From assembly GCF_900142915.1 (NCBI RefSeq), contig NZ_FRCM01000001.1, positions 372,001 to 436,000 of the forward strand: a stretch of DNA of 64,000 bases, read 5' to 3'. A model generated the notes under the pieces. The model was not told where the DNA came from, did no database searches, and saw nothing but the letters and a program-made list of their open reading frames with translations. Positions 1 through 64,000 of this stretch are shown here, in pieces. Both the position numbers and the translations under genes were made by a program. Source of the stretch: Mucilaginibacter sp. OK098. GTDB taxonomy: Bacteria; Bacteroidota; Bacteroidia; Sphingobacteriales; Sphingobacteriaceae. How positions within the stretch are numbered: the first letter of the stretch is position 1; each line of letters opens with the position of its first letter.

Positions 1-261
1 GGTGTATCCGGCGTTTTGCGATGGGTTATTTTTGTCATCGCCCGAAGGTGTATTGCTGTTTTTGCCGAAACTATGCCCGCCCATTGCCTGGCCTTCTTTT
101 ACGGGCTTCATATTGTTTTTAGTTCTGCCGTATAAGTTTCTTTCCAGGTTTTTTTCTTTTAGATTTTTTGCATCATCAACACGCCATGCGTTTGGTTTGT
201 CGGCTGTTTTGATTGAATGATCGTCCCAATCATCCAAATGGTTTTTTTTATCAAATTCCAT
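1..261 (-). CDS. Hydrophilic hypothetical protein, C-terminus off the window
   Basis: An open frame on the minus strand runs from an ATG at 261 to the window edge without a stop, about 87 residues. It begins MEFDKKNHLDDWDDHSI and is very rich in Asp, Lys, Asn and Gly, with no hydrophobic stretch, so it is probably a soluble, largely disordered cytoplasmic protein. I do not recognise a family. The plus-strand reading frame over the same bases is less protein-like and is treated as a shadow. Upstream (262-475) there is no gene, only AT-rich sequence containing a dispersed repeat. Confidence 0.5.
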   Translation of the reverse strand, partial: MEFDKKNHLDDWDDHSIKTADKPNAWRVDDAKNLKEKNLERNLYGRTKNNMKPVKEGQAMGGHSFGKNSNTPSGDDKNNPSQNAGYT

Positions 262-325
262 AGTTTGTTAGTTGAGGTATAAGTAATTACGTGTGGGAAT
301 TGTAATTGTTTTGAATTTGTTAAAT

Positions 326-348
326 AGTTCATGGTTGATGGTTCATAG
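326..348 (+). repeat. Dispersed repeat, left copy of an inverted pair
   Basis: A 23-base sequence beginning AGTTCATGGTTGATGG recurs in reverse orientation at 1340-1362 with 21 of 23 matches. The pair brackets the secreted repeat-protein gene. A weaker related stretch lies near 415-455. Confidence 0.55.
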
Positions 349-475
349 ATCATAGTAGCTGCATTGAGGACTAATAATGCATGATAAATACAATGCTGAC
401 CTCAAAAAATTCCGGCTATGGACCATGAATTAATTAAAGGGCTCATAGTTAATTTATGATACGGCCTCTTTTTTA

Positions 476-1135
476 TTAATTGTCATAATAGAGGCTTTTA
501 TGCCATATAATATTTAAATTAGGTGTGTCTCCCGCTACATTTTTAACGGATCCCATTCGCTCTGTTGGGCCAAAGCGATCATAGTAAGTAATAGTGGTAT
601 TGCCTATGGTTTTCATTTTTCCTTTTAATTCATCCCAGTCAAAGCGGTCATAATAGGTAATAGCAACATTATTTACAGATTTTAATTTCCCATTTAATTC
701 ATCCCAGCCGAAGCGGTCATAATAAGTAAATGTGACGTTCCCTATAGATTTTACCTTACCTCTTAGTTCATCCCAGGCAAATCGGTCGTAATAAGTAACC
801 TGTAAATTGCCCACCTGCTTTATTTTACCGCTCAATTCGTCCCCGTCGGTATCAACGTAATAATCTAAAGCAGGCAATATGGTATTGGATTGGCGGGAGG
901 CGCGGTTGTCTTCGTCCGGAAAGTCGCTATCATCATTGTTTCCATTGTCGTAATTTAACAATAATCGGCCCGCCCTGTTTATATAAATAGTTAGGTTATT
1001 ATCAGTAAAATGTATTGACGAAATAAAAGCCCGTCCGCTAGTTATTCTAAGGTTAAGTTCAAAATTAGCCTGGGCGTGGCAAATGAAACTAAAGGCTATT
1101 AATAAGACGGATAGAAGTGTACGTTTAAAAAGCAT
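476..1135 (-). CDS. Secreted protein with tandem YDRF-WDEL repeats
   Basis: This 219-residue protein starts with a clear signal peptide (MLFKRTLLSVLLIAFSFICHAQA, cleavage near residue 23), so it is exported. Residues about 100-200 hold four to five copies of a roughly 23-residue unit with the pattern TYYDRFxWDELxGKxKxxGN. The aromatic and Gly/Asp spacing suggests a beta-repeat. A short acidic segment (NGNNDDSDFPDEDNRAS) precedes the repeats. I do not recognise a named family. It stands alone, transcribed away from the CoA-transferase genes, and is flanked by a 23-bp imperfect inverted repeat. A structural or surface role is possible but unproven. Confidence 0.7.
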   Translation of the reverse strand: MLFKRTLLSVLLIAFSFICHAQANFELNLRITSGRAFISSIHFTDNNLTIYINRAGRLLLNYDNGNNDDSDFPDEDNRASRQSNTILPALDYYVDTDGDELSGKIKQVGNLQVTYYDRFAWDELRGKVKSIGNVTFTYYDRFGWDELNGKLKSVNNVAITYYDRFDWDELKGKMKTIGNTTITYYDRFGPTERMGSVKNVAGDTPNLNIIWHKSLYYDN

Positions 1136-1339
1136 TATGTATGGTTTTATGATATGCGTGTTGTACGTTGTACTGGTAAGATTAGGAATGCCCCTTATGG
1201 TTTAACGGGATTTAAACTTTTGCTATGATCTATGCCAATGCATCGTCCTATGGCTTATTTGAGGTGAGGCCAATAGCACTTATATCAAATCCAAGCTAAC
1301 CTGATGATAATGAACTACACTCATCAACTATTGTTTTCA

Positions 1340-1362
1340 CTATGAACTACCAACCATGAACT
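1340..1362 (-). repeat. Dispersed repeat, right copy of an inverted pair
   Basis: Reverse-complement partner of 326-348 (21 of 23 bases identical). It lies in the otherwise featureless gap 1136-1402 upstream of the CoA-transferase A gene. Confidence 0.55.
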
Positions 1363-1402
1363 CCCTAAAAAATGACTAATTTTACCCCACCAATTATAGA
1401 AC

Positions 1403-2098
1403 ATGAATAAAACAGTAAACGGAGCTGATGAAGCTATCCACGACATTCAGGACGGGATGACCTTAATGCTTGGTGGGTTTGGCATGAGCGGACTGCCCGA
1501 AAAGTGCATAGCAGCATTAGTTAAAAAAGGAGTGAAAGATTTGACCTGCATTTCCAACAATGCAGGTGTTGATGACTTTGGCATAGGCCTGATGCTTAAA
1601 CAACGGCAGGTGAAAAAGATGATCTCATCATATGTAGGCGAAAATGCGGAGTTCGAAAGGCAATTGCTTAGCGGCGAGCTTGAAGTTGAGCTGATTCCGC
1701 AAGGCACACTGGCAACCCGCTGCATGGCGGCAGGATACGGAATGCCTGCAATTTTTACCCCGGCAGGAATAGGCACCGAGGTAGCCATAGGCAAAGAAGT
1801 AAGAAACTTTAATGGTAAAGATTATTTAATGGAGATGGCTTTTGAGGCTGATTTTGCTATTGTAAAAGCCTGGAAAGGCGATACTATGGGGAATTTAGTT
1901 TACCGCGCTACTGCCCGTAATTTTAACGCGGTTATGGCAATGGCTGGTAAAATTACCATTGCAGAAGTTGAAGAGCTGGTAGAACCCGGAGAAATTGATC
2001 CGGATCATGTGCATACTCCCGGGATTTATGTGCACAGGATTTTTCAGGGTTTGAATTATGAGAAAAGAATTGAACAGAGGACAGTAAGAAAGCGATAA
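1403..2098 (+). CDS. scoA: 3-oxoacid CoA-transferase subunit A
   Basis: This 231-residue protein has the CoA-transferase family I alpha-subunit signature GGFGMSGLP at residues 24-32, followed by a glycine-rich Rossmann-like region (ISNNAG, GIGLML). The family moves CoA from succinyl-CoA to 3-oxoacids such as acetoacetate, in ketone-body or branched-chain acid catabolism in the cytoplasm. Length is normal for the separate A subunit. The B subunit follows on the same strand after 192 bp. These genes are usually nearly contiguous, and the gap here is filled by a palindromic repeat. Exact acyl specificity (acetoacetate versus oxoadipate) cannot be read from the sequence. Confidence 0.9.
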   Translation: MNKTVNGADEAIHDIQDGMTLMLGGFGMSGLPEKCIAALVKKGVKDLTCISNNAGVDDFGIGLMLKQRQVKKMISSYVGENAEFERQLLSGELEVELIPQGTLATRCMAAGYGMPAIFTPAGIGTEVAIGKEVRNFNGKDYLMEMAFEADFAIVKAWKGDTMGNLVYRATARNFNAVMAMAGKITIAEVEELVEPGEIDPDHVHTPGIYVHRIFQGLNYEKRIEQRTVRKR

Positions 2099-2108
2099 TA
2101 AACAAGGC

Positions 2109-2260
2109 CGTCATTGCGAGGAACGAAGCAAACTTTGCACTCGCTAATCAAAATGACTCACGCCCTGTGGTGACCAAAATGTTTAAAATCTTTTAGGTAA
2201 CCAAAACATAAGGGTCCGTGATTGTCCTTTGAAGAGGTTGCTTCGTTCCTCGCAATGACG
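2109..2260. repeat. REP-like element with 23-bp perfect terminal inverted repeats
   Basis: The left arm (2109-2131, begins CGTCATTGCGAGGAACGAAG) and right arm (2238-2260) are perfect reverse complements over 23 bases and enclose about 106 bases without a gene. The outer TCATTGCGAG motif recurs in the element at 9211-9295. It splits scoA from scoB. Such TCATTGCGAG palindromes are dispersed in Bacteroidota genomes. Confidence 0.8.
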
Positions 2261-2290
2261 TGATGGTTTAAAGAATTTTATATATCTATA

Positions 2291-2947
2291 ATGTTAGACA
2301 AAGAAGGAATAGCAAAACGAATTGCTAAAGAAATAAAAGATGGTTATTATGTAAACCTGGGGATTGGGATCCCAACATTGGTAGCCAATTATATCCCTGC
2401 AAATATTGATGTTGTATTGCAATCAGAAAACGGATTGCTGGGCATGGGGCCTTTTCCTTTTGAGGGGGAGGAGGATGCAGATATCATAAACGCAGGTAAA
2501 CAAACCATTACCATGTTGCCCGGGTCGGCTATTTTTGATTCGGCAATGAGCTTTGGGATGATCAGGGCTAAAAAGGTAAATCTTACCATATTGGGCGCTA
2601 TGGAGGTATCTGAAAATGGTGATATTGCCAACTGGAAGATCCCTGGAAAAATGGTTAAAGGAATGGGTGGCGCGATGGATTTGGTGGCATCTGCAGAGAA
2701 TATCATTGTTGCCATGCAGCATGTAAATAAAGCAGGAGAATCAAAGCTGCTACCCCAATGTACATTACCATTAACCGGCGTTAATTGCGTTAAAAAAATT
2801 GTAACCGAATTAGCCGTGCTTGATGTATTGCCGGAAGGTGGTTTTAAACTACTGGAACGTGCGCCCGGTGTAAGTGTTGAAGAAATTATAAAAGCAACGG
2901 CAGGGAAATTGGTAATTGAGGGAGAGGTTACGGAGATGGTTATTTAG
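2291..2947 (+). CDS. scoB: 3-oxoacid CoA-transferase subunit B
   Basis: This 218-residue protein carries the family I CoA-transferase beta-subunit motif SENGLLGMGP. The catalytic glutamate, which forms the glutamyl-CoA thioester intermediate in this family, is Glu46. The N-terminal GIGIPTLVANYI stretch and the later GGAMDLV and LTGVNCV segments are also typical. It pairs with the A subunit encoded just upstream to form the active heteromeric enzyme. A strong hairpin follows the stop codon. Length is normal and the ATG start fits family alignments. Confidence 0.9.
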   Translation: MLDKEGIAKRIAKEIKDGYYVNLGIGIPTLVANYIPANIDVVLQSENGLLGMGPFPFEGEEDADIINAGKQTITMLPGSAIFDSAMSFGMIRAKKVNLTILGAMEVSENGDIANWKIPGKMVKGMGGAMDLVASAENIIVAMQHVNKAGESKLLPQCTLPLTGVNCVKKIVTELAVLDVLPEGGFKLLERAPGVSVEEIIKATAGKLVIEGEVTEMVI

Positions 2948-2958
2948 TCCATCGGATA

Positions 2959-2991
2959 AAACTTACGAAGTTTTCAAAACTTCGTAAGTTT
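2959..2991. terminator. Bidirectional terminator hairpin
   Basis: Two 16-base arms (2959-2974 and 2976-2991) are exact reverse complements separated by one base. They lie between the convergent scoB and kinase genes, with A-tracts and T-tracts on both sides suited to termination in either direction. Confidence 0.75.
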
Positions 2992-2999
2992 CTAGTAGG

Positions 3000-3632
3000 C
3001 TAAAACAACTTCTCTCTTAAATCTTTAGATATTTCTTCCGTTACACAAATAATATCTTCAGCTTTGTTGGTGTTATTGACAATTATTTTATCGCATTCAT
3101 CCCGGTAGGGCAGTAAAAATTCTTTGTATGCCGGTGTAACATGATTTGCCCATCTGTACATTACGTCTTCGTGCGAATAGCCGCGTTCAATTAAGTCGCG
3201 TTTTAAACGGCGTTGCAGGGCTATATTATCATCGGCTTCGATAAAGATCTTTAGATCAAGCTTTTCTGCTATCTTTTTAAAGTGCAGGATAAACAGGCCT
3301 TCCACAATAAGAATTGGAGCAGGCTTTATCTCCAGCATCTTAGGTACCGCATCAACATTATTAAAAGTGTATTCCTTTTTTAGAATCGTTTTGCCGTTTA
3401 GCAGGCTGTCAATATCTGTCTCAAAATGGTCATGATCTATAGTGGAAGGAAGATCGAAGTTATAATACGCAATTTCTTCCTTGGTCATATTATGCGCTAC
3501 GGGGAAATAATAGTCATCCTGCGAAACAAGGCATACCTCATCGGCAGAAAAATGCTCCAAAAAACACTTCAAAAAAAAAGTTTTGCCGGATCCGCTTCCT
3601 CCGGCAATACCAATGATATATGGTTTATTCAT
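3000..3632 (-). CDS. udk: Uridine kinase-like P-loop nucleoside kinase
   Basis: This 210-residue protein has a Walker A motif GGSGSGKT at residues 11-18 and the uridine kinase features SQDDYY, YNFDLPSTIDHD and VEGLFILH. The family phosphorylates uridine and cytidine to UMP and CMP in pyrimidine salvage, in the cytoplasm. Some relatives of this size act on other substrates (phosphoribulokinase/pantothenate kinase superfamily), but the DDYY and DLPSTID pattern favours uridine kinase. The ATG overlaps the end of the upstream LysM gene by 8 bp, so the two are co-transcribed and probably translationally coupled. Confidence 0.85.
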   Translation of the reverse strand: MNKPYIIGIAGGSGSGKTFFLKCFLEHFSADEVCLVSQDDYYFPVAHNMTKEEIAYYNFDLPSTIDHDHFETDIDSLLNGKTILKKEYTFNNVDAVPKMLEIKPAPILIVEGLFILHFKKIAEKLDLKIFIEADDNIALQRRLKRDLIERGYSHEDVMYRWANHVTPAYKEFLLPYRDECDKIIVNNTNKAEDIICVTEEISKDLREKLF

Positions 3633-4716
3633 TCGGGCTACCGTAGCTGATATTTACATGAAAGCGTTTGTCTAAAGCGCCTAATGAGTCGGCAACATTT
3701 TTTGTCATCACTAAAATAACATCTTTTGTTGATTCATTATCTGTAAAACGGCCAACTACTTTTGCAAAAGTAGTACGGTTAGTCATTGGGTTTGTAATTT
3801 TTATAACAGTGCCAATAGGGGCTGTGCGGTGAAGCACCAGCTTTTTATTAGGGTCAAGGCTGGGATCATCAATCCATGTTGCTACGCCTTTTTCATTTTT
3901 TTCATAAAGGCCGTACTTGTTTGCGTTTAAATGGCTGCTGCTGTCTTTTGCAATAACCGGCGCCAGGTTTGAGTCGCGTTTTGCCACTACAGGCTGTGTA
4001 TCGGCAGTTGCCACCTGTTGAACAGCCTGCTGTGGTTGTTGTGCCTGTTGTTGCCCGGTTGCAGGCTGCACTAAAATAATTTGGCCTGGTTGCAGATTTG
4101 TTGATGTTAAGTTATTGAGCTTAGTAACTGCCTCAACATTTGTATTAAAGCGCTTTGCTATAGAATACAGGGTCTCTCCGGCCGATACTTTATATTGTGT
4201 TGGAGGGGTATTATCCTGTTGTACAGATTGCTGTACTACAGGTTGTTGTGTAACCGGGGCAGGCTGCTGTGCAACTGCATGTTCTGGCACAGATTGTTCT
4301 GGCGCTGGGTCGGGGGTAATATTCTCGGTTTTTTTGTGCTTTTTGCTCTTTGCTTCTTCCTTTGCCTCTTTAGCTTCACGGGCCAGTCTTGCTTTTTTCT
4401 CTTTTTTAGTTTCCTTTACAACAGCTTCGGCAGCTTCTTTTTTGCTTTTTTTATAGGGAATATCAGTTGGTACGTTTACAATTTTACCTAATGACAATGT
4501 TTCTTTTTTAGCACCATTAAATTTCATTAACACTTGCGGCTTTATATTATAACGCCTCCCGATGGAGTAATAGGTATCGCCTGCCTTAACTTTAAACAGC
4601 ACCATTTTTTTGCCGTCGTTGTTTTTTACGCCTATGGAATCAATTATGGGGTTAGCAAATAGCGATACAGATAATGTAAATAATGATACGGTTAATAATA
4701 GAATCTTAAATTTCAT
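3625..4716 (-). CDS. Secreted LysM-domain protein with RlpA-like C-terminus
   Basis: This 363-residue protein has an N-terminal signal peptide (to about residue 21, ending SLFANP). A first LysM domain spans about residues 41-86 (KAGDTYYSIGRRYNI). A low-complexity Lys/Glu then Pro/Gln-rich linker follows. A second LysM domain lies at about 172-216 (SAGETLYSIAKRFNT). The last 95 residues (TAPIGTVIKITNPMTNRTTFAKVVG) look like the double-psi beta-barrel found in RlpA. LysM domains bind peptidoglycan, so the protein should sit in the periplasm on the cell wall. It is the first gene of a small operon with the kinase. Confidence 0.85.
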   Translation of the reverse strand: MKFKILLLTVSLFTLSVSLFANPIIDSIGVKNNDGKKMVLFKVKAGDTYYSIGRRYNIKPQVLMKFNGAKKETLSLGKIVNVPTDIPYKKSKKEAAEAVVKETKKEKKARLAREAKEAKEEAKSKKHKKTENITPDPAPEQSVPEHAVAQQPAPVTQQPVVQQSVQQDNTPPTQYKVSAGETLYSIAKRFNTNVEAVTKLNNLTSTNLQPGQIILVQPATGQQQAQQPQQAVQQVATADTQPVVAKRDSNLAPVIAKDSSSHLNANKYGLYEKNEKGVATWIDDPSLDPNKKLVLHRTAPIGTVIKITNPMTNRTTFAKVVGRFTDNESTKDVILVMTKNVADSLGALDKRFHVNISYGSPNE

Positions 4717-4737
4717 AATGAACTTTGAATCAATAAT

Positions 4738-5511
4738 TTATAGGGATAAAACTTTCAGTTCAGCCTTATTTTTTATGTAAATTAAACGGTTTTTATGCAA
4801 TATAAACGCCTCCGGTTGAATTTTTTGTATATCAGTGTTCAATAAATCTTCATAAACCTCCCGATATTCATCGCGATCTGTTTTAGCAAACACATAAAGC
4901 ATTTGTATTAATTGCCCTGCCTTTAACGCGTGCAAAGATACAATTCTAAAATTATTGTATTCAAGGTAATGTACCCAATTTCCATAAGGGTGGATAGTGA
5001 TAAGACCAGCGGGCAAAAGTTCAGTTGTCAATTGTTCAGGTACGCTGATGCTATTTTCAGGTTCCCCATAAATATACGGTTCATAAATACGGCTGGTTGT
5101 CCCTGTTTTAATATCAGCCAAAAATAACTTACGCGGCTGCATGCGGGTATCATAAACAATTGGCCCGTTTACACTTAAATGATCAAAACCGTACGTGAAG
5201 TTGCTCCATAAAGCTTCGCCGGTATAGGCATCTATTGCCAATAAGCCTTTATGCGTTGGCCCGGTTTCTGATTGGTAATAATGGATAAGCAATACACCGT
5301 TGTAAGCCGCTTCAATTCCGGTGAGCCATCGTTCAGGTGTAACAACATCTTTAAAATATACTTTACCGCTATTCAAATCTACCGAGCCAAAACAAACTTT
5401 TTTTTCTTCATTATCCCTGATCTCAACAAAAAGCGTATCACTCAGGCTGTCAATTTCCATGCGCCATATTGTTCCTGCAAATCGCTCATTTATATGTGGC
5501 AATAGTGTCAT
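4738..5511 (-). CDS. DUF4905-like beta-propeller-type protein
   Basis: This 257-residue protein has no signal peptide and is rich in short beta-strand-like segments with recurrent Asp/Gly turns (TLFVEIRDNEEKK, GLLAIDAYTGEALWSNF). The segment AIDAYTGEALW resembles PQQ-type propeller blades. It matches my recollection of DUF4905, a Bacteroidota family without known function, but this was not checked against a database. It lies 21 bp upstream of the LysM gene on the same strand and may be co-transcribed with it. The dps gene diverges from it. Confidence 0.65.
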   Translation of the reverse strand: MTLLPHINERFAGTIWRMEIDSLSDTLFVEIRDNEEKKVCFGSVDLNSGKVYFKDVVTPERWLTGIEAAYNGVLLIHYYQSETGPTHKGLLAIDAYTGEALWSNFTYGFDHLSVNGPIVYDTRMQPRKLFLADIKTGTTSRIYEPYIYGEPENSISVPEQLTTELLPAGLITIHPYGNWVHYLEYNNFRIVSLHALKAGQLIQMLYVFAKTDRDEYREVYEDLLNTDIQKIQPEAFILHKNRLIYIKNKAELKVLSL

Positions 5512-5550
5512 ATTACCTGCAAATATGGATATAAATCCCGGAGTTAGTTA

Positions 5551-5582
5551 TTTTTGTATGATAAACGATCTACCTATATTTA
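5551..5582 (+). promoter_or_regulatory. Candidate Bacteroidota-type promoter of dps
   Basis: A TTTTTG at 5551-5556 is followed after 18 bases by TATATTTA at 5575-5582, close to the Bacteroidota -33 TTTG / -7 TAnnTTTG pattern. It lies about 27 bases before the dps start codon. Confidence 0.4.
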
Positions 5583-5608
5583 CGTAAATCAAACACACAA
5601 ATACTACT

Positions 5609-6088
5609 ATGAAAGCTGACAAAATAAGTCTTAAGGAATCAAAAGAAAAACCGGTTGTTGATCATTTAAACGAGCTATTGGCTAACTACCATATTCATTA
5701 TCAAAAAGTACGCGGATGCCATTGGAACGTTAAAGGCAAAAGCTTTTTTACCTTACATGTTAAATTCGAAGAACTTTATACAGCAGCCCTTTTAACAATT
5801 GATGAACTTGCTGAAAGGATACTGACGCTTGGTAAACCACCGTACAGCACGTTTGAAGATTATATTAAAAAGGCCAAATTAAAGGAAATTGACACCATTG
5901 GTTTAAAAGACACCACTATGGTTAAAGCCATTATTGAAGATATGGCCACCTTAATTAAAATGGAACGTACAATTTTGGAAATTACTGCCGAAGCAGGCGA
6001 TGACGGCACCAATGATATGGTAAACCGTTTTATGCAGTTCAAGGAAAAAAATACCTGGATGCTGCGTTCGTTTGTAAATGAAGACTAA
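5609..6088 (+). CDS. dps: Dps family ferritin-like DNA-protection protein
   Basis: This 159-residue protein has the Dps four-helix ferritin fold signature. The inter-subunit ferroxidase ligands are all present with correct spacing: His38 (in CHWNVKG), His50, Asp65 and Glu69. The family forms 12-subunit shells that oxidise Fe(II) with peroxide, store iron and protect DNA in starvation. It is a single-gene unit, with a plausible promoter upstream and an intrinsic terminator downstream, diverging from the DUF4905 gene. Start and length agree with the family. Confidence 0.92.
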   Translation: MKADKISLKESKEKPVVDHLNELLANYHIHYQKVRGCHWNVKGKSFFTLHVKFEELYTAALLTIDELAERILTLGKPPYSTFEDYIKKAKLKEIDTIGLKDTTMVKAIIEDMATLIKMERTILEITAEAGDDGTNDMVNRFMQFKEKNTWMLRSFVNED

Positions 6089-6196
6089 ACTAAGATTCGT
6101 AGGATTAAAAGATGAAAGGATTTTTTAATTTGAAAATTAAATAAAACCTGCACCCAAAATCACAATTTGCAACATATTGGATACTGTCAAAAGTAT

Positions 6197-6222
6197 AGCC
6201 TTGTTATTTAACAGGGCTTTTT
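6197..6222 (+). terminator. Intrinsic terminator after dps
   Basis: A 10-bp stem (AGCCTTGTTA paired with TAACAGGGCT, one G-U pair, two-base loop) is followed by a run of T. It lies in the 226-bp gap between dps and proS, closer to dps. Confidence 0.75.
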
Positions 6223-6314
6223 GCATTAAAATCCATTAATCCTATAAATCTTATAAATCTTAGTTTAAATTTGGCCTCTTTATAAATTCAAAACGTTACA
6301 AACTATAAATTAAT

Positions 6315-7787
6315 ATGAGCAAAGGGGTTGTAAGTAAGGACGAAGATTATTCGCAATGGTATAATGACCTGGTGATAAAAGCCGATATGGCCGAGTATTC
6401 GCCGGTTAAAGGATGCATGATCATTAAGCCGTATGGTTATTCAATATGGGAAAAAATGCAGGCTGTACTTGACGGCATGTTTAAAGAAACAGGGCATGTT
6501 AATGCTTATTTCCCCATGATGATCCCCAAATCTTTTTTCTCAAAAGAAGCTAGTCACGTTGAAGGGTTTGCCAAAGAATGTGCTGTTGTTACCCATTATC
6601 GGTTAAAAACTGATGAGAACGGACAGGTTGTGGTTGATGAAACTGCAAAGCTTGAGGAAGAACTTATATTACGCCCAACGTCAGAAACTATTATCTGGAA
6701 TACTTACCGGGGATGGATCCAGTCGTACCGCGACTTACCGATATTGGTTAACCAATGGGCCAATGTGGTACGCTGGGAAATGCGTACCCGTTTGTTTTTA
6801 CGTACAACCGAGTTTTTATGGCAGGAAGGGCATACCGCCCACGCTACTGCTGAAGAGGCAATTGTTGAAACTGAGCAAATGCTTGGTGTTTATGCTGATT
6901 TTGTTGAAAACTGGATGGCGTTGCCGGTGGTAAAAGGTAAAAAAACGGCAAACGAGCGTTTTGCAGGCGCATTGGATACTTATTGTATTGAAGCGCTGAT
7001 GCAGGATGGTAAAGCTTTGCAGGCAGGAACATCGCACTTTTTAGGGCAAAATTTCGCCAAAGCATTTGATGTGAAGTTTACCAACAAAGAAAATAAGCTT
7101 GATTATGTTTGGGCTACCTCATGGGGTGTATCAACCCGTTTGATAGGCGCCTTAATTATGGCGCACTCTGATGATGCAGGCTTGGTATTGCCGCCAAAAC
7201 TAGCGCCAATACAGGTTGTTGTTGTGCCTATTTATAAGCATGAAGAAGAGCTTGAAAATATATCAGGGTTTGTAAAAGAACTTACAAGGGACCTTAAGGC
7301 AAAAAATATTTCTGTTAAGTTTGATAAACGCGACACACATCGCCCGGGCGCTAAATTTGCCGAATACGAGCTTAAGGGAGTACCTCTGCGCGTAGCAATA
7401 GGCAGTCGTGATATGCAAAACGGAACAGTTGAGCTTGCCCGTCGTGATACCAAAACAAAAGAAACGGTGAACCAGGAAGGTTTAGCAACGCATATTGAAG
7501 GGTTATTGGAAGAGATCCAAAATAACATCTATCAAAAGGCTTTTAGCTTCAGAGCTGAAAACACCACCGAAGTTGACAGCTACGATGAGTTTAAGCGCCT
7601 GCTTGATGAACAGCCTGGTTTTATATCAGCCCATTGGGATGGTACATCAGAAACAGAACAACAGATAAAAGACGAGACAAAGGCTACTATACGTTGTATC
7701 CCTTTGGATAATAAACAGGAAGAAGGCAAGTGTATTTTGACTGGGAAACCAAGTAAACAAAGGGTACTGTTTGCAAGGGCGTATTAG
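6315..7787 (+). CDS. proS: Proline-tRNA ligase
   Basis: This 490-residue protein is the short class IIa prolyl-tRNA synthetase type without an editing insertion. Visible signatures are the motif 2 region [20 protein letters not shown], the preceding RPTSETIIW, the motif 3 region around [14 protein letters not shown], and an anticodon-binding domain starting near [11 protein letters not shown]. The C-terminal zinc-domain-like tail is typical of the archaeal/eukaryal-type enzyme. It charges tRNA-Pro with proline in the cytoplasm and is essential. A palindrome overlaps the stop codon and probably ends transcription. Confidence 0.95.
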
Positions 7788-7804
7788 CCCCCCTAAAGGG
7801 GGAG
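7786..7804. repeat. CCCCCTAAAGGGGG dispersed palindrome
   Basis: AGCCCCCCTAAAGGGGGAGCT-type palindrome beginning inside the proS stop codon. The same palindrome family appears inside the TIGR02757 gene at 9685-9703. It can fold into a G+C-rich hairpin and may serve as the proS terminator. Confidence 0.65.
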
Positions 7805-7864
7805 CTTTGAATTGCATGGGTAGTAAAAGAATAAAATAGAGAGTAGCAATATTCGTTCGTAGCC

Positions 7865-7981
7865 GTTGTTGGTGTTGTCACCAACAACCGATTATGTTTG
7901 TGTTTTGGAGGATGCCGCGTAATTGTCGACTGCTTTTTACGCGTTATAAATCTCTCCGCTTGTTGGTCACAAGACCAACAA
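7865..7981. repeat. Paired TTGTTGGT hairpins
   Basis: Two hairpins bracket about 85 bases. The first has 10-bp arms GTTGTTGGTG/CACCAACAAC (7865-7888). The second has 9-bp arms TTGTTGGTC/GACCAACAA (7960-7981). The shared TTGTTGGT stem suggests one REP-like unit in the gap between proS and the PLP enzyme gene. No coding sequence was seen in this gap. Confidence 0.5.
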
Positions 7982-8063
7982 GGGCATCAATCACGTTATT
8001 AATTATTGAAAATAAAGGAACCTTACAACATTCCAACTTTAAAACATTACAACACCACCACAC

Positions 8064-9203
8064 ATGAAATTCGCAACAAAAGCTATACATGCCGGACAAG
8101 AGCCCGATCCTACAACAGGGGCAGTGATGACACCGATTTATCAAACATCAACATACTGGCAGAAATCGCCGGGAGATAATAAAGGTTATGAGTACTCGCG
8201 TGGTACCAACCCAACCCGTAAGGCACTGGAAAACTGTTTGGCAGCGTTGGAAAATGCCCAATTCGGCCTTGCTTTTTCAAGCGGAATGGGAGCTACTGAT
8301 GCGGTGATGAAGCTGCTTAGCCCGGGTGATGAAGTAATTACCGGGAATGATCTTTATGGCGGTTCGTACCGCATGTTTACGAAGATCTTTGCCAATTATG
8401 GGATTAAGTTTCATTTTTTGAATCTTTCTGATCCGGAGATCATCAGGGAATATGCCAATGAAAATACAAAGTTGATCTGGATTGAAACGCCAACTAATCC
8501 AACCATGCAGATTGTTGACATTGCAGCCATTGCAAAGATCAGCAAGGAGAAAAATATCCTGCTTACGGTTGATAATACATTTGCATCGCCATACCTGCAA
8601 AACCCTATTGATTTGGGTGCGGATATTGTAATGCACTCGGTAACCAAATATATTGGTGGCCACAGTGATGTGGTAATGGGCGCTTTGATGCTGAATGATG
8701 AGGAGTTATATAAAAAGCTTTGGTTCATTTACAATGCCTGCGGCGCAACACCAGGCCCAATGGATAGTTTCTTAGTACTGCGTGGTATTAAAACACTGCA
8801 TCTGAGGATGAAAGCACATTGCGAGAATGGCCGTGTAATAGCCGAATTTTTAAAGACGCACCCTAAAGTAGAGAAGATCTACTGGCCGGGCTTTAAAGAT
8901 CATCCAAATCATGATGTTGCCAAAAAACAAATGCGCGATTTTGGGGGAATGATCTCAATAGTGCTTAAAGATGCCGATCTGAAGGAAACTTTCCGCATTG
9001 CATCGTCATTCAAGGTATTTGCACTGGCTGAATCATTGGGCGGTGTTGAATCCCTGATCAATCACCCGGTGAGTATGACGCATGGCTCTATTCCAAAAGA
9101 AGAACGGGAAAAAGTTGGCGTGGTTGATAACCTGTTACGTTTAAGCGTAGGCGTGGAGGATGTTGATGATTTGCTGGAGGACCTCGCTAACGCCCTATCT
9201 TAA
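8064..9203 (+). CDS. metB: Cystathionine gamma-synthase / trans-sulfuration PLP enzyme
   Basis: This 379-residue protein belongs to the Cys/Met-metabolism PLP family. It has YSRGTNPTR, the SSGMGA cofactor-phosphate loop (about 72-77), IETPTNPTMQIVDI, the VDNTFASPYLQNP segment and the PLP lysine Lys195 in SVTKYIGGHSD. The family's cystathionine gamma-synthases join O-acyl-homoserine and cysteine on the way to methionine. Cystathionine gamma-lyases and O-acetylhomoserine sulfhydrylases are close relatives, and sequence alone does not separate them firmly. It is a monocistronic unit flanked by repeats. Confidence 0.85.
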   Translation: MKFATKAIHAGQEPDPTTGAVMTPIYQTSTYWQKSPGDNKGYEYSRGTNPTRKALENCLAALENAQFGLAFSSGMGATDAVMKLLSPGDEVITGNDLYGGSYRMFTKIFANYGIKFHFLNLSDPEIIREYANENTKLIWIETPTNPTMQIVDIAAIAKISKEKNILLTVDNTFASPYLQNPIDLGADIVMHSVTKYIGGHSDVVMGALMLNDEELYKKLWFIYNACGATPGPMDSFLVLRGIKTLHLRMKAHCENGRVIAEFLKTHPKVEKIYWPGFKDHPNHDVAKKQMRDFGGMISIVLKDADLKETFRIASSFKVFALAESLGGVESLINHPVSMTHGSIPKEEREKVGVVDNLLRLSVGVEDVDDLLEDLANALS

Positions 9204-9210
9204 ATAACAT

Positions 9211-9295
9211 GTCATTGCGAGCGCAGCGAGGCAATCGCGAACTATGCAAGGCCGCTCTGTAAAGTTCGCTGTTGCCGCGCTGCGCTCGCAATGAC
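9211..9295. repeat. REP-like element with 33-bp terminal inverted repeats
   Basis: Arms at 9211-9243 and 9263-9295 are reverse complements at 30 of 33 positions and start and end with GTCATTGCGAG/CTCGCAATGAC, the same terminal motif as the element at 2109-2260. It fills the gap after metB. Confidence 0.8.
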
Positions 9296-9312
9296 AAAAT
9301 GTATTAATCTAA

Positions 9313-10104
9313 ATGATTGGCAACATACAAGTATTTCTCGATTCTAAAGTAATTCAGTACAATCGCCCTGAATTTATTCCGAACGACCCTGTTTCTATCC
9401 CACATATGTTCACCCAAAGGCAGGATATTGAAATTATGGGGTTATGGGCTGCCGTATTAGCCTGGGGGCAACGGGTAACTATCATCAATAAGTGTAAAGA
9501 GCTAATCAATCTGATGGATGGTGCACCTTATGATTTCATTATGAATCATGAAGAACTTGACCTGAAAAAGCTTTTGCATTTTAAACACCGGACATTTAAT
9601 GATATCGATACGTTGTATTTTATATCATTTTTTAGGTATCATTACGAAAATAATGAATCGCTGGAATCAGCGTTTTTGCCCCTTGGCCCCCTAAAGGAGG
9701 AGCAGAAAGCAGGTGGGGAGGAACCTATTGAGAAATATTTGAATCACTTCAGAAGTTACTTTTTTTCGCTGCCGGATTTTCCGCATCGTACTAAAAAGCA
9801 TATTTCATCACCATCACAAAAATCGACCTGCAAACGGTTAAATATGTTTTTACGCTGGATGGTGCGGAAGGATAATTGTGGGGTTGATTTCGGCATCTGG
9901 AACCATATCAAACCGTCAGAATTGATAGTTCCCTGCGATTTGCATGTGGATAGGGTAGCCCGCAAGCTAAATCTTATCACCCGTAAACAAACCGACTGGC
10001 AAACTGCGGTTGAGCTTACACAGCGCCTCCGCGAGTTTGATACCGCCGATCCTGTAAAATACGATTTTGCTTTGTTTGGGCTGGGGATAGAGGAAAAGTT
10101 TTGA
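9313..10104 (+). CDS. TIGR02757 (DUF2400) family protein
   Basis: This 263-residue protein matches the Bacteroidota TIGR02757 pattern: YNRPEFIPNDPVSIPHMF at the N-terminus, GLWAAVLAWGQR, HRTFNDIDTLYFISFFRYHY and a C-terminal CDLHVDRVARKLNLI plus YDFALFGLGIEE. The HhH-like final part recalls DNA glycosylase folds, but the function is unknown. The segment GPLKEEQKAGGEEP (about residues 126-139) is encoded by an in-frame CCCCCTAAAGG-type repeat and looks like an insertion that left the reading frame open. Confidence 0.8.
   Translation: MIGNIQVFLDSKVIQYNRPEFIPNDPVSIPHMFTQRQDIEIMGLWAAVLAWGQRVTIINKCKELINLMDGAPYDFIMNHEELDLKKLLHFKHRTFNDIDTLYFISFFRYHYENNESLESAFLPLGPLKEEQKAGGEEPIEKYLNHFRSYFFSLPDFPHRTKKHISSPSQKSTCKRLNMFLRWMVRKDNCGVDFGIWNHIKPSELIVPCDLHVDRVARKLNLITRKQTDWQTAVELTQRLREFDTADPVKYDFALFGLGIEEKF
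9685..9703. repeat. CCCCCTAAAGGAGG palindrome inside a coding region
   Basis: GGCCCCCTAAAGGAGGAGC lies within the TIGR02757 gene and resembles the intergenic palindrome at 7786-7804. It adds a hydrophilic loop to the protein without breaking the frame. Confidence 0.55.
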
Positions 10105-10131
10105 TTTTCCTCTATCCCCGGTTAACCGATA

Positions 10132-10428
10132 CTAATTACTATTATGCTGTATAATGACATTCACGTTTGGGCCTGTTCTGTCCATACGGACTAACTTACC
10201 ATCAGCAAAATAATAGTACATACCGTCATCATCATTAGAAGCCTGGCCCATGAAAGTATAATACTTTTTATAGGTTGCTGAATGTTCTGTTCGCTCAATA
10301 AGGGCAAGGTGGCCTTTGGTGTGCGCTTTGAATTCTGTTTCGGGAGTTCCGATAGCATAATAAATTTGTTTACTGCAGCCCGCAACAATTATAAGAGACA
10401 GCATGCCGGCAAATAATAGTTTTTTCAT
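10132..10428 (-). CDS. Small lipoprotein
   Basis: This 98-residue protein has a lipoprotein signal (MKKLLFAGMLSLIIVAGCS) with lipobox cysteine at residue 18, so it is predicted to be lipid-anchored in the envelope. The rest is a short beta-rich domain (KKYYTFMGQASNDDDGMYYYFADGKLV). I do not recognise a family. It is convergent with the TIGR02757 gene. Confidence 0.7.
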   Translation of the reverse strand: MKKLLFAGMLSLIIVAGCSKQIYYAIGTPETEFKAHTKGHLALIERTEHSATYKKYYTFMGQASNDDDGMYYYFADGKLVRMDRTGPNVNVIIQHNSN

Positions 10429-10813
10429 AAGTATGTGATTAGATCTTTAGTGATAAATAAAGCTTTAGTGCTTTGTTGTTTGACCTGAATCACAGAGAAT
10501 GGTTTATTACCTATTATAGCTTTTGGAAGGAATATCGTGGGAAAATTAACAACTGTTTAGATCTCAGTTAATTAAAATATAACCATGTGTAAACTTTTTT
10601 CAGGACGACACACTTATTCAGCCTAAAATAACAGTATTTAGATATGAAATGCTTTGAAAATCAGTATATTACAATATTGCTGCTAAAAAGGTAAAAAACT
10701 AATGCACTGATTATTAATTAATTACAATGTGTTAAAATGCCAATATTCTGATAATCAACATGTTTCATAGCGTTCCACCCCGGTCTGTATAAAAATGGAA
10801 CGCTTTGGAACGC
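10429..10813. other. 385-bp gene-free AT-rich gap
   Basis: No convincing coding sequence or RNA gene was seen. Near its right end AGCGTTCCA (10769-10777) and TGGAACGCT (10796-10804) form a 9-bp inverted repeat just past the stop codon of the NdpA-like gene, perhaps a weak terminator. The rest may hold the promoter of the lipoprotein gene. Confidence 0.4.
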
Positions 10814-11872
10814 TTACGCTTCTTCCTTAAAATAAACCTTATAATAGTTCATAGCCTTACCATCATCAAATCCCTTTTCAATTAAATCCTTATTGCCGTG
10901 GATATAGATGTGGAAGTTTTTATCCAGTTTTAACACACTTTTATAAACCTTTGCCTGCTTTTTAACGGCATTGTCTGAGATCTCGAAAGTATCAGATATA
11001 GGGCTGTCAAATTCCTGTTCGTATTGACTTTTAAAGGTTTTGAATGATTCGATAGCCTTTGGATTACCGATAACTTCCCCGGTAAACTCATCCATATCAA
11101 AAGTGTCTTTCTCCTTAAAATATTTCATGGAGCGGTTAAGCAGGTCTATTTTATCTGCTTTGCTCATTTCAAATTCGTCATCCAGTTTTTGGGTAACAAA
11201 ATTTTTATAGATGCCAAGGGTATTGCTGGTTTGGTTAAAGCTGTCGTTACGGATCTTTAACTGTAAAAAGTCATCTTTCCAATAAACAGCTGCATCCTGG
11301 CCTGTATTATTTTTATCGATCACTACCACTTTGTAGCCGTTCTCTTTCTCAATATCGAAGATCAACACGCCCTTATCCAATTTGTTTATATTAATGGCAT
11401 TTTCTTCATAATCAACCTGGAAACCACCTTTATCCGGATAAACTTTTAGATAAGTTTCTTTGTTTTCTGATTTGAAGATCCCTATTGCATCCAATAAATT
11501 ACCTTCTATCTGCACTTTATTAAAATACACCACATAAAGCTCACCTCCCTTTATGTTGGGATGGGTTGTTACCTTAAAAAGAAACTTTGCGATCAGCTCG
11601 GATGCTTCGTGAAATTTCTCTTTCTGTTCAAAAATCCTGGTTACAAAATGATGAATTTCATTCAGGTTAAGGTCGCCGCTGCTATGGGTGAGGTGGTAAA
11701 CCTCGTTTGCTTTTTCAAAAGGCTTTAAAAAATACTGCATCAGCAGGTTGGGAATGATCTCATCCTTTAGTTCAAGCGGATTATCAGACAGAGAGTACAT
11801 CTCATTTATTGACGGATTGCCAACATGATGCACAGAAATAGTATTGAGCGAAGCTTCAAAAAAGGTTACCAT
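10814..11872 (-). CDS. NdpA-like nucleoid-associated protein
   Basis: This 352-residue protein resembles the 37-kDa nucleoid-associated protein family (NdpA/YejK). It starts with the conserved N-terminal region (LNTISVHHVGNPSINEMYSLSDNPLEL), then ELYVVYFNKVQIEGNLLDAIGIFKSEN in the middle and an acidic C-terminal part. The E. coli member binds the nucleoid, with unknown biochemical role. It is a single-gene unit and length matches the family. The assignment rests on pattern memory only. Confidence 0.75.
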   Translation of the reverse strand: MVTFFEASLNTISVHHVGNPSINEMYSLSDNPLELKDEIIPNLLMQYFLKPFEKANEVYHLTHSSGDLNLNEIHHFVTRIFEQKEKFHEASELIAKFLFKVTTHPNIKGGELYVVYFNKVQIEGNLLDAIGIFKSENKETYLKVYPDKGGFQVDYEENAININKLDKGVLIFDIEKENGYKVVVIDKNNTGQDAAVYWKDDFLQLKIRNDSFNQTSNTLGIYKNFVTQKLDDEFEMSKADKIDLLNRSMKYFKEKDTFDMDEFTGEVIGNPKAIESFKTFKSQYEQEFDSPISDTFEISDNAVKKQAKVYKSVLKLDKNFHIYIHGNKDLIEKGFDDGKAMNYYKVYFKEEA

Positions 11873-11953
11873 AATGAGGCGAAAGTAGGGATTATTGTGT
11901 TAAAGGTAGCCACTAATATTATGTTAATGTATCCTTAAAATCGATAAAATCCT

Positions 11954-12328
11954 TTAATCCCGGTTCAGTGGCGCCTTTTTCGTAATTCGCCCAACTCTTG
12001 TATCGCCATGCGAAATCATTTCGCAAATTTTAATTGCCGATGTTTCAAAATCTTCAGCTTCGGCAGGTAGCAGCAGCCAGTTGCTTTCCCTTTCGACGCT
12101 GTCCATAAAAAAAGGCTGTAGTTCCGGCACCTCGTTAAAAAGGCCTTCGTGATGCTCCCGTTCTGTTGCTATCCAAATTCCATCCCACTCAGGGCGTTTC
12201 AGACTTTTGGAGAGAATAATCATTAATTTTTTACCCCAATAAACGTAGTGCCAGCCAAACATGTATTTTATTACGATGCTGTCCGGAAGATAATCGAGCA
12301 CAAAATTGTATGGAACCGCCTTTGCCAT
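11954..12328 (-). CDS. TfoX/YjbR-like small protein
   Basis: I place the start at the internal ATG at 12328 (MAKAVPYNFVLDYL), giving about 124 residues. The longer frame to 12358 adds an unlikely Cys-rich leader. The segment YLPDSIVIKYMFGWHYVYWGKKLMIIL resembles the N-terminal domain of TfoX-like proteins, where a MFG motif follows the first helix. The function is unknown. It lies between the nucleoid protein gene and divergent mnmE. Confidence 0.5.
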   Translation of the reverse strand: MAKAVPYNFVLDYLPDSIVIKYMFGWHYVYWGKKLMIILSKSLKRPEWDGIWIATEREHHEGLFNEVPELQPFFMDSVERESNWLLLPAEAEDFETSAIKICEMISHGDTRVGRITKKAPLNRD

Positions 12329-12478
12329 ACAACAAAAATACAGCTTAATATCTTTCACTGCTAATGGGACTGTGGTGTTTATGGCATACAGGCAACAAAA
12401 AACTCCCTTTAAATGCCGAACTTTGCGCCCTGTTCATTCGCTTGCCTCACAGCAAACGATCTAATGACTAATGACACA

Positions 12479-13849
12479 ATGACTAATGACCAAACTATCG
12501 TCGCACTTGCCACCCCGAACGGAACGGGCGCTATTGGTATTATCCGCCTTTCGGGACCGGAAGCCATTACTATAGCTAACAACGTTTTTAAAGGTAAGGA
12601 TTTGACTAAACAGCCATCACATACCATTCATTTTGGGAGTATTGTTGATGGTGATATGATTTTGGATGAAGTTTTGGTTTCATTATTTGTTGGGCCCAGA
12701 TCGTACACCCGCGAAAATGTGGTGGAAATCTCCTGTCATGGTTCTGCTTACATTATTGAATCGATCATCAAACTGCTTATCAAAAAGGGAGCCCGTTCTG
12801 CAAAAGCAGGAGAATTTACTTTAAGGGCATTTTTAAACGGTCAGCTTGACCTGTCGCAAGCAGAGGCTGTGGCTGACCTGATAGCTTCTAATTCAAAAGC
12901 ATCACAGCAGGTAGCTTTAAACCAGCTTAGGGGAGGGTTTAGCAACCAACTGCAGGCATTGCGTGATCAGCTGGTGCAATTTGCCTCGCTTATAGAGCTG
13001 GAACTTGATTTTGCGGAAGAAGATGTTGAATTTGCAAACCGCGATCAGCTTAAAAAACTGATCAATGAAATAAACAGGGTTATCGGCAACCTGATCCATT
13101 CGTTTGAGTTGGGCAATGCCATTAAGCAGGGTGTTAACACAGTTATAGCCGGTAGGCCTAATGCGGGTAAATCAACATTGTTAAACGCATTACTGAATGA
13201 GGAACGCGCCATTGTAAGCCACATCCCCGGCACCACACGCGACACCATTGAAGAAGTGCTGAACATACAGGGCATAAATTTCAGGCTGATAGATACAGCC
13301 GGCATCCGGGAAGCTACAGATGCAATTGAACAAATAGGGGTGCAGCGAACCATGGAAAAGATCAGCCAGTCTGCTTTGTTGATCTATTTGTTTGATGCTG
13401 AACAAATAACTATTGAAGAATTGAAACAAGATCTTGAAAGCTTGCAAAAACCGGGGATCAATATGCTGGTAGTTGCCAATAAATCAGATTTACCGGAACA
13501 ATCCTCCAAACTTTCGGACTTTCGGGCTTCCGGACTTTCGGATTTCCTCTCCATTTCGGCCAAAGAAAAATTGCATATTGACGAGCTGAAAAATAAGATC
13601 TATACTTCTGCCATAAAAGATCAGCTAAGCGGTGATGAAACGCTAGTAACAAACATCCGCCACCTGGAAGCACTGCAGAAAACCGAAGAAGCATTGATAA
13701 TGGTGCTTAACGGTATAGACAGCGTAACGTCCGACTTTTTGTCGATGGATATTAAACAGGCTCTGCATTATTTGGGTGAGATTACAGGAGCTGTTACTAC
13801 CGATGACCTGCTGGAAAATATTTTTAGTAAGTTTTGTATCGGCAAATAA
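12479..13849 (+). CDS. mnmE: tRNA modification GTPase MnmE
   Basis: With the start set at the ATG at 12479 (MTNDQTIVALATPNG) the protein is 456 residues, matching the family; the 22 residues further upstream are not conserved-looking. It has the N-terminal tetrahydrofolate-binding domain, a G domain with P-loop GRPNAGKSTLLN, GTTRDT, DTAGIR and NKSD, and the C-terminal FCIGK with the catalytic cysteine. With MnmG it forms the cmnm5 modification at U34 of tRNAs. The last 18 bases serve as the insertion point of the mobile element that follows, and the coding sequence is intact. Confidence 0.95.
   Translation: MTNDQTIVALATPNGTGAIGIIRLSGPEAITIANNVFKGKDLTKQPSHTIHFGSIVDGDMILDEVLVSLFVGPRSYTRENVVEISCHGSAYIIESIIKLLIKKGARSAKAGEFTLRAFLNGQLDLSQAEAVADLIASNSKASQQVALNQLRGGFSNQLQALRDQLVQFASLIELELDFAEEDVEFANRDQLKKLINEINRVIGNLIHSFELGNAIKQGVNTVIAGRPNAGKSTLLNALLNEERAIVSHIPGTTRDTIEEVLNIQGINFRLIDTAGIREATDAIEQIGVQRTMEKISQSALLIYLFDAEQITIEELKQDLESLQKPGINMLVVANKSDLPEQSSKLSDFRASGLSDFLSISAKEKLHIDELKNKIYTSAIKDQLSGDETLVTNIRHLEALQKTEEALIMVLNGIDSVTSDFLSMDIKQALHYLGEITGAVTTDDLLENIFSKFCIGK
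13832..13849 (+). other. Candidate left attachment site (attL core) at the mnmE 3' end
   Basis: TTTTGTATCGGCAAATAA, the last 18 bases of mnmE, lies immediately before integrase-linked sequence. The mnmE (trmE) 3' end is the known target of other tyrosine-recombinase islands such as SGI1. No matching right copy was found in this window, so the core limits are inferred. Confidence 0.5.
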
Positions 13850-13891
13850 GCCGTCAAAATCAAACAAACTCAACCTTCTTTTAAACAAAGT

Positions 13892-13927
13892 AAACCGCTT
13901 AATTACAGCTAATTATGCGGTTTTTTG
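13892..13927 (+). terminator. Intrinsic terminator after mnmE
   Basis: AACCGC and GCGGTT arms, extended by AATTA/TAATT pairing, are followed by TTTTTTG. The hairpin lies 43 bases past the mnmE stop, inside the element, so mnmE termination is supplied or replaced by the element. Confidence 0.65.
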
Positions 13928-13950
13928 TTTGCGCTCGTTTTTTAATTTTT

Positions 13951-14010
13951 GTTCCCGTTTTGATGTTCCTTGTGCCTCAAAATGTTCCTCAATAGCTGAT
14001 TTGTTCCTTA
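13951..14010 (+). repeat. GTTCC direct repeats, possible integrase arm sites
   Basis: GTTCC occurs at 13951, 13965, 13984 and 14003. The last three are spaced exactly 19 bases, and three of the four read GTTCCT. They lie between the attL core and the first element gene, where arm-type integrase sites usually are. Confidence 0.4.
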
Positions 14011-14045
14011 CGCAAAAATCAGGGCGAAATCATTGCGCTTATTTA

Positions 14046-14085
14046 CACTTAATGTCACTTAACGACACTAATTGATACTTAACCC
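14046..14085 (+). repeat. Four 10-bp iterons (CACTTAAyGw-like)
   Basis: Four successive 10-base units (CACTTAATGT, CACTTAACGA, CACTAATTGA, TACTTAACCC) repeat with one-helical-turn spacing 12-50 bases before the start codon of the HTH gene. They look like an operator or arm-site array. Confidence 0.55.
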
Positions 14086-14096
14086 TGATTTTTAAC

Positions 14097-14666
14097 ATGA
14101 GCTCTAATATCAGAATTACACGGGTATGCCAGTACTGCGGCTCCGAGTTTGAAGCCAAGACAACAGTTACAAAATACTGTAGCGAAGTTTGCGGGAAGCG
14201 CCATTATAAAGCGCGCACACGCGAAGCAAAAGTACAAGTCAGCAATGCTGAGACTAAGGCCGTCCTTGAAAAGCCTTTACAGGAAATTCAATCAAAAGAA
14301 ATACTCACCGTACGTGATGCTGCCAAACTACTAAGTTGTTCGATCAGAACGGTCTATAATTTAATTGATCGCGGAACACTGAACGGGATTAAATTTTCAG
14401 AACGCAAGACCTTGCTCAGGCGGTCAGATATTGATCGCTTTTTTGAGGATGCCGTCATGCCCATCCCTAAAAGACCGGAGAAAGCCTTAAATATTAAGGA
14501 TTGCTATCATATGGGCGAGATCCAATTGAAATTCAATATTTCAGAAAAGGCCCTGTATGATATTATCAAACGCAACAATATTCCCAAAGTTCAACAGGGC
14601 AAATTCGTGTACGCCCCCAAATCTATTATAGACCAGTTGTTAAATCCATTCCCACGTAAATCTTAA
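14097..14666 (+). CDS. Zinc-ribbon and helix-turn-helix element regulator
   Basis: This 189-residue protein has an N-terminal four-cysteine zinc-ribbon (CQYCGSEF at residues 9-16, then YCSEVCGKRHY). A MerR/excisionase-type HTH of the HTH_17 kind follows at about residues 65-115 (LTVRDAAKLLSCSIRTVYNLIDRG), with a second HTH-like segment near 140-180 (KFNISEKALYDIIKRNNIPK). It ends 12 bp before the integrase gene and is surely co-transcribed with it. In Bacteroidota elements such proteins precede the integrase and probably control or assist recombination. The iterons just upstream are a plausible binding site. Confidence 0.75.
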   Translation: MSSNIRITRVCQYCGSEFEAKTTVTKYCSEVCGKRHYKARTREAKVQVSNAETKAVLEKPLQEIQSKEILTVRDAAKLLSCSIRTVYNLIDRGTLNGIKFSERKTLLRRSDIDRFFEDAVMPIPKRPEKALNIKDCYHMGEIQLKFNISEKALYDIIKRNNIPKVQQGKFVYAPKSIIDQLLNPFPRKS

Positions 14667-14678
14667 AATCGTAATATT

Positions 14679-15800
14679 ATGCCAAAAGTAACATTAAGAA
14701 GCAAGCCGATAACCAAGGGTAGGTCGACTTATTATTTAGATCATTATCCACCGCTGATCCATCCGAAAAACGGAAAGACGCAACGCCGGGAATATTTAAA
14801 ACTATACACGTTTGATAGTCCAAAGACAGATGCGGATCGCCTGCACAACAGGGAAACCAAGAAATTACTGGAACACATCCGGGCAACCCGGCAGATCAAT
14901 GTACAGAACCAGGAATTTGGCTTTTTATCCGATGAACAGAAGAACGGCAACTTTGTTGACTTTTACCGTTCCTTCGCCGTCAAGAAATCGGGTTCGAATT
15001 CGGATAACTGGTATATGTCCCTGCGTTACCTGATCAGTTTTTCATCTCATAGCTTGCGCTTTTCTGATCTGACAGAATGGTTTTGTGAGGATTATAAAGA
15101 CTACCTGTTAAGCGGGCCGTCGATCAACCAGCGGGGTAAAAAGATCATCAGCAATACCGCGATGGCCTATTTTGCTAAATTCAGGAGCGTACTAAAAAAA
15201 GCCTATAAGCGCCAGTTACTCAAAACGGATTTGTATGAACTCGTAACACCGATCAAAGAGGAAGAAACTAACCGGGAGTTTTTAACCATCGAGGAATTTC
15301 AGAAACTGGCGGAAACGGAGGCACCGTCTGATCTGTTTAAACGGGCGGCTTTATTTTCAGGTCTTACCGGATTGCGTTTTTCTGATGTGACTGCGCTGAA
15401 GTGGAGTACAGCACGCGGAACTGAAGACAATTACTATCTGCAATTTAAACAGGAAAAAACCAATGGAGCGGAAGTATTGCCGATCTCTAACCAAGCCTAT
15501 GAGTTTTTAGGTCAAAGGGGAGAACCGCAGCAAAAGATCTTTGCCGGATTGACTTATTCGCAGGTTCGGTGGTATCTGGCTAAATGGCTGGTCAAAGGAG
15601 GGATTGATAAGAATATTACATTCCATAGTTTCCGGCATACCTATGCAACTTTGCAGCTAGAGGCAGGCACGGATATTTATACCGTGTCCAAAATGCTCGG
15701 TCATAAGCATGTGAAGACCACGCAACGTTATACCAAGGTCGTTGATAGATTGAAAAAGGATACCACCAAAAGGATCATGCTTAAGCTGCCTAATCAATAA
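14679..15800 (+). CDS. int: Tyrosine recombinase (element integrase)
   Basis: This 373-residue protein has a phage-integrase SAM-like core-binding domain (about 90-190) and a catalytic domain with the family residues in place: Arg233 (GLRFSD), His316 and Arg319 (HSFRHTY), His342 (LGHKH) and nucleophile Tyr351 (TQRYTK). It would integrate and excise the element at the mnmE 3' end, whose last bases lie about 830 bp upstream. The family is the Bacteroidota ICE/IME integrase type. It converges with the excisionase-like gene, overlapping it by 7 bp. Confidence 0.93.
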   Translation: MPKVTLRSKPITKGRSTYYLDHYPPLIHPKNGKTQRREYLKLYTFDSPKTDADRLHNRETKKLLEHIRATRQINVQNQEFGFLSDEQKNGNFVDFYRSFAVKKSGSNSDNWYMSLRYLISFSSHSLRFSDLTEWFCEDYKDYLLSGPSINQRGKKIISNTAMAYFAKFRSVLKKAYKRQLLKTDLYELVTPIKEEETNREFLTIEEFQKLAETEAPSDLFKRAALFSGLTGLRFSDVTALKWSTARGTEDNYYLQFKQEKTNGAEVLPISNQAYEFLGQRGEPQQKIFAGLTYSQVRWYLAKWLVKGGIDKNITFHSFRHTYATLQLEAGTDIYTVSKMLGHKHVKTTQRYTKVVDRLKKDTTKRIMLKLPNQ

Positions 15801-16198
15801 CGATGTGCCCGCCGCTTTGTGGCGGGCATAAACTTACTTGAACTTAAAAACCGTTCAGCCTTAGCACGGATATCTTCGTTGGTTGTCTTACGGGAGCTTT
15901 TGATCCAACCGGTCAATTCCTGTTTGTCGAAGTACAGGCGGCGACCTGTTTTAAAGGCAGGTATCTCGCCCCTGCATACCTTGCTGTAAATGGTCGATTT
16001 GGTTAACCGTAGAAACACGGTGGCTTCGGTGATGTTCAGCATTTTCTCTTCTGCTTTGGTCGGTAGCCTCTCTTCGGTCAGCAATTGTTCTATCCTGGAT
16101 ACTGCTTCGATTAATTGTGCCATCGCAGCGGGTAGCGAATCAAATGTAATTGGTGTTATCTCATTTGCTGAATCTTCCATAGCCTGACTAAAATACAA
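15794..16198 (-). CDS. Excisionase-like helix-turn-helix protein
   Basis: This 134-residue protein (a start at 16180, MEDSANEIT, is equally likely) has a coiled N-terminal helix (AMAQLIEAVSRIEQLLTEE). An HTH_17/Xis domain follows at about 52-100 (LNITEATVFLRLTKSTIYSKVCRGEIPAFKTGRRLYF), with a basic tail. Proteins of this layout are excision or regulatory factors of Bacteroidota mobile elements. The gene is tail-to-tail with the integrase, and a paralogous protein is encoded at 46818-47159. Confidence 0.75.
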   Translation of the reverse strand: MYFSQAMEDSANEITPITFDSLPAAMAQLIEAVSRIEQLLTEERLPTKAEEKMLNITEATVFLRLTKSTIYSKVCRGEIPAFKTGRRLYFDKQELTGWIKSSRKTTNEDIRAKAERFLSSSKFMPATKRRAHRY

Positions 16199-16274
16199 TA
16201 GTGATATATTATATCAGGATAAATTGACAAGTAGTTAATTATGATGGATTAATGCTCTGATAAGGCGTTGGGAA

Positions 16275-17330
16275 TCAATGCCAAACGTTTGCGCTTTCCG
16301 CACTATAAAAATGAATGTCCAATGATTTTTTTCCTCTTCTGACCCTTTGCAGGTCTTCCCCTTTTTTTACTATGGCCAGGTTATCTGAACTATTGATATC
16401 GCCGTAAATACTAATAAATAATTTTTCGGTTTTTCCTTTTGAGATGAGATTAAGCACATGGCTATCATTATTGGCTAAAGAATGTCCATAAATAAATAGG
16501 CTACCACCAATGTGTGAGAAACTTCGCATACCCCTTGATAAGTAGTTACTGTGCATTATTTTATCTGTTTTTTCCAGACTGGAACCTTCAGAAACAAAAA
16601 GCGGAAAAAAGTCCTTATCGAGGGCATTGCGAATTTGTTCTATTAGTTTAACACCAGTATTGATCCAAGTGAATTTTTGAAGTTCTGCCCCAGCGTCGAA
16701 AATATGCAATGCACCATGCAAGTAAAAAATATTCTGTCCGTCCGTTTTTTCAATATCCCAGCTAACATATTCAGCTTTGCCATCGTCAGGTGTTCTAAAG
16801 CCGTCATCGGCGACAATCTCCCCGGTTTCCCGGAAATGCATTGTCGTCCAATATAACAATAGGTCATAATTTAAACTGTAGATGTTTGAAAAGTGGATCA
16901 GGAAGTTTTTAGCATGTGAATATTCATTTTCTGAGATCTCTGTGGGATTTTCAGGGTGACTGGAAGCGATCGCGTTAACTAAGACATTTTTTAGATCTTC
17001 CGCATCATGCTCTAATTCTTGGATAATAGTTTTTTCTTCAGGTCTGTAGATTTGGAGAATTTTTGCTGCCCCTTTCAACTGTTTCATCACGATCTCAAAA
17101 TCTTTCGTGTTGAATTTTTTAAAGACCTCTTTGATATTAGGGTTGAGCTGGCTAAAATCTGCCTGATCAAATAAGGAATCATATCTGAATATATCACTCC
17201 GGCAAGCAATGCTGAAGCCATTCCCCAGAAGTAAATGCCGTTTCGAGGTTGCAGAAGAAATTTTGAGTGCTTCCGAAAAAGACAGGATAGGATGAGGCAT
17301 AATTGGGATTAAAGTTACTCGAATGTACAT
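16275..17330 (-). CDS. DUF4917-like protein with SIR2-type fold
   Basis: This 351-residue protein has LLLGNGFSIAC near residues 34-44, then YSLNYDLLLYW, FYLHGALHIFD and SLFIYGHSLANNDSHVL. That order (GNG, N-Y-D, LHG, G-S) parallels SIR2-like NAD-binding proteins. I recall this arrangement as DUF4917, often found near phage-defence genes. A plausible activity is NAD binding or cleavage during infection, but this is inference. It is a lone minus-strand gene inserted between the integration and mobilization modules, with lower G+C than the mob genes. Confidence 0.65.
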   Translation of the reverse strand: MYIRVTLIPIMPHPILSFSEALKISSATSKRHLLLGNGFSIACRSDIFRYDSLFDQADFSQLNPNIKEVFKKFNTKDFEIVMKQLKGAAKILQIYRPEEKTIIQELEHDAEDLKNVLVNAIASSHPENPTEISENEYSHAKNFLIHFSNIYSLNYDLLLYWTTMHFRETGEIVADDGFRTPDDGKAEYVSWDIEKTDGQNIFYLHGALHIFDAGAELQKFTWINTGVKLIEQIRNALDKDFFPLFVSEGSSLEKTDKIMHSNYLSRGMRSFSHIGGSLFIYGHSLANNDSHVLNLISKGKTEKLFISIYGDINSSDNLAIVKKGEDLQRVRRGKKSLDIHFYSAESANVWH

Positions 17331-17456
17331 AAAGATACTTTAGAAAATGGGTTTGTTATTCTCCGGTTCTGGGCGTACTTGGATTAAATTTTTTAGGCTA
17401 CTTGTCATAGCCTGTTTTGTAATCTCTATTGCTTTGCTATTCTAAATTCAAATGAT

Positions 17457-17795
17457 ATGCAAACCACGGTTTTAAGTTTCTATAATGCAATCGCCGCAGC
17501 CCACGAACCCCGGGAATACACCTACCTGCGCGAAGCCATCCCATTCGGCAATTACGAAGTTACCCTTGATTTTATGATCTGGTCAAAAAAGCAGGTCGGG
17601 ATCAATTGTTATTGTACCATCAAAGAAACAGGTTTGAAAGTAATTCTGCCGGTTTATCGGAATGAGGCCGAGGAGTACTTAGCAGGTAGCCAGGAAATGC
17701 GCTTTGTGGTGTTTGGTACAGAGCTTCGAGCAACCGTAGATCCAAGAGGCGAACAGGGCGTGATCCTCAAAGATGCCATAATAGTTAAGCGTTAA
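17457..17795 (+). CDS. Small mobile-element protein of unknown function
   Basis: This 112-residue soluble protein (MQTTVLSFYNAIAAAHEPREYTYL) has no recognised motif. It reads in the same direction as the mobilization genes and sits just upstream of the putative oriT. Its higher G+C matches that module, so I take it as a native element gene. No function is proposed. Confidence 0.6.
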   Translation: MQTTVLSFYNAIAAAHEPREYTYLREAIPFGNYEVTLDFMIWSKKQVGINCYCTIKETGLKVILPVYRNEAEEYLAGSQEMRFVVFGTELRATVDPRGEQGVILKDAIIVKR

Positions 17796-17843
17796 CTATG
17801 GGCAGGTAAGGATTTTCGGGTATAAAAAGCAGGTAGGTTTACT

Positions 17844-17984
17844 GGCCGTTATGGAACGGCCGGGCAGGACCGTGCCGCCTGTTTTTTTGGCGGAGTGAAA
17901 TGTACGTTTGTGATACAAACGGATTTCACCCTACGCTCCGAAGTCGCTGAGGGATTGACAAAAGCCTCCGAAGTCGGCTTTTGT
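17844..17984 (+). other. Putative origin of transfer (oriT)
   Basis: Three hairpins lie directly upstream of the relaxosome gene. GGCCGTT/AACGGCC spans 17844-17861. A long bulged stem is built from GTGAAAT/ATTTCAC and CGTTTGT/ACAAACG (17895-17929). ACAAAAGCC/GGCTTTTGT spans 17958-17984. An 11-base direct repeat CTCCGAAGTCG occurs at 17936 and 17966. Position and structure fit an oriT; the nick site is not identified. Confidence 0.6.
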
Positions 17985-18003
17985 TTAACAGTCATGTATC
18001 CTA

Positions 18004-18441
18004 ATGGAAAATTCTGATAAAGCATCTAAAAAAATCACGCGCAGCGAATGGCTGCATATCCGCCTGACACCTGACGAACTGCAAAAGATCAGCGGCAATC
18101 ACCAAAGAACTACCAGCCGGGAACTGAGCGCCTTTGCCCGCAAACGGTTGTTGGAAGAACCGTTGACCTATTATACGCGCAGCGCTTCCATGGATGAGGG
18201 CTTGCAGGAACTAGTGCAGCTGCGTAAAGAACTCAATGCCATCGGTAATAATCTGAACCAGCAAACAAAGAAGCTGAACAGCTTTACGGCGACACCTGGT
18301 TTAGGTGTAATGGTTGACAGCGTTAAACTATTACGGGAGCAGCTGGACGCGAAATTAAAAGAGATCAATAACAGTATCAATCACTTGGCTAAACAATGGT
18401 TGCAAGGATCAATAGCGGAAAAAGTATCAAAGGGGCACTAA
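18004..18441 (+). CDS. Relaxosome accessory protein, MobC type
   Basis: This 145-residue protein has a ribbon-helix-helix-like N-terminus (EWLHIRLTPDELQKI) and a helical C-terminal part with the MobC-typical ELNAIGNNLNQQTKKLNS segment. Proteins of this family bind oriT, bend the DNA and help the relaxase nick it. The relaxase gene starts 46 bp before its stop, indicating tight coupling. Bacteroides nomenclature often calls this gene mobA. Confidence 0.85.
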   Translation: MENSDKASKKITRSEWLHIRLTPDELQKISGNHQRTTSRELSAFARKRLLEEPLTYYTRSASMDEGLQELVQLRKELNAIGNNLNQQTKKLNSFTATPGLGVMVDSVKLLREQLDAKLKEINNSINHLAKQWLQGSIAEKVSKGH

Positions 18442-19673
18442 ACTATAATGAGCTGAAAGTGGGGCAGGGGAAAGCTACATTGATCATGGCCGTGAACTAT
18501 CCGATAGATCGCGAGGTTTTGGATTACGACCAAAAGCTACTGGTATTAAAGCGGCAGGCTCAACTTAATGAACGCGTGGCCACCAACTGCGTTCACCTCT
18601 CGCTGAACTTTGAGACGAACGAAAAGATAGCGCCCGCCGTGATGGACAATATCGTGCGGGATTACATGGCGCAGATTGGTTTCGGCGAACAGCCTTTCCT
18701 TGTTTATAGTCACACTGACGCGGCACATCCGCATGTCCACATCGTCACTACCAACATTAAGCCGGACGGAAAGCGGATCAGTTTACACAATTTGGGTAAA
18801 GAAAAATCCGAACCGGCCAGGGAGGCGCTCGAACTCAAATACGGCCTCATCCGGGCACGCGGCCGGGGTGCTAAAGAACAGGTTCGACGGGAATTGGAGC
18901 AACTCAAACCGGGCGCGGTAATCCGGGCGACCTATGGCAAAACGGAAACCAAAAAGGCCATCACGCAGATCGTTACACTGGCTTTGCAAAAATATAATGT
19001 CACCAGCCTGCCGGAACTGAACGCGGTGCTAAACGAATTTAATGTTACCGCCGACCGTGGGCACGAACAATCCAATACTTACCGTAATGGCGGATTGCTT
19101 TACCGGATGGTCGATGAACAGGGCAGGCATATGGGTGTGCCGATCAAGGCCAGTAAGCTCTATAATTCGCCTACGCTGAAGAAACTGGAAAACCGCTTTG
19201 AGAAGAACAAAGAAAAGCGGCCGCTTTTAAAAAATAAACTCAAATTCCAGATCGATAAAGTATTCAGCCAATACCGGCAGATCACCAGGGAGACGCTGGT
19301 GAAAGAATTAGCCAGGCGGGATATTCGGCTTTTAATCCGGGAAAATAAGGATGGCATTATTTACGGCCTGACCTATATCGATCACCACAACCGGAGCGTG
19401 TTTAATGGTTCGGATCTGGGCAAAGCTTACGGCGCTAAAGCAATATTGGAGCGTTTGGCTCCGGTTGACCAGAAGATCAAAACCGCCTGGGAACTTAAAC
19501 ACCAAGCAGGCGGCAGTCTTCAGCGACCAGCGACCCCACATTTCTTAAGGGTTCCTGCCCCGTCCCAGTTCCTTAAATTACTCATCAGCAAAAATGAGCC
19601 GGACTTGGCACCCACTGTTTCCCGCAAAAAGAAGAAGAAAAAAGTCGAACAGGAACAATCTATGAACTTATAA
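18396..19673 (+). CDS. Relaxase (MobA/VirD2 family)
   Basis: This 425-residue protein has the relaxase N-terminal domain: candidate nicking tyrosine Tyr17 in GALNYNE, His67 in NCVHLSLNF, and the metal-binding histidine motif HPHVHIV at residues 111-117. The basic C-terminal tail (RKKKKKKVEQEQ) is usual. It would nick oriT, stay attached to the 5' end and lead the strand to the recipient. It is the second gene of the mobilization operon, between the MobC-type gene and the coupling protein. Family MOBP or Bacteroidota MobB. Confidence 0.9.
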   Translation: MVARINSGKSIKGALNYNELKVGQGKATLIMAVNYPIDREVLDYDQKLLVLKRQAQLNERVATNCVHLSLNFETNEKIAPAVMDNIVRDYMAQIGFGEQPFLVYSHTDAAHPHVHIVTTNIKPDGKRISLHNLGKEKSEPAREALELKYGLIRARGRGAKEQVRRELEQLKPGAVIRATYGKTETKKAITQIVTLALQKYNVTSLPELNAVLNEFNVTADRGHEQSNTYRNGGLLYRMVDEQGRHMGVPIKASKLYNSPTLKKLENRFEKNKEKRPLLKNKLKFQIDKVFSQYRQITRETLVKELARRDIRLLIRENKDGIIYGLTYIDHHNRSVFNGSDLGKAYGAKAILERLAPVDQKIKTAWELKHQAGGSLQRPATPHFLRVPAPSQFLKLLISKNEPDLAPTVSRKKKKKKVEQEQSMNL

Positions 19674-19682
19674 AACAACGTT

Positions 19683-21683
19683 ATGCAAACAGGAGAAGAT
19701 ATACAAGGATTGCGTAAGATCATTGATTTTACGCGTCTGATCAGCATTTTTATACTGGCGATACATTTTTACCTGTGCTGTTACCAGGCTTTCAGGCACT
19801 GGAACTGGACAGCGGACATTACCGACCGGATTGTCGGGAATATCGCGAAGACGGGCTTGTTTACCAATATGCTCCGGCCCAAGCTGGCAGCTTTATTATT
19901 CCTGGTTATCTCGTTAGTTGGGGTAAAGGGCAGGAAGGATGAAAAGATGGAAAAGAAAACCATCGCGGCGTACCTCATCACGGGTTTGCTGATTTACTTT
20001 ATCAGTGTGCTTTGCTTTTACCTCAGAGCAGCCATCGATCTGATTGCTATCGCCTATATGGCATTGACGGGAATCGGTTACCTGCTGATCCTGACGGGCG
20101 GTACCTACCTCAGCCGTTTGATCAAAAATAGCCTGAATAACGATGTTTTCAATACCGAGCAGGAAACCTTCCCACAGGAGGAGCGCCTTTTGGAAAATGA
20201 ATATTCCTTTAACCTGCCCGGGAAGTATAAACTAAAAGGGGAGGAGCGCAACTCCTGGGTTAATCTTGTGAACCCGCACCGTAGTTTGCTCCTGATCGGT
20301 TCCGCGGGTGCAGGTAAGACCTATTTTGTGATCCGGCCCATGATCGACCAGGCGATCCGTAAAGGTTCCAGTTTATTTATTTATGATTTCAAGTTTGACG
20401 ACTTAACCAGGATCGCTTATAACAAGCTGCTGCAATATCAGGATAATTATAAAGTCAAACCCAAATTCTACGTGATCAATTTCGAGGATGCGAACCGGAG
20501 CCACCGCTGCAACCCCTTAGAACCGGCCGGGATGACGGATATTACCGACGCGACCGAAGCTTCACGGACGATCATGCTGGGTTTGAACCGGGACTGGGCG
20601 AAGAAACAAGGTGATTTCTTCGTGGAAAGCGCGATCAACTTTTTAACTGCGATCATCTGGTACCTGCGCAAATACCGCGACGGGAAATATTGTACGCTGC
20701 CGCATGTATTGGAACTCATGCAGGTGGACTATGATAGCTTGTTTTCAGTTTTGCAGGAAGAGGAAGAGATCAAAATGCTGATCAATCCCTTTGTATCGGC
20801 GTTACTGCGTAAAGCAGCACCCCAGCTGGAGGGACAGATCGGAAGTACGAAGATCGCGATGGCGCGCTTGTCTTCACCGCAGCTGTATTATGTTTTAAGC
20901 GGGAATGATTTTACGCTGGATATCAATGATCCGAAAAGCCCAAAGATCGTTTGCCTGGGTAACAACCCGCTGAAGATCCAATCCTTCGGACCGGTGGCTT
21001 CGCTGTTCGCCACCCGTGCACTCAAAGTCTGTAATCAAAAGAATAAGCTGAAGTCGGTTTTTATTTTTGATGAATACCCCACTTTAGCGGTGGATACCAT
21101 ACCGGCGATCAGTACCGGGCGCAGCAATTTAATGTCGGTGGTTTTGGGTATCCAGTCCGTCGAGCAATTAAAGGACAATTATGGTGCTGAAAAAGCCGCG
21201 GTGATCACCAGTATCGGCGGTAACCTGATCTGCGGCCAGCAGACCGGGGATGCGGCTAAAAAGCTATCGGAAACATTTGGCAAGATCATGCAGGAACGGG
21301 AGAGCAAGAGTATCAACGCGAGCGATATTTCGATCACCAAATCTAAACAGCTGGAATACGCGATACCGGCGTCGCGGATCGCCTCCTTGTCATCGGGTGA
21401 ATTCGTGGGCTTTATGGCTGATAACCCGAATCAGCGTATCCCGCAAAAGATATTTCATTGCGAATTGCAGAATGACAGTGAGGCTATTGCAAAAGAAACG
21501 GCTGCATATAAAGACTTGCCGCGCATCCGGGAGGTTTCGGCCGAGGATATCCAGGAGAATTATTTAAAGATCAAAGCGGATATCCGTAACCTGATCGCCG
21601 ATGAGTTACCGGAAGTGGACGAAGCAGAAGCTGATGACGAAGATGAAGGAAATGAAGAACGAGCTACTGCGGTAGCTATGTAA
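19683..21683 (+). CDS. Type IV coupling protein (VirD4/TraG-like)
   Basis: This 666-residue protein has four predicted membrane helices in the first 140 residues, then a Walker A motif GSAGAGKT (206-213) and a Walker B-like VFIFDEYPTLA. The C-terminus is acidic (DEAEADDEDEGNEE). Coupling proteins are inner-membrane ATPases that deliver the relaxase-DNA complex to a type IV secretion channel. It follows the relaxase by 9 bp. Because no channel genes are seen, it probably docks onto the conjugation machinery of a co-resident element. Confidence 0.9.
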   Translation: MQTGEDIQGLRKIIDFTRLISIFILAIHFYLCCYQAFRHWNWTADITDRIVGNIAKTGLFTNMLRPKLAALLFLVISLVGVKGRKDEKMEKKTIAAYLITGLLIYFISVLCFYLRAAIDLIAIAYMALTGIGYLLILTGGTYLSRLIKNSLNNDVFNTEQETFPQEERLLENEYSFNLPGKYKLKGEERNSWVNLVNPHRSLLLIGSAGAGKTYFVIRPMIDQAIRKGSSLFIYDFKFDDLTRIAYNKLLQYQDNYKVKPKFYVINFEDANRSHRCNPLEPAGMTDITDATEASRTIMLGLNRDWAKKQGDFFVESAINFLTAIIWYLRKYRDGKYCTLPHVLELMQVDYDSLFSVLQEEEEIKMLINPFVSALLRKAAPQLEGQIGSTKIAMARLSSPQLYYVLSGNDFTLDINDPKSPKIVCLGNNPLKIQSFGPVASLFATRALKVCNQKNKLKSVFIFDEYPTLAVDTIPAISTGRSNLMSVVLGIQSVEQLKDNYGAEKAAVITSIGGNLICGQQTGDAAKKLSETFGKIMQERESKSINASDISITKSKQLEYAIPASRIASLSSGEFVGFMADNPNQRIPQKIFHCELQNDSEAIAKETAAYKDLPRIREVSAEDIQENYLKIKADIRNLIADELPEVDEAEADDEDEGNEERATAVAM

Positions 21684-21798
21684 AATTCAAGCCCGATTAA
21701 TGATACCTTGACTTTATAAGCTAAAACTTTTCAAGCGGAATTTAATCGCAAAGCTTTCAACCGGATAAACTATCTTTAACCTAACCAAACCCACAATT

Positions 21799-22710
21799 AT
21801 GTCACTCAGAAATATTATAGAAAGAAACCGGAATGATATTGCATTCATTGTCGGCAATGGTATCAATAGATACCCTAATAATCCGGATGCCATTTCATGG
21901 GATCATCTTCTTCTTAAACTTTGGCAAAAATTTGCGCCTGATGCTTTCAAAGGGGACAGAGTTCCGAAGGGTATTACATTAACAGAATTTTATGACCTTT
22001 TGGATCTTTCTAATGCCCAGCTTGAGCCCACTCAGGTTTATGCTATCCAAAAAGAAGCTGCATCGATAATGAATGACTGGAATTTTCGCCCGCATCACCG
22101 GGAGTTTATTTTAAAAGCCATAGAGCTTAACGCACCTGTGCTAACGACGAATTTTGATATGATTTTGCCGGCCGCAGGCAACCTGGAGCAATACTATATG
22201 GCCAGTAAATCTTTTACTGACTTTTATCCGTGGACGACTTATTATGGTATAGAACAGCATGTGTCACCGACTGATGGTTTCGGTGTCTGGTATATTAACG
22301 GATTTGTAAAGTATTATCGCAGTATCAGATTAGGGTTGACACATTATATGGGATGTGTGGAACGTGCGCGTGAGTTTTTGCATAAGGGTGAAAATAATCC
22401 ATTCAGTGGGAAAAATCAGCACGAATGGCGGGGATTTAACACCTGGCTCCATATTGTTTTTAATAAGAACCTTTGCATTTTCGGGCTATCGCTGGAAGAG
22501 AACGAAGTTTTTATACGTTGGTTGCTTATTGAGCGGGCACGATACTTTAAGAAATTTCCTGATCGGGCTAAAAAAGGTTGGTATGTAGCATCTGCATCTG
22601 CAAATCCTGACGATTCACTGGAAGGAAAAAAAATGTTTATGCGGAGTGTCGGGCTGGAATTTATAGAAACAGAGAATTATGACGAAATTTACGATACACC
22701 ATGGAGATAA
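21799..22710 (+). CDS. SIR2-like domain protein with atypical active site
   Basis: This 303-residue protein shows the SIR2-like order FIVGNGINR (residues 16-24), a downstream Trp in SWDHLLLKLW, VLTTNFDMI (114-122), and GLSLEENE (229-236). Defence NADases of this superfamily use an Asn (here Asn118) and a His in a following LHG motif. Here the corresponding segment reads YINGFVKYY (165-173), with Asn in place of His, so activity may be altered. The channel gene starts inside its last codons (10-bp overlap), so the two form one translational unit. Antiviral role is inferred from fold and from location in a defence island. Confidence 0.65.
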   Translation: MSLRNIIERNRNDIAFIVGNGINRYPNNPDAISWDHLLLKLWQKFAPDAFKGDRVPKGITLTEFYDLLDLSNAQLEPTQVYAIQKEAASIMNDWNFRPHHREFILKAIELNAPVLTTNFDMILPAAGNLEQYYMASKSFTDFYPWTTYYGIEQHVSPTDGFGVWYINGFVKYYRSIRLGLTHYMGCVERAREFLHKGENNPFSGKNQHEWRGFNTWLHIVFNKNLCIFGLSLEENEVFIRWLLIERARYFKKFPDRAKKGWYVASASANPDDSLEGKKMFMRSVGLEFIETENYDEIYDTPWR

Positions 22711-23455
22711 GAAAGCCTAAACCGTATCGCGAAAAACAAAAGGAATACCGTCGTATTGTGTTTCACAATGAAAAGCGGCCGGCGTTTGGTATTGAATGGG
22801 TAATTCGTGTTATACTGATTTACACGCCATGGTGGTTTTTTCCCGGAAACTGGATCAAGGCTGCAACAGACCGCCCCCACATTTTTGTGCGCCGCATACT
22901 TACTGATGTTTATGTAATCGCTAAAGTTGTAATTTCCTGGTGGCTTATTACAAATCAGTATGCTGACAACTGGTATGTGACATTAATACTCGTTTGGCTT
23001 GCGATAGAAACGATTTATGCTTTACTGGGTGGTGTTTTCCTCCGGGACGTTTGGAGTGAGCCGTTCAGTTATCAGCGAAACCTGATATTAATGCTGGTCA
23101 ATTATGTAGAGATTTGTTGTGCTTTGCAGCAATCTATACTTTTAAAGAACATCTTATTAATAATGCAGGACGTTCTTTGTTTGTGATTAGTGACAGTTTG
23201 GTCGGTGCTGACAAAAATCTGACATCATCACAAGCTATTTATTTCAGCTTTGTTACCGCCGCGACGATAGGATACGGAGATATCAGCCCCAAAGATGAAT
23301 CCATTCAGCATGTCATTATTTTGCAGATTATGCTTTCATTGTCTTTTATAGTAATGTTCATCGCCAATGTTTCAGGAAAATTAGGAATGGGCGCTCTTGC
23401 AGTTTCGCCGCCAAATGACGGTGAGGCCATTCCAACCCAAGACCCCGGTGATTAA
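22701..23455 (+). pseudogene. K+-channel-like membrane protein, frameshifted
   Basis: Two overlapping frames (22701-23186 and 23114-23455) join into one protein of about 250 residues if one base is restored near 23123-23125 (a TTT run), giving NYVEICCAFAAIYTFKEHL across the join. The product would have about four N-terminal helices, an ion-selectivity loop TAATIGYGDISP and a last helix (VIILQIMLSLSFIVMFIANVSG), as in voltage-gated-type K+ channels. It overlaps the SIR2-like gene. As written it is broken; a sequencing error, true inactivation or programmed frameshifting are all possible. Predicted location is the inner membrane. Confidence 0.65.
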
Positions 23456-23563
23456 GAATGACTTTAGTGGAAATTATTATTTAGTATTTGCTAATATAAT
23501 TAGTAATTTCGTGCGTGTTCTCCGGAGATACTGAAGATTATGATGAATAGAGATAATTGTATG

Positions 23564-23842
23564 TCAGGAGTTATTCCAGCTTTCGATATAATCTTCGAGA
23601 TTGTCTGCTACGACCATAAGCTTATTCTTTGTTACCGGAATTTGAGCGGCAGATTCAGGGTGCTTGATATTACGTTGCAATTCTTTTAGGGCGACAACGT
23701 AAATTGTATCATCATCATCAAAATGCTGCGGATCTTCAGCGATGATATAAACGTTGTTTAGTTCTTTATCGTCCAAAGGGTTGATTATCTTACATATTTG
23801 GCCGGGACGGCTGGGTATGCTGATCTGTAATTCCATAATCAA
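23564..23842 (-). CDS. Small acidic hypothetical protein
   Basis: This 92-residue protein (MIMELQISIPSRPGQICKIINP) has a beta-rich start and a DDDDTIYVV segment. I do not recognise a family. The opening IPSRPGQICKIINP could be a small SH3-like barrel. It is a lone minus-strand gene between the channel gene and the restriction-modification genes. A role as an accessory to either system is not supported. Confidence 0.5.
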   Translation of the reverse strand: MIMELQISIPSRPGQICKIINPLDDKELNNVYIIAEDPQHFDDDDTIYVVALKELQRNIKHPESAAQIPVTKNKLMVVADNLEDYIESWNNS

Positions 23843-24051
23843 ATTTAACCATTTGAGGCTGGTTTTTCAGCAGACTATAAGTGACATGGGATAATATTGA
23901 TATGTATTTTTAATGAGGTTATTATTGGAGATATGGTCGTCTCTGAATACTTCTCGTGTTGTTTCAATGAAATAATTGCATAAGTATTTTGGCTTGTTTT
24001 AGCCGATTATAATCTGATTTGTTTAGTTTTGATTTTGGGATAAAGAGGTTT

Positions 24052-25221
24052 ATGAAACTTAAAATTATTGATTTGTTTGCAGGTGCGGGAGGTTTTACCC
24101 TTGGTTTTAAACAGTTTAAGTCCGGAGGTAAAGCAGTGTTTGATTCCGTATGGGCCAACGACTTTAATAAAGATGCGACAGATACCTATAATGCCAATTT
24201 TGGCGCACATTGTACGCATGGCGACATTGTCAGCATTCTGGAAGATCCGAAAACCGTTATTCCGCAGGCGGATGTGGTTATCGGCGGGCCTCCGTGCCAG
24301 GGATTCAGTTTGCTTAACAAAAATCGCGAACTTGATCCGAGGAAAGCTTTATGGCTGCCTTTTATGGATATTGTGGAACGGTCGGGAGCTTCTGTATTTA
24401 TTATGGAGAATGTGCCCGAGTTGCTTACGTCAGACGAATTTAAGGAAATAGAAAGAGTTGCCAATGATCTTGGATTTACGATCAGGGCATCAAAACTGAT
24501 CGCGGCTAATTACGGCGTTGCCCAGGTCAGGACAAGGGCATTTATCATGGGGTCAAAATTAGCTGACCCTGAGAATGTGTTCCCGCCTTTACGCACGCAC
24601 CGCGATCCCCGGGATAAAAAGACACTGGATTTGAAATTATATAAACCGAATGCACAGCCATGGACAACCTTGAGGGAGGCTATCGGCGATCTTGCTCAGC
24701 CGGTCGGGACAGAGATCCGCGGTGAAAAAGGTGCGAATGCGCTGCATTTCGGCAGGAATCCGACACCGATGAGCATCGAACGTTATAAAGCGATACCGGA
24801 ACAGGGAATGAACAGATTTGATCTGCTCCGTCTTGCCCCCGAGTTAACGCCGCAGTGCTGGATCAATAAAAAAAGCGGGGGGACGGATCTTTTCGGCAGA
24901 TTATGGTGGGACAGGCCATCGGTAACGATACGGACAGAGTTCTTTAAACCAGAAAAAGGAAGATACCTGCATCCTGAACAGAACCGGCCTATCACGCATC
25001 GCGAAGCTGCAAGGATACAGGCTTTTCCGGATGATTTTGTTTTTAAGGGAAGTAAAACCGAAATTGCAAGGCAGATCGGTAATGCAGTGGCTGTCGGTAT
25101 GGCAAAAACGATTGCCGCGACCGTATATCAACATTTTTTATTAACCCAACCGGAACAAATACCTGTCACCAGTAAAAGAACTAAAACAGCGAATGGCAAA
25201 AAAGAAACCGTCAGCCTTTGA
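24052..25221 (+). CDS. DNA (cytosine-5-)-methyltransferase of a type II system
   Basis: I start the protein at the ATG at 24052 (MKLKIIDLFAGAGGFTLGF), giving 389 residues; the frame runs 11 codons further upstream without conserved content. Motif I FAGAGGF, motif IV GGPPCQGFS with catalytic Cys82, motif VI MENV (Glu119) and motif X RQIGNAVAV are visible. It methylates cytosine at C5 in a target that cannot be read here. The HNH nuclease gene starts inside it (29-bp overlap), forming a restriction-modification pair, and a Vsr gene follows shortly. Confidence 0.9.
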   Translation: MKLKIIDLFAGAGGFTLGFKQFKSGGKAVFDSVWANDFNKDATDTYNANFGAHCTHGDIVSILEDPKTVIPQADVVIGGPPCQGFSLLNKNRELDPRKALWLPFMDIVERSGASVFIMENVPELLTSDEFKEIERVANDLGFTIRASKLIAANYGVAQVRTRAFIMGSKLADPENVFPPLRTHRDPRDKKTLDLKLYKPNAQPWTTLREAIGDLAQPVGTEIRGEKGANALHFGRNPTPMSIERYKAIPEQGMNRFDLLRLAPELTPQCWINKKSGGTDLFGRLWWDRPSVTIRTEFFKPEKGRYLHPEQNRPITHREAARIQAFPDDFVFKGSKTEIARQIGNAVAVGMAKTIAATVYQHFLLTQPEQIPVTSKRTKTANGKKETVSL

Positions 25222-26176
25222 TCTCCTGAAAACCAAAGAGGAGTTAACTTCTTTGCTGGATAATTTTTCTGATCTTGTATCGTCAGGTACCGCCGACGTG
25301 CGGGCTCAGGTGCTGGAACTTATTCCTGCCTTCTATCTGCTAAGAAAACTGGGAACGAATATTCTTCCTGAAGGGGATAGCGTAGGTGCCAGGGAGCGTA
25401 TACTGATCTATTTGCAGAAATATCCGGAAAAGATTATCAGCAGTGATGAACTGCTGGTTGTTTCGGGTATAACAGATTATCAGCGGCGCATCAGAGAACT
25501 CCGTTCGGAAATGGGCTGGCCGGTATTGAGCGGCAACACCATCAAGAGTATGCTGAAAGAAGGTGACTGGGATAATATGGTAGCAGATGTTTCTGCTATA
25601 AAACCTGCTCAGTACATTTTTCTTCAATCCGGTCAGGATAAAGAAGCGGCCTACCGCTGGAAACTGAGCAACGTGATTCGTCGAAAGAATATTTCCATCA
25701 AAGATAAATTACTGGAGTTCTTCAAAAATAATATAGGCCGCAGTATTACCGGTGAAGAATTAAGTTACCTGGCTAAAGATGCAACAGAGTGGGCGCGGAG
25801 GGTGCGGGAACTCAGGACGGAAGAAGGCTGGCCGGTTAAAACGAGGAACACGGGGCGGCCGGAATTGCCGGTTGGTGTATATGTTTTCGAAGAAGATAAA
25901 CAGGCCGAGCAGCATGACCGTAAGATTGAAGACAGTACAAGAATTAAAGTACTGGAAAGGGATCATTTCAGCTGCCGTAAATGCGGCTGGAACCTCAATA
26001 TGATCCGGCCGGAAGATCCGCGCCAGTTCCTCGAACTGCATCACTTGGAATACCACGCTCATAAAGGAGAAAATTCAGAGGAAAATCTGATCACTATTTG
26101 TAATGTGCACCACGATTATATTCATAAACACAAAATGAAGAAAGATCAGGTGCTGGAATGGGTGGAAGAAAAATAG
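25193..26176 (+). CDS. HNH restriction endonuclease with duplicated recognition-like domain
   Basis: This 327-residue protein ends in an HNH domain with zinc-type cysteines Cys261, Cys264 and Cys303, the LELHHLEYH motif (His283-His284) and NVHHDYIHKH. Before it lie two copies of a winged-helix-like unit, each ending in a close variant of RIRELRSEMGWPV (about 99-111 and 202-215). The duplication suggests two DNA-reading modules. Overlap with the cytosine methyltransferase gene makes it the likely cognate restriction enzyme, cutting unmethylated DNA. Confidence 0.82.
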   Translation: MAKKKPSAFDLLKTKEELTSLLDNFSDLVSSGTADVRAQVLELIPAFYLLRKLGTNILPEGDSVGARERILIYLQKYPEKIISSDELLVVSGITDYQRRIRELRSEMGWPVLSGNTIKSMLKEGDWDNMVADVSAIKPAQYIFLQSGQDKEAAYRWKLSNVIRRKNISIKDKLLEFFKNNIGRSITGEELSYLAKDATEWARRVRELRTEEGWPVKTRNTGRPELPVGVYVFEEDKQAEQHDRKIEDSTRIKVLERDHFSCRKCGWNLNMIRPEDPRQFLELHHLEYHAHKGENSEENLITICNVHHDYIHKHKMKKDQVLEWVEEK

Positions 26177-26189
26177 AAACTGGTCATTT

Positions 26190-26429
26190 TTAAACTATAC
26201 GATTTTCTTCCACCTGTTTTAAAAGTATTTCCAGGCCTTCGGCACGGCTCATGATATTTCCAAGTTCCTTTAAGGATTGTTCGTCATGATAAACGCCATT
26301 AGGGTCATTCCAGGCCAGCCATTCAATGATGTCTTTGCGATCCATTGCATTAACCAGTAAAAGCAGTGCTTCCTCTGATATTTCAATAAGCTGCTGATAG
26401 TTATATCCCGATTTTTTCCAGAAATCCAT
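26190..26429 (-). CDS. Small helical hypothetical protein
   Basis: This 79-residue all-helical protein (MDFWKKSGYNYQQLIEISEEALLLLVNAMDRKDIIEWLAWNDPNG) has no recognised motif. It is convergent with the HNH nuclease and divergent from the next small gene. The function is unknown. Confidence 0.45.
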   Translation of the reverse strand: MDFWKKSGYNYQQLIEISEEALLLLVNAMDRKDIIEWLAWNDPNGVYHDEQSLKELGNIMSRAEGLEILLKQVEENRIV

Positions 26430-26478
26430 ACTTAAAGATAAAGAAATTTCCTATATTTAAGTATAAAATCAGGTAATT

Positions 26479-26763
26479 ATGATTTCAGAAATCAAAAATT
26501 TGAATGATGTGGAGCGTTTTATGAAGCAACTGGTTGCCGAGGGAACAAATGCGCATCCAGACGAAGATTTTAACAATTACATTCATATGGAATCCGGTGA
26601 ACCGGCTTATACAACGGATGAAGCGGGACTGAGAAATGCTTTAATGGAGCAGGCCTTTGACGTGTGTGATCTGGCCGGTGTTGACGTTTATAACGTAATG
26701 CAGGAAATATTTCTTATAGAGACAGGGCTGGATAAATATATACCGTTGCCTTCGCAGGTGTAG
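26479..26763 (+). CDS. Small acidic hypothetical protein
   Basis: This 94-residue acidic protein (MISEIKNLNDVERFMKQLVAEGTNAHPDEDFNNYI) is related by pattern to short Bacteroidota hypothetical proteins with a HPDEDFNNYI segment. It precedes vsr by 32 bp on the same strand and may share its transcript. The function is unknown. Confidence 0.5.
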   Translation: MISEIKNLNDVERFMKQLVAEGTNAHPDEDFNNYIHMESGEPAYTTDEAGLRNALMEQAFDVCDLAGVDVYNVMQEIFLIETGLDKYIPLPSQV

Positions 26764-26795
26764 TATTCTGGCACACAGGTTGCAGCTTAATTTTT

Positions 26796-27227
26796 ATGGC
26801 AGACGTCCACTCCAAAGAAACAAGAAGTTATAATATGTCGCGGATACGAGGCAAGGACACCAAGCCGGAAATGCTCATTCGCAAATATTTATTTTCCCGT
26901 GGTTTCCGATTTCGGCTGCATGTTAAAGATCTTCCCGGTAAACCCGATATTGTTCTGCCAAAATATAAAACCGTCGTATTTATTCATGGCTGTTTTTGGC
27001 ATGGCCATGAAGGATGCCGGTATTATACGATCCCTAAAACCAGAACGGAATGGTGGCTTAATAAGATTACAGGAAACACAGTTAATGACAGCAAGGCACT
27101 CACTGCGTTGACAAAAAAAGGCTGGAGAATAATAACAGTATGGGAGTGTGAGCTAAAAAAGCAGGTAATCGAAAATACAATGGTGGAGTTAGAACAGCTT
27201 ATTATAAACAGCCACCCATTATCATAG
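26796..27227 (+). CDS. vsr: Very short patch repair endonuclease
   Basis: This 143-residue protein matches Vsr throughout: RSYNMSRIRGKDTKPEMLIR, then GKPDIVLPKYK with catalytic Asp51, and HGCFWHGH with His64, Phe67, Trp68 and His69 at the same numbers as in the E. coli enzyme. Vsr nicks next to T:G mismatches that arise when 5-methylcytosine deaminates, so it guards against mutations caused by C5 methyltransferases. Two such enzymes are encoded nearby. It converges with the drmB-like gene. Confidence 0.92.
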   Translation: MADVHSKETRSYNMSRIRGKDTKPEMLIRKYLFSRGFRFRLHVKDLPGKPDIVLPKYKTVVFIHGCFWHGHEGCRYYTIPKTRTEWWLNKITGNTVNDSKALTALTKKGWRIITVWECELKKQVIENTMVELEQLIINSHPLS

Positions 27228-27257
27228 TGATAACGGATGGTTTAAGTGACTACATGG

Positions 27258-29330
27258 TCAGTGATTGAACAAGCCGATTTCTTCCTGCGTAAGTGTCCCG
27301 ACTATGGTTGCCCTGTCCAGATATTGATTCATTCGCTCACAACTCGTTTCGGGGAGTAGAACACACGAATAGCAGGCCGCCAGATTTAGGCCCATAAAGC
27401 CCTGCCCGCTGTCAGCTGATATACAAAGCGGATCTGATGAACACCAACGGGCTTTATCGACTCCTTTAATTATGATATCTCTCAGATTTTCGGGCAGGCC
27501 CTTTTCGACGAGGCCTCCCAGCGAGCCTTCGGCGTCCGATGTGGTTGTATATATGAGAATCGCATTCATTTCTTCATTTGTTCCGGTTTTCGTGTCATCA
27601 CTGCAATAGATAATTTCTGCCAGTGATGAAAGGCTATATCCGCAATCTTCTGACAATTCTTTCAGCAAAATGTGTGAAAGTGTATGAAGAAACAGATAGC
27701 GCTTGCTGGTCATTTTTTTATTTTGACCGAAATCGGCGTTGGCCTGTCGCTGGTTGTTGTTAATTACATCCAGGCGCCTGTCGGGATATGCTTTTGTCCA
27801 TTCATTCAGTAAAGTATCGCTGAACCTGATAAGTATTCCTTCTCCTTTAACTTCAAATGCTGGCAACTCTCTGGTGTGAACAGGATCTTTTCTTGAATCC
27901 TGAATTCGCTCAAATTCTTCCAGTTGCTTTCCTTGCAGGTTGTCGGCCAGGTCAGCAAAAACAAGTTCTTCGCCCATCAAAGGTTTAACTCTGGTAAATC
28001 CCCGATAAACTTTCAGTGCCGAAATCTTTTCAAGGAGAACTACTTCGGAAAGCATTGCTGAAGGCAAACCGCTATTATATGCTGCACCATTGATCGCTCT
28101 TTTTTTGAACCATACCTTTTCATCATCATTTATTTCGCCCGTAAAAGCTTTAAACTCCTGGAGCCGGAGCAATTCTGAGCGGTCAGCCGCACGTTCAGTC
28201 GGAGATTCCCCGAAGAAATTAGAAATGAATTGTACAACCATCGCAAGTGGATGTCCTAACCGAAGTAATCCATGGTTGGGGTTTCTATTCACCACTTTTA
28301 AAATATAAGTTTTCCACTCCTCGTTGATCATTGACGCGTATTCATCAGGCGCATCATCAATCCTTTCGGTCATAAGAGTTTGTATTTTTTGCTGTACTTC
28401 AGGCGGGCACTGCTGGTCATAAGTGGACTCAGGAAGTAATATTCCACTATAAACTATAGGAAATATAACATTTCCGGCACCTTTTTGAAGAGTCCTTGGG
28501 AATCGTCGTTTAGCAGTATCAGTTAATTCGTCTCCGTTCCAGATCGTGCTTTCATCCGGAACGGTCACCACTTCTGAGATAAAGGAGTTATCATTGTGCC
28601 AACCTTTCCATGGTTTAGGAAGAAAACCATTTACGTATTGAAGATAATTACCCTCGCTCGCTGTTCTTTCCGCAAAAATCTCCTGATCAAAAATTTTGCT
28701 CAGGTCCCTCACGGCAACGAAGGTATTGTCTTCCTTCCTGCTTTCAATCTGTATATCCGCCAGGCTGGCAGAACCACCCTTTGACTTATAGTAAAGTTTA
28801 TTTCCCTTGTTACGTTCATCCGGCTTGTTTTTGTGAACATACCAGTCCCAGGGAAAGTCGTCAAGAAATCCTTCTTCCGTAGCTATAACAAATCTCATAG
28901 GAATGACTGCGGGCCCTTTGGAAGTCTGATGATTAAAGCATGCCGGACAATGGACCGGTTTCATTTCGGTATTATAACTTCTGCCTCTTGGCGTTGGCAT
29001 CATGCCTGATGCCCTGTTGGTCAGGTGCATAAGGCCACACTGTGGACAGTAATTCATTCTGGGAAAACGGATAGCCCAGGTACTTAGTGCGCTGATACCA
29101 TCCCTGGCAGGAGGTAGAATGAAAGCATCCACCTTAAATGCTTCTGCCAGTCTGGCGTCATTTACAGTGTTTCTGGAATTTGCCTGATTTTGTCCTGCCG
29201 GGTCCGGATTTCCCCAATCATTATACTGATGATCATGATTGAGCATAATCAATGATAACTGTGGAAAGTCAATCATTGAACCTGCCGGCCAGGTATGTAT
29301 AACTTGAGATTGCCTGATATCGTAACTCAT
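27258..29330 (-). CDS. drmB: DISARM protein DrmB (DUF1998)
   Basis: This 690-residue protein has N-terminal paired CxxC motifs (YCPQCGLMHL and HCPACFNHQ, about residues 93-135) and a C-terminal DUF1998-type region. The latter has HTLSHILLKELSEDCGY, then LAEIIYCSDD, CSSDPLCISADSGQG and AACYSCVLLPETSCE, holding a cysteine cluster. DUF1998 with cysteine clusters is the hallmark of DrmB, a core DISARM component that works with the DrmA helicase to recognise and block unmodified phage DNA. It is the last gene of the five-gene operon, directly abutting drmA. Confidence 0.85.
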   Translation of the reverse strand: MSYDIRQSQVIHTWPAGSMIDFPQLSLIMLNHDHQYNDWGNPDPAGQNQANSRNTVNDARLAEAFKVDAFILPPARDGISALSTWAIRFPRMNYCPQCGLMHLTNRASGMMPTPRGRSYNTEMKPVHCPACFNHQTSKGPAVIPMRFVIATEEGFLDDFPWDWYVHKNKPDERNKGNKLYYKSKGGSASLADIQIESRKEDNTFVAVRDLSKIFDQEIFAERTASEGNYLQYVNGFLPKPWKGWHNDNSFISEVVTVPDESTIWNGDELTDTAKRRFPRTLQKGAGNVIFPIVYSGILLPESTYDQQCPPEVQQKIQTLMTERIDDAPDEYASMINEEWKTYILKVVNRNPNHGLLRLGHPLAMVVQFISNFFGESPTERAADRSELLRLQEFKAFTGEINDDEKVWFKKRAINGAAYNSGLPSAMLSEVVLLEKISALKVYRGFTRVKPLMGEELVFADLADNLQGKQLEEFERIQDSRKDPVHTRELPAFEVKGEGILIRFSDTLLNEWTKAYPDRRLDVINNNQRQANADFGQNKKMTSKRYLFLHTLSHILLKELSEDCGYSLSSLAEIIYCSDDTKTGTNEEMNAILIYTTTSDAEGSLGGLVEKGLPENLRDIIIKGVDKARWCSSDPLCISADSGQGFMGLNLAACYSCVLLPETSCERMNQYLDRATIVGTLTQEEIGLFNH

Positions 29331-32300
29331 TTATTGATTTTTAATAGATACAGCAGAAGACACTTCAACATTTCTGAGGGTTTGCATAGTCGGTATGTGA
29401 TCAGACAGAACACTTTCAACAAACTGGGCGGGGGCATTGTATACTGCAGTATGATGTTGCAGTGTTGGCATAAATCCACCTCCAAGCGGGTCCGGCTGAA
29501 GAAAATCCATATACTTTGCAAGTCGTCTGTTTCCCGGGAGATCTTCTGTTTTGCCGAGAAACTCCTCTTTAATCTCGTTGACAGTATGCGCGATTTCTGA
29601 TCCCGCAGCCTGACCGTATATCCCGGTTCCCCGGTTAATAATATCAAGCATGATATCATCAATAAAAGCACGGAAATCGCTTCCTGAACCATCAAAGATA
29701 CCGTCATTGCCATCCAGAAAGAGACTTTTGGTCAGCGCAATTAACACGGTAGGTAAAACCTTTTCCAGCGCCGGGCGTGAAAAAGGGGTTACCGAACTTG
29801 ATTCTACATATGAATAATACGCCTGATGGAAGGCTTTAAATTTTTCATAATGAGATCTGTCTCTGTTTTTTGTCGGTGAAAGAAAAGTGAAAACGATACC
29901 TGGGCTTTCTCTTCCCACACGTGAACTAGCCTGAATATATTCCGCGGAAGTTTTTGGCTGCCCGTTGATAATCATGGTATTAAGCCTCGGTATGTCCATA
30001 CCAACAGAAATCATATTGGTGGCAGGAGCGATCTGAATCGGTTCATCTTCTCCCGGCATAAGTCTTGCAACCAATGCCATCAGTTCACTGTAGTTTTTCT
30101 TGCTGTCATCTGTAAATTCCAGACCGATATCCTTAAAGAACTTTTCTGTCATTAATTCATCGTTCCAGCGCGAACCTTTTGCAGACCGTAGTGCCGGAAA
30201 ACTACGAATACCGGATCTGTAAAGAAATTGAACAAGCGGATGAGTCTGATCTGCTCCCCCCGGGAGTGTGGTTTTTTCCAGCTTATCAAGGCCTGTGGTA
30301 ATTTCATCAGATGTCATCACACTCGACAATTCACATAGCATATGCTGATCAAAAGGCCTGATAAACGTTTTGAACTCGTTTGCAAGTAATTTCCTGTAAG
30401 CGACGATATCATCAGTTAGAAAAGTCCTGAACCTACCAAGCTCCTTTAACGCATTGAAATATACAATTAGCGTATAGTAATTATCCAGGTCTTTATTTGA
30501 TTCGGGAATGGCGGGAATTCTTTCCATAAGCACAGAAACAAGACGAATGAGAGCGGTACTGGTTGTAGTTCCTGATGGCATCAGGCCTACATAAAGTCTG
30601 TTTTTAGGATCATTCCCCTTGATTTTTTTTGCGTAGAAAGAATCGTCAGCATCAGTGCCTGGCGGGGGGAACTGCATAAATCCTTTTCGGCCGTAAAGGC
30701 GGAGGCACTGTTGTGCCGCATTTCTCACGGTTGCAGTTGCTCCGACTACTTTTGCAATATTTCCCCCGGCCTCACGACACATGCGATCGACCACTATTTC
30801 GTAAACACCGTAAATTGTTCCCAGCGCCGAACTGATAAGATGTAGTTCATCCTGAATAATAAGATCTGGTGAAGGGTAAATCCGCTGAATGTTTCCGTTT
30901 GTAAAAGCAGTATTAAAAAGATTAAAGCAAGTACTGTTCCAGGCTAACTGGACGAATTTATCTACAGTTGAAAATAATAGAGATGGTCTTTCTTCGTAAA
31001 TGACCTCATCCACTTCGTATACGGGAAGCGTATAATCAGCTCTGGAGTTCAGTGTCGAACTACTCACATGAAAATGGCACAGGGTATTAGTACAGCCAAT
31101 AAGATATGCCCCTGTTTCTAAGTTTCTGGAATTTTTCTTTCTGAAATACCCCCATCTGCCGGTGACGCTCCCGGCTAAGTTTTCTTTGACAAGCCGGTTT
31201 CCGCAGCAGGGACAGGAAAGAAGTGGCGGAGATGTTCGGTGAGTATCCGGTAAGCGGCCGCTATTAATCTGTGTGATAAAATTCCCGTAGTCACTCACTT
31301 GAGTCGTAATCTTGTTGGGTGTCATTGAACTACCCATCCAAATGCCATTTGAAATCCTTTTGGAACCATAATTTTCCGGCTCGTTTCTTCTAATCAGGTC
31401 ACATGCGCAAATCATAATTGAAGCTCTTTCAAATTGTTGTTTGTTGAGCAAACGAAGGGTGTAACGCATGAGCACGGAAACGCCTGCGCCACTATCAGGA
31501 TTCGTTTTTTTGAACTTCAATCTCCTATAAAAGATGGTGAAAGCAGTAAGGCCGAGGTAGGCTTCGGTTTTGCCGCCTCCGGTTGGAAACCATATCAGGT
31601 CGACAGTATCTCGGTCAGCCGATTGTATGTCTGTGATCCCTTCAATTTGTGATAAGAGAAAGGCCAGCTGGAAAGGTCGCCATCTCGCTAGGGTCCCTTT
31701 TCTTACCGTATCTGCATTTATATCCAGTACACCACTATTCCATAGTGACCCGGCAGTGGCATTAAATGGAATAAGGCGATAGTCGGGCATAGCGTCATCC
31801 AGCGCCGGTTTATTGTGTTGCACACGTTTCATTTCACGGCGATGTCTGCTGAAGTCAGCCATTACTCGTTGTATGAACATTGCGCGGTTAGCATCCTGAA
31901 AAGCTTTTTCTGCTTCAGGATCACTGAACAATAGTTTTATACCGTTGTTCATTCTTTCGGCAAGCGTTGAACATGACTTCAGATTAACCAGTGCCTGTGC
32001 ACGTAATTCCTCCGGCAGAGCCGAATCATTACTAGTCATACTATACTGATTTTCAATCCAGCTTTGGTACAGCTTAACAAATTCTTCAAGTTCTGCCTTT
32101 ATGATATCGCGGCTGTAGCTGGCCTCTTCTGATTTTCCGGCAAGCCTTTTAATATAAAGTACATTTCTTTCATGAAAAACCTCAGGGTTCAGGTCAACCC
32201 CATTTACTTTTTCCGCTGGCATTACTGCTGTTCGTACGCTTTTTACCGAACTATCATATTCATCCCATTCGACGGAAATACCATGACCCAGTGCCCATGT

Positions 32301-33107
32301 TTTGTAATTTCGGTACAAAAGCTTGAGATTAAGGTCTTCCTTACTTAGTAGTTTCAGATTAGTGAGATCTTCGAAACCTTCAAAACCCGCGGCATTATCA
32401 GCTGTTATTTCCGGTTGAAAAAGACAGTCCTCCGTTTTTTTCTGCTGTCGGAAATTTGGTGAATTTCGTTTATTTATTAGTGTAAAGGTTTTAATTTCAA
32501 GATCTGGTGTATGCCGGTAAGGTCTTGTAACCACAGAAAGCAAGGCTCTGTCACCCAGTGAGATCGTACTGATTTTTCCCTTTGAATCTGATTCTGTCGC
32601 TCCCTCGGTTATTCCATTTGTTATAATAATCTGCTGGCTGTGATGCTGATGTTTCCAAACGATTTTTTTTATAGCATGTCCGTTGGCTTCTGTTTTATCC
32701 GATTGCTTTTTTGTGTAGAATCCAAATTTGACATTAAGTGTCAGACTGGGGTTTTTCTTCGTGAGCACAGAAATTCCGGCAGCTGACGGTCTGAATTTTG
32801 TGGTGAGTTCAAGTTCATCGGGCTCAGAGAATCCATTGTTCTCCAGAGAGCTTCGCATTCTTTTTCCTGAGTCGCTTTCGGGAAGATCCTGTGCATCAAA
32901 ACTTTCTTCTTTATCAACATCCGGTGCTGTTGTAAATTCAGGAAGATCATCGTCAAAATCTGGTGTCTGTTGTAACCTTGGATAAAGAATTCCCATGGTG
33001 TAAAAATCCAGCGGATTTTTGTCAAGTTCTTCTCCGAGTCCATATATCGGACCGGAAAGCAGATCGTTGACTTCACTGGCTATTTTTGCACGGATATCTG
33101 TTTTCAT
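29331..33107 (-). CDS. drmA: DISARM helicase DrmA
   Basis: This 1258-residue protein is a superfamily 2 helicase: Walker A FPTGGGKTEAYLGL (about 505-518), DEXH-type QDELHLISS (about 750) and a motif VI-like QASSRVGRESPGIVFTFL (about 1060). Between them lies a cysteine-containing insert (SCPCCGNRL). The large size, the GRESPGIVFTFLSPTKNRDRSHYE block and the neighbouring DUF1998 gene identify DrmA of DISARM. DrmA with DrmB forms the core that engages incoming DNA. The end of the upstream NERD gene is 3 bp away. Confidence 0.88.
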   Translation of the reverse strand: MKTDIRAKIASEVNDLLSGPIYGLGEELDKNPLDFYTMGILYPRLQQTPDFDDDLPEFTTAPDVDKEESFDAQDLPESDSGKRMRSSLENNGFSEPDELELTTKFRPSAAGISVLTKKNPSLTLNVKFGFYTKKQSDKTEANGHAIKKIVWKHQHHSQQIIITNGITEGATESDSKGKISTISLGDRALLSVVTRPYRHTPDLEIKTFTLINKRNSPNFRQQKKTEDCLFQPEITADNAAGFEGFEDLTNLKLLSKEDLNLKLLYRNYKTWALGHGISVEWDEYDSSVKSVRTAVMPAEKVNGVDLNPEVFHERNVLYIKRLAGKSEEASYSRDIIKAELEEFVKLYQSWIENQYSMTSNDSALPEELRAQALVNLKSCSTLAERMNNGIKLLFSDPEAEKAFQDANRAMFIQRVMADFSRHRREMKRVQHNKPALDDAMPDYRLIPFNATAGSLWNSGVLDINADTVRKGTLARWRPFQLAFLLSQIEGITDIQSADRDTVDLIWFPTGGGKTEAYLGLTAFTIFYRRLKFKKTNPDSGAGVSVLMRYTLRLLNKQQFERASIMICACDLIRRNEPENYGSKRISNGIWMGSSMTPNKITTQVSDYGNFITQINSGRLPDTHRTSPPLLSCPCCGNRLVKENLAGSVTGRWGYFRKKNSRNLETGAYLIGCTNTLCHFHVSSSTLNSRADYTLPVYEVDEVIYEERPSLLFSTVDKFVQLAWNSTCFNLFNTAFTNGNIQRIYPSPDLIIQDELHLISSALGTIYGVYEIVVDRMCREAGGNIAKVVGATATVRNAAQQCLRLYGRKGFMQFPPPGTDADDSFYAKKIKGNDPKNRLYVGLMPSGTTTSTALIRLVSVLMERIPAIPESNKDLDNYYTLIVYFNALKELGRFRTFLTDDIVAYRKLLANEFKTFIRPFDQHMLCELSSVMTSDEITTGLDKLEKTTLPGGADQTHPLVQFLYRSGIRSFPALRSAKGSRWNDELMTEKFFKDIGLEFTDDSKKNYSELMALVARLMPGEDEPIQIAPATNMISVGMDIPRLNTMIINGQPKTSAEYIQASSRVGRESPGIVFTFLSPTKNRDRSHYEKFKAFHQAYYSYVESSSVTPFSRPALEKVLPTVLIALTKSLFLDGNDGIFDGSGSDFRAFIDDIMLDIINRGTGIYGQAAGSEIAHTVNEIKEEFLGKTEDLPGNRRLAKYMDFLQPDPLGGGFMPTLQHHTAVYNAPAQFVESVLSDHIPTMQTLRNVEVSSAVSIKNQ

Positions 33108-33110
33108 GTG

Positions 33111-34856
33111 TTATAAATTTGAATCCTCTCTGTCCTCAATAATTGTTTTAAACCTCCTGTCCAGAAAAAATATGCTTTGGGAGGTAGCCCTTGTATTTGC
33201 TATGTAGATCAGACTCATTTGAATATGATTATTAGTATCGTAGTTTTCCGGACCTGCGATCAGAATAAATTCATTTTCCAGACCTTTATAGGAATGGATG
33301 GTGCAGATATTAACCTTGCCGGCCATATGAAACGCGCACTCAGCAAAAGATCCCTTTCCGCTTTCCATCAATTGCGTAAGCTGCTTTTTTTCAGTACAGA
33401 GTATGGTGATATGTTCCTTTTTTATGCCCTCTTTTTCCAGTTTAAGGAGAAATTCATTGATTCGGTTGAACAGGTCTTGTCCGGGGTTGTAATATCTGAT
33501 TTCGCTGTTCCATGTCTGGGATATTCTGAGACAAGCCATTTCGGGCAATCCGGTTTGTACTGCTGCTCTTTTAATTGTCGATCGTGTATTCCTGCAATTC
33601 AGCTGTAAAAGAGTAACGACCGATGGATATGCTTCTCTGAAATATTGATAATATTCTTCAGCGTCTTCATTATAAATATTCTGATATTGCTTATCCAGGA
33701 ATACCGTCCAGTTACCTGATTCAAATCCCCCTTTAAGCAGTTTCCCTAATGCCTCCATTTGATATTCATTAAGAATATCCTGCCCCTCATCGATGATAAG
33801 GTAATCGTAACAGCCGGTCTTCGACGCTTTAAGATTTCTGTTAAAAAAGAGTGGAAGATCACGGGACCAGTAAACCTGATCGCCGGTCACGGGTGCGGAC
33901 CTGCCATTAAGGTAGGTTTCGTCTTTAAGCAGTTCATGGAGGTTCCTGATTTCATAATTTTCGTTAATTCCACCTTCAGATGCTTTGCGGTTCAGATGGT
34001 CTGACAGATTTTTGTTAAAACAGACCAGCAGGGTTTTCTTTGATTGCATTACAGATCGTTTCAGCAGCTCAAGCGCCAGAATGGTTTTGCCAGTTCCCGG
34101 ACCACCCATGATCAGGCCACCCTTGCCGGGATTATATTTTAAATTGTCAAGTACATACATCTGCATACCTGTTAGCCTGCCCAGCTCATGGTGGCCTTTA
34201 GCCAGTAAATCCGATATGGGTAAAGTAAAATGTAGTTCCTGCCTGAAATATTTACTGATCGTAGTCAGTTCCTTATAACTGATACCCGGTCGGTTTCTGA
34301 ATTGTAAATGATTGGACCAGTAAGCTTTTATTTTCTTTATGTATTCCACCAATCCATCGGGAGATTTGTGATTATTGTAATCATACAGCAGTTGCGGGTC
34401 GAACTCCATCGCTCCTGAAGTAGATTTATGAAATTCATTTGGCCTGATGCAATCAGGAAATATAACACCAATGCCAAAAACAAGCCTTTCTGCCACGGAA
34501 CGGGTATTGAAAAGTTTTGGCAGCAGAACGTCCCTTGTGCGGAAAAGTGAATTATAGGCCTGTTTAAACGGATTTCCCTTTTCAGTCGCCCCCATAACAT
34601 ACCATTCATTTTGCAGAGAATCGTATTTGATTTGCCCACCCTTTACCTCGAAAAAAAGAATGCAGTCTTTATCCAGATATACAAAGTCTATTTCTCCCTT
34701 TATTTTTTTGCTTCCGGTATCGGACAGGTCAAGCGAATGAAAAAAATAATGATCGCTGTTACTAAAATAGCCGCTGCTGTTTGCAGCCAGATAAATTTTC
34801 TTTTCTGCTTCTGAGTTGAATTCGTATCCGTTGAGTGTGGCTGGGCTGATCGGCAT
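33111..34856 (-). CDS. NERD-domain UvrD-like helicase within the DISARM operon
   Basis: This 581-residue protein starts with a NERD domain (about residues 10-130: EKKIYLAANSS, GEIDFVYLDKDCILFFEVKGG), whose GEIDF plus EVKGG layout is that of restriction-endonuclease-like folds. A superfamily 1 helicase follows with Walker A GGPGTGKT (about 246-253), DEGQD (about 357), and C-terminal THSYKGLENEFILI and IANTRA. It lies between drmE and drmA with overlapping or 3-bp junctions, so it is an integral part of the operon. Described class 2 systems carry the phospholipase-D protein DrmC, which is missing here; this protein may supply the nuclease. Confidence 0.8.
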   Translation of the reverse strand: MPISPATLNGYEFNSEAEKKIYLAANSSGYFSNSDHYFFHSLDLSDTGSKKIKGEIDFVYLDKDCILFFEVKGGQIKYDSLQNEWYVMGATEKGNPFKQAYNSLFRTRDVLLPKLFNTRSVAERLVFGIGVIFPDCIRPNEFHKSTSGAMEFDPQLLYDYNNHKSPDGLVEYIKKIKAYWSNHLQFRNRPGISYKELTTISKYFRQELHFTLPISDLLAKGHHELGRLTGMQMYVLDNLKYNPGKGGLIMGGPGTGKTILALELLKRSVMQSKKTLLVCFNKNLSDHLNRKASEGGINENYEIRNLHELLKDETYLNGRSAPVTGDQVYWSRDLPLFFNRNLKASKTGCYDYLIIDEGQDILNEYQMEALGKLLKGGFESGNWTVFLDKQYQNIYNEDAEEYYQYFREAYPSVVTLLQLNCRNTRSTIKRAAVQTGLPEMACLRISQTWNSEIRYYNPGQDLFNRINEFLLKLEKEGIKKEHITILCTEKKQLTQLMESGKGSFAECAFHMAGKVNICTIHSYKGLENEFILIAGPENYDTNNHIQMSLIYIANTRATSQSIFFLDRRFKTIIEDREDSNL

Positions 34857-34857
34857 A

Positions 34858-37425
34858 TTATTTAATATATATTCCTAAAACCGGTTTAATATCAACATGG
34901 TCGACGAAAGCGTTGAGCAGCTTTTCATCAAAAATTCCATCCTCTCCGTAATGAATGCCTTTCAGATTAAAAATCAGTTTTCGCACAGCACTTCTTACAA
35001 ACATAATCTTATGCCTTTTTAAAGTCCTGTTTTCAATCAGATAACGTTCTTTCATTTCGTCCTCAATTACGTCCATTTTGATAAGCGTAAGCAGCAGCTT
35101 TTTGAAGTTATGCGGTTGTATTGTTTCCCCATCGATCCAGTTTCTTATTGTACCGGAACTAATACTAAAGCCATTTTCTATCAGCAGATCCCTGAACTGA
35201 TCGGTTTCATTGTGATCCAATGTAATACAATTATTGATTTTCTTCCGCCATTCTTCGTCATACTTCAGGGAAGAAGCCATTTTCTCATCCTGTGACAACG
35301 CATTTTTCAAAATGTTTTTCATTTCCGCCCGGTTTTTCGGCAAAAGCACGAGGTCGCCAGTTACAAGATGTTGAACTTCTTTTTGTACGGAGTCCTTTTC
35401 TCCTTCAGCATGGTCTTCGAAATAGAAAACGGATTTATTTTCAGGCCATTCCACATGAGTACCGTCCTCAAAAAAGACAAAATAGGTCTTTACACCTTTT
35501 TTTGTGGCTTTTGTGGTGTCATTATTAAAGAAATTCAGCACCCCGTGGACGTACTCTGAAATATCTTCAATATCAGCAGAGTCGTCAGTTTCTGCAAAAA
35601 ATTCTGCTTCATCTGCTAAAGCGATTAAACCGTTATCTTGTTTGTCCGAAGTTTCCGATGGGGGTTCAAGATTAAGGAGATTGTATTTAATATCTGTACC
35701 GCTTATCCCTGCAAGACCTGCAACCGATTTATTAAAGTGATTAATAATTATTTTGCTGCTTTTTTTGTTAACAAGGAACACCTGTTTATTGCTTAACAGG
35801 TTGACAAGTGCATTGTTTAATACGTCTTTATTCCAGCTGAGATATATGATGAGATCCGGCAGATCATTGTTCGTCTCTCTGATCTGCAAAAACTCCTTCG
35901 CTGTGCAAAAGGACATACTTGTCTCTTTTAAAACCAAAGCGAGTTCGGATTCAAAAAAACTGCGGTCGTCCTTATCGGTGTTATTGGTAACAAATACAAT
36001 CTTTTTTAAGACGGTATTATTTTGTGCAATAATATGGCGTATATCCGTAAGATTACCGCCAGAAATGTTTTGTGAAGCAAGAAAATCCCTTGTTTGCTGA
36101 ATCAGACCTTCATCCTGGTTGTTACTAAACCATATCCGCTGATATTCATCTAATTCCTGATCTATTATCTTATTCAGTTTAAGAAAGGTTTCCGGTTTAT
36201 AAAATGACAACAACTTATCACGTAAATTATATAAATGACCGATTTGTCTGATGGTTTGTCCGTTGCAGAAATTGTTCCGCCCCAATTCTTTCCACTGATG
36301 CAAAAGGTGTTCTGCGCTGGTCTGTATGGACTCCAGCATTTTGTCAGTCATTCTTTTTACCGAAATGAGAGGTTCAGGCATATCAAGACCATCAAGTACG
36401 ATTTTTTCCCTTGGTGTAACCTGCCAGGCCTCCGATCTGATCCCGTATTTTGCCATCCATTCGTGAACGGAGAAATTTCTGTTTTTACAGATCAGGTAAA
36501 TGTCTTTCATTACTGTTCCGAGGCGGTCGAAATAAATCTCTTTTAATTCGCTTATTCTCTCATCCAATACGCCAGATCTTTCCCATATTTTAAGCAGTTC
36601 ATCGAAATCATCAATGATTATTGTATTCAGATGGTCGATTTTGTTTTTGCCAGCCTCAATAATGTGGTTAAATGCCATCACACTATCGTTTCTCGCTACA
36701 AGAACGGTTACCGGCTGATTTTTTGTTCTGGGCGCGGAAATCAGGCTAAGTTTAATGGCATCTTCGGCAAAAGATGCCGTTTGAATGTTTAAATGCTGCC
36801 GTAGATCGTGTCCAGCTACCCGCAGATTCCGAAGGAGTGTTGAAAATTTAGAAACGCTGGAAAAAAGAATAACGCCTTCGTGGTTTCTGCCACCGTCAAG
36901 CACAGGTAATGTGAATATGTTATGATGACTCGCATTATCCAATTGGGCGAATGCGCTCAGCCGCTCACGGATATCTGCCGAATTTTTATAGCTATCCCAT
37001 TTTAGTTTATAGTCGTCCTCGAACAATAATTCATGCTCACTGATTCCTGAACGGAGCTGGATTGTGCGGTTCAAAAAATTTATCCCGGTAATGGAACAAA
37101 TGCTGGAGTTATATCTGACTGACTTTTTGCCAGGCTCGAATTTTTCAGTTTTGAAGCGCTGAGCAGTAAGGGCTTTATTAACTGCTTTTCTGTAAAAACC
37201 GACAGCAACGTAAAAAGGCAGAAAGTGAATACTCGCTGAATTCTCCTGTAAATACAACTCTATAATTCTGTTTTTTGAGTCAACAGTGTTCTGGTATATC
37301 AGGAAGGGCAATAAAGTATTCTCACTGAAGGCGGAAACTTCCGCGTCATTGAGATTAAATCCCGTATTTTTAAGATCGGGAAATTCCGTTGAAATATAAT
37401 CAGCTATGTATTTTTTATCCAGCAT
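34858..37425 (-). CDS. drmE: DrmE-like protein of class 2 DISARM
   Basis: This 855-residue protein has no motif I can read as an enzyme. It has a LNTIIIDDFDELLKIW segment around residue 255-275 resembling a Walker B strand, and a C-terminal part with a possible HTH (NGFSISSGTIRNWIDGETIQPHNFKKLL, about 760-790). Its size and place directly after the cytosine methyltransferase and upstream of drmA fit DrmE, the function-unknown protein specific to class 2 DISARM. The call is based mainly on context and length. Confidence 0.62.
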   Translation of the reverse strand: MLDKKYIADYISTEFPDLKNTGFNLNDAEVSAFSENTLLPFLIYQNTVDSKNRIIELYLQENSASIHFLPFYVAVGFYRKAVNKALTAQRFKTEKFEPGKKSVRYNSSICSITGINFLNRTIQLRSGISEHELLFEDDYKLKWDSYKNSADIRERLSAFAQLDNASHHNIFTLPVLDGGRNHEGVILFSSVSKFSTLLRNLRVAGHDLRQHLNIQTASFAEDAIKLSLISAPRTKNQPVTVLVARNDSVMAFNHIIEAGKNKIDHLNTIIIDDFDELLKIWERSGVLDERISELKEIYFDRLGTVMKDIYLICKNRNFSVHEWMAKYGIRSEAWQVTPREKIVLDGLDMPEPLISVKRMTDKMLESIQTSAEHLLHQWKELGRNNFCNGQTIRQIGHLYNLRDKLLSFYKPETFLKLNKIIDQELDEYQRIWFSNNQDEGLIQQTRDFLASQNISGGNLTDIRHIIAQNNTVLKKIVFVTNNTDKDDRSFFESELALVLKETSMSFCTAKEFLQIRETNNDLPDLIIYLSWNKDVLNNALVNLLSNKQVFLVNKKSSKIIINHFNKSVAGLAGISGTDIKYNLLNLEPPSETSDKQDNGLIALADEAEFFAETDDSADIEDISEYVHGVLNFFNNDTTKATKKGVKTYFVFFEDGTHVEWPENKSVFYFEDHAEGEKDSVQKEVQHLVTGDLVLLPKNRAEMKNILKNALSQDEKMASSLKYDEEWRKKINNCITLDHNETDQFRDLLIENGFSISSGTIRNWIDGETIQPHNFKKLLLTLIKMDVIEDEMKERYLIENRTLKRHKIMFVRSAVRKLIFNLKGIHYGEDGIFDEKLLNAFVDHVDIKPVLGIYIK

Positions 37426-37433
37426 AATTTATT

Positions 37434-38993
37434 TCAATCTGCATTGGTTAATTCTTCGTGTTTGTTCAGTACGTCCCGGACGATTTGTCCGATCTGAAAA
37501 GCAAGATAAGGCGGCACAGCATTGCCGACCTGATGAAACTGCTGGGTTCTGGGGCCACAAAAGAAGTAATTGTCCGGAAATGTCTGGATGCGGGCAGCCT
37601 CTCGTACCGTCAGACTCCGGCATTGCTGAGGGTCATAATGGATAAAGTAATGTCCGTCTTTCGAGATATGACTCGTTACAGTAGTAGCGGGCTCGTCCGG
37701 CAGCTGTACTCGGAACCTGTCATTAAATTTTCCGGATTCTACATTCTCATGGTCGGGAACAAGATCGTCGCCGAATTCCCTGTAATCCTGCATTCTCGGA
37801 AACTTTCCGTGGACCTTGCTGTAAAGTGCAGCGAACATATATCTTTTCAGATCCAGTGACAAATGAGCACGGGATGCGTGCTGAACTACACCTTCTGTTT
37901 TTTTATCATTAAACCAGCTATAAAGCGGATGGTCTGTACTGAGTGTGTCTGTGACATAGGAAAGATATTCCACACCAGTGCCGACCGGAAATCCGCTGGG
38001 CTCAGCATTACCTTCCGGAAAATGAGATGAAAGTTCCGATGCGTATTTACTGACTCTGCCGGACCAGTTTTCATAAGAGTCTTTGACGGGGAGATAATGC
38101 CGCTTCTTTTTTAATATTCCACCGGTAACAATCTCTTCTGTATGTGAATAATCGCGATATATTCCGCTTCTTACTTTTGGCAACATTCCGATCACTGAAC
38201 CAAGATTGACCTTTTGTGATTTCTTAAGGATTCCGGGTTCTGCTTTAACATCTTCCCTTACACCCAGCAATATAACACGGTGCCTTTTCTGCGGAACACC
38301 GTAGTTTTCAGACCGGATAAGAAAGTCGCTGTCTGTTTTAATCTGATCGGTAACCAGAGAATGAATTCTATATTTTGAGGAAACATGCTCCGGGAAAACG
38401 GAGGATGGATCGGAAAGGTCTGCCAGTATTCGTGGAAATATTTTTTCACCGTTCAATTCGGCGGACAACAATCCCTTAACATTTTCCATAACGAATACCG
38501 CGGGTTGATGTGCTGCGATAATACGGAGGTATTCCTTGTAAAGATGAACCCGGTGATCATCCTCATGAACTCCGCCAACCCGTGACCTGCCGACCAAGGA
38601 GTATGCCTGGCAGGGTGGCCCACCGATCAATACCCAGTTGTTTTCATGCTCAAGTTCCTCTGATATCCGGGAGTCAATTTCTTCTGAAGATGTCGCTCCC
38701 AGTGTTGCCTGCCAGGCTTCCTTAATGGCACCCTGATAAGCTTCCGGGTATTGATCAAACAGTTCGGCCTGTGTAATTGTCTGCCGAAGAAAGTCGTAAT
38801 ATTCCGCAGGCAATGCGTTTACCGGAAACTGACGGAGAAAAGACCGCAGTGTGAGCGTCTGATGCGCAAAAGCATCTTTTTCAACGGATAGTTTTATTTT
38901 AAAAACCCGGTTGCCCTGAGTATCCACAAGAGTACTAAAGCCTTCGGCTAAACCGCCGGGACCGGCAAACAGATCAATGATAGGAACAGGCAT
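37434..38993 (-). CDS. drmMII: DISARM cytosine-5 methyltransferase DrmMII
   Basis: This 519-residue C5 methyltransferase has motif I DLFAGPGGLAEGF, motif IV GGPPCQAYS with catalytic Cys128, motif VI VFVMENV (Glu170), QKRHRVILLGVR and QVGNAVPPYLAF. The long insert between motifs I and IV and the DDHRVHLYKEYLRIIAAHQP segment recall DrmMII. It marks host DNA so that the DISARM core ignores it. It is the first core gene of the operon, 8 bp before drmE, and lies 38 bp after the DUF262 gene. Confidence 0.83.
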   Translation of the reverse strand: MPVPIIDLFAGPGGLAEGFSTLVDTQGNRVFKIKLSVEKDAFAHQTLTLRSFLRQFPVNALPAEYYDFLRQTITQAELFDQYPEAYQGAIKEAWQATLGATSSEEIDSRISEELEHENNWVLIGGPPCQAYSLVGRSRVGGVHEDDHRVHLYKEYLRIIAAHQPAVFVMENVKGLLSAELNGEKIFPRILADLSDPSSVFPEHVSSKYRIHSLVTDQIKTDSDFLIRSENYGVPQKRHRVILLGVREDVKAEPGILKKSQKVNLGSVIGMLPKVRSGIYRDYSHTEEIVTGGILKKKRHYLPVKDSYENWSGRVSKYASELSSHFPEGNAEPSGFPVGTGVEYLSYVTDTLSTDHPLYSWFNDKKTEGVVQHASRAHLSLDLKRYMFAALYSKVHGKFPRMQDYREFGDDLVPDHENVESGKFNDRFRVQLPDEPATTVTSHISKDGHYFIHYDPQQCRSLTVREAARIQTFPDNYFFCGPRTQQFHQVGNAVPPYLAFQIGQIVRDVLNKHEELTNAD

Positions 38994-39031
38994 CTACAAA
39001 AAATAATTATTAAATATAAAGCTAATGTATT

Positions 39032-41308
39032 TTAATTTAGGGATTGATTTTCTATAATATTCAGGAGAATTTTGTTTTCCTGTTGCGGCTCCCCAATACG
39101 CCAGTTTTCAAATTGCAAAGTATTATAAAATATCCGGTATAAATATTTTATACGTTCTTCCACCGCGGTTTGCCATGCTTTACGTCGGTTGTCAGGCCAT
39201 TTAGCGGGATTGCCTGCACAGCCAAACCATGAATCCCGGTTATCAGGGTTTATACAGGATGCTTCAGTAAAATCTTTTTCTGTGGTATATTTAAGTTGAC
39301 GTGCAACTTTATCTTCACTGAGGTCTGGCATATCCATGCGGAGTTTTTCAGCCGGACAAATATTGCCGTCAGAACGGTTGGCCCACAACGGCCAGATCCT
39401 GTAGTTTCCGATTGACCCTAGATATCGTCCTCGGCGTTCTCTGAACGCATTTTCATGGTCAGGTGTCGCGCCCGGAAGATTGTTTCGTGAACCCTGTCCG
39501 AAAATGTGGGAGGCAGGGAGTATATGATCATAGTCATATGGGGTATCACTGGCATCTTCACTCATGGGATTATAACCGGGAAACCACACAGGAATATCAG
39601 ATCGCTGAAACCATAGTAACAACTCTTTTTTCCACCAGAAAGAAAGCCTGAAGGGACGAAGCGGATCGGTTTCTTCTCCCAGTAGCGCATCCCAATGTCG
39701 CAGGTAACCATCAGCAGGCGCATTTCCAAATGAAAGGATCTGATCCGGCGCGGGTACAACCTTTGCCAGATCGTTTTCAAGACATTCGAGATATATTTCA
39801 CGATCCGGAAAAATGGTATTGTTTGTCGAAGTTATAACTCTTACTGCTGCTTTGGATACTTTGTCGGGGTCGTCGAATCCGACAAGAGAATAAGACAAAT
39901 ATCTGATGATCCCTTTTCTGCTGACCTCAAAATCTATTTCCTGATCCAGTTGCCGGTCTATCCAGATAAGAACGGGGTGTATCAGGGATGCCCGCAGATG
40001 AAGCAAAAGCTTTCGAGGTAACCCCGGATCGCCTGAAGGGCCATTCTCACGAAATATTGCCAGCTGACAAAAATGACTTAGAATGCGTGTAAAGCGGGAC
40101 ACCTGCAAATCATCCGGTAACATGAGCCTTTTCATTTCATCAAGAAAGAATGATTGATCATTAGGGCTTCTTTCCGCTATCCATTGTCTGAATTTTGTAA
40201 CACTAGGCTTTGGATCATCATTTTTCTTCGCCCGCAGTGCTGCAATCCTTGATGCGGCCATGACCAGCTTGGTAGGTGTGAAAAGATAACCTATCTCAGG
40301 ATTATTTAAAATCTGGGAAACGAGATTATAGGCTTCATCCCAAGATGATTTCAGAAGGGAGTAAGCCATTTCTTCCCCCTCAAGCGGAGTGCCGTTAGCG
40401 TTTACACGTGTAAAAAGCACTTCCAAAGGGTCTATATTTTTTGTGGTGTTTTGTGATACCTCTTCTTCTGTGTGAAGCAAAAGTGAAATATGCCGTTGCC
40501 TGACTGCGTCTTTTCTTAAAAGATTTCGCATGCTTTTAAGTACGTCTTTGAAACAGCTGGTTGGTTCTGTTGTCCTGTTCGATTTATATTGTTCAGGAAC
40601 ATACTCCATAATGAAATTCCAGTCGGCTTCGCGGAAATTGCCGGAATAGCCGCCGCAGGCTTCAATTAAGATATCAACGGGTACGGGTAGTCGTGACTGT
40701 ATGGGCCATGGGCTGAATCCATTGAGGCGCTGGTACTCATCAAGCACGGTTCCATGATTAATTTTTAACTGATAATCATAGTGAAGATTGCTTTCTGCCA
40801 GTACTTTCCTTGCATTCTGCTTTTCCGGATCGGAGAGTTTCCTAACCGGTGTTTCCTTGTTCATTCCCCATGGCTGATAGTTGGTCAGCAATCTGAATAT
40901 AAACTTTCTGTCGTTATCCTCGGGATTTTGAAAAGGCAATTGAGGATCAAGATCTATATATAATCTTGCGGAACCGGTTGCCTTAAATCCCAATAACAGT
41001 GCGCGTGTTCTTTGCTGACCGTCCAATAGAAAATAGCCGTTCCCCGGTTGCTCTCTTTGAATACCGTCAAGCACCGACCTCGCAACAGTTTTTTGCTTTC
41101 TTTCAGAAAGATAAAAGCTTCCAATGGGGAAGCCCCGAAATAATGAATCCCACAGCCGTTCGATCTGAGCAACATTCCACACAGAATTTCGCTGAATGGG
41201 CGGTAACTGAATGCAGTCGAACTCGCCGTGACTTTTATTCAAAAACAACTCGGCATAGTGAATAAACGAAATATGGCCGATATCGGTTGATTGGAAAAGG
41301 TCTGGCAT
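39032..41308 (-). CDS. DUF262 / HNH (GmrSD-like) nuclease
   Basis: This 758-residue protein has the DUF262 signature: IQLPPIQRNSVWNVAQIERLWDSLFRGFPIGS, then LLDGQQRTRALLL (about 95-107), a ParB/Srx-like NTPase motif. A C-terminal HNH-like region follows (YDYDHILPASHIFG, about 603-616, then SIGNYRIWPLWANRSDG). GmrSD-type enzymes of this layout cut modified phage DNA in an NTP-dependent way. It precedes drmMII by 38 bp on the same strand, so it is probably in the DISARM transcript or a second system stacked with it. Confidence 0.82.
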   Translation of the reverse strand: MPDLFQSTDIGHISFIHYAELFLNKSHGEFDCIQLPPIQRNSVWNVAQIERLWDSLFRGFPIGSFYLSERKQKTVARSVLDGIQREQPGNGYFLLDGQQRTRALLLGFKATGSARLYIDLDPQLPFQNPEDNDRKFIFRLLTNYQPWGMNKETPVRKLSDPEKQNARKVLAESNLHYDYQLKINHGTVLDEYQRLNGFSPWPIQSRLPVPVDILIEACGGYSGNFREADWNFIMEYVPEQYKSNRTTEPTSCFKDVLKSMRNLLRKDAVRQRHISLLLHTEEEVSQNTTKNIDPLEVLFTRVNANGTPLEGEEMAYSLLKSSWDEAYNLVSQILNNPEIGYLFTPTKLVMAASRIAALRAKKNDDPKPSVTKFRQWIAERSPNDQSFFLDEMKRLMLPDDLQVSRFTRILSHFCQLAIFRENGPSGDPGLPRKLLLHLRASLIHPVLIWIDRQLDQEIDFEVSRKGIIRYLSYSLVGFDDPDKVSKAAVRVITSTNNTIFPDREIYLECLENDLAKVVPAPDQILSFGNAPADGYLRHWDALLGEETDPLRPFRLSFWWKKELLLWFQRSDIPVWFPGYNPMSEDASDTPYDYDHILPASHIFGQGSRNNLPGATPDHENAFRERRGRYLGSIGNYRIWPLWANRSDGNICPAEKLRMDMPDLSEDKVARQLKYTTEKDFTEASCINPDNRDSWFGCAGNPAKWPDNRRKAWQTAVEERIKYLYRIFYNTLQFENWRIGEPQQENKILLNIIENQSLN

Positions 41309-41433
41309 TTGGTAAATATAGTTGATTAGCGGTATTGTATTTTTATCCTCTTACTTAAATGAGTTTAATGAATATATGTCACGCTTAATAATATAATAGG
41401 TATTCTGATGTCTGGTTAACAACTACATTGCAT

Positions 41434-42327
41434 TTAATTTAATGTCGAACCGGGTCTGAAAAGTAAACGAAATCTCGGCCGGAACGCTGGCCCATTGGCT
41501 TCCTTTTTTTCCTGTTCGAGTAAGGTTTGAAGATTGCCCTGCCTGATATTATCCATCGAATCCTCGTGTACGTCTACGGGAAGCCATTCCGGATTATCCA
41601 GCGTCTCTGCCAAGGTGCGCGATCTCAGAGGATAACCGGGAAGACCGATTTCTGTTAGGATATCAATATCTCTCAACGAAGTAAATCTACAGATCAACTC
41701 ATGCCAAGGAATTGCGGGAGAGGGGTGTAGGTCATTGAACTTGACAGTTGCTTTCAGATTGCCGTCAGATAAACCGTGATTGGCTTGCAGATATTCAGCG
41801 GTCACGACCGTACAGCCATAAAGGTCATTATCGACACCTGTTTTGATTGCCGTTCTTTTTAACACGTAGTTGTACAGTAAATACATAGGAATTTGACCCA
41901 GCGATTTGGCATAATCAATCAGCAGCTGAACCTGATTGGCACGCCGAATTCCTACATAGTGATTCATCTGTTTGTAATTTCCGTTACCAAGTTTGATCCA
42001 TTTTTTTGTTGAGGTATGATAAATGATTTTGGCCTGAAGCGCGTAGGTAATGACCCGCCCATCATTTTGCTCAATACAAAGTTCGAGATCATCACCATGT
42101 GTATCTTCCATCGTTGATTCGAAAAGGGAAAATCCTAAGTGGGGATAGACAGCTTTTAATAGCCGCATTTCATAAACCAGGTTTTGTGTAATTGTAGTTT
42201 CATGTATTTTCAGACGGGGTTTAATCCTGGAAAAACGGATTCTTGCCCAGCTGTCTTTGGCGGCGGCTTTAAATATATCGCACTCGTCGGGTGGATTAAG
42301 AGGATCAAGATAATAGAGTAAACTCAT
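41434..42327 (-). CDS. PD-(D/E)xK-like nuclease, DUF6615 type
   Basis: This 297-residue protein has Glu43 in an N-terminal helix, then THGDDLELCI (Asp80, Glu82) and TYALQAKII (Gln98, Lys100), the E / D-(x)n-QxK order of restriction-like nucleases. I associate this with DUF6615, a family of unknown function seen near anti-phage genes. It is 125 bp upstream of the DUF262 gene on the same strand. DNA cleavage as an activity is inferred from the motif only. Confidence 0.6.
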   Translation of the reverse strand: MSLLYYLDPLNPPDECDIFKAAAKDSWARIRFSRIKPRLKIHETTITQNLVYEMRLLKAVYPHLGFSLFESTMEDTHGDDLELCIEQNDGRVITYALQAKIIYHTSTKKWIKLGNGNYKQMNHYVGIRRANQVQLLIDYAKSLGQIPMYLLYNYVLKRTAIKTGVDNDLYGCTVVTAEYLQANHGLSDGNLKATVKFNDLHPSPAIPWHELICRFTSLRDIDILTEIGLPGYPLRSRTLAETLDNPEWLPVDVHEDSMDNIRQGNLQTLLEQEKKEANGPAFRPRFRLLFRPGSTLN

Positions 42328-42423
42328 GCTGTTATTTGTAAATTGACCTTTAGCCCGCTGTGTAAATGGATATTATAAATAGTGTATCGATATAATATAC
42401 TGAAAAAAAGTTTAATGCTAATA

Positions 42424-43821
42424 TCACACTGCTTTTAAGGGTGGCGACATAGGCGATTTGCTCTTTCGGGATAATTTATACGCGATTGAATTGGCGAATA
42501 ATCCTAAGAATGTACCAACGGGTATATCATACAACAAATTTGCTGAATAGCCAAGAATCTTAAATGTGACCGTAATAAAGATGGAAGTCAGCAGACAACA
42601 AATCAGGGAAATTTTGTTATGTCGGAAACTAAATATTTTAATCAGCATACAAGGGGCGAGCACCGCACCCAGAGAAACTGCAAAAATGGTAAGATTAAAT
42701 ACGGTGGTATGCACAAGTAAGATTGCGGGTATAATTGTTCCCATAAATACCAGGATTAGTAATAACCGAGAATTGATTGCCCACCTGTCCTTCAGAATAT
42801 CCGAGGAAATATAATTAGCAATGGAAATGTTAAGTGAACCAGCAGAGGAGGCGATGGTCGAAAACACACCGGCCAGGACCAGGCCTAAAAGCCAAGGTGA
42901 GGAGTTTAGGTTAATAAAAATCGCCAATGCTTTTTCAGCCTGCAATTCTTTTAGATCGGGATAAACCGCTTTGATAAGCATACCCAAGAAAGTCATGCCG
43001 ATCCAGGTATATTGTACGAAGAACATATACAGGTATCTCGCTTTTTTAACATTCCTTTCATCTTTTGCAGCGATAATCTTATCCAGTATTTGCGGCTGGC
43101 TGAAACTAAAGCCAATGGAAGCTGCTGCCCAACCCAGTATGAAAACAATCCCGTTCTCAGATAAAAATACGAAACTGCGAGCGAAAGTCTGAAATGACTG
43201 GCTGAGAAAGCCGCTAAAATCAGGGGTTTGCCAAGCACAAACCAAGGTGGTTACTGTGGCGAGTAAAACCATAAAGCTCCCCTGCACGATATCCGCATAA
43301 ACGGACGAAAGAAATCCTCCGATCAGACAATAACCAATAACAAGTATGGAAAACAAGATAATACAGTAAGCATCATCGATATTAAAAAAGGCGTTGTAAA
43401 GTTTTCCCGCAGCGTTCCATTGAGCTATAGTATAAAGTGTAGCTGAGAGGATGATACAGACGCTAATCAGAGTATTAAAGCCAGAAACCTTTCCGGAGAG
43501 TTTACTGGTAATAAATTCCGGTATTGTTCTGATCGAGTTTTCAGCGGCATAGGTGTGCACTTTGGGTGCGAAAAACTGCCAGTAGATAAGGTCACCTAAT
43601 AGGAAGGATAGTGGGAAAACGATTGCACTGAACCCCATGCCATAGCCCATAGCTACCGCGGTTGTAATTATAAAACCGGTGTTGGTGGTTGTTCCCGCGC
43701 TAAATGCGATCAAAAACCAGTTGAGGGATTTGAACTTTAAAAAGGTAATCTTTTTAGACCTGGCCCGCCAGCTGTTCAAAAATACCAAAGCTAAGAAAGC
43801 GATAAAAATAACGATGCTCAT
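42424..43821 (-). CDS. Sodium/solute symporter family protein
   Basis: This 465-residue protein has about 12-13 membrane helices and the SSS (PutP-like) pattern: FLIAFSAGTTTNTGFIITTAVAMGYGMG in the first helices, GGFLSSVYADIVQGSFMVLLA in the middle, and GLVLAGVFSTIASSAGSLNISIANYISSDI, which resembles the sodium-site helix. These inner-membrane carriers take up proline, sugars or organic ions with sodium. The substrate is unknown. It is the last gene of a tight three-gene set with a membrane protein and an EgtD-like methyltransferase, an unusual context for this family. Confidence 0.82.
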   Translation of the reverse strand: MSIVIFIAFLALVFLNSWRARSKKITFLKFKSLNWFLIAFSAGTTTNTGFIITTAVAMGYGMGFSAIVFPLSFLLGDLIYWQFFAPKVHTYAAENSIRTIPEFITSKLSGKVSGFNTLISVCIILSATLYTIAQWNAAGKLYNAFFNIDDAYCIILFSILVIGYCLIGGFLSSVYADIVQGSFMVLLATVTTLVCAWQTPDFSGFLSQSFQTFARSFVFLSENGIVFILGWAAASIGFSFSQPQILDKIIAAKDERNVKKARYLYMFFVQYTWIGMTFLGMLIKAVYPDLKELQAEKALAIFINLNSSPWLLGLVLAGVFSTIASSAGSLNISIANYISSDILKDRWAINSRLLLILVFMGTIIPAILLVHTTVFNLTIFAVSLGAVLAPCMLIKIFSFRHNKISLICCLLTSIFITVTFKILGYSANLLYDIPVGTFLGLFANSIAYKLSRKSKSPMSPPLKAV

Positions 43822-43832
43822 ATTGATGTCTT

Positions 43833-44699
43833 TTAAAATTCTTTCATTCCGGGTAACCTTTTCAGTTTATCAAAGGTTGCCTGGAACTCCTGTATCTTTT
43901 CTTCCGAACCATAATAGGCCACGCTGAGCGGATTACGTTTATCATCCAGCGTCAATTTTCCGGCAAGTTGGTTACTTACGACTATGATATCTTCTTTTAA
44001 ATTATAGTAATCATCAGGGATGTCTTTGGTGAAAATATAATAGACCTTAATTTTGTGTGCTTTTTCCTGCCCCATAATCGACCAGAAGAAATGAGAATCT
44101 GCGGTGTCTTTGAACAAATGAATCCGGGTGATTGAACCCGATTTGTCTTTTATGAAATCATAATTGGTTTTCAGGTAGTCCTGCCCCTCGACTTCTTTCC
44201 ACCATCGATCATGATTGACGTAACTGGTCGCATAAATACGCGAACCATCGTCACAGTTTTTAAATATCTTATCCGCAGATTCACTGAATTCATTGGAGTT
44301 TTTATCGATATTCATGACCTTTTCGTTGTTCGTTGCGTAAGTTAGGAACTTATTGAACTTAGCGACTTTGTCATTTATAATGGACGTAATAATCTTGTCG
44401 TGCGGATTGTCGAATTGCTTATAAACGATGTTGAGCTTGCTGGAAAGTTCACTGACATCCGCTCTTTTACTCAATTGCTCATTGAAGTTGACATATTTCA
44501 TCTCGGTTACTACCGTTGATATATAAAACAGCATGGATAACGCCATCGGTTTATAAATGATAAAATTCAGAAAATCGATACCCGTGTCCGGGTCTTTCTT
44601 TTTGATCGCGGCGAATTGTATCCAGCGGTAACTAATACCGGCTACAGCAATAATGGCAGATACCCATATTTGCAGTTCCTTCCAAGATGATGGGTCCAT
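43833..44699 (-). CDS. Membrane-anchored protein with unknown cytosolic domain
   Basis: This 288-residue protein has two N-terminal membrane helices (about 12-31 and 46-63) and a soluble domain of about 200 residues. The latter contains NCDDGSRIYATSYVNHDRWWKEVEGQDYLKTN and RIHLFKDTADSHFF, which resembles a sensor-like or PLD-like fold, but I do not recognise a family. It lies between the methyltransferase and symporter genes with gaps of 7 and 11 bp, so the three proteins probably work together at the inner membrane. Confidence 0.6.
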   Translation of the reverse strand: MDPSSWKELQIWVSAIIAVAGISYRWIQFAAIKKKDPDTGIDFLNFIIYKPMALSMLFYISTVVTEMKYVNFNEQLSKRADVSELSSKLNIVYKQFDNPHDKIITSIINDKVAKFNKFLTYATNNEKVMNIDKNSNEFSESADKIFKNCDDGSRIYATSYVNHDRWWKEVEGQDYLKTNYDFIKDKSGSITRIHLFKDTADSHFFWSIMGQEKAHKIKVYYIFTKDIPDDYYNLKEDIIVVSNQLAGKLTLDDKRNPLSVAYYGSEEKIQEFQATFDKLKRLPGMKEF

Positions 44700-44706
44700 A
44701 GCTGAT

Positions 44707-45621
44707 TTAATTTGAAAATTTAAAAGATGCTAAACTGATGTCCTTTTCGTTATGCTCGAAAAACTCGAAACAAGAAAAATATTTATTGATGTGCTTAATC
44801 AGGTTGTTTTTTGAATACCTATAAGAGATCGCCGTGATGATTTCGGTGTCCTTCTCGATCACAAGGTCCGGTGCCAGCTGAAGGTCTTCCAATACTCTGA
44901 ATCCCATTTCTATTCTTTGGTTACGAAATTCAGTGAAATAACTGAGTTGTTCCTGTTCGATCCCCGCCAGTTTTAAGGACAGGTAATTGAAATATTCGGC
45001 GTATTTATCCCGGTAGGGTAGCAGAATCGTTTCTATATTTTTCTTTTTAAAGTATTCAGTTATAATTAGACAGGTTCCGTCATTTCCAGCTAATTGCTTT
45101 AATAATTTCAGGATTTTGTCCGGACGGTAATTATTAAAGGTCAAACCAATAAAAAAAAGTTTTTCCTCGTTCTTGTCATTAACGATAACTTTCGGCAGGT
45201 CTTCGAACAGGGAGTTGATGCGATGGCAGGTTATACCAATCTTATTAATCTCCTTTTCAGTTATGTTAAGGAAGTTCTCACTTACATCTACCGGAAAGTA
45301 GTCAAAGGGAACTCCGGTTTCTTGCAATTGCTTGAGTAGCGGTATTGTTTTGGTAGGCATGCCCGGCCCGAGGTCATAAAAACTCAATTTCCCGGTAAAT
45401 CCCTTTAAAATTTTGTGCTTGTATTTTTCTATAAGGTTTAGCGTGGGATCGTGTAGCAGACTGGAGAACTTGTCCGCTTCGATCATCGTGATGTAAGCCT
45501 GTGACTGGCTTTTATCCAGATAAAGATGGTAAGGCTGATCAAAAATTATTTTATAATGCCCGTTTTTAAAAAGCTTTTTACTTTTCTTCAAATCACCCAG
45601 AATAATATTTGCAGGCTGCAT
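44707..45621 (-). CDS. EgtD-like SAM-dependent methyltransferase
   Basis: This 304-residue protein resembles the histidine-specific methyltransferase family (EgtD/DUF2260). The SAM site is LSFYDLGPGMPTKTIPLLKQL, FDYFPVDVSENFLN supplies the acidic ribose-binding residue, LFFIGLTFNNYRP follows, and ITEYFKKKN resembles a late substrate-pocket strand. Known members trimethylate histidine to hercynine; others modify different amino acids or amines. It is shorter in conserved positions than true EgtD and no other ergothioneine gene is nearby, so the substrate is open. First gene of the three-gene set. Confidence 0.68.
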   Translation of the reverse strand: MQPANIILGDLKKSKKLFKNGHYKIIFDQPYHLYLDKSQSQAYITMIEADKFSSLLHDPTLNLIEKYKHKILKGFTGKLSFYDLGPGMPTKTIPLLKQLQETGVPFDYFPVDVSENFLNITEKEINKIGITCHRINSLFEDLPKVIVNDKNEEKLFFIGLTFNNYRPDKILKLLKQLAGNDGTCLIITEYFKKKNIETILLPYRDKYAEYFNYLSLKLAGIEQEQLSYFTEFRNQRIEMGFRVLEDLQLAPDLVIEKDTEIITAISYRYSKNNLIKHINKYFSCFEFFEHNEKDISLASFKFSN

Positions 45622-45763
45622 GGATCAGGTTTAGATTATTAGGAAATTGTGATAGTATCCTATTAACAGTAAGATAGTTAGTCTTTAGATGATAAAAGGT
45701 TAGCTAAAACTACAATTATTATTTTTCAATCCAAGAAGGAAAATAATATTATTCATTTTTCTA

Positions 45764-46821
45764 TCAAAAATTATTTCGCTGCTCCTTCGCCCAAGCCATC
45801 CATTCCAGAAACTCCGGCGTATGTTCCGCCTTATAAAACAATTCCGCCAGGTATTCATCCAGTACTTTCAATTCCTTCCAGCATTTAGCCTCCTTCAATA
45901 ATTTCTTAAACTTTTTTTTCTTCTTTCTAACCTTTTCGGGTCTAACAGCCGTTTCCTCATCCTCAGCCAACACCTGTTTCACCACCGGTCGCTGTTTCGC
46001 CAATTCCCTTTCTGCCTCCTTCTCTGCCTGTTCCGCCCAGCCTTTTTCCAGCTGTCGCCCCGCCACCTCCATATGGTTAAGGATATCCAGGATCTGGTCT
46101 TCGAGAAATTGTTTACCATCCCGCCATTCCCTTCCCAGGTAGTATTCCATCTTAAAGGCCAGCTTGCCGGTCGGGTCATACAACTGGTGACCGTGCAGCG
46201 TTTCTTTTGGTCTTTTCGTCGTGATCTCCCATAGGCGTACCCGTTGTTCCACCTTGCGCCGGCAGACCAGCGTGTCCCGTCCATCAAACTCGATCCGGTA
46301 ACCGCGCCGCCGCCAGCACTTGACCAAAGTATCCATAATGCGCAGCGCCCGGTTGATATTACCCGGTGAAACCCGGATGTTCAGTTGTTCCAGTTCGGTA
46401 TGAACGGTTCCGAATTCAGGGTTGGGTTTAGTGATCCGCGAACGCAGCGTATGTTCGGCCGTTAGGATCAGTTTATCGGGGTGGATCAACCGGTCCGGTA
46501 CAGCAAAGGACAGTTCCTTTTCACCGGGGAAGAGGATAGGAGGTTCGTGTACCTGCCGGGATTCCCTCAGGTCAGGTGGCGCCGTTTCAGCAGCGGCCAG
46601 TTCGGGTTTAGCTTCAACGGATAGCTCTGTAAGGGAATACGCTCAACGGGCTTCCCGAACTGGATGCGTGACCAATGCCCCACCGGTGGCAAAGGCACCT
46701 CTAGCTTTTTGCACCATTGTTTGATATCCCAGTTGCTCAGGGACAATTCCGCTTCCAGTTTGGATACGGGTTTGCTCCAGATGTGTTCGTAGAGCTCTTC
46801 CCGGCTGAAGGGCGCTTTCAT
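45764..46821 (-). pseudogene. Element-associated DNA-binding-type protein, frameshifted
   Basis: Two frames, 46821-46567 and 46489-45764, form one protein of about 350 residues if one base is added near 46624-46634. The first part (FSREELYEHIWSKPVSKLEAELSLSNWDIKQWCKKLEVPLPP) is an HTH-like start common in plasmid and phage proteins. The second frame stays open upstream of its TTG (VEAKPELAAAETAPPDLRES) and continues into RALRIMDTLVKCWRRRGYRI and a basic coiled tail. The start overlaps the stop of the upstream HTH gene by ATGA. As written it is interrupted; a sequencing error is possible. Confidence 0.7.
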
Positions 46822-47159
46822 CGTTTCCGTGCCTGCTTTGCCAGGTAAGCAACGGCCTGCTGCTCGATCTCGGCTTTGCTGTTGCGTCTTTGGCTGCCCA
46901 TCCATTCATTGATCTCGGAACGTTTCAGGTAGATCCTTTTGCCGCCCGGCCGGTAGGTGGGAAGTTCGCTCTGCATGGTCATTTTATAGAGCGAGGATTT
47001 GGAGATGCCGATGTATTCCGCAGCTTCTTCCATATTGAGCATTTCTTTCAGAACGATCCCATCCTCTTTACCGGTAAGCAACAGGTTTTCCAATCGTTCG
47101 ACCTTTTCGAGCAGCAAGGCCATCATTTCGGGCAATTGTTCAAAGCTGATCTTATCCAT
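46818..47159 (-). CDS. Excisionase-like helix-turn-helix protein
   Basis: This 113-residue protein has a coiled N-terminus (EMMALLLEKVERLENLLL) and an HTH_17 domain (LNMEEAAEYIGISKSSLYKMTMQSELPTYRPGGKRIYLKRSEI). It is a paralogue in layout of the protein encoded at 15794-16198. Such genes regulate or aid excision of Bacteroidota elements. Its position far from the integrase suggests a second, nested or former element near the right end. Confidence 0.75.
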   Translation of the reverse strand: MDKISFEQLPEMMALLLEKVERLENLLLTGKEDGIVLKEMLNMEEAAEYIGISKSSLYKMTMQSELPTYRPGGKRIYLKRSEINEWMGSQRRNSKAEIEQQAVAYLAKQARKR

Positions 47160-47274
47160 TTAGTTTCCGATGTTATCCTTTGATTTCCTGTAAGTTAAAT
47201 TTGGATGATTGTAAAATATTTTTTTTATCATTAGGGCTAATTTTCTTATATTTATTGATAAGACTCTCTAAAAA

Positions 47275-47892
47275 ATGAACGCGGGCGGGCCATACGATCA
47301 TGATGAACAACTTTTGCTGATCCAGTTAAGAAACGGGAACGAACGCGCCTTTACTTACTTCTACGAACGCCACAGCCTTATCATTTACAGGAAGATCAAA
47401 AAAATGGTAAAAGTGGATGTTTTAGCCGATGAGCTGATGCAGGATGTGTTCGTGCGGCTCTGGGATAAGCGGCACCTGATCGACCCGGAAAAGCCTTTAA
47501 AATCTTATCTTTTTTTGATTGCGCAGAACCTGGTGTATGATTTTTACCGCAAGCTGGGCAGGGAAGAGCGTTTGCAGTCGGAGGTGATGAAGGCGTTTAC
47601 GGAAACTTACCTGCATACGGAAGAGGAGGTGTTCGCCAGGGAAACTCAGGACATACTCAATAAGGCGGTGGAACATTTACCGCCGCAGCAACAGCTGGTG
47701 TTCCGGTTATGCAAGCTGGAGGGTAAAACGTATGAGCAGGTGAGCCAGGAGTTGGGGATATCCACCGCGACGATCAATACCCATATTGTCCGGGCGACTA
47801 AGAGTATCAAGGAGTTTATGTTTAATTATAACCATGTGGCCATGCAGGTGCTGCTGGCTTCGGTGATCACGGACCTGGCGAGGAAGCTGTAG
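47275..47892 (+). CDS. ECF sigma-70 factor (FecI-like)
   Basis: This 205-residue protein has the region 2 segment FTYFYERHSLIIYRKIKKMVKVDVLADELMQDVFVRLWDKRH and the region 4 HTH LPPQQQLVFRLCKLEGKTYEQVSQELGISTATINTHIVRATKSI. In Bacteroidota such factors are held by a FecR anti-sigma and released by a TonB-dependent receptor to activate the susCD-type genes. Its FecR partner normally follows directly, but here lies 2.3 kb downstream, beyond a three-gene insert on the other strand. Confidence 0.9.
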   Translation: MNAGGPYDHDEQLLLIQLRNGNERAFTYFYERHSLIIYRKIKKMVKVDVLADELMQDVFVRLWDKRHLIDPEKPLKSYLFLIAQNLVYDFYRKLGREERLQSEVMKAFTETYLHTEEEVFARETQDILNKAVEHLPPQQQLVFRLCKLEGKTYEQVSQELGISTATINTHIVRATKSIKEFMFNYNHVAMQVLLASVITDLARKL

Positions 47893-47907
47893 CTATTTAC
47901 AAAGTCG

Positions 47908-48576
47908 TTAATAACCTAATTCTAAATACTTTTTAAGCAAAATCTTGTAATCGGGATGTTTGACAGGATACTCCTCTGTACTGATCAAGTTATCAGCCTT
48001 ATCGTAAAAGAAGGCTTCGTTTTCGAATTTGTAGATTTTAACCACTAAAAGTTCTGCCTTGTAATCGTTATCAATGACAATACCTTTTTTCAATGACTTG
48101 TTATTTCGCATTATTCTGTTTACGAAGCGCAGAGTATACCGATCGGTACTGGCGACAAATAACATTGCGATATCTAAAAAATCTTCCACGATGGTCAACT
48201 CTGGTTTAATAAATTGGTGCTCAAGGAGATTTCTTTGCTTGTTAACTTTATTTAATATTCTCGGCGCGATGATACCTAATTCTTTAACCAGATCTATTTT
48301 TTTCGGGAAGCCCCAATAGCCTTTTTGTGATGTTTTATAGTATCCAAACGATAAAAGTAATGAATCCAGTTGCCCATCCATCGCACGTTTTGCATTCGAT
48401 AATGCGTTAACCGCCTTGTGGTCATAGGAGCTGGTCAAATCGAATTCAGCGTATTTTATAAATTCTGCAGGGCTAATGTCGAATGGCGTTTCCAACGTGG
48501 ATACATGAGTTTGTGAAAATTTTGTATCCACGTCATCCAGCAGCGTTAATAAATCGGCTATCGTTGTTTGGTTCAT
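47908..48576 (-). CDS. HEPN-like protein of the inserted cassette
   Basis: This 222-residue protein is mostly helical in its first half and contains VNKQRNLLEHQFIKP. The RNLLEH part matches the Rx4H motif of HEPN ribonucleases and lies in a helix preceded by NKV/NKQ residues. The C-terminal half is beta-rich (KAELLVVKIYKFENEAFFYDKAD). It ends 16 bp from the sigma gene, tail to tail, and is the last gene of a three-gene operon with KwaB- and KwaA-like genes. RNase or toxin activity is inferred from the motif only. Confidence 0.5.
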   Translation of the reverse strand: MNQTTIADLLTLLDDVDTKFSQTHVSTLETPFDISPAEFIKYAEFDLTSSYDHKAVNALSNAKRAMDGQLDSLLLSFGYYKTSQKGYWGFPKKIDLVKELGIIAPRILNKVNKQRNLLEHQFIKPELTIVEDFLDIAMLFVASTDRYTLRFVNRIMRNNKSLKKGIVIDNDYKAELLVVKIYKFENEAFFYDKADNLISTEEYPVKHPDYKILLKKYLELGY

Positions 48577-48601
48577 TAAATTTTATTGGGATAAGCTGAA
48601 A

Positions 48602-49420
48602 TTATAAAGGTATTATCGAATTGGCCAGTCTTTTTTGTTTTCCCTGTTCGGTAGTGTAATACCGTTCTTCAATTCCAAAAAGAATTTGTTTCAGTTCTTC
48701 TTCGTTATTAACAGTGAACTGTTCTGACTTTTTATCATAAGTGATTGTATTGCAATATTTTCCTATATACTTAAAAAGACTGCTCTTTTGCTTGGTACTG
48801 TAAGATTTTAAGGTGTCTATTACCATTGCAATGCGCTTCCTGTTCGCTGTTTTGACTTTTGTTGCATCATAGGCTGCATCGAGTTTGAGAAAGGTACTTT
48901 TGAGAAAGTTTTCAGTTTCTGTATCGGTAGCCTCTCGATAAATTACGTCAATACCTTTAAATATTGTTGTTATTGATGAAAGACGTTTAAAATATAAAAC
49001 ATCTAAATTCTGATCATATACTGCATCGGGTGAATTATTTATTACGATGATTAATTTGTCACTCATTAACGTGGGCGCACTACCTGCTTGAAAAAATTTT
49101 TTGTTCAATACCATGCTTGGTGCCATTTTCTGAAAGAAGAATTGTTCATCTTGAACTGAGCATAGAAATTCAATGTCCTTGTATTTATCTTCAGGTAATT
49201 GCGGGTACTCTGTTGAAGAAAAAGGCTTGCCCAGGAAGTCAATGAAAAAGTCTTTTTTCGAGAATTCCCTTATTTCCAGCCATTCTTCTTCTTCTGGTTT
49301 ATATCCCGCTTCATAAGCCCGTGTCTCTGAGAGATCAGGTTGAGAAAAGATTTTTGTATTGGATAAAACCTTTTTATAAGGTCCGTTAACTCCTTTCAAT
49401 TTTGCTATTAAGTGGTCCAT
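48602..49420 (-). CDS. KwaB-like (DUF4868) protein
   Basis: This 272-residue soluble protein resembles DUF4868 in its last third. That region has a basic helix (NRKRIAMVIDTLKSYSTKQ), then ITYDKKSEQFTVNNEEELKQILFGIEERYYTT and a final GKQKRLANSI. The usual pattern is a basic helix, an ion of form DxxxxxFxVxxxxEL and a C-terminal GKxRL. KwaB of the Kiwa system is a DUF4868 protein that acts on phage DNA at the membrane with KwaA. Gene order, with the membrane protein gene 7 bp upstream, fits Kiwa. Confidence 0.55.
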   Translation of the reverse strand: MDHLIAKLKGVNGPYKKVLSNTKIFSQPDLSETRAYEAGYKPEEEEWLEIREFSKKDFFIDFLGKPFSSTEYPQLPEDKYKDIEFLCSVQDEQFFFQKMAPSMVLNKKFFQAGSAPTLMSDKLIIVINNSPDAVYDQNLDVLYFKRLSSITTIFKGIDVIYREATDTETENFLKSTFLKLDAAYDATKVKTANRKRIAMVIDTLKSYSTKQKSSLFKYIGKYCNTITYDKKSEQFTVNNEEELKQILFGIEERYYTTEQGKQKRLANSIIPL

Positions 49421-49427
49421 TTATAAA

Positions 49428-49961
49428 TCAGTTTTTAGAAATAAAAGTGAAATCATTGATGCGTTTCAGATGAGGGCAATCCAAACTGATCGGACTACTA
49501 ATTGTTCGTTTGGAAATAATAAAATTTCGGATAGCGTTCTGTGTAGTTATATAGTAAAATTTATAGCCGAATAATAAAAAGATCGGATTAAAATAAGCGG
49601 TCTGAGACAAAAATGTCATTACAAAGATAATGAGGTACACGAACATAAGCGTAGTGTTATCCGGTACGCTCAAGGCAACGAAGAAATAGCCTAAGTAACT
49701 TGGCAGGAACGAATCGTTGGCTGGTTCAGCAGTTTTGACGCTGAGCAATTCATCATCGTCTAAATTATCAACGATGGCAAGACTGATTGCAGTGAGTATG
49801 ATCGGTAGGGTAATGTAAAGCACATAAGAAATAACGTGAGGTAATTCTTTCAATAACGGATGTAGCGAATTAATTACTGCGCTGGTTTTGATTAAATAAA
49901 CCACTACAATTAATGCAGTGGCATTTACGGTTAAAAATATTCTGTAAAAAAAATTGAGCAT
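49428..49961 (-). CDS. KwaA-like membrane protein
   Basis: This 177-residue protein has four hydrophobic helices: FFYRIFLTVNATALIVVVYL, VISYVLYITLPIILTAISLAI, FLPSYLGYFFVALSV and TLMFVYLIIFVMTFLSQ. The tail NPIFLLFGYKFYYITTQNAIRNFIISK follows. A four-helix membrane protein ending in an LLFGYKFY-type strand upstream of a DUF4868 gene is the layout of KwaA. In Kiwa, KwaA senses phage attachment and recruits KwaB. The gene starts the minus-strand cassette that separates the sigma factor from FecR. Confidence 0.52.
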   Translation of the reverse strand: MLNFFYRIFLTVNATALIVVVYLIKTSAVINSLHPLLKELPHVISYVLYITLPIILTAISLAIVDNLDDDELLSVKTAEPANDSFLPSYLGYFFVALSVPDNTTLMFVYLIIFVMTFLSQTAYFNPIFLLFGYKFYYITTQNAIRNFIISKRTISSPISLDCPHLKRINDFTFISKN

Positions 49962-50172
49962 GAATTAATTAAGGTTTCGGGATATCAACACCAAAGTTAC
50001 TAACTAAAAATAACTTATTGTTATAGAGGTTTTTAATATGCCCTTCTCTTTCTGCCCCATTGTCCGTGGTGGTATATATTAACTTATCAAAAAATAATTA
50101 TTAAGTTTTTTTTCATTCCGTGTCATTGACAGGCTTTGCACAGGCGTAATAGCTTATAAAAGGACCTTTATT

Positions 50173-51345
50173 TTGGCAAAACAAATACAACCGGAATTTT
50201 TATATCGCAGGTATCTTTCAGGAGATTGCACCCCGGAAGAACTGGCGGCCCTGTTCCGTTATTTCGGAACGGCGGATGAAACCGCGCTGCGCGGGCTGAT
50301 CGAAACCGAGTTACAGGCTTCGGAAGAAACTACGGCATCAGTAGCGGAGGAGCAGAAGCTTGCCGTACTTAAAGAACTGATCGATGCGCGTATCCGCCCG
50401 GATGCAGGACGTTATTACCATTTATGGCAGCGGATCGCGGTGGCGGCTTCGGTACTGTTCATTCTTTCAGCGGGCGGGTATTTCCTGTTACATAAACCAA
50501 CGGTGCCTGTACAGGTGGCGGTACTGAAACCGGAAGACCTGTCGCCGATGAATAAGGGGGTTATCCTGACGATGGGCGGCGGTAAGAGGTTGGTATTAAA
50601 TAATAACCATAAAGGCACCATACAGACCGCTGACGGCGCGAAGGCCAGTCAGTCGGACGAAGCCTTAACTTATGAGCAAACCGCATCAGCTGAGCCGGTA
50701 GCCCATACGCTGACCAATAATACGGCTAATAAATACAGCCTGACTTTAGCCGACGGCACCGAAGTGTTCCTGGATGCGGCTTCCTCGATCACTTACCCGG
50801 TGGCCTTTACGGGCAAGCAGCGTAAGGTGAGTGTGACCGGGCAGGTCTATTTAAAGGTAAAACATAATACGGCAATGCCTTTCTATGTAGCGGTCGCTGA
50901 CGAGATCATTGAAGATATTGGTACGGAATTCAATATCAATGCTTACCCGGATGAATCGGCGCTGAAAACAACCCTGGTCGAAGGTGCGGTAAAGGTGAGC
51001 CGGAAACAGCAGGCGATCTTGTTGCAACCGGGAGAGGAAGTGGTCGCTACCAATTCAGCGATGGACCGTAAACCGGCTGACCTGGAAAAGACGCTGGCCT
51101 GGTTACAGGGTAAACAGATTTTTAATAAGGAGCCGCTGGAAAATATCATGAACCGGATCGCGCGCATCTATGATGTGCAGCTGGTTTGGGTGGACCCGGA
51201 AACCAAGAAGATGAAGTTCGGCGGTTCTTTCGACCGGACGAAAAAACTGTCTACGGTGCTGAACTTCCTGCGTAAGGTTGGACCTGATGTTGATTTTGCG
51301 GTGGAGGGAAAAACGGTTAAAATATTTAAGAAGAAACACAAGTAG
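50173..51345 (+). CDS. FecR-family anti-sigma factor
   Basis: This 390-residue protein has a cytosolic N-terminus (YRRYLSGDCTPEELAALFRYFG), one membrane helix (about 88-107), then the FecR domain NKYSLTLADGTEVFLDAASSITYPVAF and FYVAVADEIIEDIGTEFNINAYPDE. A C-terminal FecR_C/DUF4974-like region ends LSTVLNFLRKVG. It binds the sigma factor and passes the receptor signal across the membrane. The start appears to be TTG (LAKQIQPEF); no better ATG was seen, which may reflect loss of the original junction with the sigma gene when the cassette entered. Confidence 0.88.
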   Translation: MAKQIQPEFLYRRYLSGDCTPEELAALFRYFGTADETALRGLIETELQASEETTASVAEEQKLAVLKELIDARIRPDAGRYYHLWQRIAVAASVLFILSAGGYFLLHKPTVPVQVAVLKPEDLSPMNKGVILTMGGGKRLVLNNNHKGTIQTADGAKASQSDEALTYEQTASAEPVAHTLTNNTANKYSLTLADGTEVFLDAASSITYPVAFTGKQRKVSVTGQVYLKVKHNTAMPFYVAVADEIIEDIGTEFNINAYPDESALKTTLVEGAVKVSRKQQAILLQPGEEVVATNSAMDRKPADLEKTLAWLQGKQIFNKEPLENIMNRIARIYDVQLVWVDPETKKMKFGGSFDRTKKLSTVLNFLRKVGPDVDFAVEGKTVKIFKKKHK

Positions 51346-51580
51346 AACCCCATGAACAGATTTATAACTAAATGTTAAACGCTTAAACAAAGGACTATGA
51401 AAAGAATTTTACGCGAATGATGCCGTGAGGCCAGCGTGAAACGGATAAAAAAAACGCATCCCGAATTGAGCCTCGGGACACGTTAACGTCCGGGTCACCA
51501 TTCCTTTCCGGCGGAGCCGGTAAGGGGATAAAAACAATTTGTCAGTCAACAAATAAGTCTAACCCGAACAATTCAAAAGT
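51346..51580 (+). promoter_or_regulatory. susC leader region with short upstream frame and hairpin
   Basis: The 235-bp gap before susC contains a seven-codon open frame MKRILRE (51397-51420) and a bulged hairpin (CCGGC/GCCGG with CCTT/AAGG, 51503-51525). It probably carries the ECF-sigma-dependent promoter and leader of the sus operon; no promoter motif was identified. Confidence 0.4.
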
Positions 51581-54500
51581 ATGAATTTAAATGCAATACG
51601 CATAAGCGGCGGCTATAACTATGTCCCGCGTAAACTCTTTTTAGTCATGAAGATCACTACATTTTTACTGTTGATCTCAGTTCTGACCGTCAGCGCATCC
51701 AGTTATGCGCAGAAAATCACCCTGAATGAGAAAAAGGCCGGCCTCGATGAGGTGTTGGCGAAGATCCGCCAGCAAAGCGGTTATGATGTTATTTATAGTA
51801 ATGATGTGCTGGAGAAGAGCACGCCGGTAACGATTAAGGTTTCTAATGTGAATTTGGAAGATGCGCTGAAAGCCAGTTTGCTGAACCAGCCGCTGACGTA
51901 TGAGATTGAGGAAAAAACGATACTGATCAAAATGAAAGAACCATCTTTCATGGATAAGGTGAAGGATGTTTTGGCTTTAATTGATGTGCATGGCCGTGTG
52001 GTCGATGAAAAAGGCAACCCACTCCCTGGCGTAACGGTAAAACTGAAAGACGAAAGCCAGGCAATGGCTACAGATAAAGGCGGATATTTCACATTAAAAA
52101 GCGTCAATGAAAATGCTGTTATCGTCATATCATCAATTGGGTATCTTACCAAAGAAATTAGAGCTTCCGCCGAACTGGGAACGATCTCGCTCGAAGTCAG
52201 CAGCTCACAATTAGACGCAGTACAGGTTATTGCCTACGGCACCACTTCTAAAAGATTCTCAACAAGTAACATTGGGAGCATAATAGCTGAAGATATCCAA
52301 AAACAACCGGTGGGGAATTTAGCGCTAGCCTTGCAAGGAAGAATACCTGGTTTATATATTCAGCAAAATAGCGGAAATACCATTGGAAATGTGAGGATGT
52401 CAGTCCAAGGGAAAAATAGTTTACTTAATGGCAGCGATCCATTTTATGTCGTAGATGGCGTACCCTATCCCAATAACAACAACTCTGGCTTGGAAGGGGG
52501 AATTACTGCCGGAGGTGGCAATAGCACGCTTAATTTTCTTAATCCCGCGGATATCGAAAGTGTAGAGATTTTGAAAGATGCTGATGCAACGGCCATCTAT
52601 GGCTCCAGAGCGGCCAACGGTGCTATTTTAATTACGACAAAACGCGGCAAAGCTGGAGAAACGAAGGTCGATTTAAATATGCAAAGTGGCTGGGGCAAAA
52701 TTACTAAAAGAACTTACGATTTAATGAATACGGAACAGTATGTAGCCTTACGAAAAGAAGCCATCAAAAATGGAGGCGCTACAATATCTAGTACAGATTA
52801 CGATGTAAACGGCATTTGGGATCAAAGCCGCAACACCGACTGGCAAAAAGAGCTGGCTGGTGGTACAGCGTATTTCACCAATCTAAATGCAGCTATCTCT
52901 GGAGGAAATGAAAACACGCAGTTCAGGGCCGGGGCTGGCTATACTCGGCAAACAACAGTTTATCCTGGCGATTTTTCAAATTATAAAAACAATGTACTTC
53001 TAAGCGTCAATCACCATTCTACCAATCAAAAATTCACATTCAATCTTTCAGGCAATTACTTACAAGATGAAAATAATATATCAACAGGTGATTTGTTTCA
53101 GGTGGCGCTAACTTTAGCACCAGATGCACCTGCGCTCTTTAATCGAGATGGCAGTATCAATTGGTCACCACTTCCAACTAATCCAGATGTGTATACTTTT
53201 AACAATCCGGCAAAAGTGGTGTTAAATGAATATAGAGCACAAACCAGCAATCTGATCGCCAACTCCAATATAGGATATAAAATTTTGCCTGGTTTAGAAT
53301 TTAAAACGAATTTAGGTTATAATAAGTTGGAAGCAAATGTTGAAAATCTTATTCCCATAACATATTATAAACCAGATGGATACAAATCACGGGGTGCGGC
53401 TTTTGGTACCAATACTATCGCTTCCTGGATTATAGAACCACAATTAACTTATAGCCAGCAATTTAGTTTTGGTCATGTAGAAGGCTTATTAGGCAGTACC
53501 TTTCAGCAAAGCAAAACAAATTTATTGAATCAAAACGCTTCAGGGTTTAATAACGATGCGCAATTGGAAAACATTGGTGCTGCGTCAACAATAACGGTTG
53601 TAAATACAGTTCAAAGTTTATATCGATATAGTGCAATATTTGGACGTATCAATTATCGATTGAAAGATCGCTATATAATTAACTTGTCGGCTCGCAGAGA
53701 TGGCAGTAGCCGATTTGGTTCTGCAAACATGCTTAATAGTTTTTATTCGGCAGCAGGCGCCTGGATTTTTAGCGAAGAGCCGATCATGAAATTTACCAAT
53801 AACTTTTTAAGCTTTGGTAAACTTCATGCGAGTTATGGAACAACCGGTAACGACCAAATTGGTGACTATAATTTTTTGAGTTTATATAACAATCAAAATT
53901 ATTCCCCCAATTACCAAAATACAACTGGACTAATCCCTGCTGGTTTAAGTAACCCGTATTTGCAGTGGGAAGAAACTAAAAAGTTAAATATAGGCTTGGA
54001 TCTTGGTTTCTTTACTAATCAATTTTTCCTAAATGTCAATTATTTCAGGAATCGGTCGTCTAATCAACTCGTATCGTCACCTTTACCAATAACAACAGGA
54101 TTTACAAGTATTCGACAAAATTTACCTGCGACTGTTCAGAACACAGGGTGGGAGTTAACCCTTGACGCGACTCCCTATAAAAACGGAAAATTCAATTGGC
54201 AAATTTCAGCAAACTTCACATTACCTAAAAATAAACTCATTGCCTTTCCCAATCTTGAAAAATCCAGCTTTGCAAGTCTTTTCGTTGTCGGACAGTCGAT
54301 TACAATTACAAAGGCATATAAATTCGAAGGCGTAAATCCACAAACCGGGTTTTATCAATTTCTAACAGCTGACGGTAAGTTAGTTTCTAATCCAAGTTCT
54401 CTAAATGACAAAACTCAACTATTATCCACAGATCCTAAATGGTATGGCGGGATTTCCAATAGATTTAGCTATAAAGGTTTTGAGTTGAGTTTTTTACTAC

Positions 54501-54904
54501 AGTTTGTAAAACATGCTCTGCCTAATTACCGTTTTGGCCCTTACTTCCCAGGCTTTCCCAACTTAAATCTTCCCGCAAACTTCACGAATCGTTGGCAAAA
54601 AAATGGCGATAATGGACTTTATCAACAAGTGCAAACGAGTTTTAACTTTATTACCCCATTCTTAAGTGCTACGCAGAGTGATGCAGCTTACAGCGACGCG
54701 ACGTTTATGCGTCTAAAAAATGCGTCTTTATCTTATACAATTCCCAACTATTTTTTACACAAAATCCATATAGCCAATGCAAGGGTATATTTTCAAGGGC
54801 AAAACCTTTTAACTATTTCGAATTATATAGGAGACCCGGAAACTGGTTATGGTACATTGCCTCCACTAAGGGTTTTTTCACTGGGTTTACAATTAACATT
54901 TTAA
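51581..54904 (+). CDS. SusC/RagA-family TonB-dependent receptor
   Basis: This 1107-residue protein has an N-terminal signal region (MKITTFLLLISVLTVSASSYAQ), a STN domain (about 45-115, YDVIYSNDVLEKSTPVTIKVSNVNLEDAL), a carboxypeptidase-like beta-sandwich (about 134-205), a plug (VQVIAYGTTSKR, then SLLNGSDPFYVVDGVPYPN) and a large barrel ending with aromatic residues. It imports substrate across the outer membrane with SusD and, through STN, signals to FecR. The STN part is G+C-richer than the barrel, which shifts to AT-rich usage near 52.1 kb and suggests recombination. Confidence 0.95.
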   Translation: MNLNAIRISGGYNYVPRKLFLVMKITTFLLLISVLTVSASSYAQKITLNEKKAGLDEVLAKIRQQSGYDVIYSNDVLEKSTPVTIKVSNVNLEDALKASLLNQPLTYEIEEKTILIKMKEPSFMDKVKDVLALIDVHGRVVDEKGNPLPGVTVKLKDESQAMATDKGGYFTLKSVNENAVIVISSIGYLTKEIRASAELGTISLEVSSSQLDAVQVIAYGTTSKRFSTSNIGSIIAEDIQKQPVGNLALALQGRIPGLYIQQNSGNTIGNVRMSVQGKNSLLNGSDPFYVVDGVPYPNNNNSGLEGGITAGGGNSTLNFLNPADIESVEILKDADATAIYGSRAANGAILITTKRGKAGETKVDLNMQSGWGKITKRTYDLMNTEQYVALRKEAIKNGGATISSTDYDVNGIWDQSRNTDWQKELAGGTAYFTNLNAAISGGNENTQFRAGAGYTRQTTVYPGDFSNYKNNVLLSVNHHSTNQKFTFNLSGNYLQDENNISTGDLFQVALTLAPDAPALFNRDGSINWSPLPTNPDVYTFNNPAKVVLNEYRAQTSNLIANSNIGYKILPGLEFKTNLGYNKLEANVENLIPITYYKPDGYKSRGAAFGTNTIASWIIEPQLTYSQQFSFGHVEGLLGSTFQQSKTNLLNQNASGFNNDAQLENIGAASTITVVNTVQSLYRYSAIFGRINYRLKDRYIINLSARRDGSSRFGSANMLNSFYSAAGAWIFSEEPIMKFTNNFLSFGKLHASYGTTGNDQIGDYNFLSLYNNQNYSPNYQNTTGLIPAGLSNPYLQWEETKKLNIGLDLGFFTNQFFLNVNYFRNRSSNQLVSSPLPITTGFTSIRQNLPATVQNTGWELTLDATPYKNGKFNWQISANFTLPKNKLIAFPNLEKSSFASLFVVGQSITITKAYKFEGVNPQTGFYQFLTADGKLVSNPSSLNDKTQLLSTDPKWYGGISNRFSYKGFELSFLLQFVKHALPNYRFGPYFPGFPNLNLPANFTNRWQKNGDNGLYQQVQTSFNFITPFLSATQSDAAYSDATFMRLKNASLSYTIPNYFLHKIHIANARVYFQGQNLLTISNYIGDPETGYGTLPPLRVFSLGLQLTF

Positions 54905-54914
54905 AATTATCGTC

Positions 54915-56402
54915 ATGAATATTTATTATTATTCGCCTCTATATCGAAAATTTTCAAATCAATGGGGCATCTTTATTTGTATTACTATGCTGTGCTTGAG
55001 TACCGGCTGTAAAAAATTTATTGAAGTACCAGCTCCAACTACTAGTACAAATACGGATATCGTTTTTTCAGATGATGCGCAAGCGATCTCAGTAATGACA
55101 GGTTTATTGGCACAAATTAGCGAAAGTAATACGAATACAAATGGAGGTATTGCCTCTGCTTCTATCATTACAGATTTATCCGCTGATAATTTGAATTTGT
55201 CTACATCAGCTTTTGGATCATATGATGGATATGCTCAATATTATCAGAATAAAATAAATTCTCAGTATAGCTCTATCCAAGGTATTCAAAGTTTCTGGCA
55301 AAAGATATATCCAATGATTTATACGGTCAATTCCACTATTAATGGTTTAAATAAATCCGACAAAATTACTCCGGCTGTTAAACAAAGGTTGCTCGGAGAA
55401 GCCTATTTTTTACGGTCATTCTTCTATTTCTACTTGGTTAATTTTTATGGAGATGTTCCTTTGGTATTGGACATCGATTATAAAGTGAACTCTACAATTG
55501 CTCGCAGCTCTTCTTCTGACATTTATAACCAAATTCTTTCAGATCTCAACCAGTCTTTGCAATTGATGGATGATCGTTATGTCAATTCTGATGTTGTGAC
55601 AACGACAACGGAGCGTGTCCGTCCCAACAAGGAAACTGTGAACGCTTTATTGGCCAGGACCCAATTATATTTAAAGCATTATGCTGAAGCAGATGCCGCA
55701 GCTACCCATGTTATAAACCAAACAACATCATATTCAACCAATATTCCGTTAAACACCGTATTTCTAAAAAACAGCCAAGAAACGATCTGGTCTTTACAAT
55801 CTGTAAATTCGTTTTACAACACCTATGAGGGAGAAATTTTTAAATTGCCTAGTGCTGGTCCTGCCTCTGCGCACCCATTTTATGTTTCTGTTAGTTTATA
55901 TCATAGTTTTGAGAGCGGGGATCTAAGAAAAGTTACTTGGATAGATAGTGTTACAGTTGGGACACAAGTTTTTCCTTTTGCATCTAAGTATAAAGCATTA
56001 TTGGGAAATTACAATGCAGCTACTTTAACTGAATATTTAATTGTATTTCGCCTTGCAGAACAATATTTAATAAGGGCAGAGGCTAGAAATGAACAGGGAA
56101 ACTTGAATGGAGCAAAGTCCGATCTTAACACCATTAGAAATCGAGCTGGTTTAGCTAATACGACCGCAATTACACAATCTGAACTGAGATCGGCGATCTT
56201 GAGAGAGAGACGGACAGAACTATTTACCGAATGGGGGCACCGTTGGTTAGACTTAAAGCGAAGCGGTACAATTGATGCGGCGATGCAAATTGCAACGCCT
56301 TTAAAGGGCGGTGGTGCATGGGACCCTACAAAGGGGCTATATCCCGTTCCATTATCAGACATAAAAGTAAATGAAAATTTAACTCAAAATCCAGGGTATT
56401 AA
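54915..56402 (+). CDS. SusD/RagB-family outer-membrane lipoprotein
   Basis: This 495-residue protein has a lipoprotein signal with lipobox LSTGC (Cys32) and SusD features: AEAYFLRSFFYFYLVNFYGDVPLV, NALLARTQLYLKHYAEAD, LRAEARNEQGNL and the C-terminal RERRTELFTEWGHRWLDLKRSG. It captures the substrate at the cell surface and lids the SusC channel. The two genes are 10 bp apart. A hairpin follows the stop, which probably lowers expression of downstream genes. Confidence 0.93.
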   Translation: MNIYYYSPLYRKFSNQWGIFICITMLCLSTGCKKFIEVPAPTTSTNTDIVFSDDAQAISVMTGLLAQISESNTNTNGGIASASIITDLSADNLNLSTSAFGSYDGYAQYYQNKINSQYSSIQGIQSFWQKIYPMIYTVNSTINGLNKSDKITPAVKQRLLGEAYFLRSFFYFYLVNFYGDVPLVLDIDYKVNSTIARSSSSDIYNQILSDLNQSLQLMDDRYVNSDVVTTTTERVRPNKETVNALLARTQLYLKHYAEADAAATHVINQTTSYSTNIPLNTVFLKNSQETIWSLQSVNSFYNTYEGEIFKLPSAGPASAHPFYVSVSLYHSFESGDLRKVTWIDSVTVGTQVFPFASKYKALLGNYNAATLTEYLIVFRLAEQYLIRAEARNEQGNLNGAKSDLNTIRNRAGLANTTAITQSELRSAILRERRTELFTEWGHRWLDLKRSGTIDAAMQIATPLKGGGAWDPTKGLYPVPLSDIKVNENLTQNPGY

Positions 56403-56420
56403 AAATTTAAGTATTTCACT

Positions 56421-56455
56421 AATGACTGAAATCTCCGCAAGCGATTTCAGTCATT
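56421..56455 (+). terminator. Perfect hairpin between susD and the thioredoxin gene
   Basis: Two 13-base arms (AATGACTGAAATC and GATTTCAGTCATT) are separated by nine bases, 18 bp after the susD stop. The absence of a long T-run suggests a partial terminator or mRNA processing/stabilising hairpin. Confidence 0.6.
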
Positions 56456-56469
56456 TAAAACCTAAAAAT

Positions 56470-57786
56470 ATGATAAGAAACATCAAATATACCCTTGCTA
56501 TGCTCCTTTTTTGCCTTAATGGATTTTGCCAGGGCGTTAATTTCGAAAAGAACTTACTCTGGCCTGAAATATTGAAGAAAGCAAAAAAAGAAAATAAATT
56601 TATTTTTATTGATGTATTTGCGACTTGGTGCGGGCCTTGTAAAGAGATGGATCAGGAAGTGTATATCAATGATAGCTTAGGTCGAAAAATCAACGACCGA
56701 TTTATATCTATTAAAGTACAAATGGACCAGACAGAAATAGATAATGATGTTGTAAAATCCTGGTATGCACGTGCGCAGCAATTAAGTAAGCACTATGCTA
56801 TTGATGTTTTACCCACTTTCATTTTTTTAACCCCCAATGGAGAGTTAACCTACCGCGATGTAGGTTATAAAAATACCGAACAGTTTTCACAAATAATAGA
56901 TGATGTCATTAATCCAAAGCAAAACTACGCAGCTAAGATTAAGGCCTTTAAATCCCATACCTTAAATTTAGAAGATATGGAATGGCTTGCCATCACCGCA
57001 AATCAATTTAAAGAGGACAGTTTAGCTAAGATAGTGGCCAAAGAATATAAGTCTCGGTTTTTAAACGCGCAAAAACCTTCAGCAAATCTGATCAAGCAGC
57101 ATGTTAAATTTATTCTTACTTTTCAGACACTATTTAGCCCCAATGACCAGTTGGTTCAATATTTTTTTAAAAATCAAATGATGTCAGATTCAGCGATGGG
57201 ATACGCTGGATTTTCTAGGGCTTTTACAGATTACATCATTCAAAATCATTTTTATGCATTTTCATATAAAGAGAATATAAAACCTCAAAATTATGCCTGG
57301 CAAGAAATCTTTAAAAAGGTTAAGCAAAAGTATGACGAGCGAACTGCAAAGCGCATAGAATTAAGAAGTAAATCCTTGTATTACACTTCGATAAAAGATT
57401 GGCCCAATGCAGTAACATATGAAATTGCTCAAGTAGAAAATAACGAAGCAAACCATGAAAAAATCAGCCCATCAGGGATTAACAATTTAGTATTTGAAGT
57501 TATTTTCCGGCATGCTACTGATAAACCTCATTTGCTAAAAGCCATAGAATTCATGGAGAAATTTGTGCTACCGACTGATGCCTCGCCAAATCACATTGAC
57601 ACCTATGCGAATGTCTTGTATAAGGCAGGCCGTAAAGAGGATGCAATTATCGCAGAACAAATGGCCAAGGATAAAGCGATGGATAAGAATCAAAAATGGT
57701 TTAATCTGCAAATCGCGAAGGACATTCAGGACGTCATTGATAAGATGGAAGCCGGGAAGCCTACGTGGGAGACGACTATAAATTGA
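56470..57786 (+). CDS. Secreted thioredoxin-fold protein
   Basis: I choose the ATG at 56470 (MIRNIKYTLAMLLFCLNGFCQG, a signal peptide); the frame upstream merely reads through the hairpin. The protein (438 residues) has a thioredoxin domain with IDVFATWCGPCKEMD, active-site CGPC at 54-57, and DVLPTFIFLTPNGE with the cis-proline. A long helical domain of about 270 residues follows. In Sus loci such proteins handle periplasmic redox or disulfides. The C-terminal domain shares a DW-containing helical pattern with the end of the GH2 protein encoded downstream. Confidence 0.85.
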   Translation: MIRNIKYTLAMLLFCLNGFCQGVNFEKNLLWPEILKKAKKENKFIFIDVFATWCGPCKEMDQEVYINDSLGRKINDRFISIKVQMDQTEIDNDVVKSWYARAQQLSKHYAIDVLPTFIFLTPNGELTYRDVGYKNTEQFSQIIDDVINPKQNYAAKIKAFKSHTLNLEDMEWLAITANQFKEDSLAKIVAKEYKSRFLNAQKPSANLIKQHVKFILTFQTLFSPNDQLVQYFFKNQMMSDSAMGYAGFSRAFTDYIIQNHFYAFSYKENIKPQNYAWQEIFKKVKQKYDERTAKRIELRSKSLYYTSIKDWPNAVTYEIAQVENNEANHEKISPSGINNLVFEVIFRHATDKPHLLKAIEFMEKFVLPTDASPNHIDTYANVLYKAGRKEDAIIAEQMAKDKAMDKNQKWFNLQIAKDIQDVIDKMEAGKPTWETTIN

Positions 57787-57826
57787 TAGAAGTAGTGACA
57801 ATGTTTCAAAGAAATTAATCGATAAA

Positions 57827-60547
57827 ATGAAAGTTTATAAATTTTTAATAGGGATACTAATAATAGCATTTGGCGAAGATGTCTATTGTCAATCAAAGAA
57901 AAGTATCGATTTCGAGGCTATTGATAACTGGACTACCGAACTAAGGCCTACAATTGCGCCGGATGGAAAATACTTTACCACTACAACCGATAATCTGCCT
58001 CGCGGCTGTCAAACCCTAACTTTATCTTCGACTGATCGAAAGTGGGTGAGAAAATACGTGTCGAAAAATTATATTCGCGTCACTTATTCTGATGACAGCA
58101 ATTACTGTTTGATTATACATGACGATAGTTTGAGTATTGAAAAGTTGGGACATGCTGTTCGTCAAAACATAACTAGAGTTGCAAATTTCGAGTTAGTGAA
58201 AGGCAATCACCCCCTAATTTTATATACAACAAAAGATAACCCCGAACAAACCATAATTTATAATTTAAATACACATATAGCTCTGTCGCCCCTCAACTGT
58301 AAGAGCCGCTTCGCAACAAAAAATGGAAAATATTTGATTTATCAAAATGTAGACAAAGAGGAAGGTTTGACTCAATTACATTTATTTAATTTCGAGACAC
58401 TAATTGATCATTTAATATGGTCTGGCTCGGATTTAAATGAGGTAAAATTAAATATTCCGGAAAAATCAATTGCGTTTATCGCTAAAGAAAAAGCAGCGAA
58501 TGAATTTAGCATGATGTTTTATACAATTGGTAATATATCAGCAAAACGTATAGCAACTGAAAAAGATATTCCGTTAAAGGAAAATTTTTCGTTTGATTCC
58601 TTCATCGGTTTCTCAAGTGATGGCAGTCAAATCTATTTTAAAGTAAAAAAAAATCAGACTTCCCCGACGCCGTCTCCAGAAAAAGCTAAAGTAGATATTT
58701 GGGGATTCAATGATCCAATGATTCAGTCTGCTAGCAGGGCTGTCGATGACCGCCTGATATTTGGATTGGATATTAACATGAAAAAATTTCTGTTTTTAAG
58801 TAAATCGGAAGGAACAGATTTTGATGGGATTAATGAAAACTTTTTATTTATTCAGTCTGATGCGGGACGGGATTATTGGAACGCCGCGGGTTACTCTAAG
58901 ATTTTTATTGTGTCAGCGCTTAATGGTAAAAGGAGGTTAATTGACTCAAATGTTACATCTGGCGATGCTGGTAGCTACAGAGTTTCGCCGAACGGAAAAT
59001 ATGTAATTTACTTCAATAGTAAGTTAAATAATTATTATAGCTATTCCGTTGATAATGACTCCCGGATTAATTTAACTAACAATATTAAGGATGAATGGGA
59101 CTATCATTTTTTTTATCTACAACCCGGAGCCAGCCGTGTTACGCTTGGAACTGCTGGGTGGATCGGAGTTAATAACGATGTTATCATTAAAGGACGTTAT
59201 GATATTTGGCGCGCAAGTCTCAATGGAAGGGAAATGCCAATTTCTATTACCCATCAGTATGGCATGAAAAATGGGATTGAATTTATCATCCCAAAAAACG
59301 TTGGCTTGGCGTCTACTTTACAACCGGAGAATAAAACCATAAACCTAGTCGCGTTTGATCCAAAAACTAAAAGGAATGGCTTTTTTACTGTAGATATTAC
59401 AGGTGACAAAGCACCAGTGCAATTAACCATGGAAGATTATGCTTATTATGTGCCGTGGACAAGTCATTCATGGGGAGAAACTGAATTCATTAAAGCAGAT
59501 CGCGCAAGCGTATGGATTGTTCCTAGACAACGGAGCAGCGAATCACTCAATTATTTCGTCACAAAGGATTTTAAACATTTTAGCCCGGTTACGAATAATC
59601 ATCCTGAAAATAAATATAATTTTATAAGAACTAAATTGATCAGTTGGGCATTGCCTAGCGGCAGCATTTCCCAAGGGGTGCTTTACCAGCCAGAGAATTT
59701 TGACCCTTCAAAGAAATATCCGGTTATATTTAATTATTATGAAGAAAAGTCTAATAATCTTAATGTCTATCCTTATGTTGAAAGATCGAGTGCCGACATT
59801 AATATACCTTATTTTGTTAGCAATGGATATTTAGTATTTACACCTGATATTAAACGCACAAAAGAAGGTGCCGGTCAGGACGCCTTGGTTGCAATGGAGT
59901 CCGCAGCTAAATATTTGTCTTCACTACCCTATGTGGATGGATCCAAATTGGGTTTAAACGGAACAAGTATGGGAGGATATAAAACTAACTTTATCGTTAC
60001 GCATACCCATCTTTTTGCAGCCGCTAACGCTAACGCTGATATATCAAATGTCGCAGCATTAGATTTGGATATTTGGGGCAACGTTTTGGAAGATAGTTTC
60101 GCCGGGGCTATGGATGCTCAAGTAGAATTATTTCAGTTTTATCTTGGGAAATCAATTGTTCAAAACTCGGATCTGTATATAAAAAACAGCCCCATATTCT
60201 ATTTGAAAGATGTTATTACACCTCTGCTAATTATGCATAATAAGCACGATGGCGGCTCTCCATGGTCTCATGGGCTAGCTATGTATATGGGATTGAGAAG
60301 GCTTGGCAAACCAGTATGGATGCTTCAATATGACGGCGCCTCACATTTTCTTGACTCTCACGATAAGGTCGCAACCACAGATTGGACTATTCGTCAAAAA
60401 CAATTTTTCGATCATTATTTAAAAGGGGCCGCAGCACCTGTTTGGATGACAAAAGGACGAGCCCGGAGTGAAAAGCAAATTAACGATCATTTTGAACTCG
60501 ATACGACAATCCAAACACCAAGATCAACATTGGGAATTTTTCAATAA
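57827..60547 (+). CDS. S9 family prolyl oligopeptidase
   Basis: This 906-residue exported protein (signal peptide to about residue 21, GEDVYCQ) has a long N-terminal beta-propeller part and a C-terminal alpha/beta-hydrolase domain. The serine is in NGTSMGGYKTN (about 714), the aspartate in HNKHDGGSP (about 807), and the histidine in DGASHFLDSHDK (about 839). The family cuts small peptides after proline or at varied sites, probably in the periplasm. Its place in the Sus operon suggests the imported substrate is peptide-like. It follows the thioredoxin gene by 40 bp. Confidence 0.88.
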   Translation: MKVYKFLIGILIIAFGEDVYCQSKKSIDFEAIDNWTTELRPTIAPDGKYFTTTTDNLPRGCQTLTLSSTDRKWVRKYVSKNYIRVTYSDDSNYCLIIHDDSLSIEKLGHAVRQNITRVANFELVKGNHPLILYTTKDNPEQTIIYNLNTHIALSPLNCKSRFATKNGKYLIYQNVDKEEGLTQLHLFNFETLIDHLIWSGSDLNEVKLNIPEKSIAFIAKEKAANEFSMMFYTIGNISAKRIATEKDIPLKENFSFDSFIGFSSDGSQIYFKVKKNQTSPTPSPEKAKVDIWGFNDPMIQSASRAVDDRLIFGLDINMKKFLFLSKSEGTDFDGINENFLFIQSDAGRDYWNAAGYSKIFIVSALNGKRRLIDSNVTSGDAGSYRVSPNGKYVIYFNSKLNNYYSYSVDNDSRINLTNNIKDEWDYHFFYLQPGASRVTLGTAGWIGVNNDVIIKGRYDIWRASLNGREMPISITHQYGMKNGIEFIIPKNVGLASTLQPENKTINLVAFDPKTKRNGFFTVDITGDKAPVQLTMEDYAYYVPWTSHSWGETEFIKADRASVWIVPRQRSSESLNYFVTKDFKHFSPVTNNHPENKYNFIRTKLISWALPSGSISQGVLYQPENFDPSKKYPVIFNYYEEKSNNLNVYPYVERSSADINIPYFVSNGYLVFTPDIKRTKEGAGQDALVAMESAAKYLSSLPYVDGSKLGLNGTSMGGYKTNFIVTHTHLFAAANANADISNVAALDLDIWGNVLEDSFAGAMDAQVELFQFYLGKSIVQNSDLYIKNSPIFYLKDVITPLLIMHNKHDGGSPWSHGLAMYMGLRRLGKPVWMLQYDGASHFLDSHDKVATTDWTIRQKQFFDHYLKGAAAPVWMTKGRARSEKQINDHFELDTTIQTPRSTLGIFQ

Positions 60548-60597
60548 ATTTTAAATCAACCATTCTCGATCCTTAGCATTAAATAAACATAAACAAT

Positions 60598-62994
60598 ATG
60601 AAATTGAAAGCAAAAACACTCTTGCTTATAGCGACGGCTTTGGCCTTAAATTCAAAAATCAGTGCTCAAAGTGCATATAAAATGCAATCTATAACCATCC
60701 AGACCCGCTGGGCTAAAGAAGTTTCACCAACCAATGTCCTAAAAGAATATCCGCGCCCACAGCTGATCAGAGCTAACTGGACAAACCTTAACGGGCTTTG
60801 GAGTTATGCGGTAACTAAGAAGGACGCGGAAAAGCCTGGGGCCTATCTGGGGCAGATATTAGTTCCCTATCCGATTGAAAGCGCCTTATCGGGCGTTAAA
60901 AAGGCTTTGATGCCGGATGAAAACTTGTGGTACAAACGTGCCTTCATAGCGAACGGCAAAGGCAGGACGCTGCTTCATTTCGGTGCGGTGGATTGGCAGG
61001 CAACCGTGTTCGTTAATGGTAAACAGGTTGGCCGGCATGAGGGTGGTTATACGGCGTTCACCATTGACATCGGTAAGGCCATCAAGATTGGCGACAATGA
61101 ATTGGTTGTAAAGGTTTTTGACCCGACCGATCAGGGCATTGGACCTCACGGTAAACAAGTGCTCAACCCGCAAAATATATATTACACCGCTACCTCTGGT
61201 ATCTGGCAAACTGTATGGCTGGAAACAGTACCTGATATCTATATCCAAGACCTGAAGCTTACCCCGGACATTGATAAAGGGCTTCTCAAACTTTCTGTCT
61301 TTTTAAACGACCCAAAAACAAAAGTAGAAATCGAAGCAATAGTCTACGATAAAGGCAAAAAAATTGCCAATTGGCATAGTGATCATATTGAAGTTCCGAA
61401 CGCACATTTATGGTCACCGTCTGACCCCTTTTTATACGACCTCGTAGTACGCATCAAACGCGGCGGCAAAGTGATCGACGAAGTAAAAAGCTATTTCGGA
61501 ATGCGTAAGATATCAGTAGCCAATGACGAAAAAGGCATAGAAAGGATATGCTTAAACAATAAGCCCTATTTCAATTTAGGAACACTTGACCAAGGCTTCT
61601 GGCCTGACGGGCTGTACACTGCACCCACCGACGAAGCATTAGCCTTTGACATCAAAGCTATCAAAGCCATGGGTTTTAATACCATTAGAAAACACATTAA
61701 GGTAGAACCTGCCCGATGGTACTTTTGGGCAGATAAGTTAGGTATTTTGGTATGGCAGGATATGGTGAATCCAAACCAGGGATTGCCTGAGGGGGCGAAG
61801 CCAGAATTTGAACGGGAGATGCATGAAGAGATGACCCAATTGCATAATTTTCCTTGCATAACGACCTGGGTATTGTTCAATGAAAAATGGGGGCAGTACG
61901 ATCAGCAGCGGTTAACCAGAGAGATAAAGGCGGCTGATCCTAGCCGCATTGTGAATGGTCATACCGGTGAGTTGCTTTACGTAAACGAGCAACTCAGAAG
62001 CCCAAGCCCTAATTCCTATATCAATGCGGATATGACAGATGTGCACAGTTATCCTGACCCAATGATGCCTATCAAACAAACCGGTAAAGCCCAGGTAGTA
62101 GGTGAGTTCGGAGGCATCGGTGTATTTATACCCGAACACCAATGGTTGACAGGCAGCGCATGGGGGTATATTCAGGAACAACCATCCGGGCTAATGGCCA
62201 AATATAAGATCATGAACCAGCACTTAAAACTGCTGGAACAACAAGGCTTATCAGGCAGCATCTATACCCAACCCTTTGATGTTGAAGGAGAACAAAACGG
62301 CCTGATGAGTTATGACCGCGAGGTGGTCAAGGTCCCTTTTATAGAACTGCGAAAGATCCATAACCAATTGAACCCGGACGCAAATACCAATGTACCTGAC
62401 GTTACCGCTCAGGATGCCGACCTAACTGATCCAGGTATTAAGTACAGCGCGATGCTGGATGAATATATTGGAGGTAAACGTGACGCCGTTTTCTTAAAGA
62501 AAATGGCCATGATGGCGACACAGACCGGAGACAAGCCAGGAGCGGTAATGGCGGGTAACGCTTATATCACAGGTTTAAAACCCCCGCTTTCAGAAGAAGA
62601 TGTACAATCAGTCAGCCAGTTCACAAAGAGTACCAAAGATCCCGGTTTCGTGCTGATGAATACTAATCCTGAGACGTTCAAAAAGTTGATCGGTGATCGC
62701 CAATACACGGTCAACATGATGAACATGATCTACAAAGGGGAAATAGAGCCTTTTGTTAATGCCAATACCAATCCTGACTGGAACGCATTAGAAACTAAGA
62801 TTCGATCTTATGGCACTTCAGGCGAAGAGATCTTCCTGCGCGCAAAAACTATCGCCTGCTATAATCAACAGGACTGGCCGAATTATGTATCGTCAGCAAG
62901 TAAGTATTTAGCGAAATATGGCAGTAATATCAGCCAGCAGGAACGCACTACTTTCCAACAAGCCATTGATCAGCACAAAGACAATCAGAAATAA
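60598..62994 (+). CDS. GH2 family glycoside hydrolase with extra C-terminal domain
   Basis: This 798-residue secreted protein (signal to about residue 23, SKISAQS) has the GH2 sugar-binding domain (LNGLWSYAVT, LWYKRAF, GAVDWQATVFVNGKQVG), an immunoglobulin-like domain and the catalytic barrel (RKHIKVEPARWYFWADKLGILVWQD). Acid/base Glu429 is in FNEKWG and candidate nucleophile Glu503 in VGEFGG. After about residue 600 a helical domain (DPGIKYSAMLDEYIGGKRDAVF) is added that is not part of GH2 enzymes but resembles the end of the thioredoxin protein. It likely acts on a plant or microbial glycan; specificity is not readable. Confidence 0.85.
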   Translation: MKLKAKTLLLIATALALNSKISAQSAYKMQSITIQTRWAKEVSPTNVLKEYPRPQLIRANWTNLNGLWSYAVTKKDAEKPGAYLGQILVPYPIESALSGVKKALMPDENLWYKRAFIANGKGRTLLHFGAVDWQATVFVNGKQVGRHEGGYTAFTIDIGKAIKIGDNELVVKVFDPTDQGIGPHGKQVLNPQNIYYTATSGIWQTVWLETVPDIYIQDLKLTPDIDKGLLKLSVFLNDPKTKVEIEAIVYDKGKKIANWHSDHIEVPNAHLWSPSDPFLYDLVVRIKRGGKVIDEVKSYFGMRKISVANDEKGIERICLNNKPYFNLGTLDQGFWPDGLYTAPTDEALAFDIKAIKAMGFNTIRKHIKVEPARWYFWADKLGILVWQDMVNPNQGLPEGAKPEFEREMHEEMTQLHNFPCITTWVLFNEKWGQYDQQRLTREIKAADPSRIVNGHTGELLYVNEQLRSPSPNSYINADMTDVHSYPDPMMPIKQTGKAQVVGEFGGIGVFIPEHQWLTGSAWGYIQEQPSGLMAKYKIMNQHLKLLEQQGLSGSIYTQPFDVEGEQNGLMSYDREVVKVPFIELRKIHNQLNPDANTNVPDVTAQDADLTDPGIKYSAMLDEYIGGKRDAVFLKKMAMMATQTGDKPGAVMAGNAYITGLKPPLSEEDVQSVSQFTKSTKDPGFVLMNTNPETFKKLIGDRQYTVNMMNMIYKGEIEPFVNANTNPDWNALETKIRSYGTSGEEIFLRAKTIACYNQQDWPNYVSSASKYLAKYGSNISQQERTTFQQAIDQHKDNQK

Positions 62995-63018
62995 TAAATC
63001 ATTAAAATAAACATAATT

Positions 63019-63507
63019 ATGAAACGTATCTTTTTCTTAACGATCCTGTGCAGCGTGCTGTTACGCCCTGCGATATTCGCTCAATCTAAAACTGCTGATT
63101 TTAGCGGTAGCTGGACTTTAGCCACTGATAAAAGTTCTTTTGGCAAGTTGCCGGCCGTAGTAGCTGTTCAGCAAATGACAGTTACCCAAAACGCTAATAA
63201 ACTCACTATTATCAGCGTTAATGGCGAGAATAAAAATACTTATATCAACACACTGGATAATCAACCCGCTAATATTATTACCGGTGCCGGTGCTAAGATC
63301 ATTTCATCTGTTCAGTCCAACGGTGAAAAGGGCTTACAACGAAGTTTGCAAGCCAGTGTCCCTAATGAATACGATAAAATACAGTATACCAGAGTGGAGA
63401 CGTGGACACTTGGTGCAGATGGGAAAACGCTGAGTATGGCTGTAACCGTAACACCGGGTGGCGCAGGCAGTCCCTATAGTTTTACTGCCGTTTACGATAA
63501 ACAATAG
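63019..63507 (+). CDS. Small secreted beta-barrel-type protein
   Basis: This 162-residue protein has a signal peptide (to about residue 22, PAIFAQS) followed by FSGSWTLATDKSSFG and alternating beta-strand patterns to FTAVYDKQ, reminiscent of lipocalin-like small domains. I do not recognise a specific family. It follows the GH2 gene by 24 bp and precedes the subtilase, so it belongs to the operon. Confidence 0.65.
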   Translation: MKRIFFLTILCSVLLRPAIFAQSKTADFSGSWTLATDKSSFGKLPAVVAVQQMTVTQNANKLTIISVNGENKNTYINTLDNQPANIITGAGAKIISSVQSNGEKGLQRSLQASVPNEYDKIQYTRVETWTLGADGKTLSMAVTVTPGGAGSPYSFTAVYDKQ

Positions 63508-63517
63508 CTGAGGGATA

Positions 63518-64000
63518 GTGGAAAGGTTAATTAAACTTATAGTATTCGCCACAGGTATGTTGACCTGGCTGGACGGATTTGGGCAACATATCCCTAATTG
63601 GCAAAATAAGGATCTGCAAAAAGATTCTTTATTCGGGATCAGTACGGATAAAGCCTATACTTTGCTTCAGGGCAAAAAACCCACAAGGATTACCGTAGCC
63701 GTTATTGATGCCGGTGTTGATACAACGCATGAGGATCTCAAAAGTATTTTATGGATCAACCTAAAGAAGAAAGCTTTTGACGATGGTACTTACGGCTGGA
63801 GTTATCTCGGTTCTGCCAAGGGTAACGTCCATTATGATAATCTGGAACTGACCCGGCAGGTGCGCCAGTTTGAGCAACGGGATACCGCTAAGTTACCGGT
63901 TTCTGATTTGCTGGCTTATCGCGCTGAAAAACAGGAACTCGGAAAACAATTGGCGGAAGCGCGGCAAATGGTGGGAGGCATGGGCAATTTCCGGCGGGTG
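63518..64000 (+). CDS. S8 subtilisin-like peptidase, truncated by window end
   Basis: An open frame starts with GTG at 63518 (VERLIKLIVFATGMLTWLDGFGQ, signal-like) preceded by AGGGA, or with ATG at 63557, and runs to the window end. Residues ITVAVIDAGVDTTHEDLKS hold the catalytic aspartate of the subtilase family (VIDAG). The histidine and serine parts lie beyond the window. Placed 10 bp after the previous gene, it is part of the operon and adds a second protease. Bacteroidota homologues with long insertions after the Asp motif are common. Confidence 0.8.
   Translation, partial: MERLIKLIVFATGMLTWLDGFGQHIPNWQNKDLQKDSLFGISTDKAYTLLQGKKPTRITVAVIDAGVDTTHEDLKSILWINLKKKAFDDGTYGWSYLGSAKGNVHYDNLELTRQVRQFEQRDTAKLPVSDLLAYRAEKQELGKQLAEARQMVGGMGNFRRV

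What the first reader, a model, noticed from the sequence alone, without database searches (positions are those of the whole stretch)
27258..38993. Class 2 DISARM variant with a NERD-helicase in place of DrmC
Five minus-strand genes with junctions of 0-8 bp encode DrmMII-, DrmE-like, NERD/UvrD-helicase, DrmA- and DrmB-type proteins. Seen directly: C5 methyltransferase motifs, SF2 helicase with QASSRVGRESPG, cysteine-rich DUF1998-type protein, and a NERD domain fused to an SF1 helicase. Known: described class 2 DISARM has DrmC, a phospholipase-D protein. Inferred: the NERD-helicase replaces that role, so this may be a distinct DISARM subtype.
Basis: partly seen in the sequence, partly recalled or inferred. 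Interest (0 to 1): 0.8.

Follow-up and report, generated by a model that had tools for sequence, protein, structure and literature searches.

The report
DISARM defence carrying a NERD nuclease-helicase
A bacterial anti-phage DISARM gene cluster carries a fused DNA-cutting and DNA-unwinding enzyme and lacks the nuclease of textbook clusters, and the same arrangement turns up in many unrelated bacteria, which points to a candidate for the cutter that some DISARM systems seemed to lack.

Summary
Five minus-strand genes (27258-38993, junctions 8, 1, 3 and 0 bp) encode DrmMII, a diverged DrmE, a NERD + SF1 helicase fusion, DrmA and DrmB; no DrmC was found at 20001-48000.

It is not a one-off. Of 113 DrmA loci examined, 37 carry a NERD-helicase within 8 kb on the same strand, 30 carry DrmC, 46 neither, none both. 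NERD loci come from at least seven phyla by the organisms named. NERD residues E18, D57, E70, K72, Q99 and the Walker residues are invariant in 38 of 38 proteins. The NERD-helicase tree follows the DrmA tree nearly as closely as DrmB's does (r 0.81 against 0.87; DrmMII 0.23), so it behaves as a core part, not a passenger.

Qualifications: the NERD/DrmC exclusion is mostly clade-level (1-3 informative independent pairs). Here NERD lies upstream of drmA, not in the DrmC slot, and nothing shows that DrmC was displaced. In 10 other loci, one class 1-like, NERD does directly follow drmB. Nuclease function and cooperation with DrmAB are inferred.

Verdict: a recurrent, apparently undescribed DISARM form; new variant of a known kind.

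The parts
37434..38993 (-). drmMII: C5-cytosine DNA methyltransferase, 519 aa
   Evidence: PADLOC DrmMII 1.8e-92; Pfam PF00145 2.1e-44
34858..37425 (-). drmE-like gene, 855 aa
   Evidence: Pfam DrmE_C 30.8 bits over cut-off 27; profile grown from it reaches canonical DrmE of L159/L160; no PADLOC DrmE hit
33111..34856 (-). NERD-SF1 helicase fusion, 581 aa
   Evidence: Pfam NERD, AAA_19 and SLFN-g3 over cut-offs; AlphaFold2 model mean pLDDT 85.4, helicase part like UvrD Z 30.8
34524..34805 (-). NERD nuclease domain (residues 18-111 by Pfam match); putative active site E18, D57, E70-x-K72, Q99
   Evidence: residues invariant in 38 of 38 aligned NERD-helicases
33114..34181 (-). SF1 helicase core (about residues 226-581), Walker A K257, Walker B D356-E357
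   Evidence: residues invariant in 38 of 38
29331..33107 (-). drmA: YprA-family SF2 helicase, 1258 aa
   Evidence: PADLOC DrmA 5.9e-186; NCBIfam DISARM_DrmAS 7.6e-243, under cut-off
27258..29330 (-). drmB: DUF1998/MZB-type partner of DrmA, 690 aa
   Evidence: NCBIfam DrmB_fam 335 bits over 240; Pfam MZB

Best explanation
This is a DISARM anti-phage operon of a recurrent form in which a NERD-SF1 helicase is the dedicated nuclease-motor partner of the DrmAB core, the part that DrmC (phospholipase D fold) is thought to play elsewhere. Likely working: DrmMII marks host DNA; DrmAB (with DrmE) engages unmodified phage DNA carrying a single-stranded end; the NERD-helicase then loads on the exposed strand and its NERD (PD-(D/E)xK) domain cuts as the SF1 motor moves. 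Shown here: operon structure, intact catalytic residues, recurrence, co-inheritance with DrmA, absence of DrmC. Inferred: nuclease activity, recruitment by DrmAB, order of events. The DrmAB step follows the model of Bravo et al. 2022 (PMC9142583, passages read).
For: NERD-helicase within 8 kb on the DrmA strand in 37 of 113 DrmA loci, in a contiguous same-strand run in 35; in 36 of 37 the nearest same-strand ORF on one side is within 56 bp, ORF starts being rough. Reverse tests: in a 395-genome phylum sample 16 genomes match a NERD-helicase profile at E <= 1e-25, 12 of them beside DrmA, but 11 of the 12 built the profile and the 12th (L035) gave the same tree row as one of them. In plasmids, two queries taken from DISARM loci find 16 records; 9 lie beside DrmA. 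Tree distances: DrmA-NERD r 0.81 (n 35), DrmA-DrmB 0.87 (n 35), DrmA-DrmMII 0.23 (n 28); DrmA-Vsr 0.05 (n 19). Catalytic residues 38 of 38. No locus with both NERD and DrmC, 0 of 113. L106 (class 1-like by motif) carries NERD inside a branch of 19 DrmA with 12 DrmC, and L046 lies in a group of six with L137, a DrmC locus.
Against: No functional data. The exclusion of DrmC and NERD is mainly clade-level: 14 independent pairs, on average 2.1 informative, all opposite, p 0.25 or more. 46 of 113 loci show neither gene, so DISARM may need no dedicated nuclease; Bravo et al. report DrmC dispensable. NERD-helicases also occur without DISARM (6 of 16 plasmid records; L030), so the gene is not DISARM-specific. 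In the window NERD is not in the DrmC position.
Confidence: 0.6

Rival explanations
1. The NERD-helicase works upstream or beside DrmAB: it processes DNA ends to make the single-stranded tails that DrmAB recognises, or acts as a back-up effector that damages the host genome when the first defence fails.
For: Bravo et al. propose unmodified 5'-overhang DNA as the activating substrate of DrmAB (PMC9142583, passages). A 2026 BREX survey reads the NERD domain of PglW as a back-up or suicidal effector (PMC12839542, passages). The gene lies before drmA in 24 of 37 loci.
Against: In 13 of 37 loci it lies after DrmA, directly after drmB in 10, where DrmC normally stands.
Confidence: 0.2
2. It is a non-essential accessory, as DrmC appears to be, widening the phage range without being needed.
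For: DrmC is dispensable and often missing (PMC9142583); 46 of 113 DrmA loci show neither gene, and sister DrmA lineages differ (L029 with NERD beside L063 without).
Against: Catalytic residues invariant in 38 of 38 and co-inheritance nearly as tight as DrmB's; but DrmC is also tightly co-inherited in its own loci (0.90, n 22), so this does not exclude the rival.
Confidence: 0.13
3. It is an independent solo defence gene that merely sits in the same defence island.
For: NERD-helicases exist elsewhere: the best PADLOC profile is named for reverse-transcriptase-associated ones (RTasNERD-Hel), and 6 of 16 plasmid records have no DISARM genes near.
Against: Tight junctions inside the operon between drmE and drmA, recurrence in at least seven phyla by the organisms named, tree congruence with DrmA.
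Confidence: 0.07

Closest known systems
Class 2 DISARM (drmMII, drmE, drmA, drmB, drmC)
   Same: DrmA, DrmB, DrmMII and a DrmE relative in one operon; canonical examples seen here: L159, L160
   Different: No DrmC; a NERD-helicase gene between drmE and drmA; order MII-E-NERD-A-B instead of E-A-B-C-MII; DrmE strongly diverged
Class 1 DISARM
   Same: DrmA-DrmB core; one operon that is class 1-like by motif labels (L106) carries NERD after drmB
   Different: The window has a C5 methyltransferase and a DrmE relative; none of its five genes matched a DrmD or adenine methyltransferase profile
NERD-helicase of DRT systems (PADLOC RTasNERD-Hel) and NERD+UvrD profile C3a187
   Same: Same two-domain architecture; best PADLOC match of the protein (1.5e-36); L106 protein 5.4e-90
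   Different: Here in a DISARM operon; no gene scanned matched a reverse transcriptase family
TALON and other YprA-family systems (PMC12458937)
   Same: YprA-family helicase with a NERD-type nuclease
   Different: TALON is described (passages) with an ARMADA-like YprA homologue, TPR-CSD and TBP genes; our DrmA and DrmB are DISARM type and in two genes, with DrmMII and a DrmE relative
RmuC/ShdA-associated DISARM-like operons (PMC10270631)
   Same: Precedent for another gene family, co-opted by the Shield system, embedded in DISARM-like operons (passages)
   Different: Different domain; not a NERD-helicase

Membership tests
DISARM (DrmAB core with methyltransferase) | DrmA YprA-family helicase | tested here: met
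   PADLOC 5.9e-186; NCBIfam 7.6e-243, though 809 bits is under the equivalog cut-off of 950
DISARM (DrmAB core with methyltransferase) | DrmB (DUF1998/MZB) as a separate gene next to drmA | tested here: met
   NCBIfam 335 over 240; adjacent ORF, 0 bp gap
DISARM (DrmAB core with methyltransferase) | DNA methyltransferase in the operon | tested here: met
   DrmMII 1.8e-92
DISARM (DrmAB core with methyltransferase) | Protection against phage | not testable with these tools
Class 2 DISARM, canonical five-gene form | DrmE | tested here: met
   Pfam DrmE_C over its cut-off and profile link to canonical DrmE; against: no PADLOC DrmE hit
Class 2 DISARM, canonical five-gene form | DrmC phospholipase-D protein in the operon | tested here: not met
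   No DrmC at window 20001-48000; in the rest of the genome one weak DrmC-profile hit, 4.8e-13, in a 484-aa frame with two PLD domains elsewhere on the contig. So filed as a variant, not as the canonical form; Bravo et al. say DrmC is often missing from DISARM operons
NERD nuclease (PD-(D/E)xK) | E...D...ExK...Q active-site pattern | tested here: met
   E18, D57, E70, K72, Q99 invariant in 38 of 38; Pfam NERD over cut-off; that these form the active site is recalled knowledge of the fold
NERD nuclease (PD-(D/E)xK) | Nuclease activity | not testable with these tools
   Needs purified protein
SF1 helicase | Walker A/B and SF1 fold | tested here: met
   GGPGTGKT and DEGQD in the protein; residues invariant; UvrD Z 30.8, rmsd 3.0 over 341 residues
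TALON | TPR-CSD and TBP genes in the operon | not tested
   No dedicated search; Pfam labelled none of the five operon genes so

The most novel reading that the evidence does not exclude
DISARM is a DrmAB platform with an exchangeable nuclease slot, and the NERD-helicase form is a third major DISARM type, spread over at least seven phyla and found in class 2 and class 1-like layouts, in which a processive helicase-nuclease destroys the DNA that DrmAB opens. It would supply the missing nuclease in many DrmC-less DISARM operons.
Probability: 0.5. Interest if true: 0.68.

Novelty: new variant of a known kind. Interest (0 to 1): 0.6.

Why it matters
[quoted passage not shown] A conserved, co-inherited helicase-nuclease in about a third of the DrmA loci sampled here (37 of 113, a sample that leans towards DrmA like the window's) is a direct candidate that single gene removals can test. 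It may also improve detection: PADLOC's DrmE profiles miss the DrmE of the window, L048 and L055.

Tried and rejected
DrmE structure: the AlphaFold2 model from 16 sequences has mean pLDDT 59.8, so I did not search it; no PDB sequence matched the DrmE profile at E <= 1. Foldseek and VIA-align mainly tested the helicase part of the NERD model; the NERD domain was not folded apart.

Hidden DrmC in NERD loci: small ORFs with an HxKx(3-5)D motif in five NERD loci (L035, L041, L054, L060, L120) were scanned. Two are HNH_2, one is a macro domain, two have no Pfam match; none is PLD. The genes after drmB in L028 and L029 match no DrmC profile. In whole genomes, the DrmC profile gives hits in 3 of 12 NERD-DISARM genomes (G000 4.8e-13, G143 1.3e-5, G104 2.2e-6 and 9.0e-4), in frames of 383-519 aa away from the operons, and rings in 9 of 14 control genomes; the two DrmC genomes used as positive controls give 2.9e-96 and 9.7e-29.

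Rows left out. Of 19 non-own DrmA genomes, G361 was not fetched with flanks. Three of 80 genome-contig loci (L096, L113, L123) gave no usable DrmA ORF. L030 (a NERD hit) and L047 (a weak DrmE hit) have no DrmA. In the congruence tests L035 (same DrmA row as L034) and L099 (truncated NERD) were dropped; eight near-identical DrmC loci of 30 were removed. In the pair test 98 of 112 tree rows were used; the others lacked enough flank. The Fisher p of 1.5e-6 ignores phylogeny and should not be used alone. The class 1-like label of L106 rests on motifs (DEAH, NPPY), not on DrmD/DrmMI profiles.

Mobile-element ends: no second copy of the mnmE 3' end was found in the window. The own-genome search gave six places, the mnmE copy included; the other five were not followed.

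Literature: all 10 paper searches used. DISARM + NERD + drmA gave 1 paper, DISARM + 'NERD domain' 0, DISARM + 'nuclease-related domain' 2, NERD + DUF1998 1: PMC12458937 (outline, passages and figure legends seen; supplements not openable) and PMC10952713 (passages seen; its table lists NERD for Mokosh I and Nhi-like). DISARM + NERD alone was not searched. NERD + helicase + 'phage defence' gave 5 papers; of these PMC12839542 was seen in passages, PMC4365076 and PMC9009780 in the listing only. One search matched 71 papers, 25 listed. PMC8565338 and PMC12926258 were seen in passages. Ofir et al. 2018, which described DISARM, is not held; what I say of its classes is recalled or taken from citing papers.
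Full report
WHAT IS THERE. The window lies in a 7.2 Mb, 23-contig genome. On its minus strand five ORFs at 27258-38993 follow one another with gaps of 8, 1, 3 and 0 bp. Profile searches name them DrmMII, a DrmE relative, a NERD + SF1 helicase fusion, DrmA and DrmB. The DrmE label is the weakest: Pfam DrmE_C is just over its cut-off and PADLOC's DrmE profiles do not fire. A profile grown from the window protein through relatives finds the DrmE of two canonical class 2 operons, which PADLOC does call DrmE, so homology is fair. No DrmC was found at window 20001-48000. In the rest of the genome the only DrmC-profile hit is weak (4.8e-13) and falls in a 484-aa frame with two PLD domains, elsewhere on the same contig. 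The DrmC profile also rings in 9 of 14 control genomes, so I take this as general PLD background.

IS THE NERD GENE PART OF THE SYSTEM? In a sample of 395 genomes of the phylum, 20 hold DrmA at E <= 1e-40; flanks were fetched for 18 of the 19 others. Eleven of those 18 have a NERD-helicase in the same-strand gene run, as does the window. Adding 77 usable of 80 loci from genome contigs and 17 from viral contigs gives 113 loci with DrmA. Of these, 37 have a NERD-helicase within 8 kb on the same strand, 30 a DrmC, 46 neither and 0 both. With at least 2.5 kb upstream, 4.5 kb downstream and DrmB found, the figures are 33, 22, 28 and 0 of 83. By the organisms named in the records the NERD loci include Bacteroidota, Bacillota, Pseudomonadota, Spirochaetota, Actinomycetota and Verrucomicrobiota, and Deinococcota (L149); several records are MAGs.

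REVERSE DIRECTION. A profile of 11 NERD-helicases finds 16 of 395 genomes at E <= 1e-25. Twelve have it beside DrmA by coordinates, but 11 of the 12 built the profile and the 12th (L035) gave the same row as L034, so this test is partly circular. Of the other four, G042 has no DrmA in its 19 kb stretch, G069 is not among the DrmA genomes, and G058 and G245 are partial matches near contig starts. In the plasmid collection the window protein itself has no match, but two other members, both from DISARM loci (L067, L106), find 16 distinct records. In 9 the gene is beside DrmA: in five DrmA and DrmB were read, and four are judged only by the coordinates of DrmA matches, one of these in two pieces and one across the record start. 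In one Burkholderia plasmid it is beside broken copies. Six have no DrmA/DrmB within about 6 kb. The two queries missed L149, so the list is not complete. The NERD-helicase is therefore a shared module that DISARM uses often, not a DISARM-only gene.

CO-INHERITANCE. If NERD were a loose neighbour its tree should not follow DrmA's. In 35 NERD loci the tree distances of DrmA correlate with DrmB at r 0.87 and with NERD at 0.81; with DrmMII in 28 loci only 0.23. Dropping the two outliers L038 and L041 leaves 0.87, 0.80 and 0.13. Spearman values are 0.80, 0.68 and 0.23. A slower tree method gave 0.73 for DrmA-NERD in 36 loci, 0 of 2000 permutations as high. Vsr in 19 loci gives 0.05. DrmE in 16 loci gives 0.89, and in 22 dereplicated DrmC loci DrmA-DrmC gives 0.90. 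So NERD is inherited with the DrmAB core much as DrmC is in its own operons, while the methyltransferase and Vsr are exchanged. The DrmMII figure may be lowered by picking up unrelated C5 methyltransferases. Congruence shows co-inheritance, not contact.

CATALYTIC STATE. E18, D57, E70, K72 and Q99 (NERD), Walker A K257 and Walker B D356-E357 are invariant in 38 of 38 proteins, 37 in DrmA loci plus L030; L099 is truncated and lacks the later helicase motifs. The model of the window protein (25 sequences, pLDDT 85.4) has an SF1 core closest to UvrD (Z 30.8, rmsd 3.0 over 341 residues). Nuclease activity is inferred from this.

DOES IT REPLACE DrmC? Position: in 24 of 37 loci NERD is 5' of DrmA, as in the window, and in 13 it is 3', in 10 of them directly after DrmB, where DrmC stands in DrmC loci. 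On the 125-row DrmA tree the NERD label needs at least 15 changes over well-supported branches, so gains and losses were many. L106, class 1-like by its DEAH + NPPY motifs, has NERD after DrmB inside a branch of 19 with 12 DrmC. L046 (NERD) sits in a supported group of six with L137 (DrmC). These are the best cases of a real swap. Against it, the phylogenetically independent test has on average only 2.1 informative pairs of 14 (all opposite, p 0.25 or more), so the exclusion is not established beyond clade structure. Among 25 DrmE-positive loci, 17 have NERD, 8 neither and 0 DrmC. A separate search for DrmE_C in 299 genomes of one order (centred on G395, the Rossellomorea genome) found 8: two canonical E-A-B-C-MII operons and six with a shorter DrmE and neither gene in the stretches fetched. 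The window's lineage may therefore never have had DrmC.

HOW IT LIKELY WORKS. Bravo et al. (PMC9142583, passages read) propose that unmodified 5'-overhang DNA activates DrmAB and leave the nuclease step open, noting that DrmC is dispensable and often missing. I propose that in this form the NERD-helicase follows DrmAB on the opened phage DNA and cuts it. Shown: genes, residues, recurrence, co-inheritance. Inferred: recruitment, cutting, order.

WHAT IS KNOWN. In the searches made (listed under Tried and rejected), DISARM together with NERD terms, or NERD with DUF1998, appears in two papers only. PMC12458937 mentions NERD for TALON and says DISARM typically has DrmC and that its tree holds many uncharacterised DISARM-like classes; its supplements were not readable. 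PMC10952713 lists NERD for other systems. RmuC-type genes in DISARM-like operons are in print (PMC10270631). I therefore call the NERD form apparently undescribed as such, with that limit.

VERDICT. Real, recurrent and testable: a new variant of a known kind.

Noticed in passing
window 12413-26176: The operon lies near what looks like an integrative mobilizable element beside mnmE (12413-13849): tyrosine integrase 14679-15800, MobC/NikA-like 18004-18441, relaxase 18396-19673, TraG-type coupling protein 19683-21683, then a C5 methyltransferase 24019-25221 and an HNH nuclease-like gene 25193-26176 (HNH just under its Pfam cut-off). Its ends were not found.
   Followed up: partly
window 26796-27227: A Vsr mismatch endonuclease gene converges on drmB. 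Vsr is in 19 of 38 NERD loci, 6 of 32 DrmC loci, 5 of 40 loci with neither and 2 of 16 undetermined, but its tree does not follow DrmA (r 0.05, n 19); in the window it may belong to the neighbouring restriction-modification genes.
   Followed up: partly
window 39032-41308: A DUF262/GmrSD-type gene lies 38 bp upstream of drmMII on the same strand; only one other sampled locus (L053) has a relative.
   Followed up: partly
window 26479-26763: A 94-aa ORF without Pfam match has relatives in three other NERD-DISARM loci of the same phylum (L033, L034, L037) and was found in no other sampled locus (ORFs of 90 aa or more).
   Followed up: no
window 33111-34856: Human SLFN11 and SLFN14 are among the best structural matches of the NERD-helicase, over model residues 1 to 565-569 (SLFN11 7zel Z 29.2, rmsd 7.8 over 423 residues; Foldseek best is SLFN11, E 1.8e-18), so the match reaches into the N-terminal part. 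Whether the Schlafen linker is related to NERD was not tested.
   Followed up: no
L183, L185, L187: On three alphaproteobacterial plasmids a NERD-helicase directly follows a very large gene (about 1600-2000 aa; annotated DUF3883 in L183 and DEAD/DEAH helicase in L187, unannotated in L185) without DrmA/DrmB, possibly a different defence system that uses the same module.
   Followed up: no
L161-L166, L097: A DISARM form with a short DrmE_C protein (about 500-525 aa) behind a 319-337 aa gene (322 in L097), then drmA and drmB, with neither DrmC nor NERD, recurs in the order of G395 (6 of 8 DrmE_C loci; L097).
   Followed up: no
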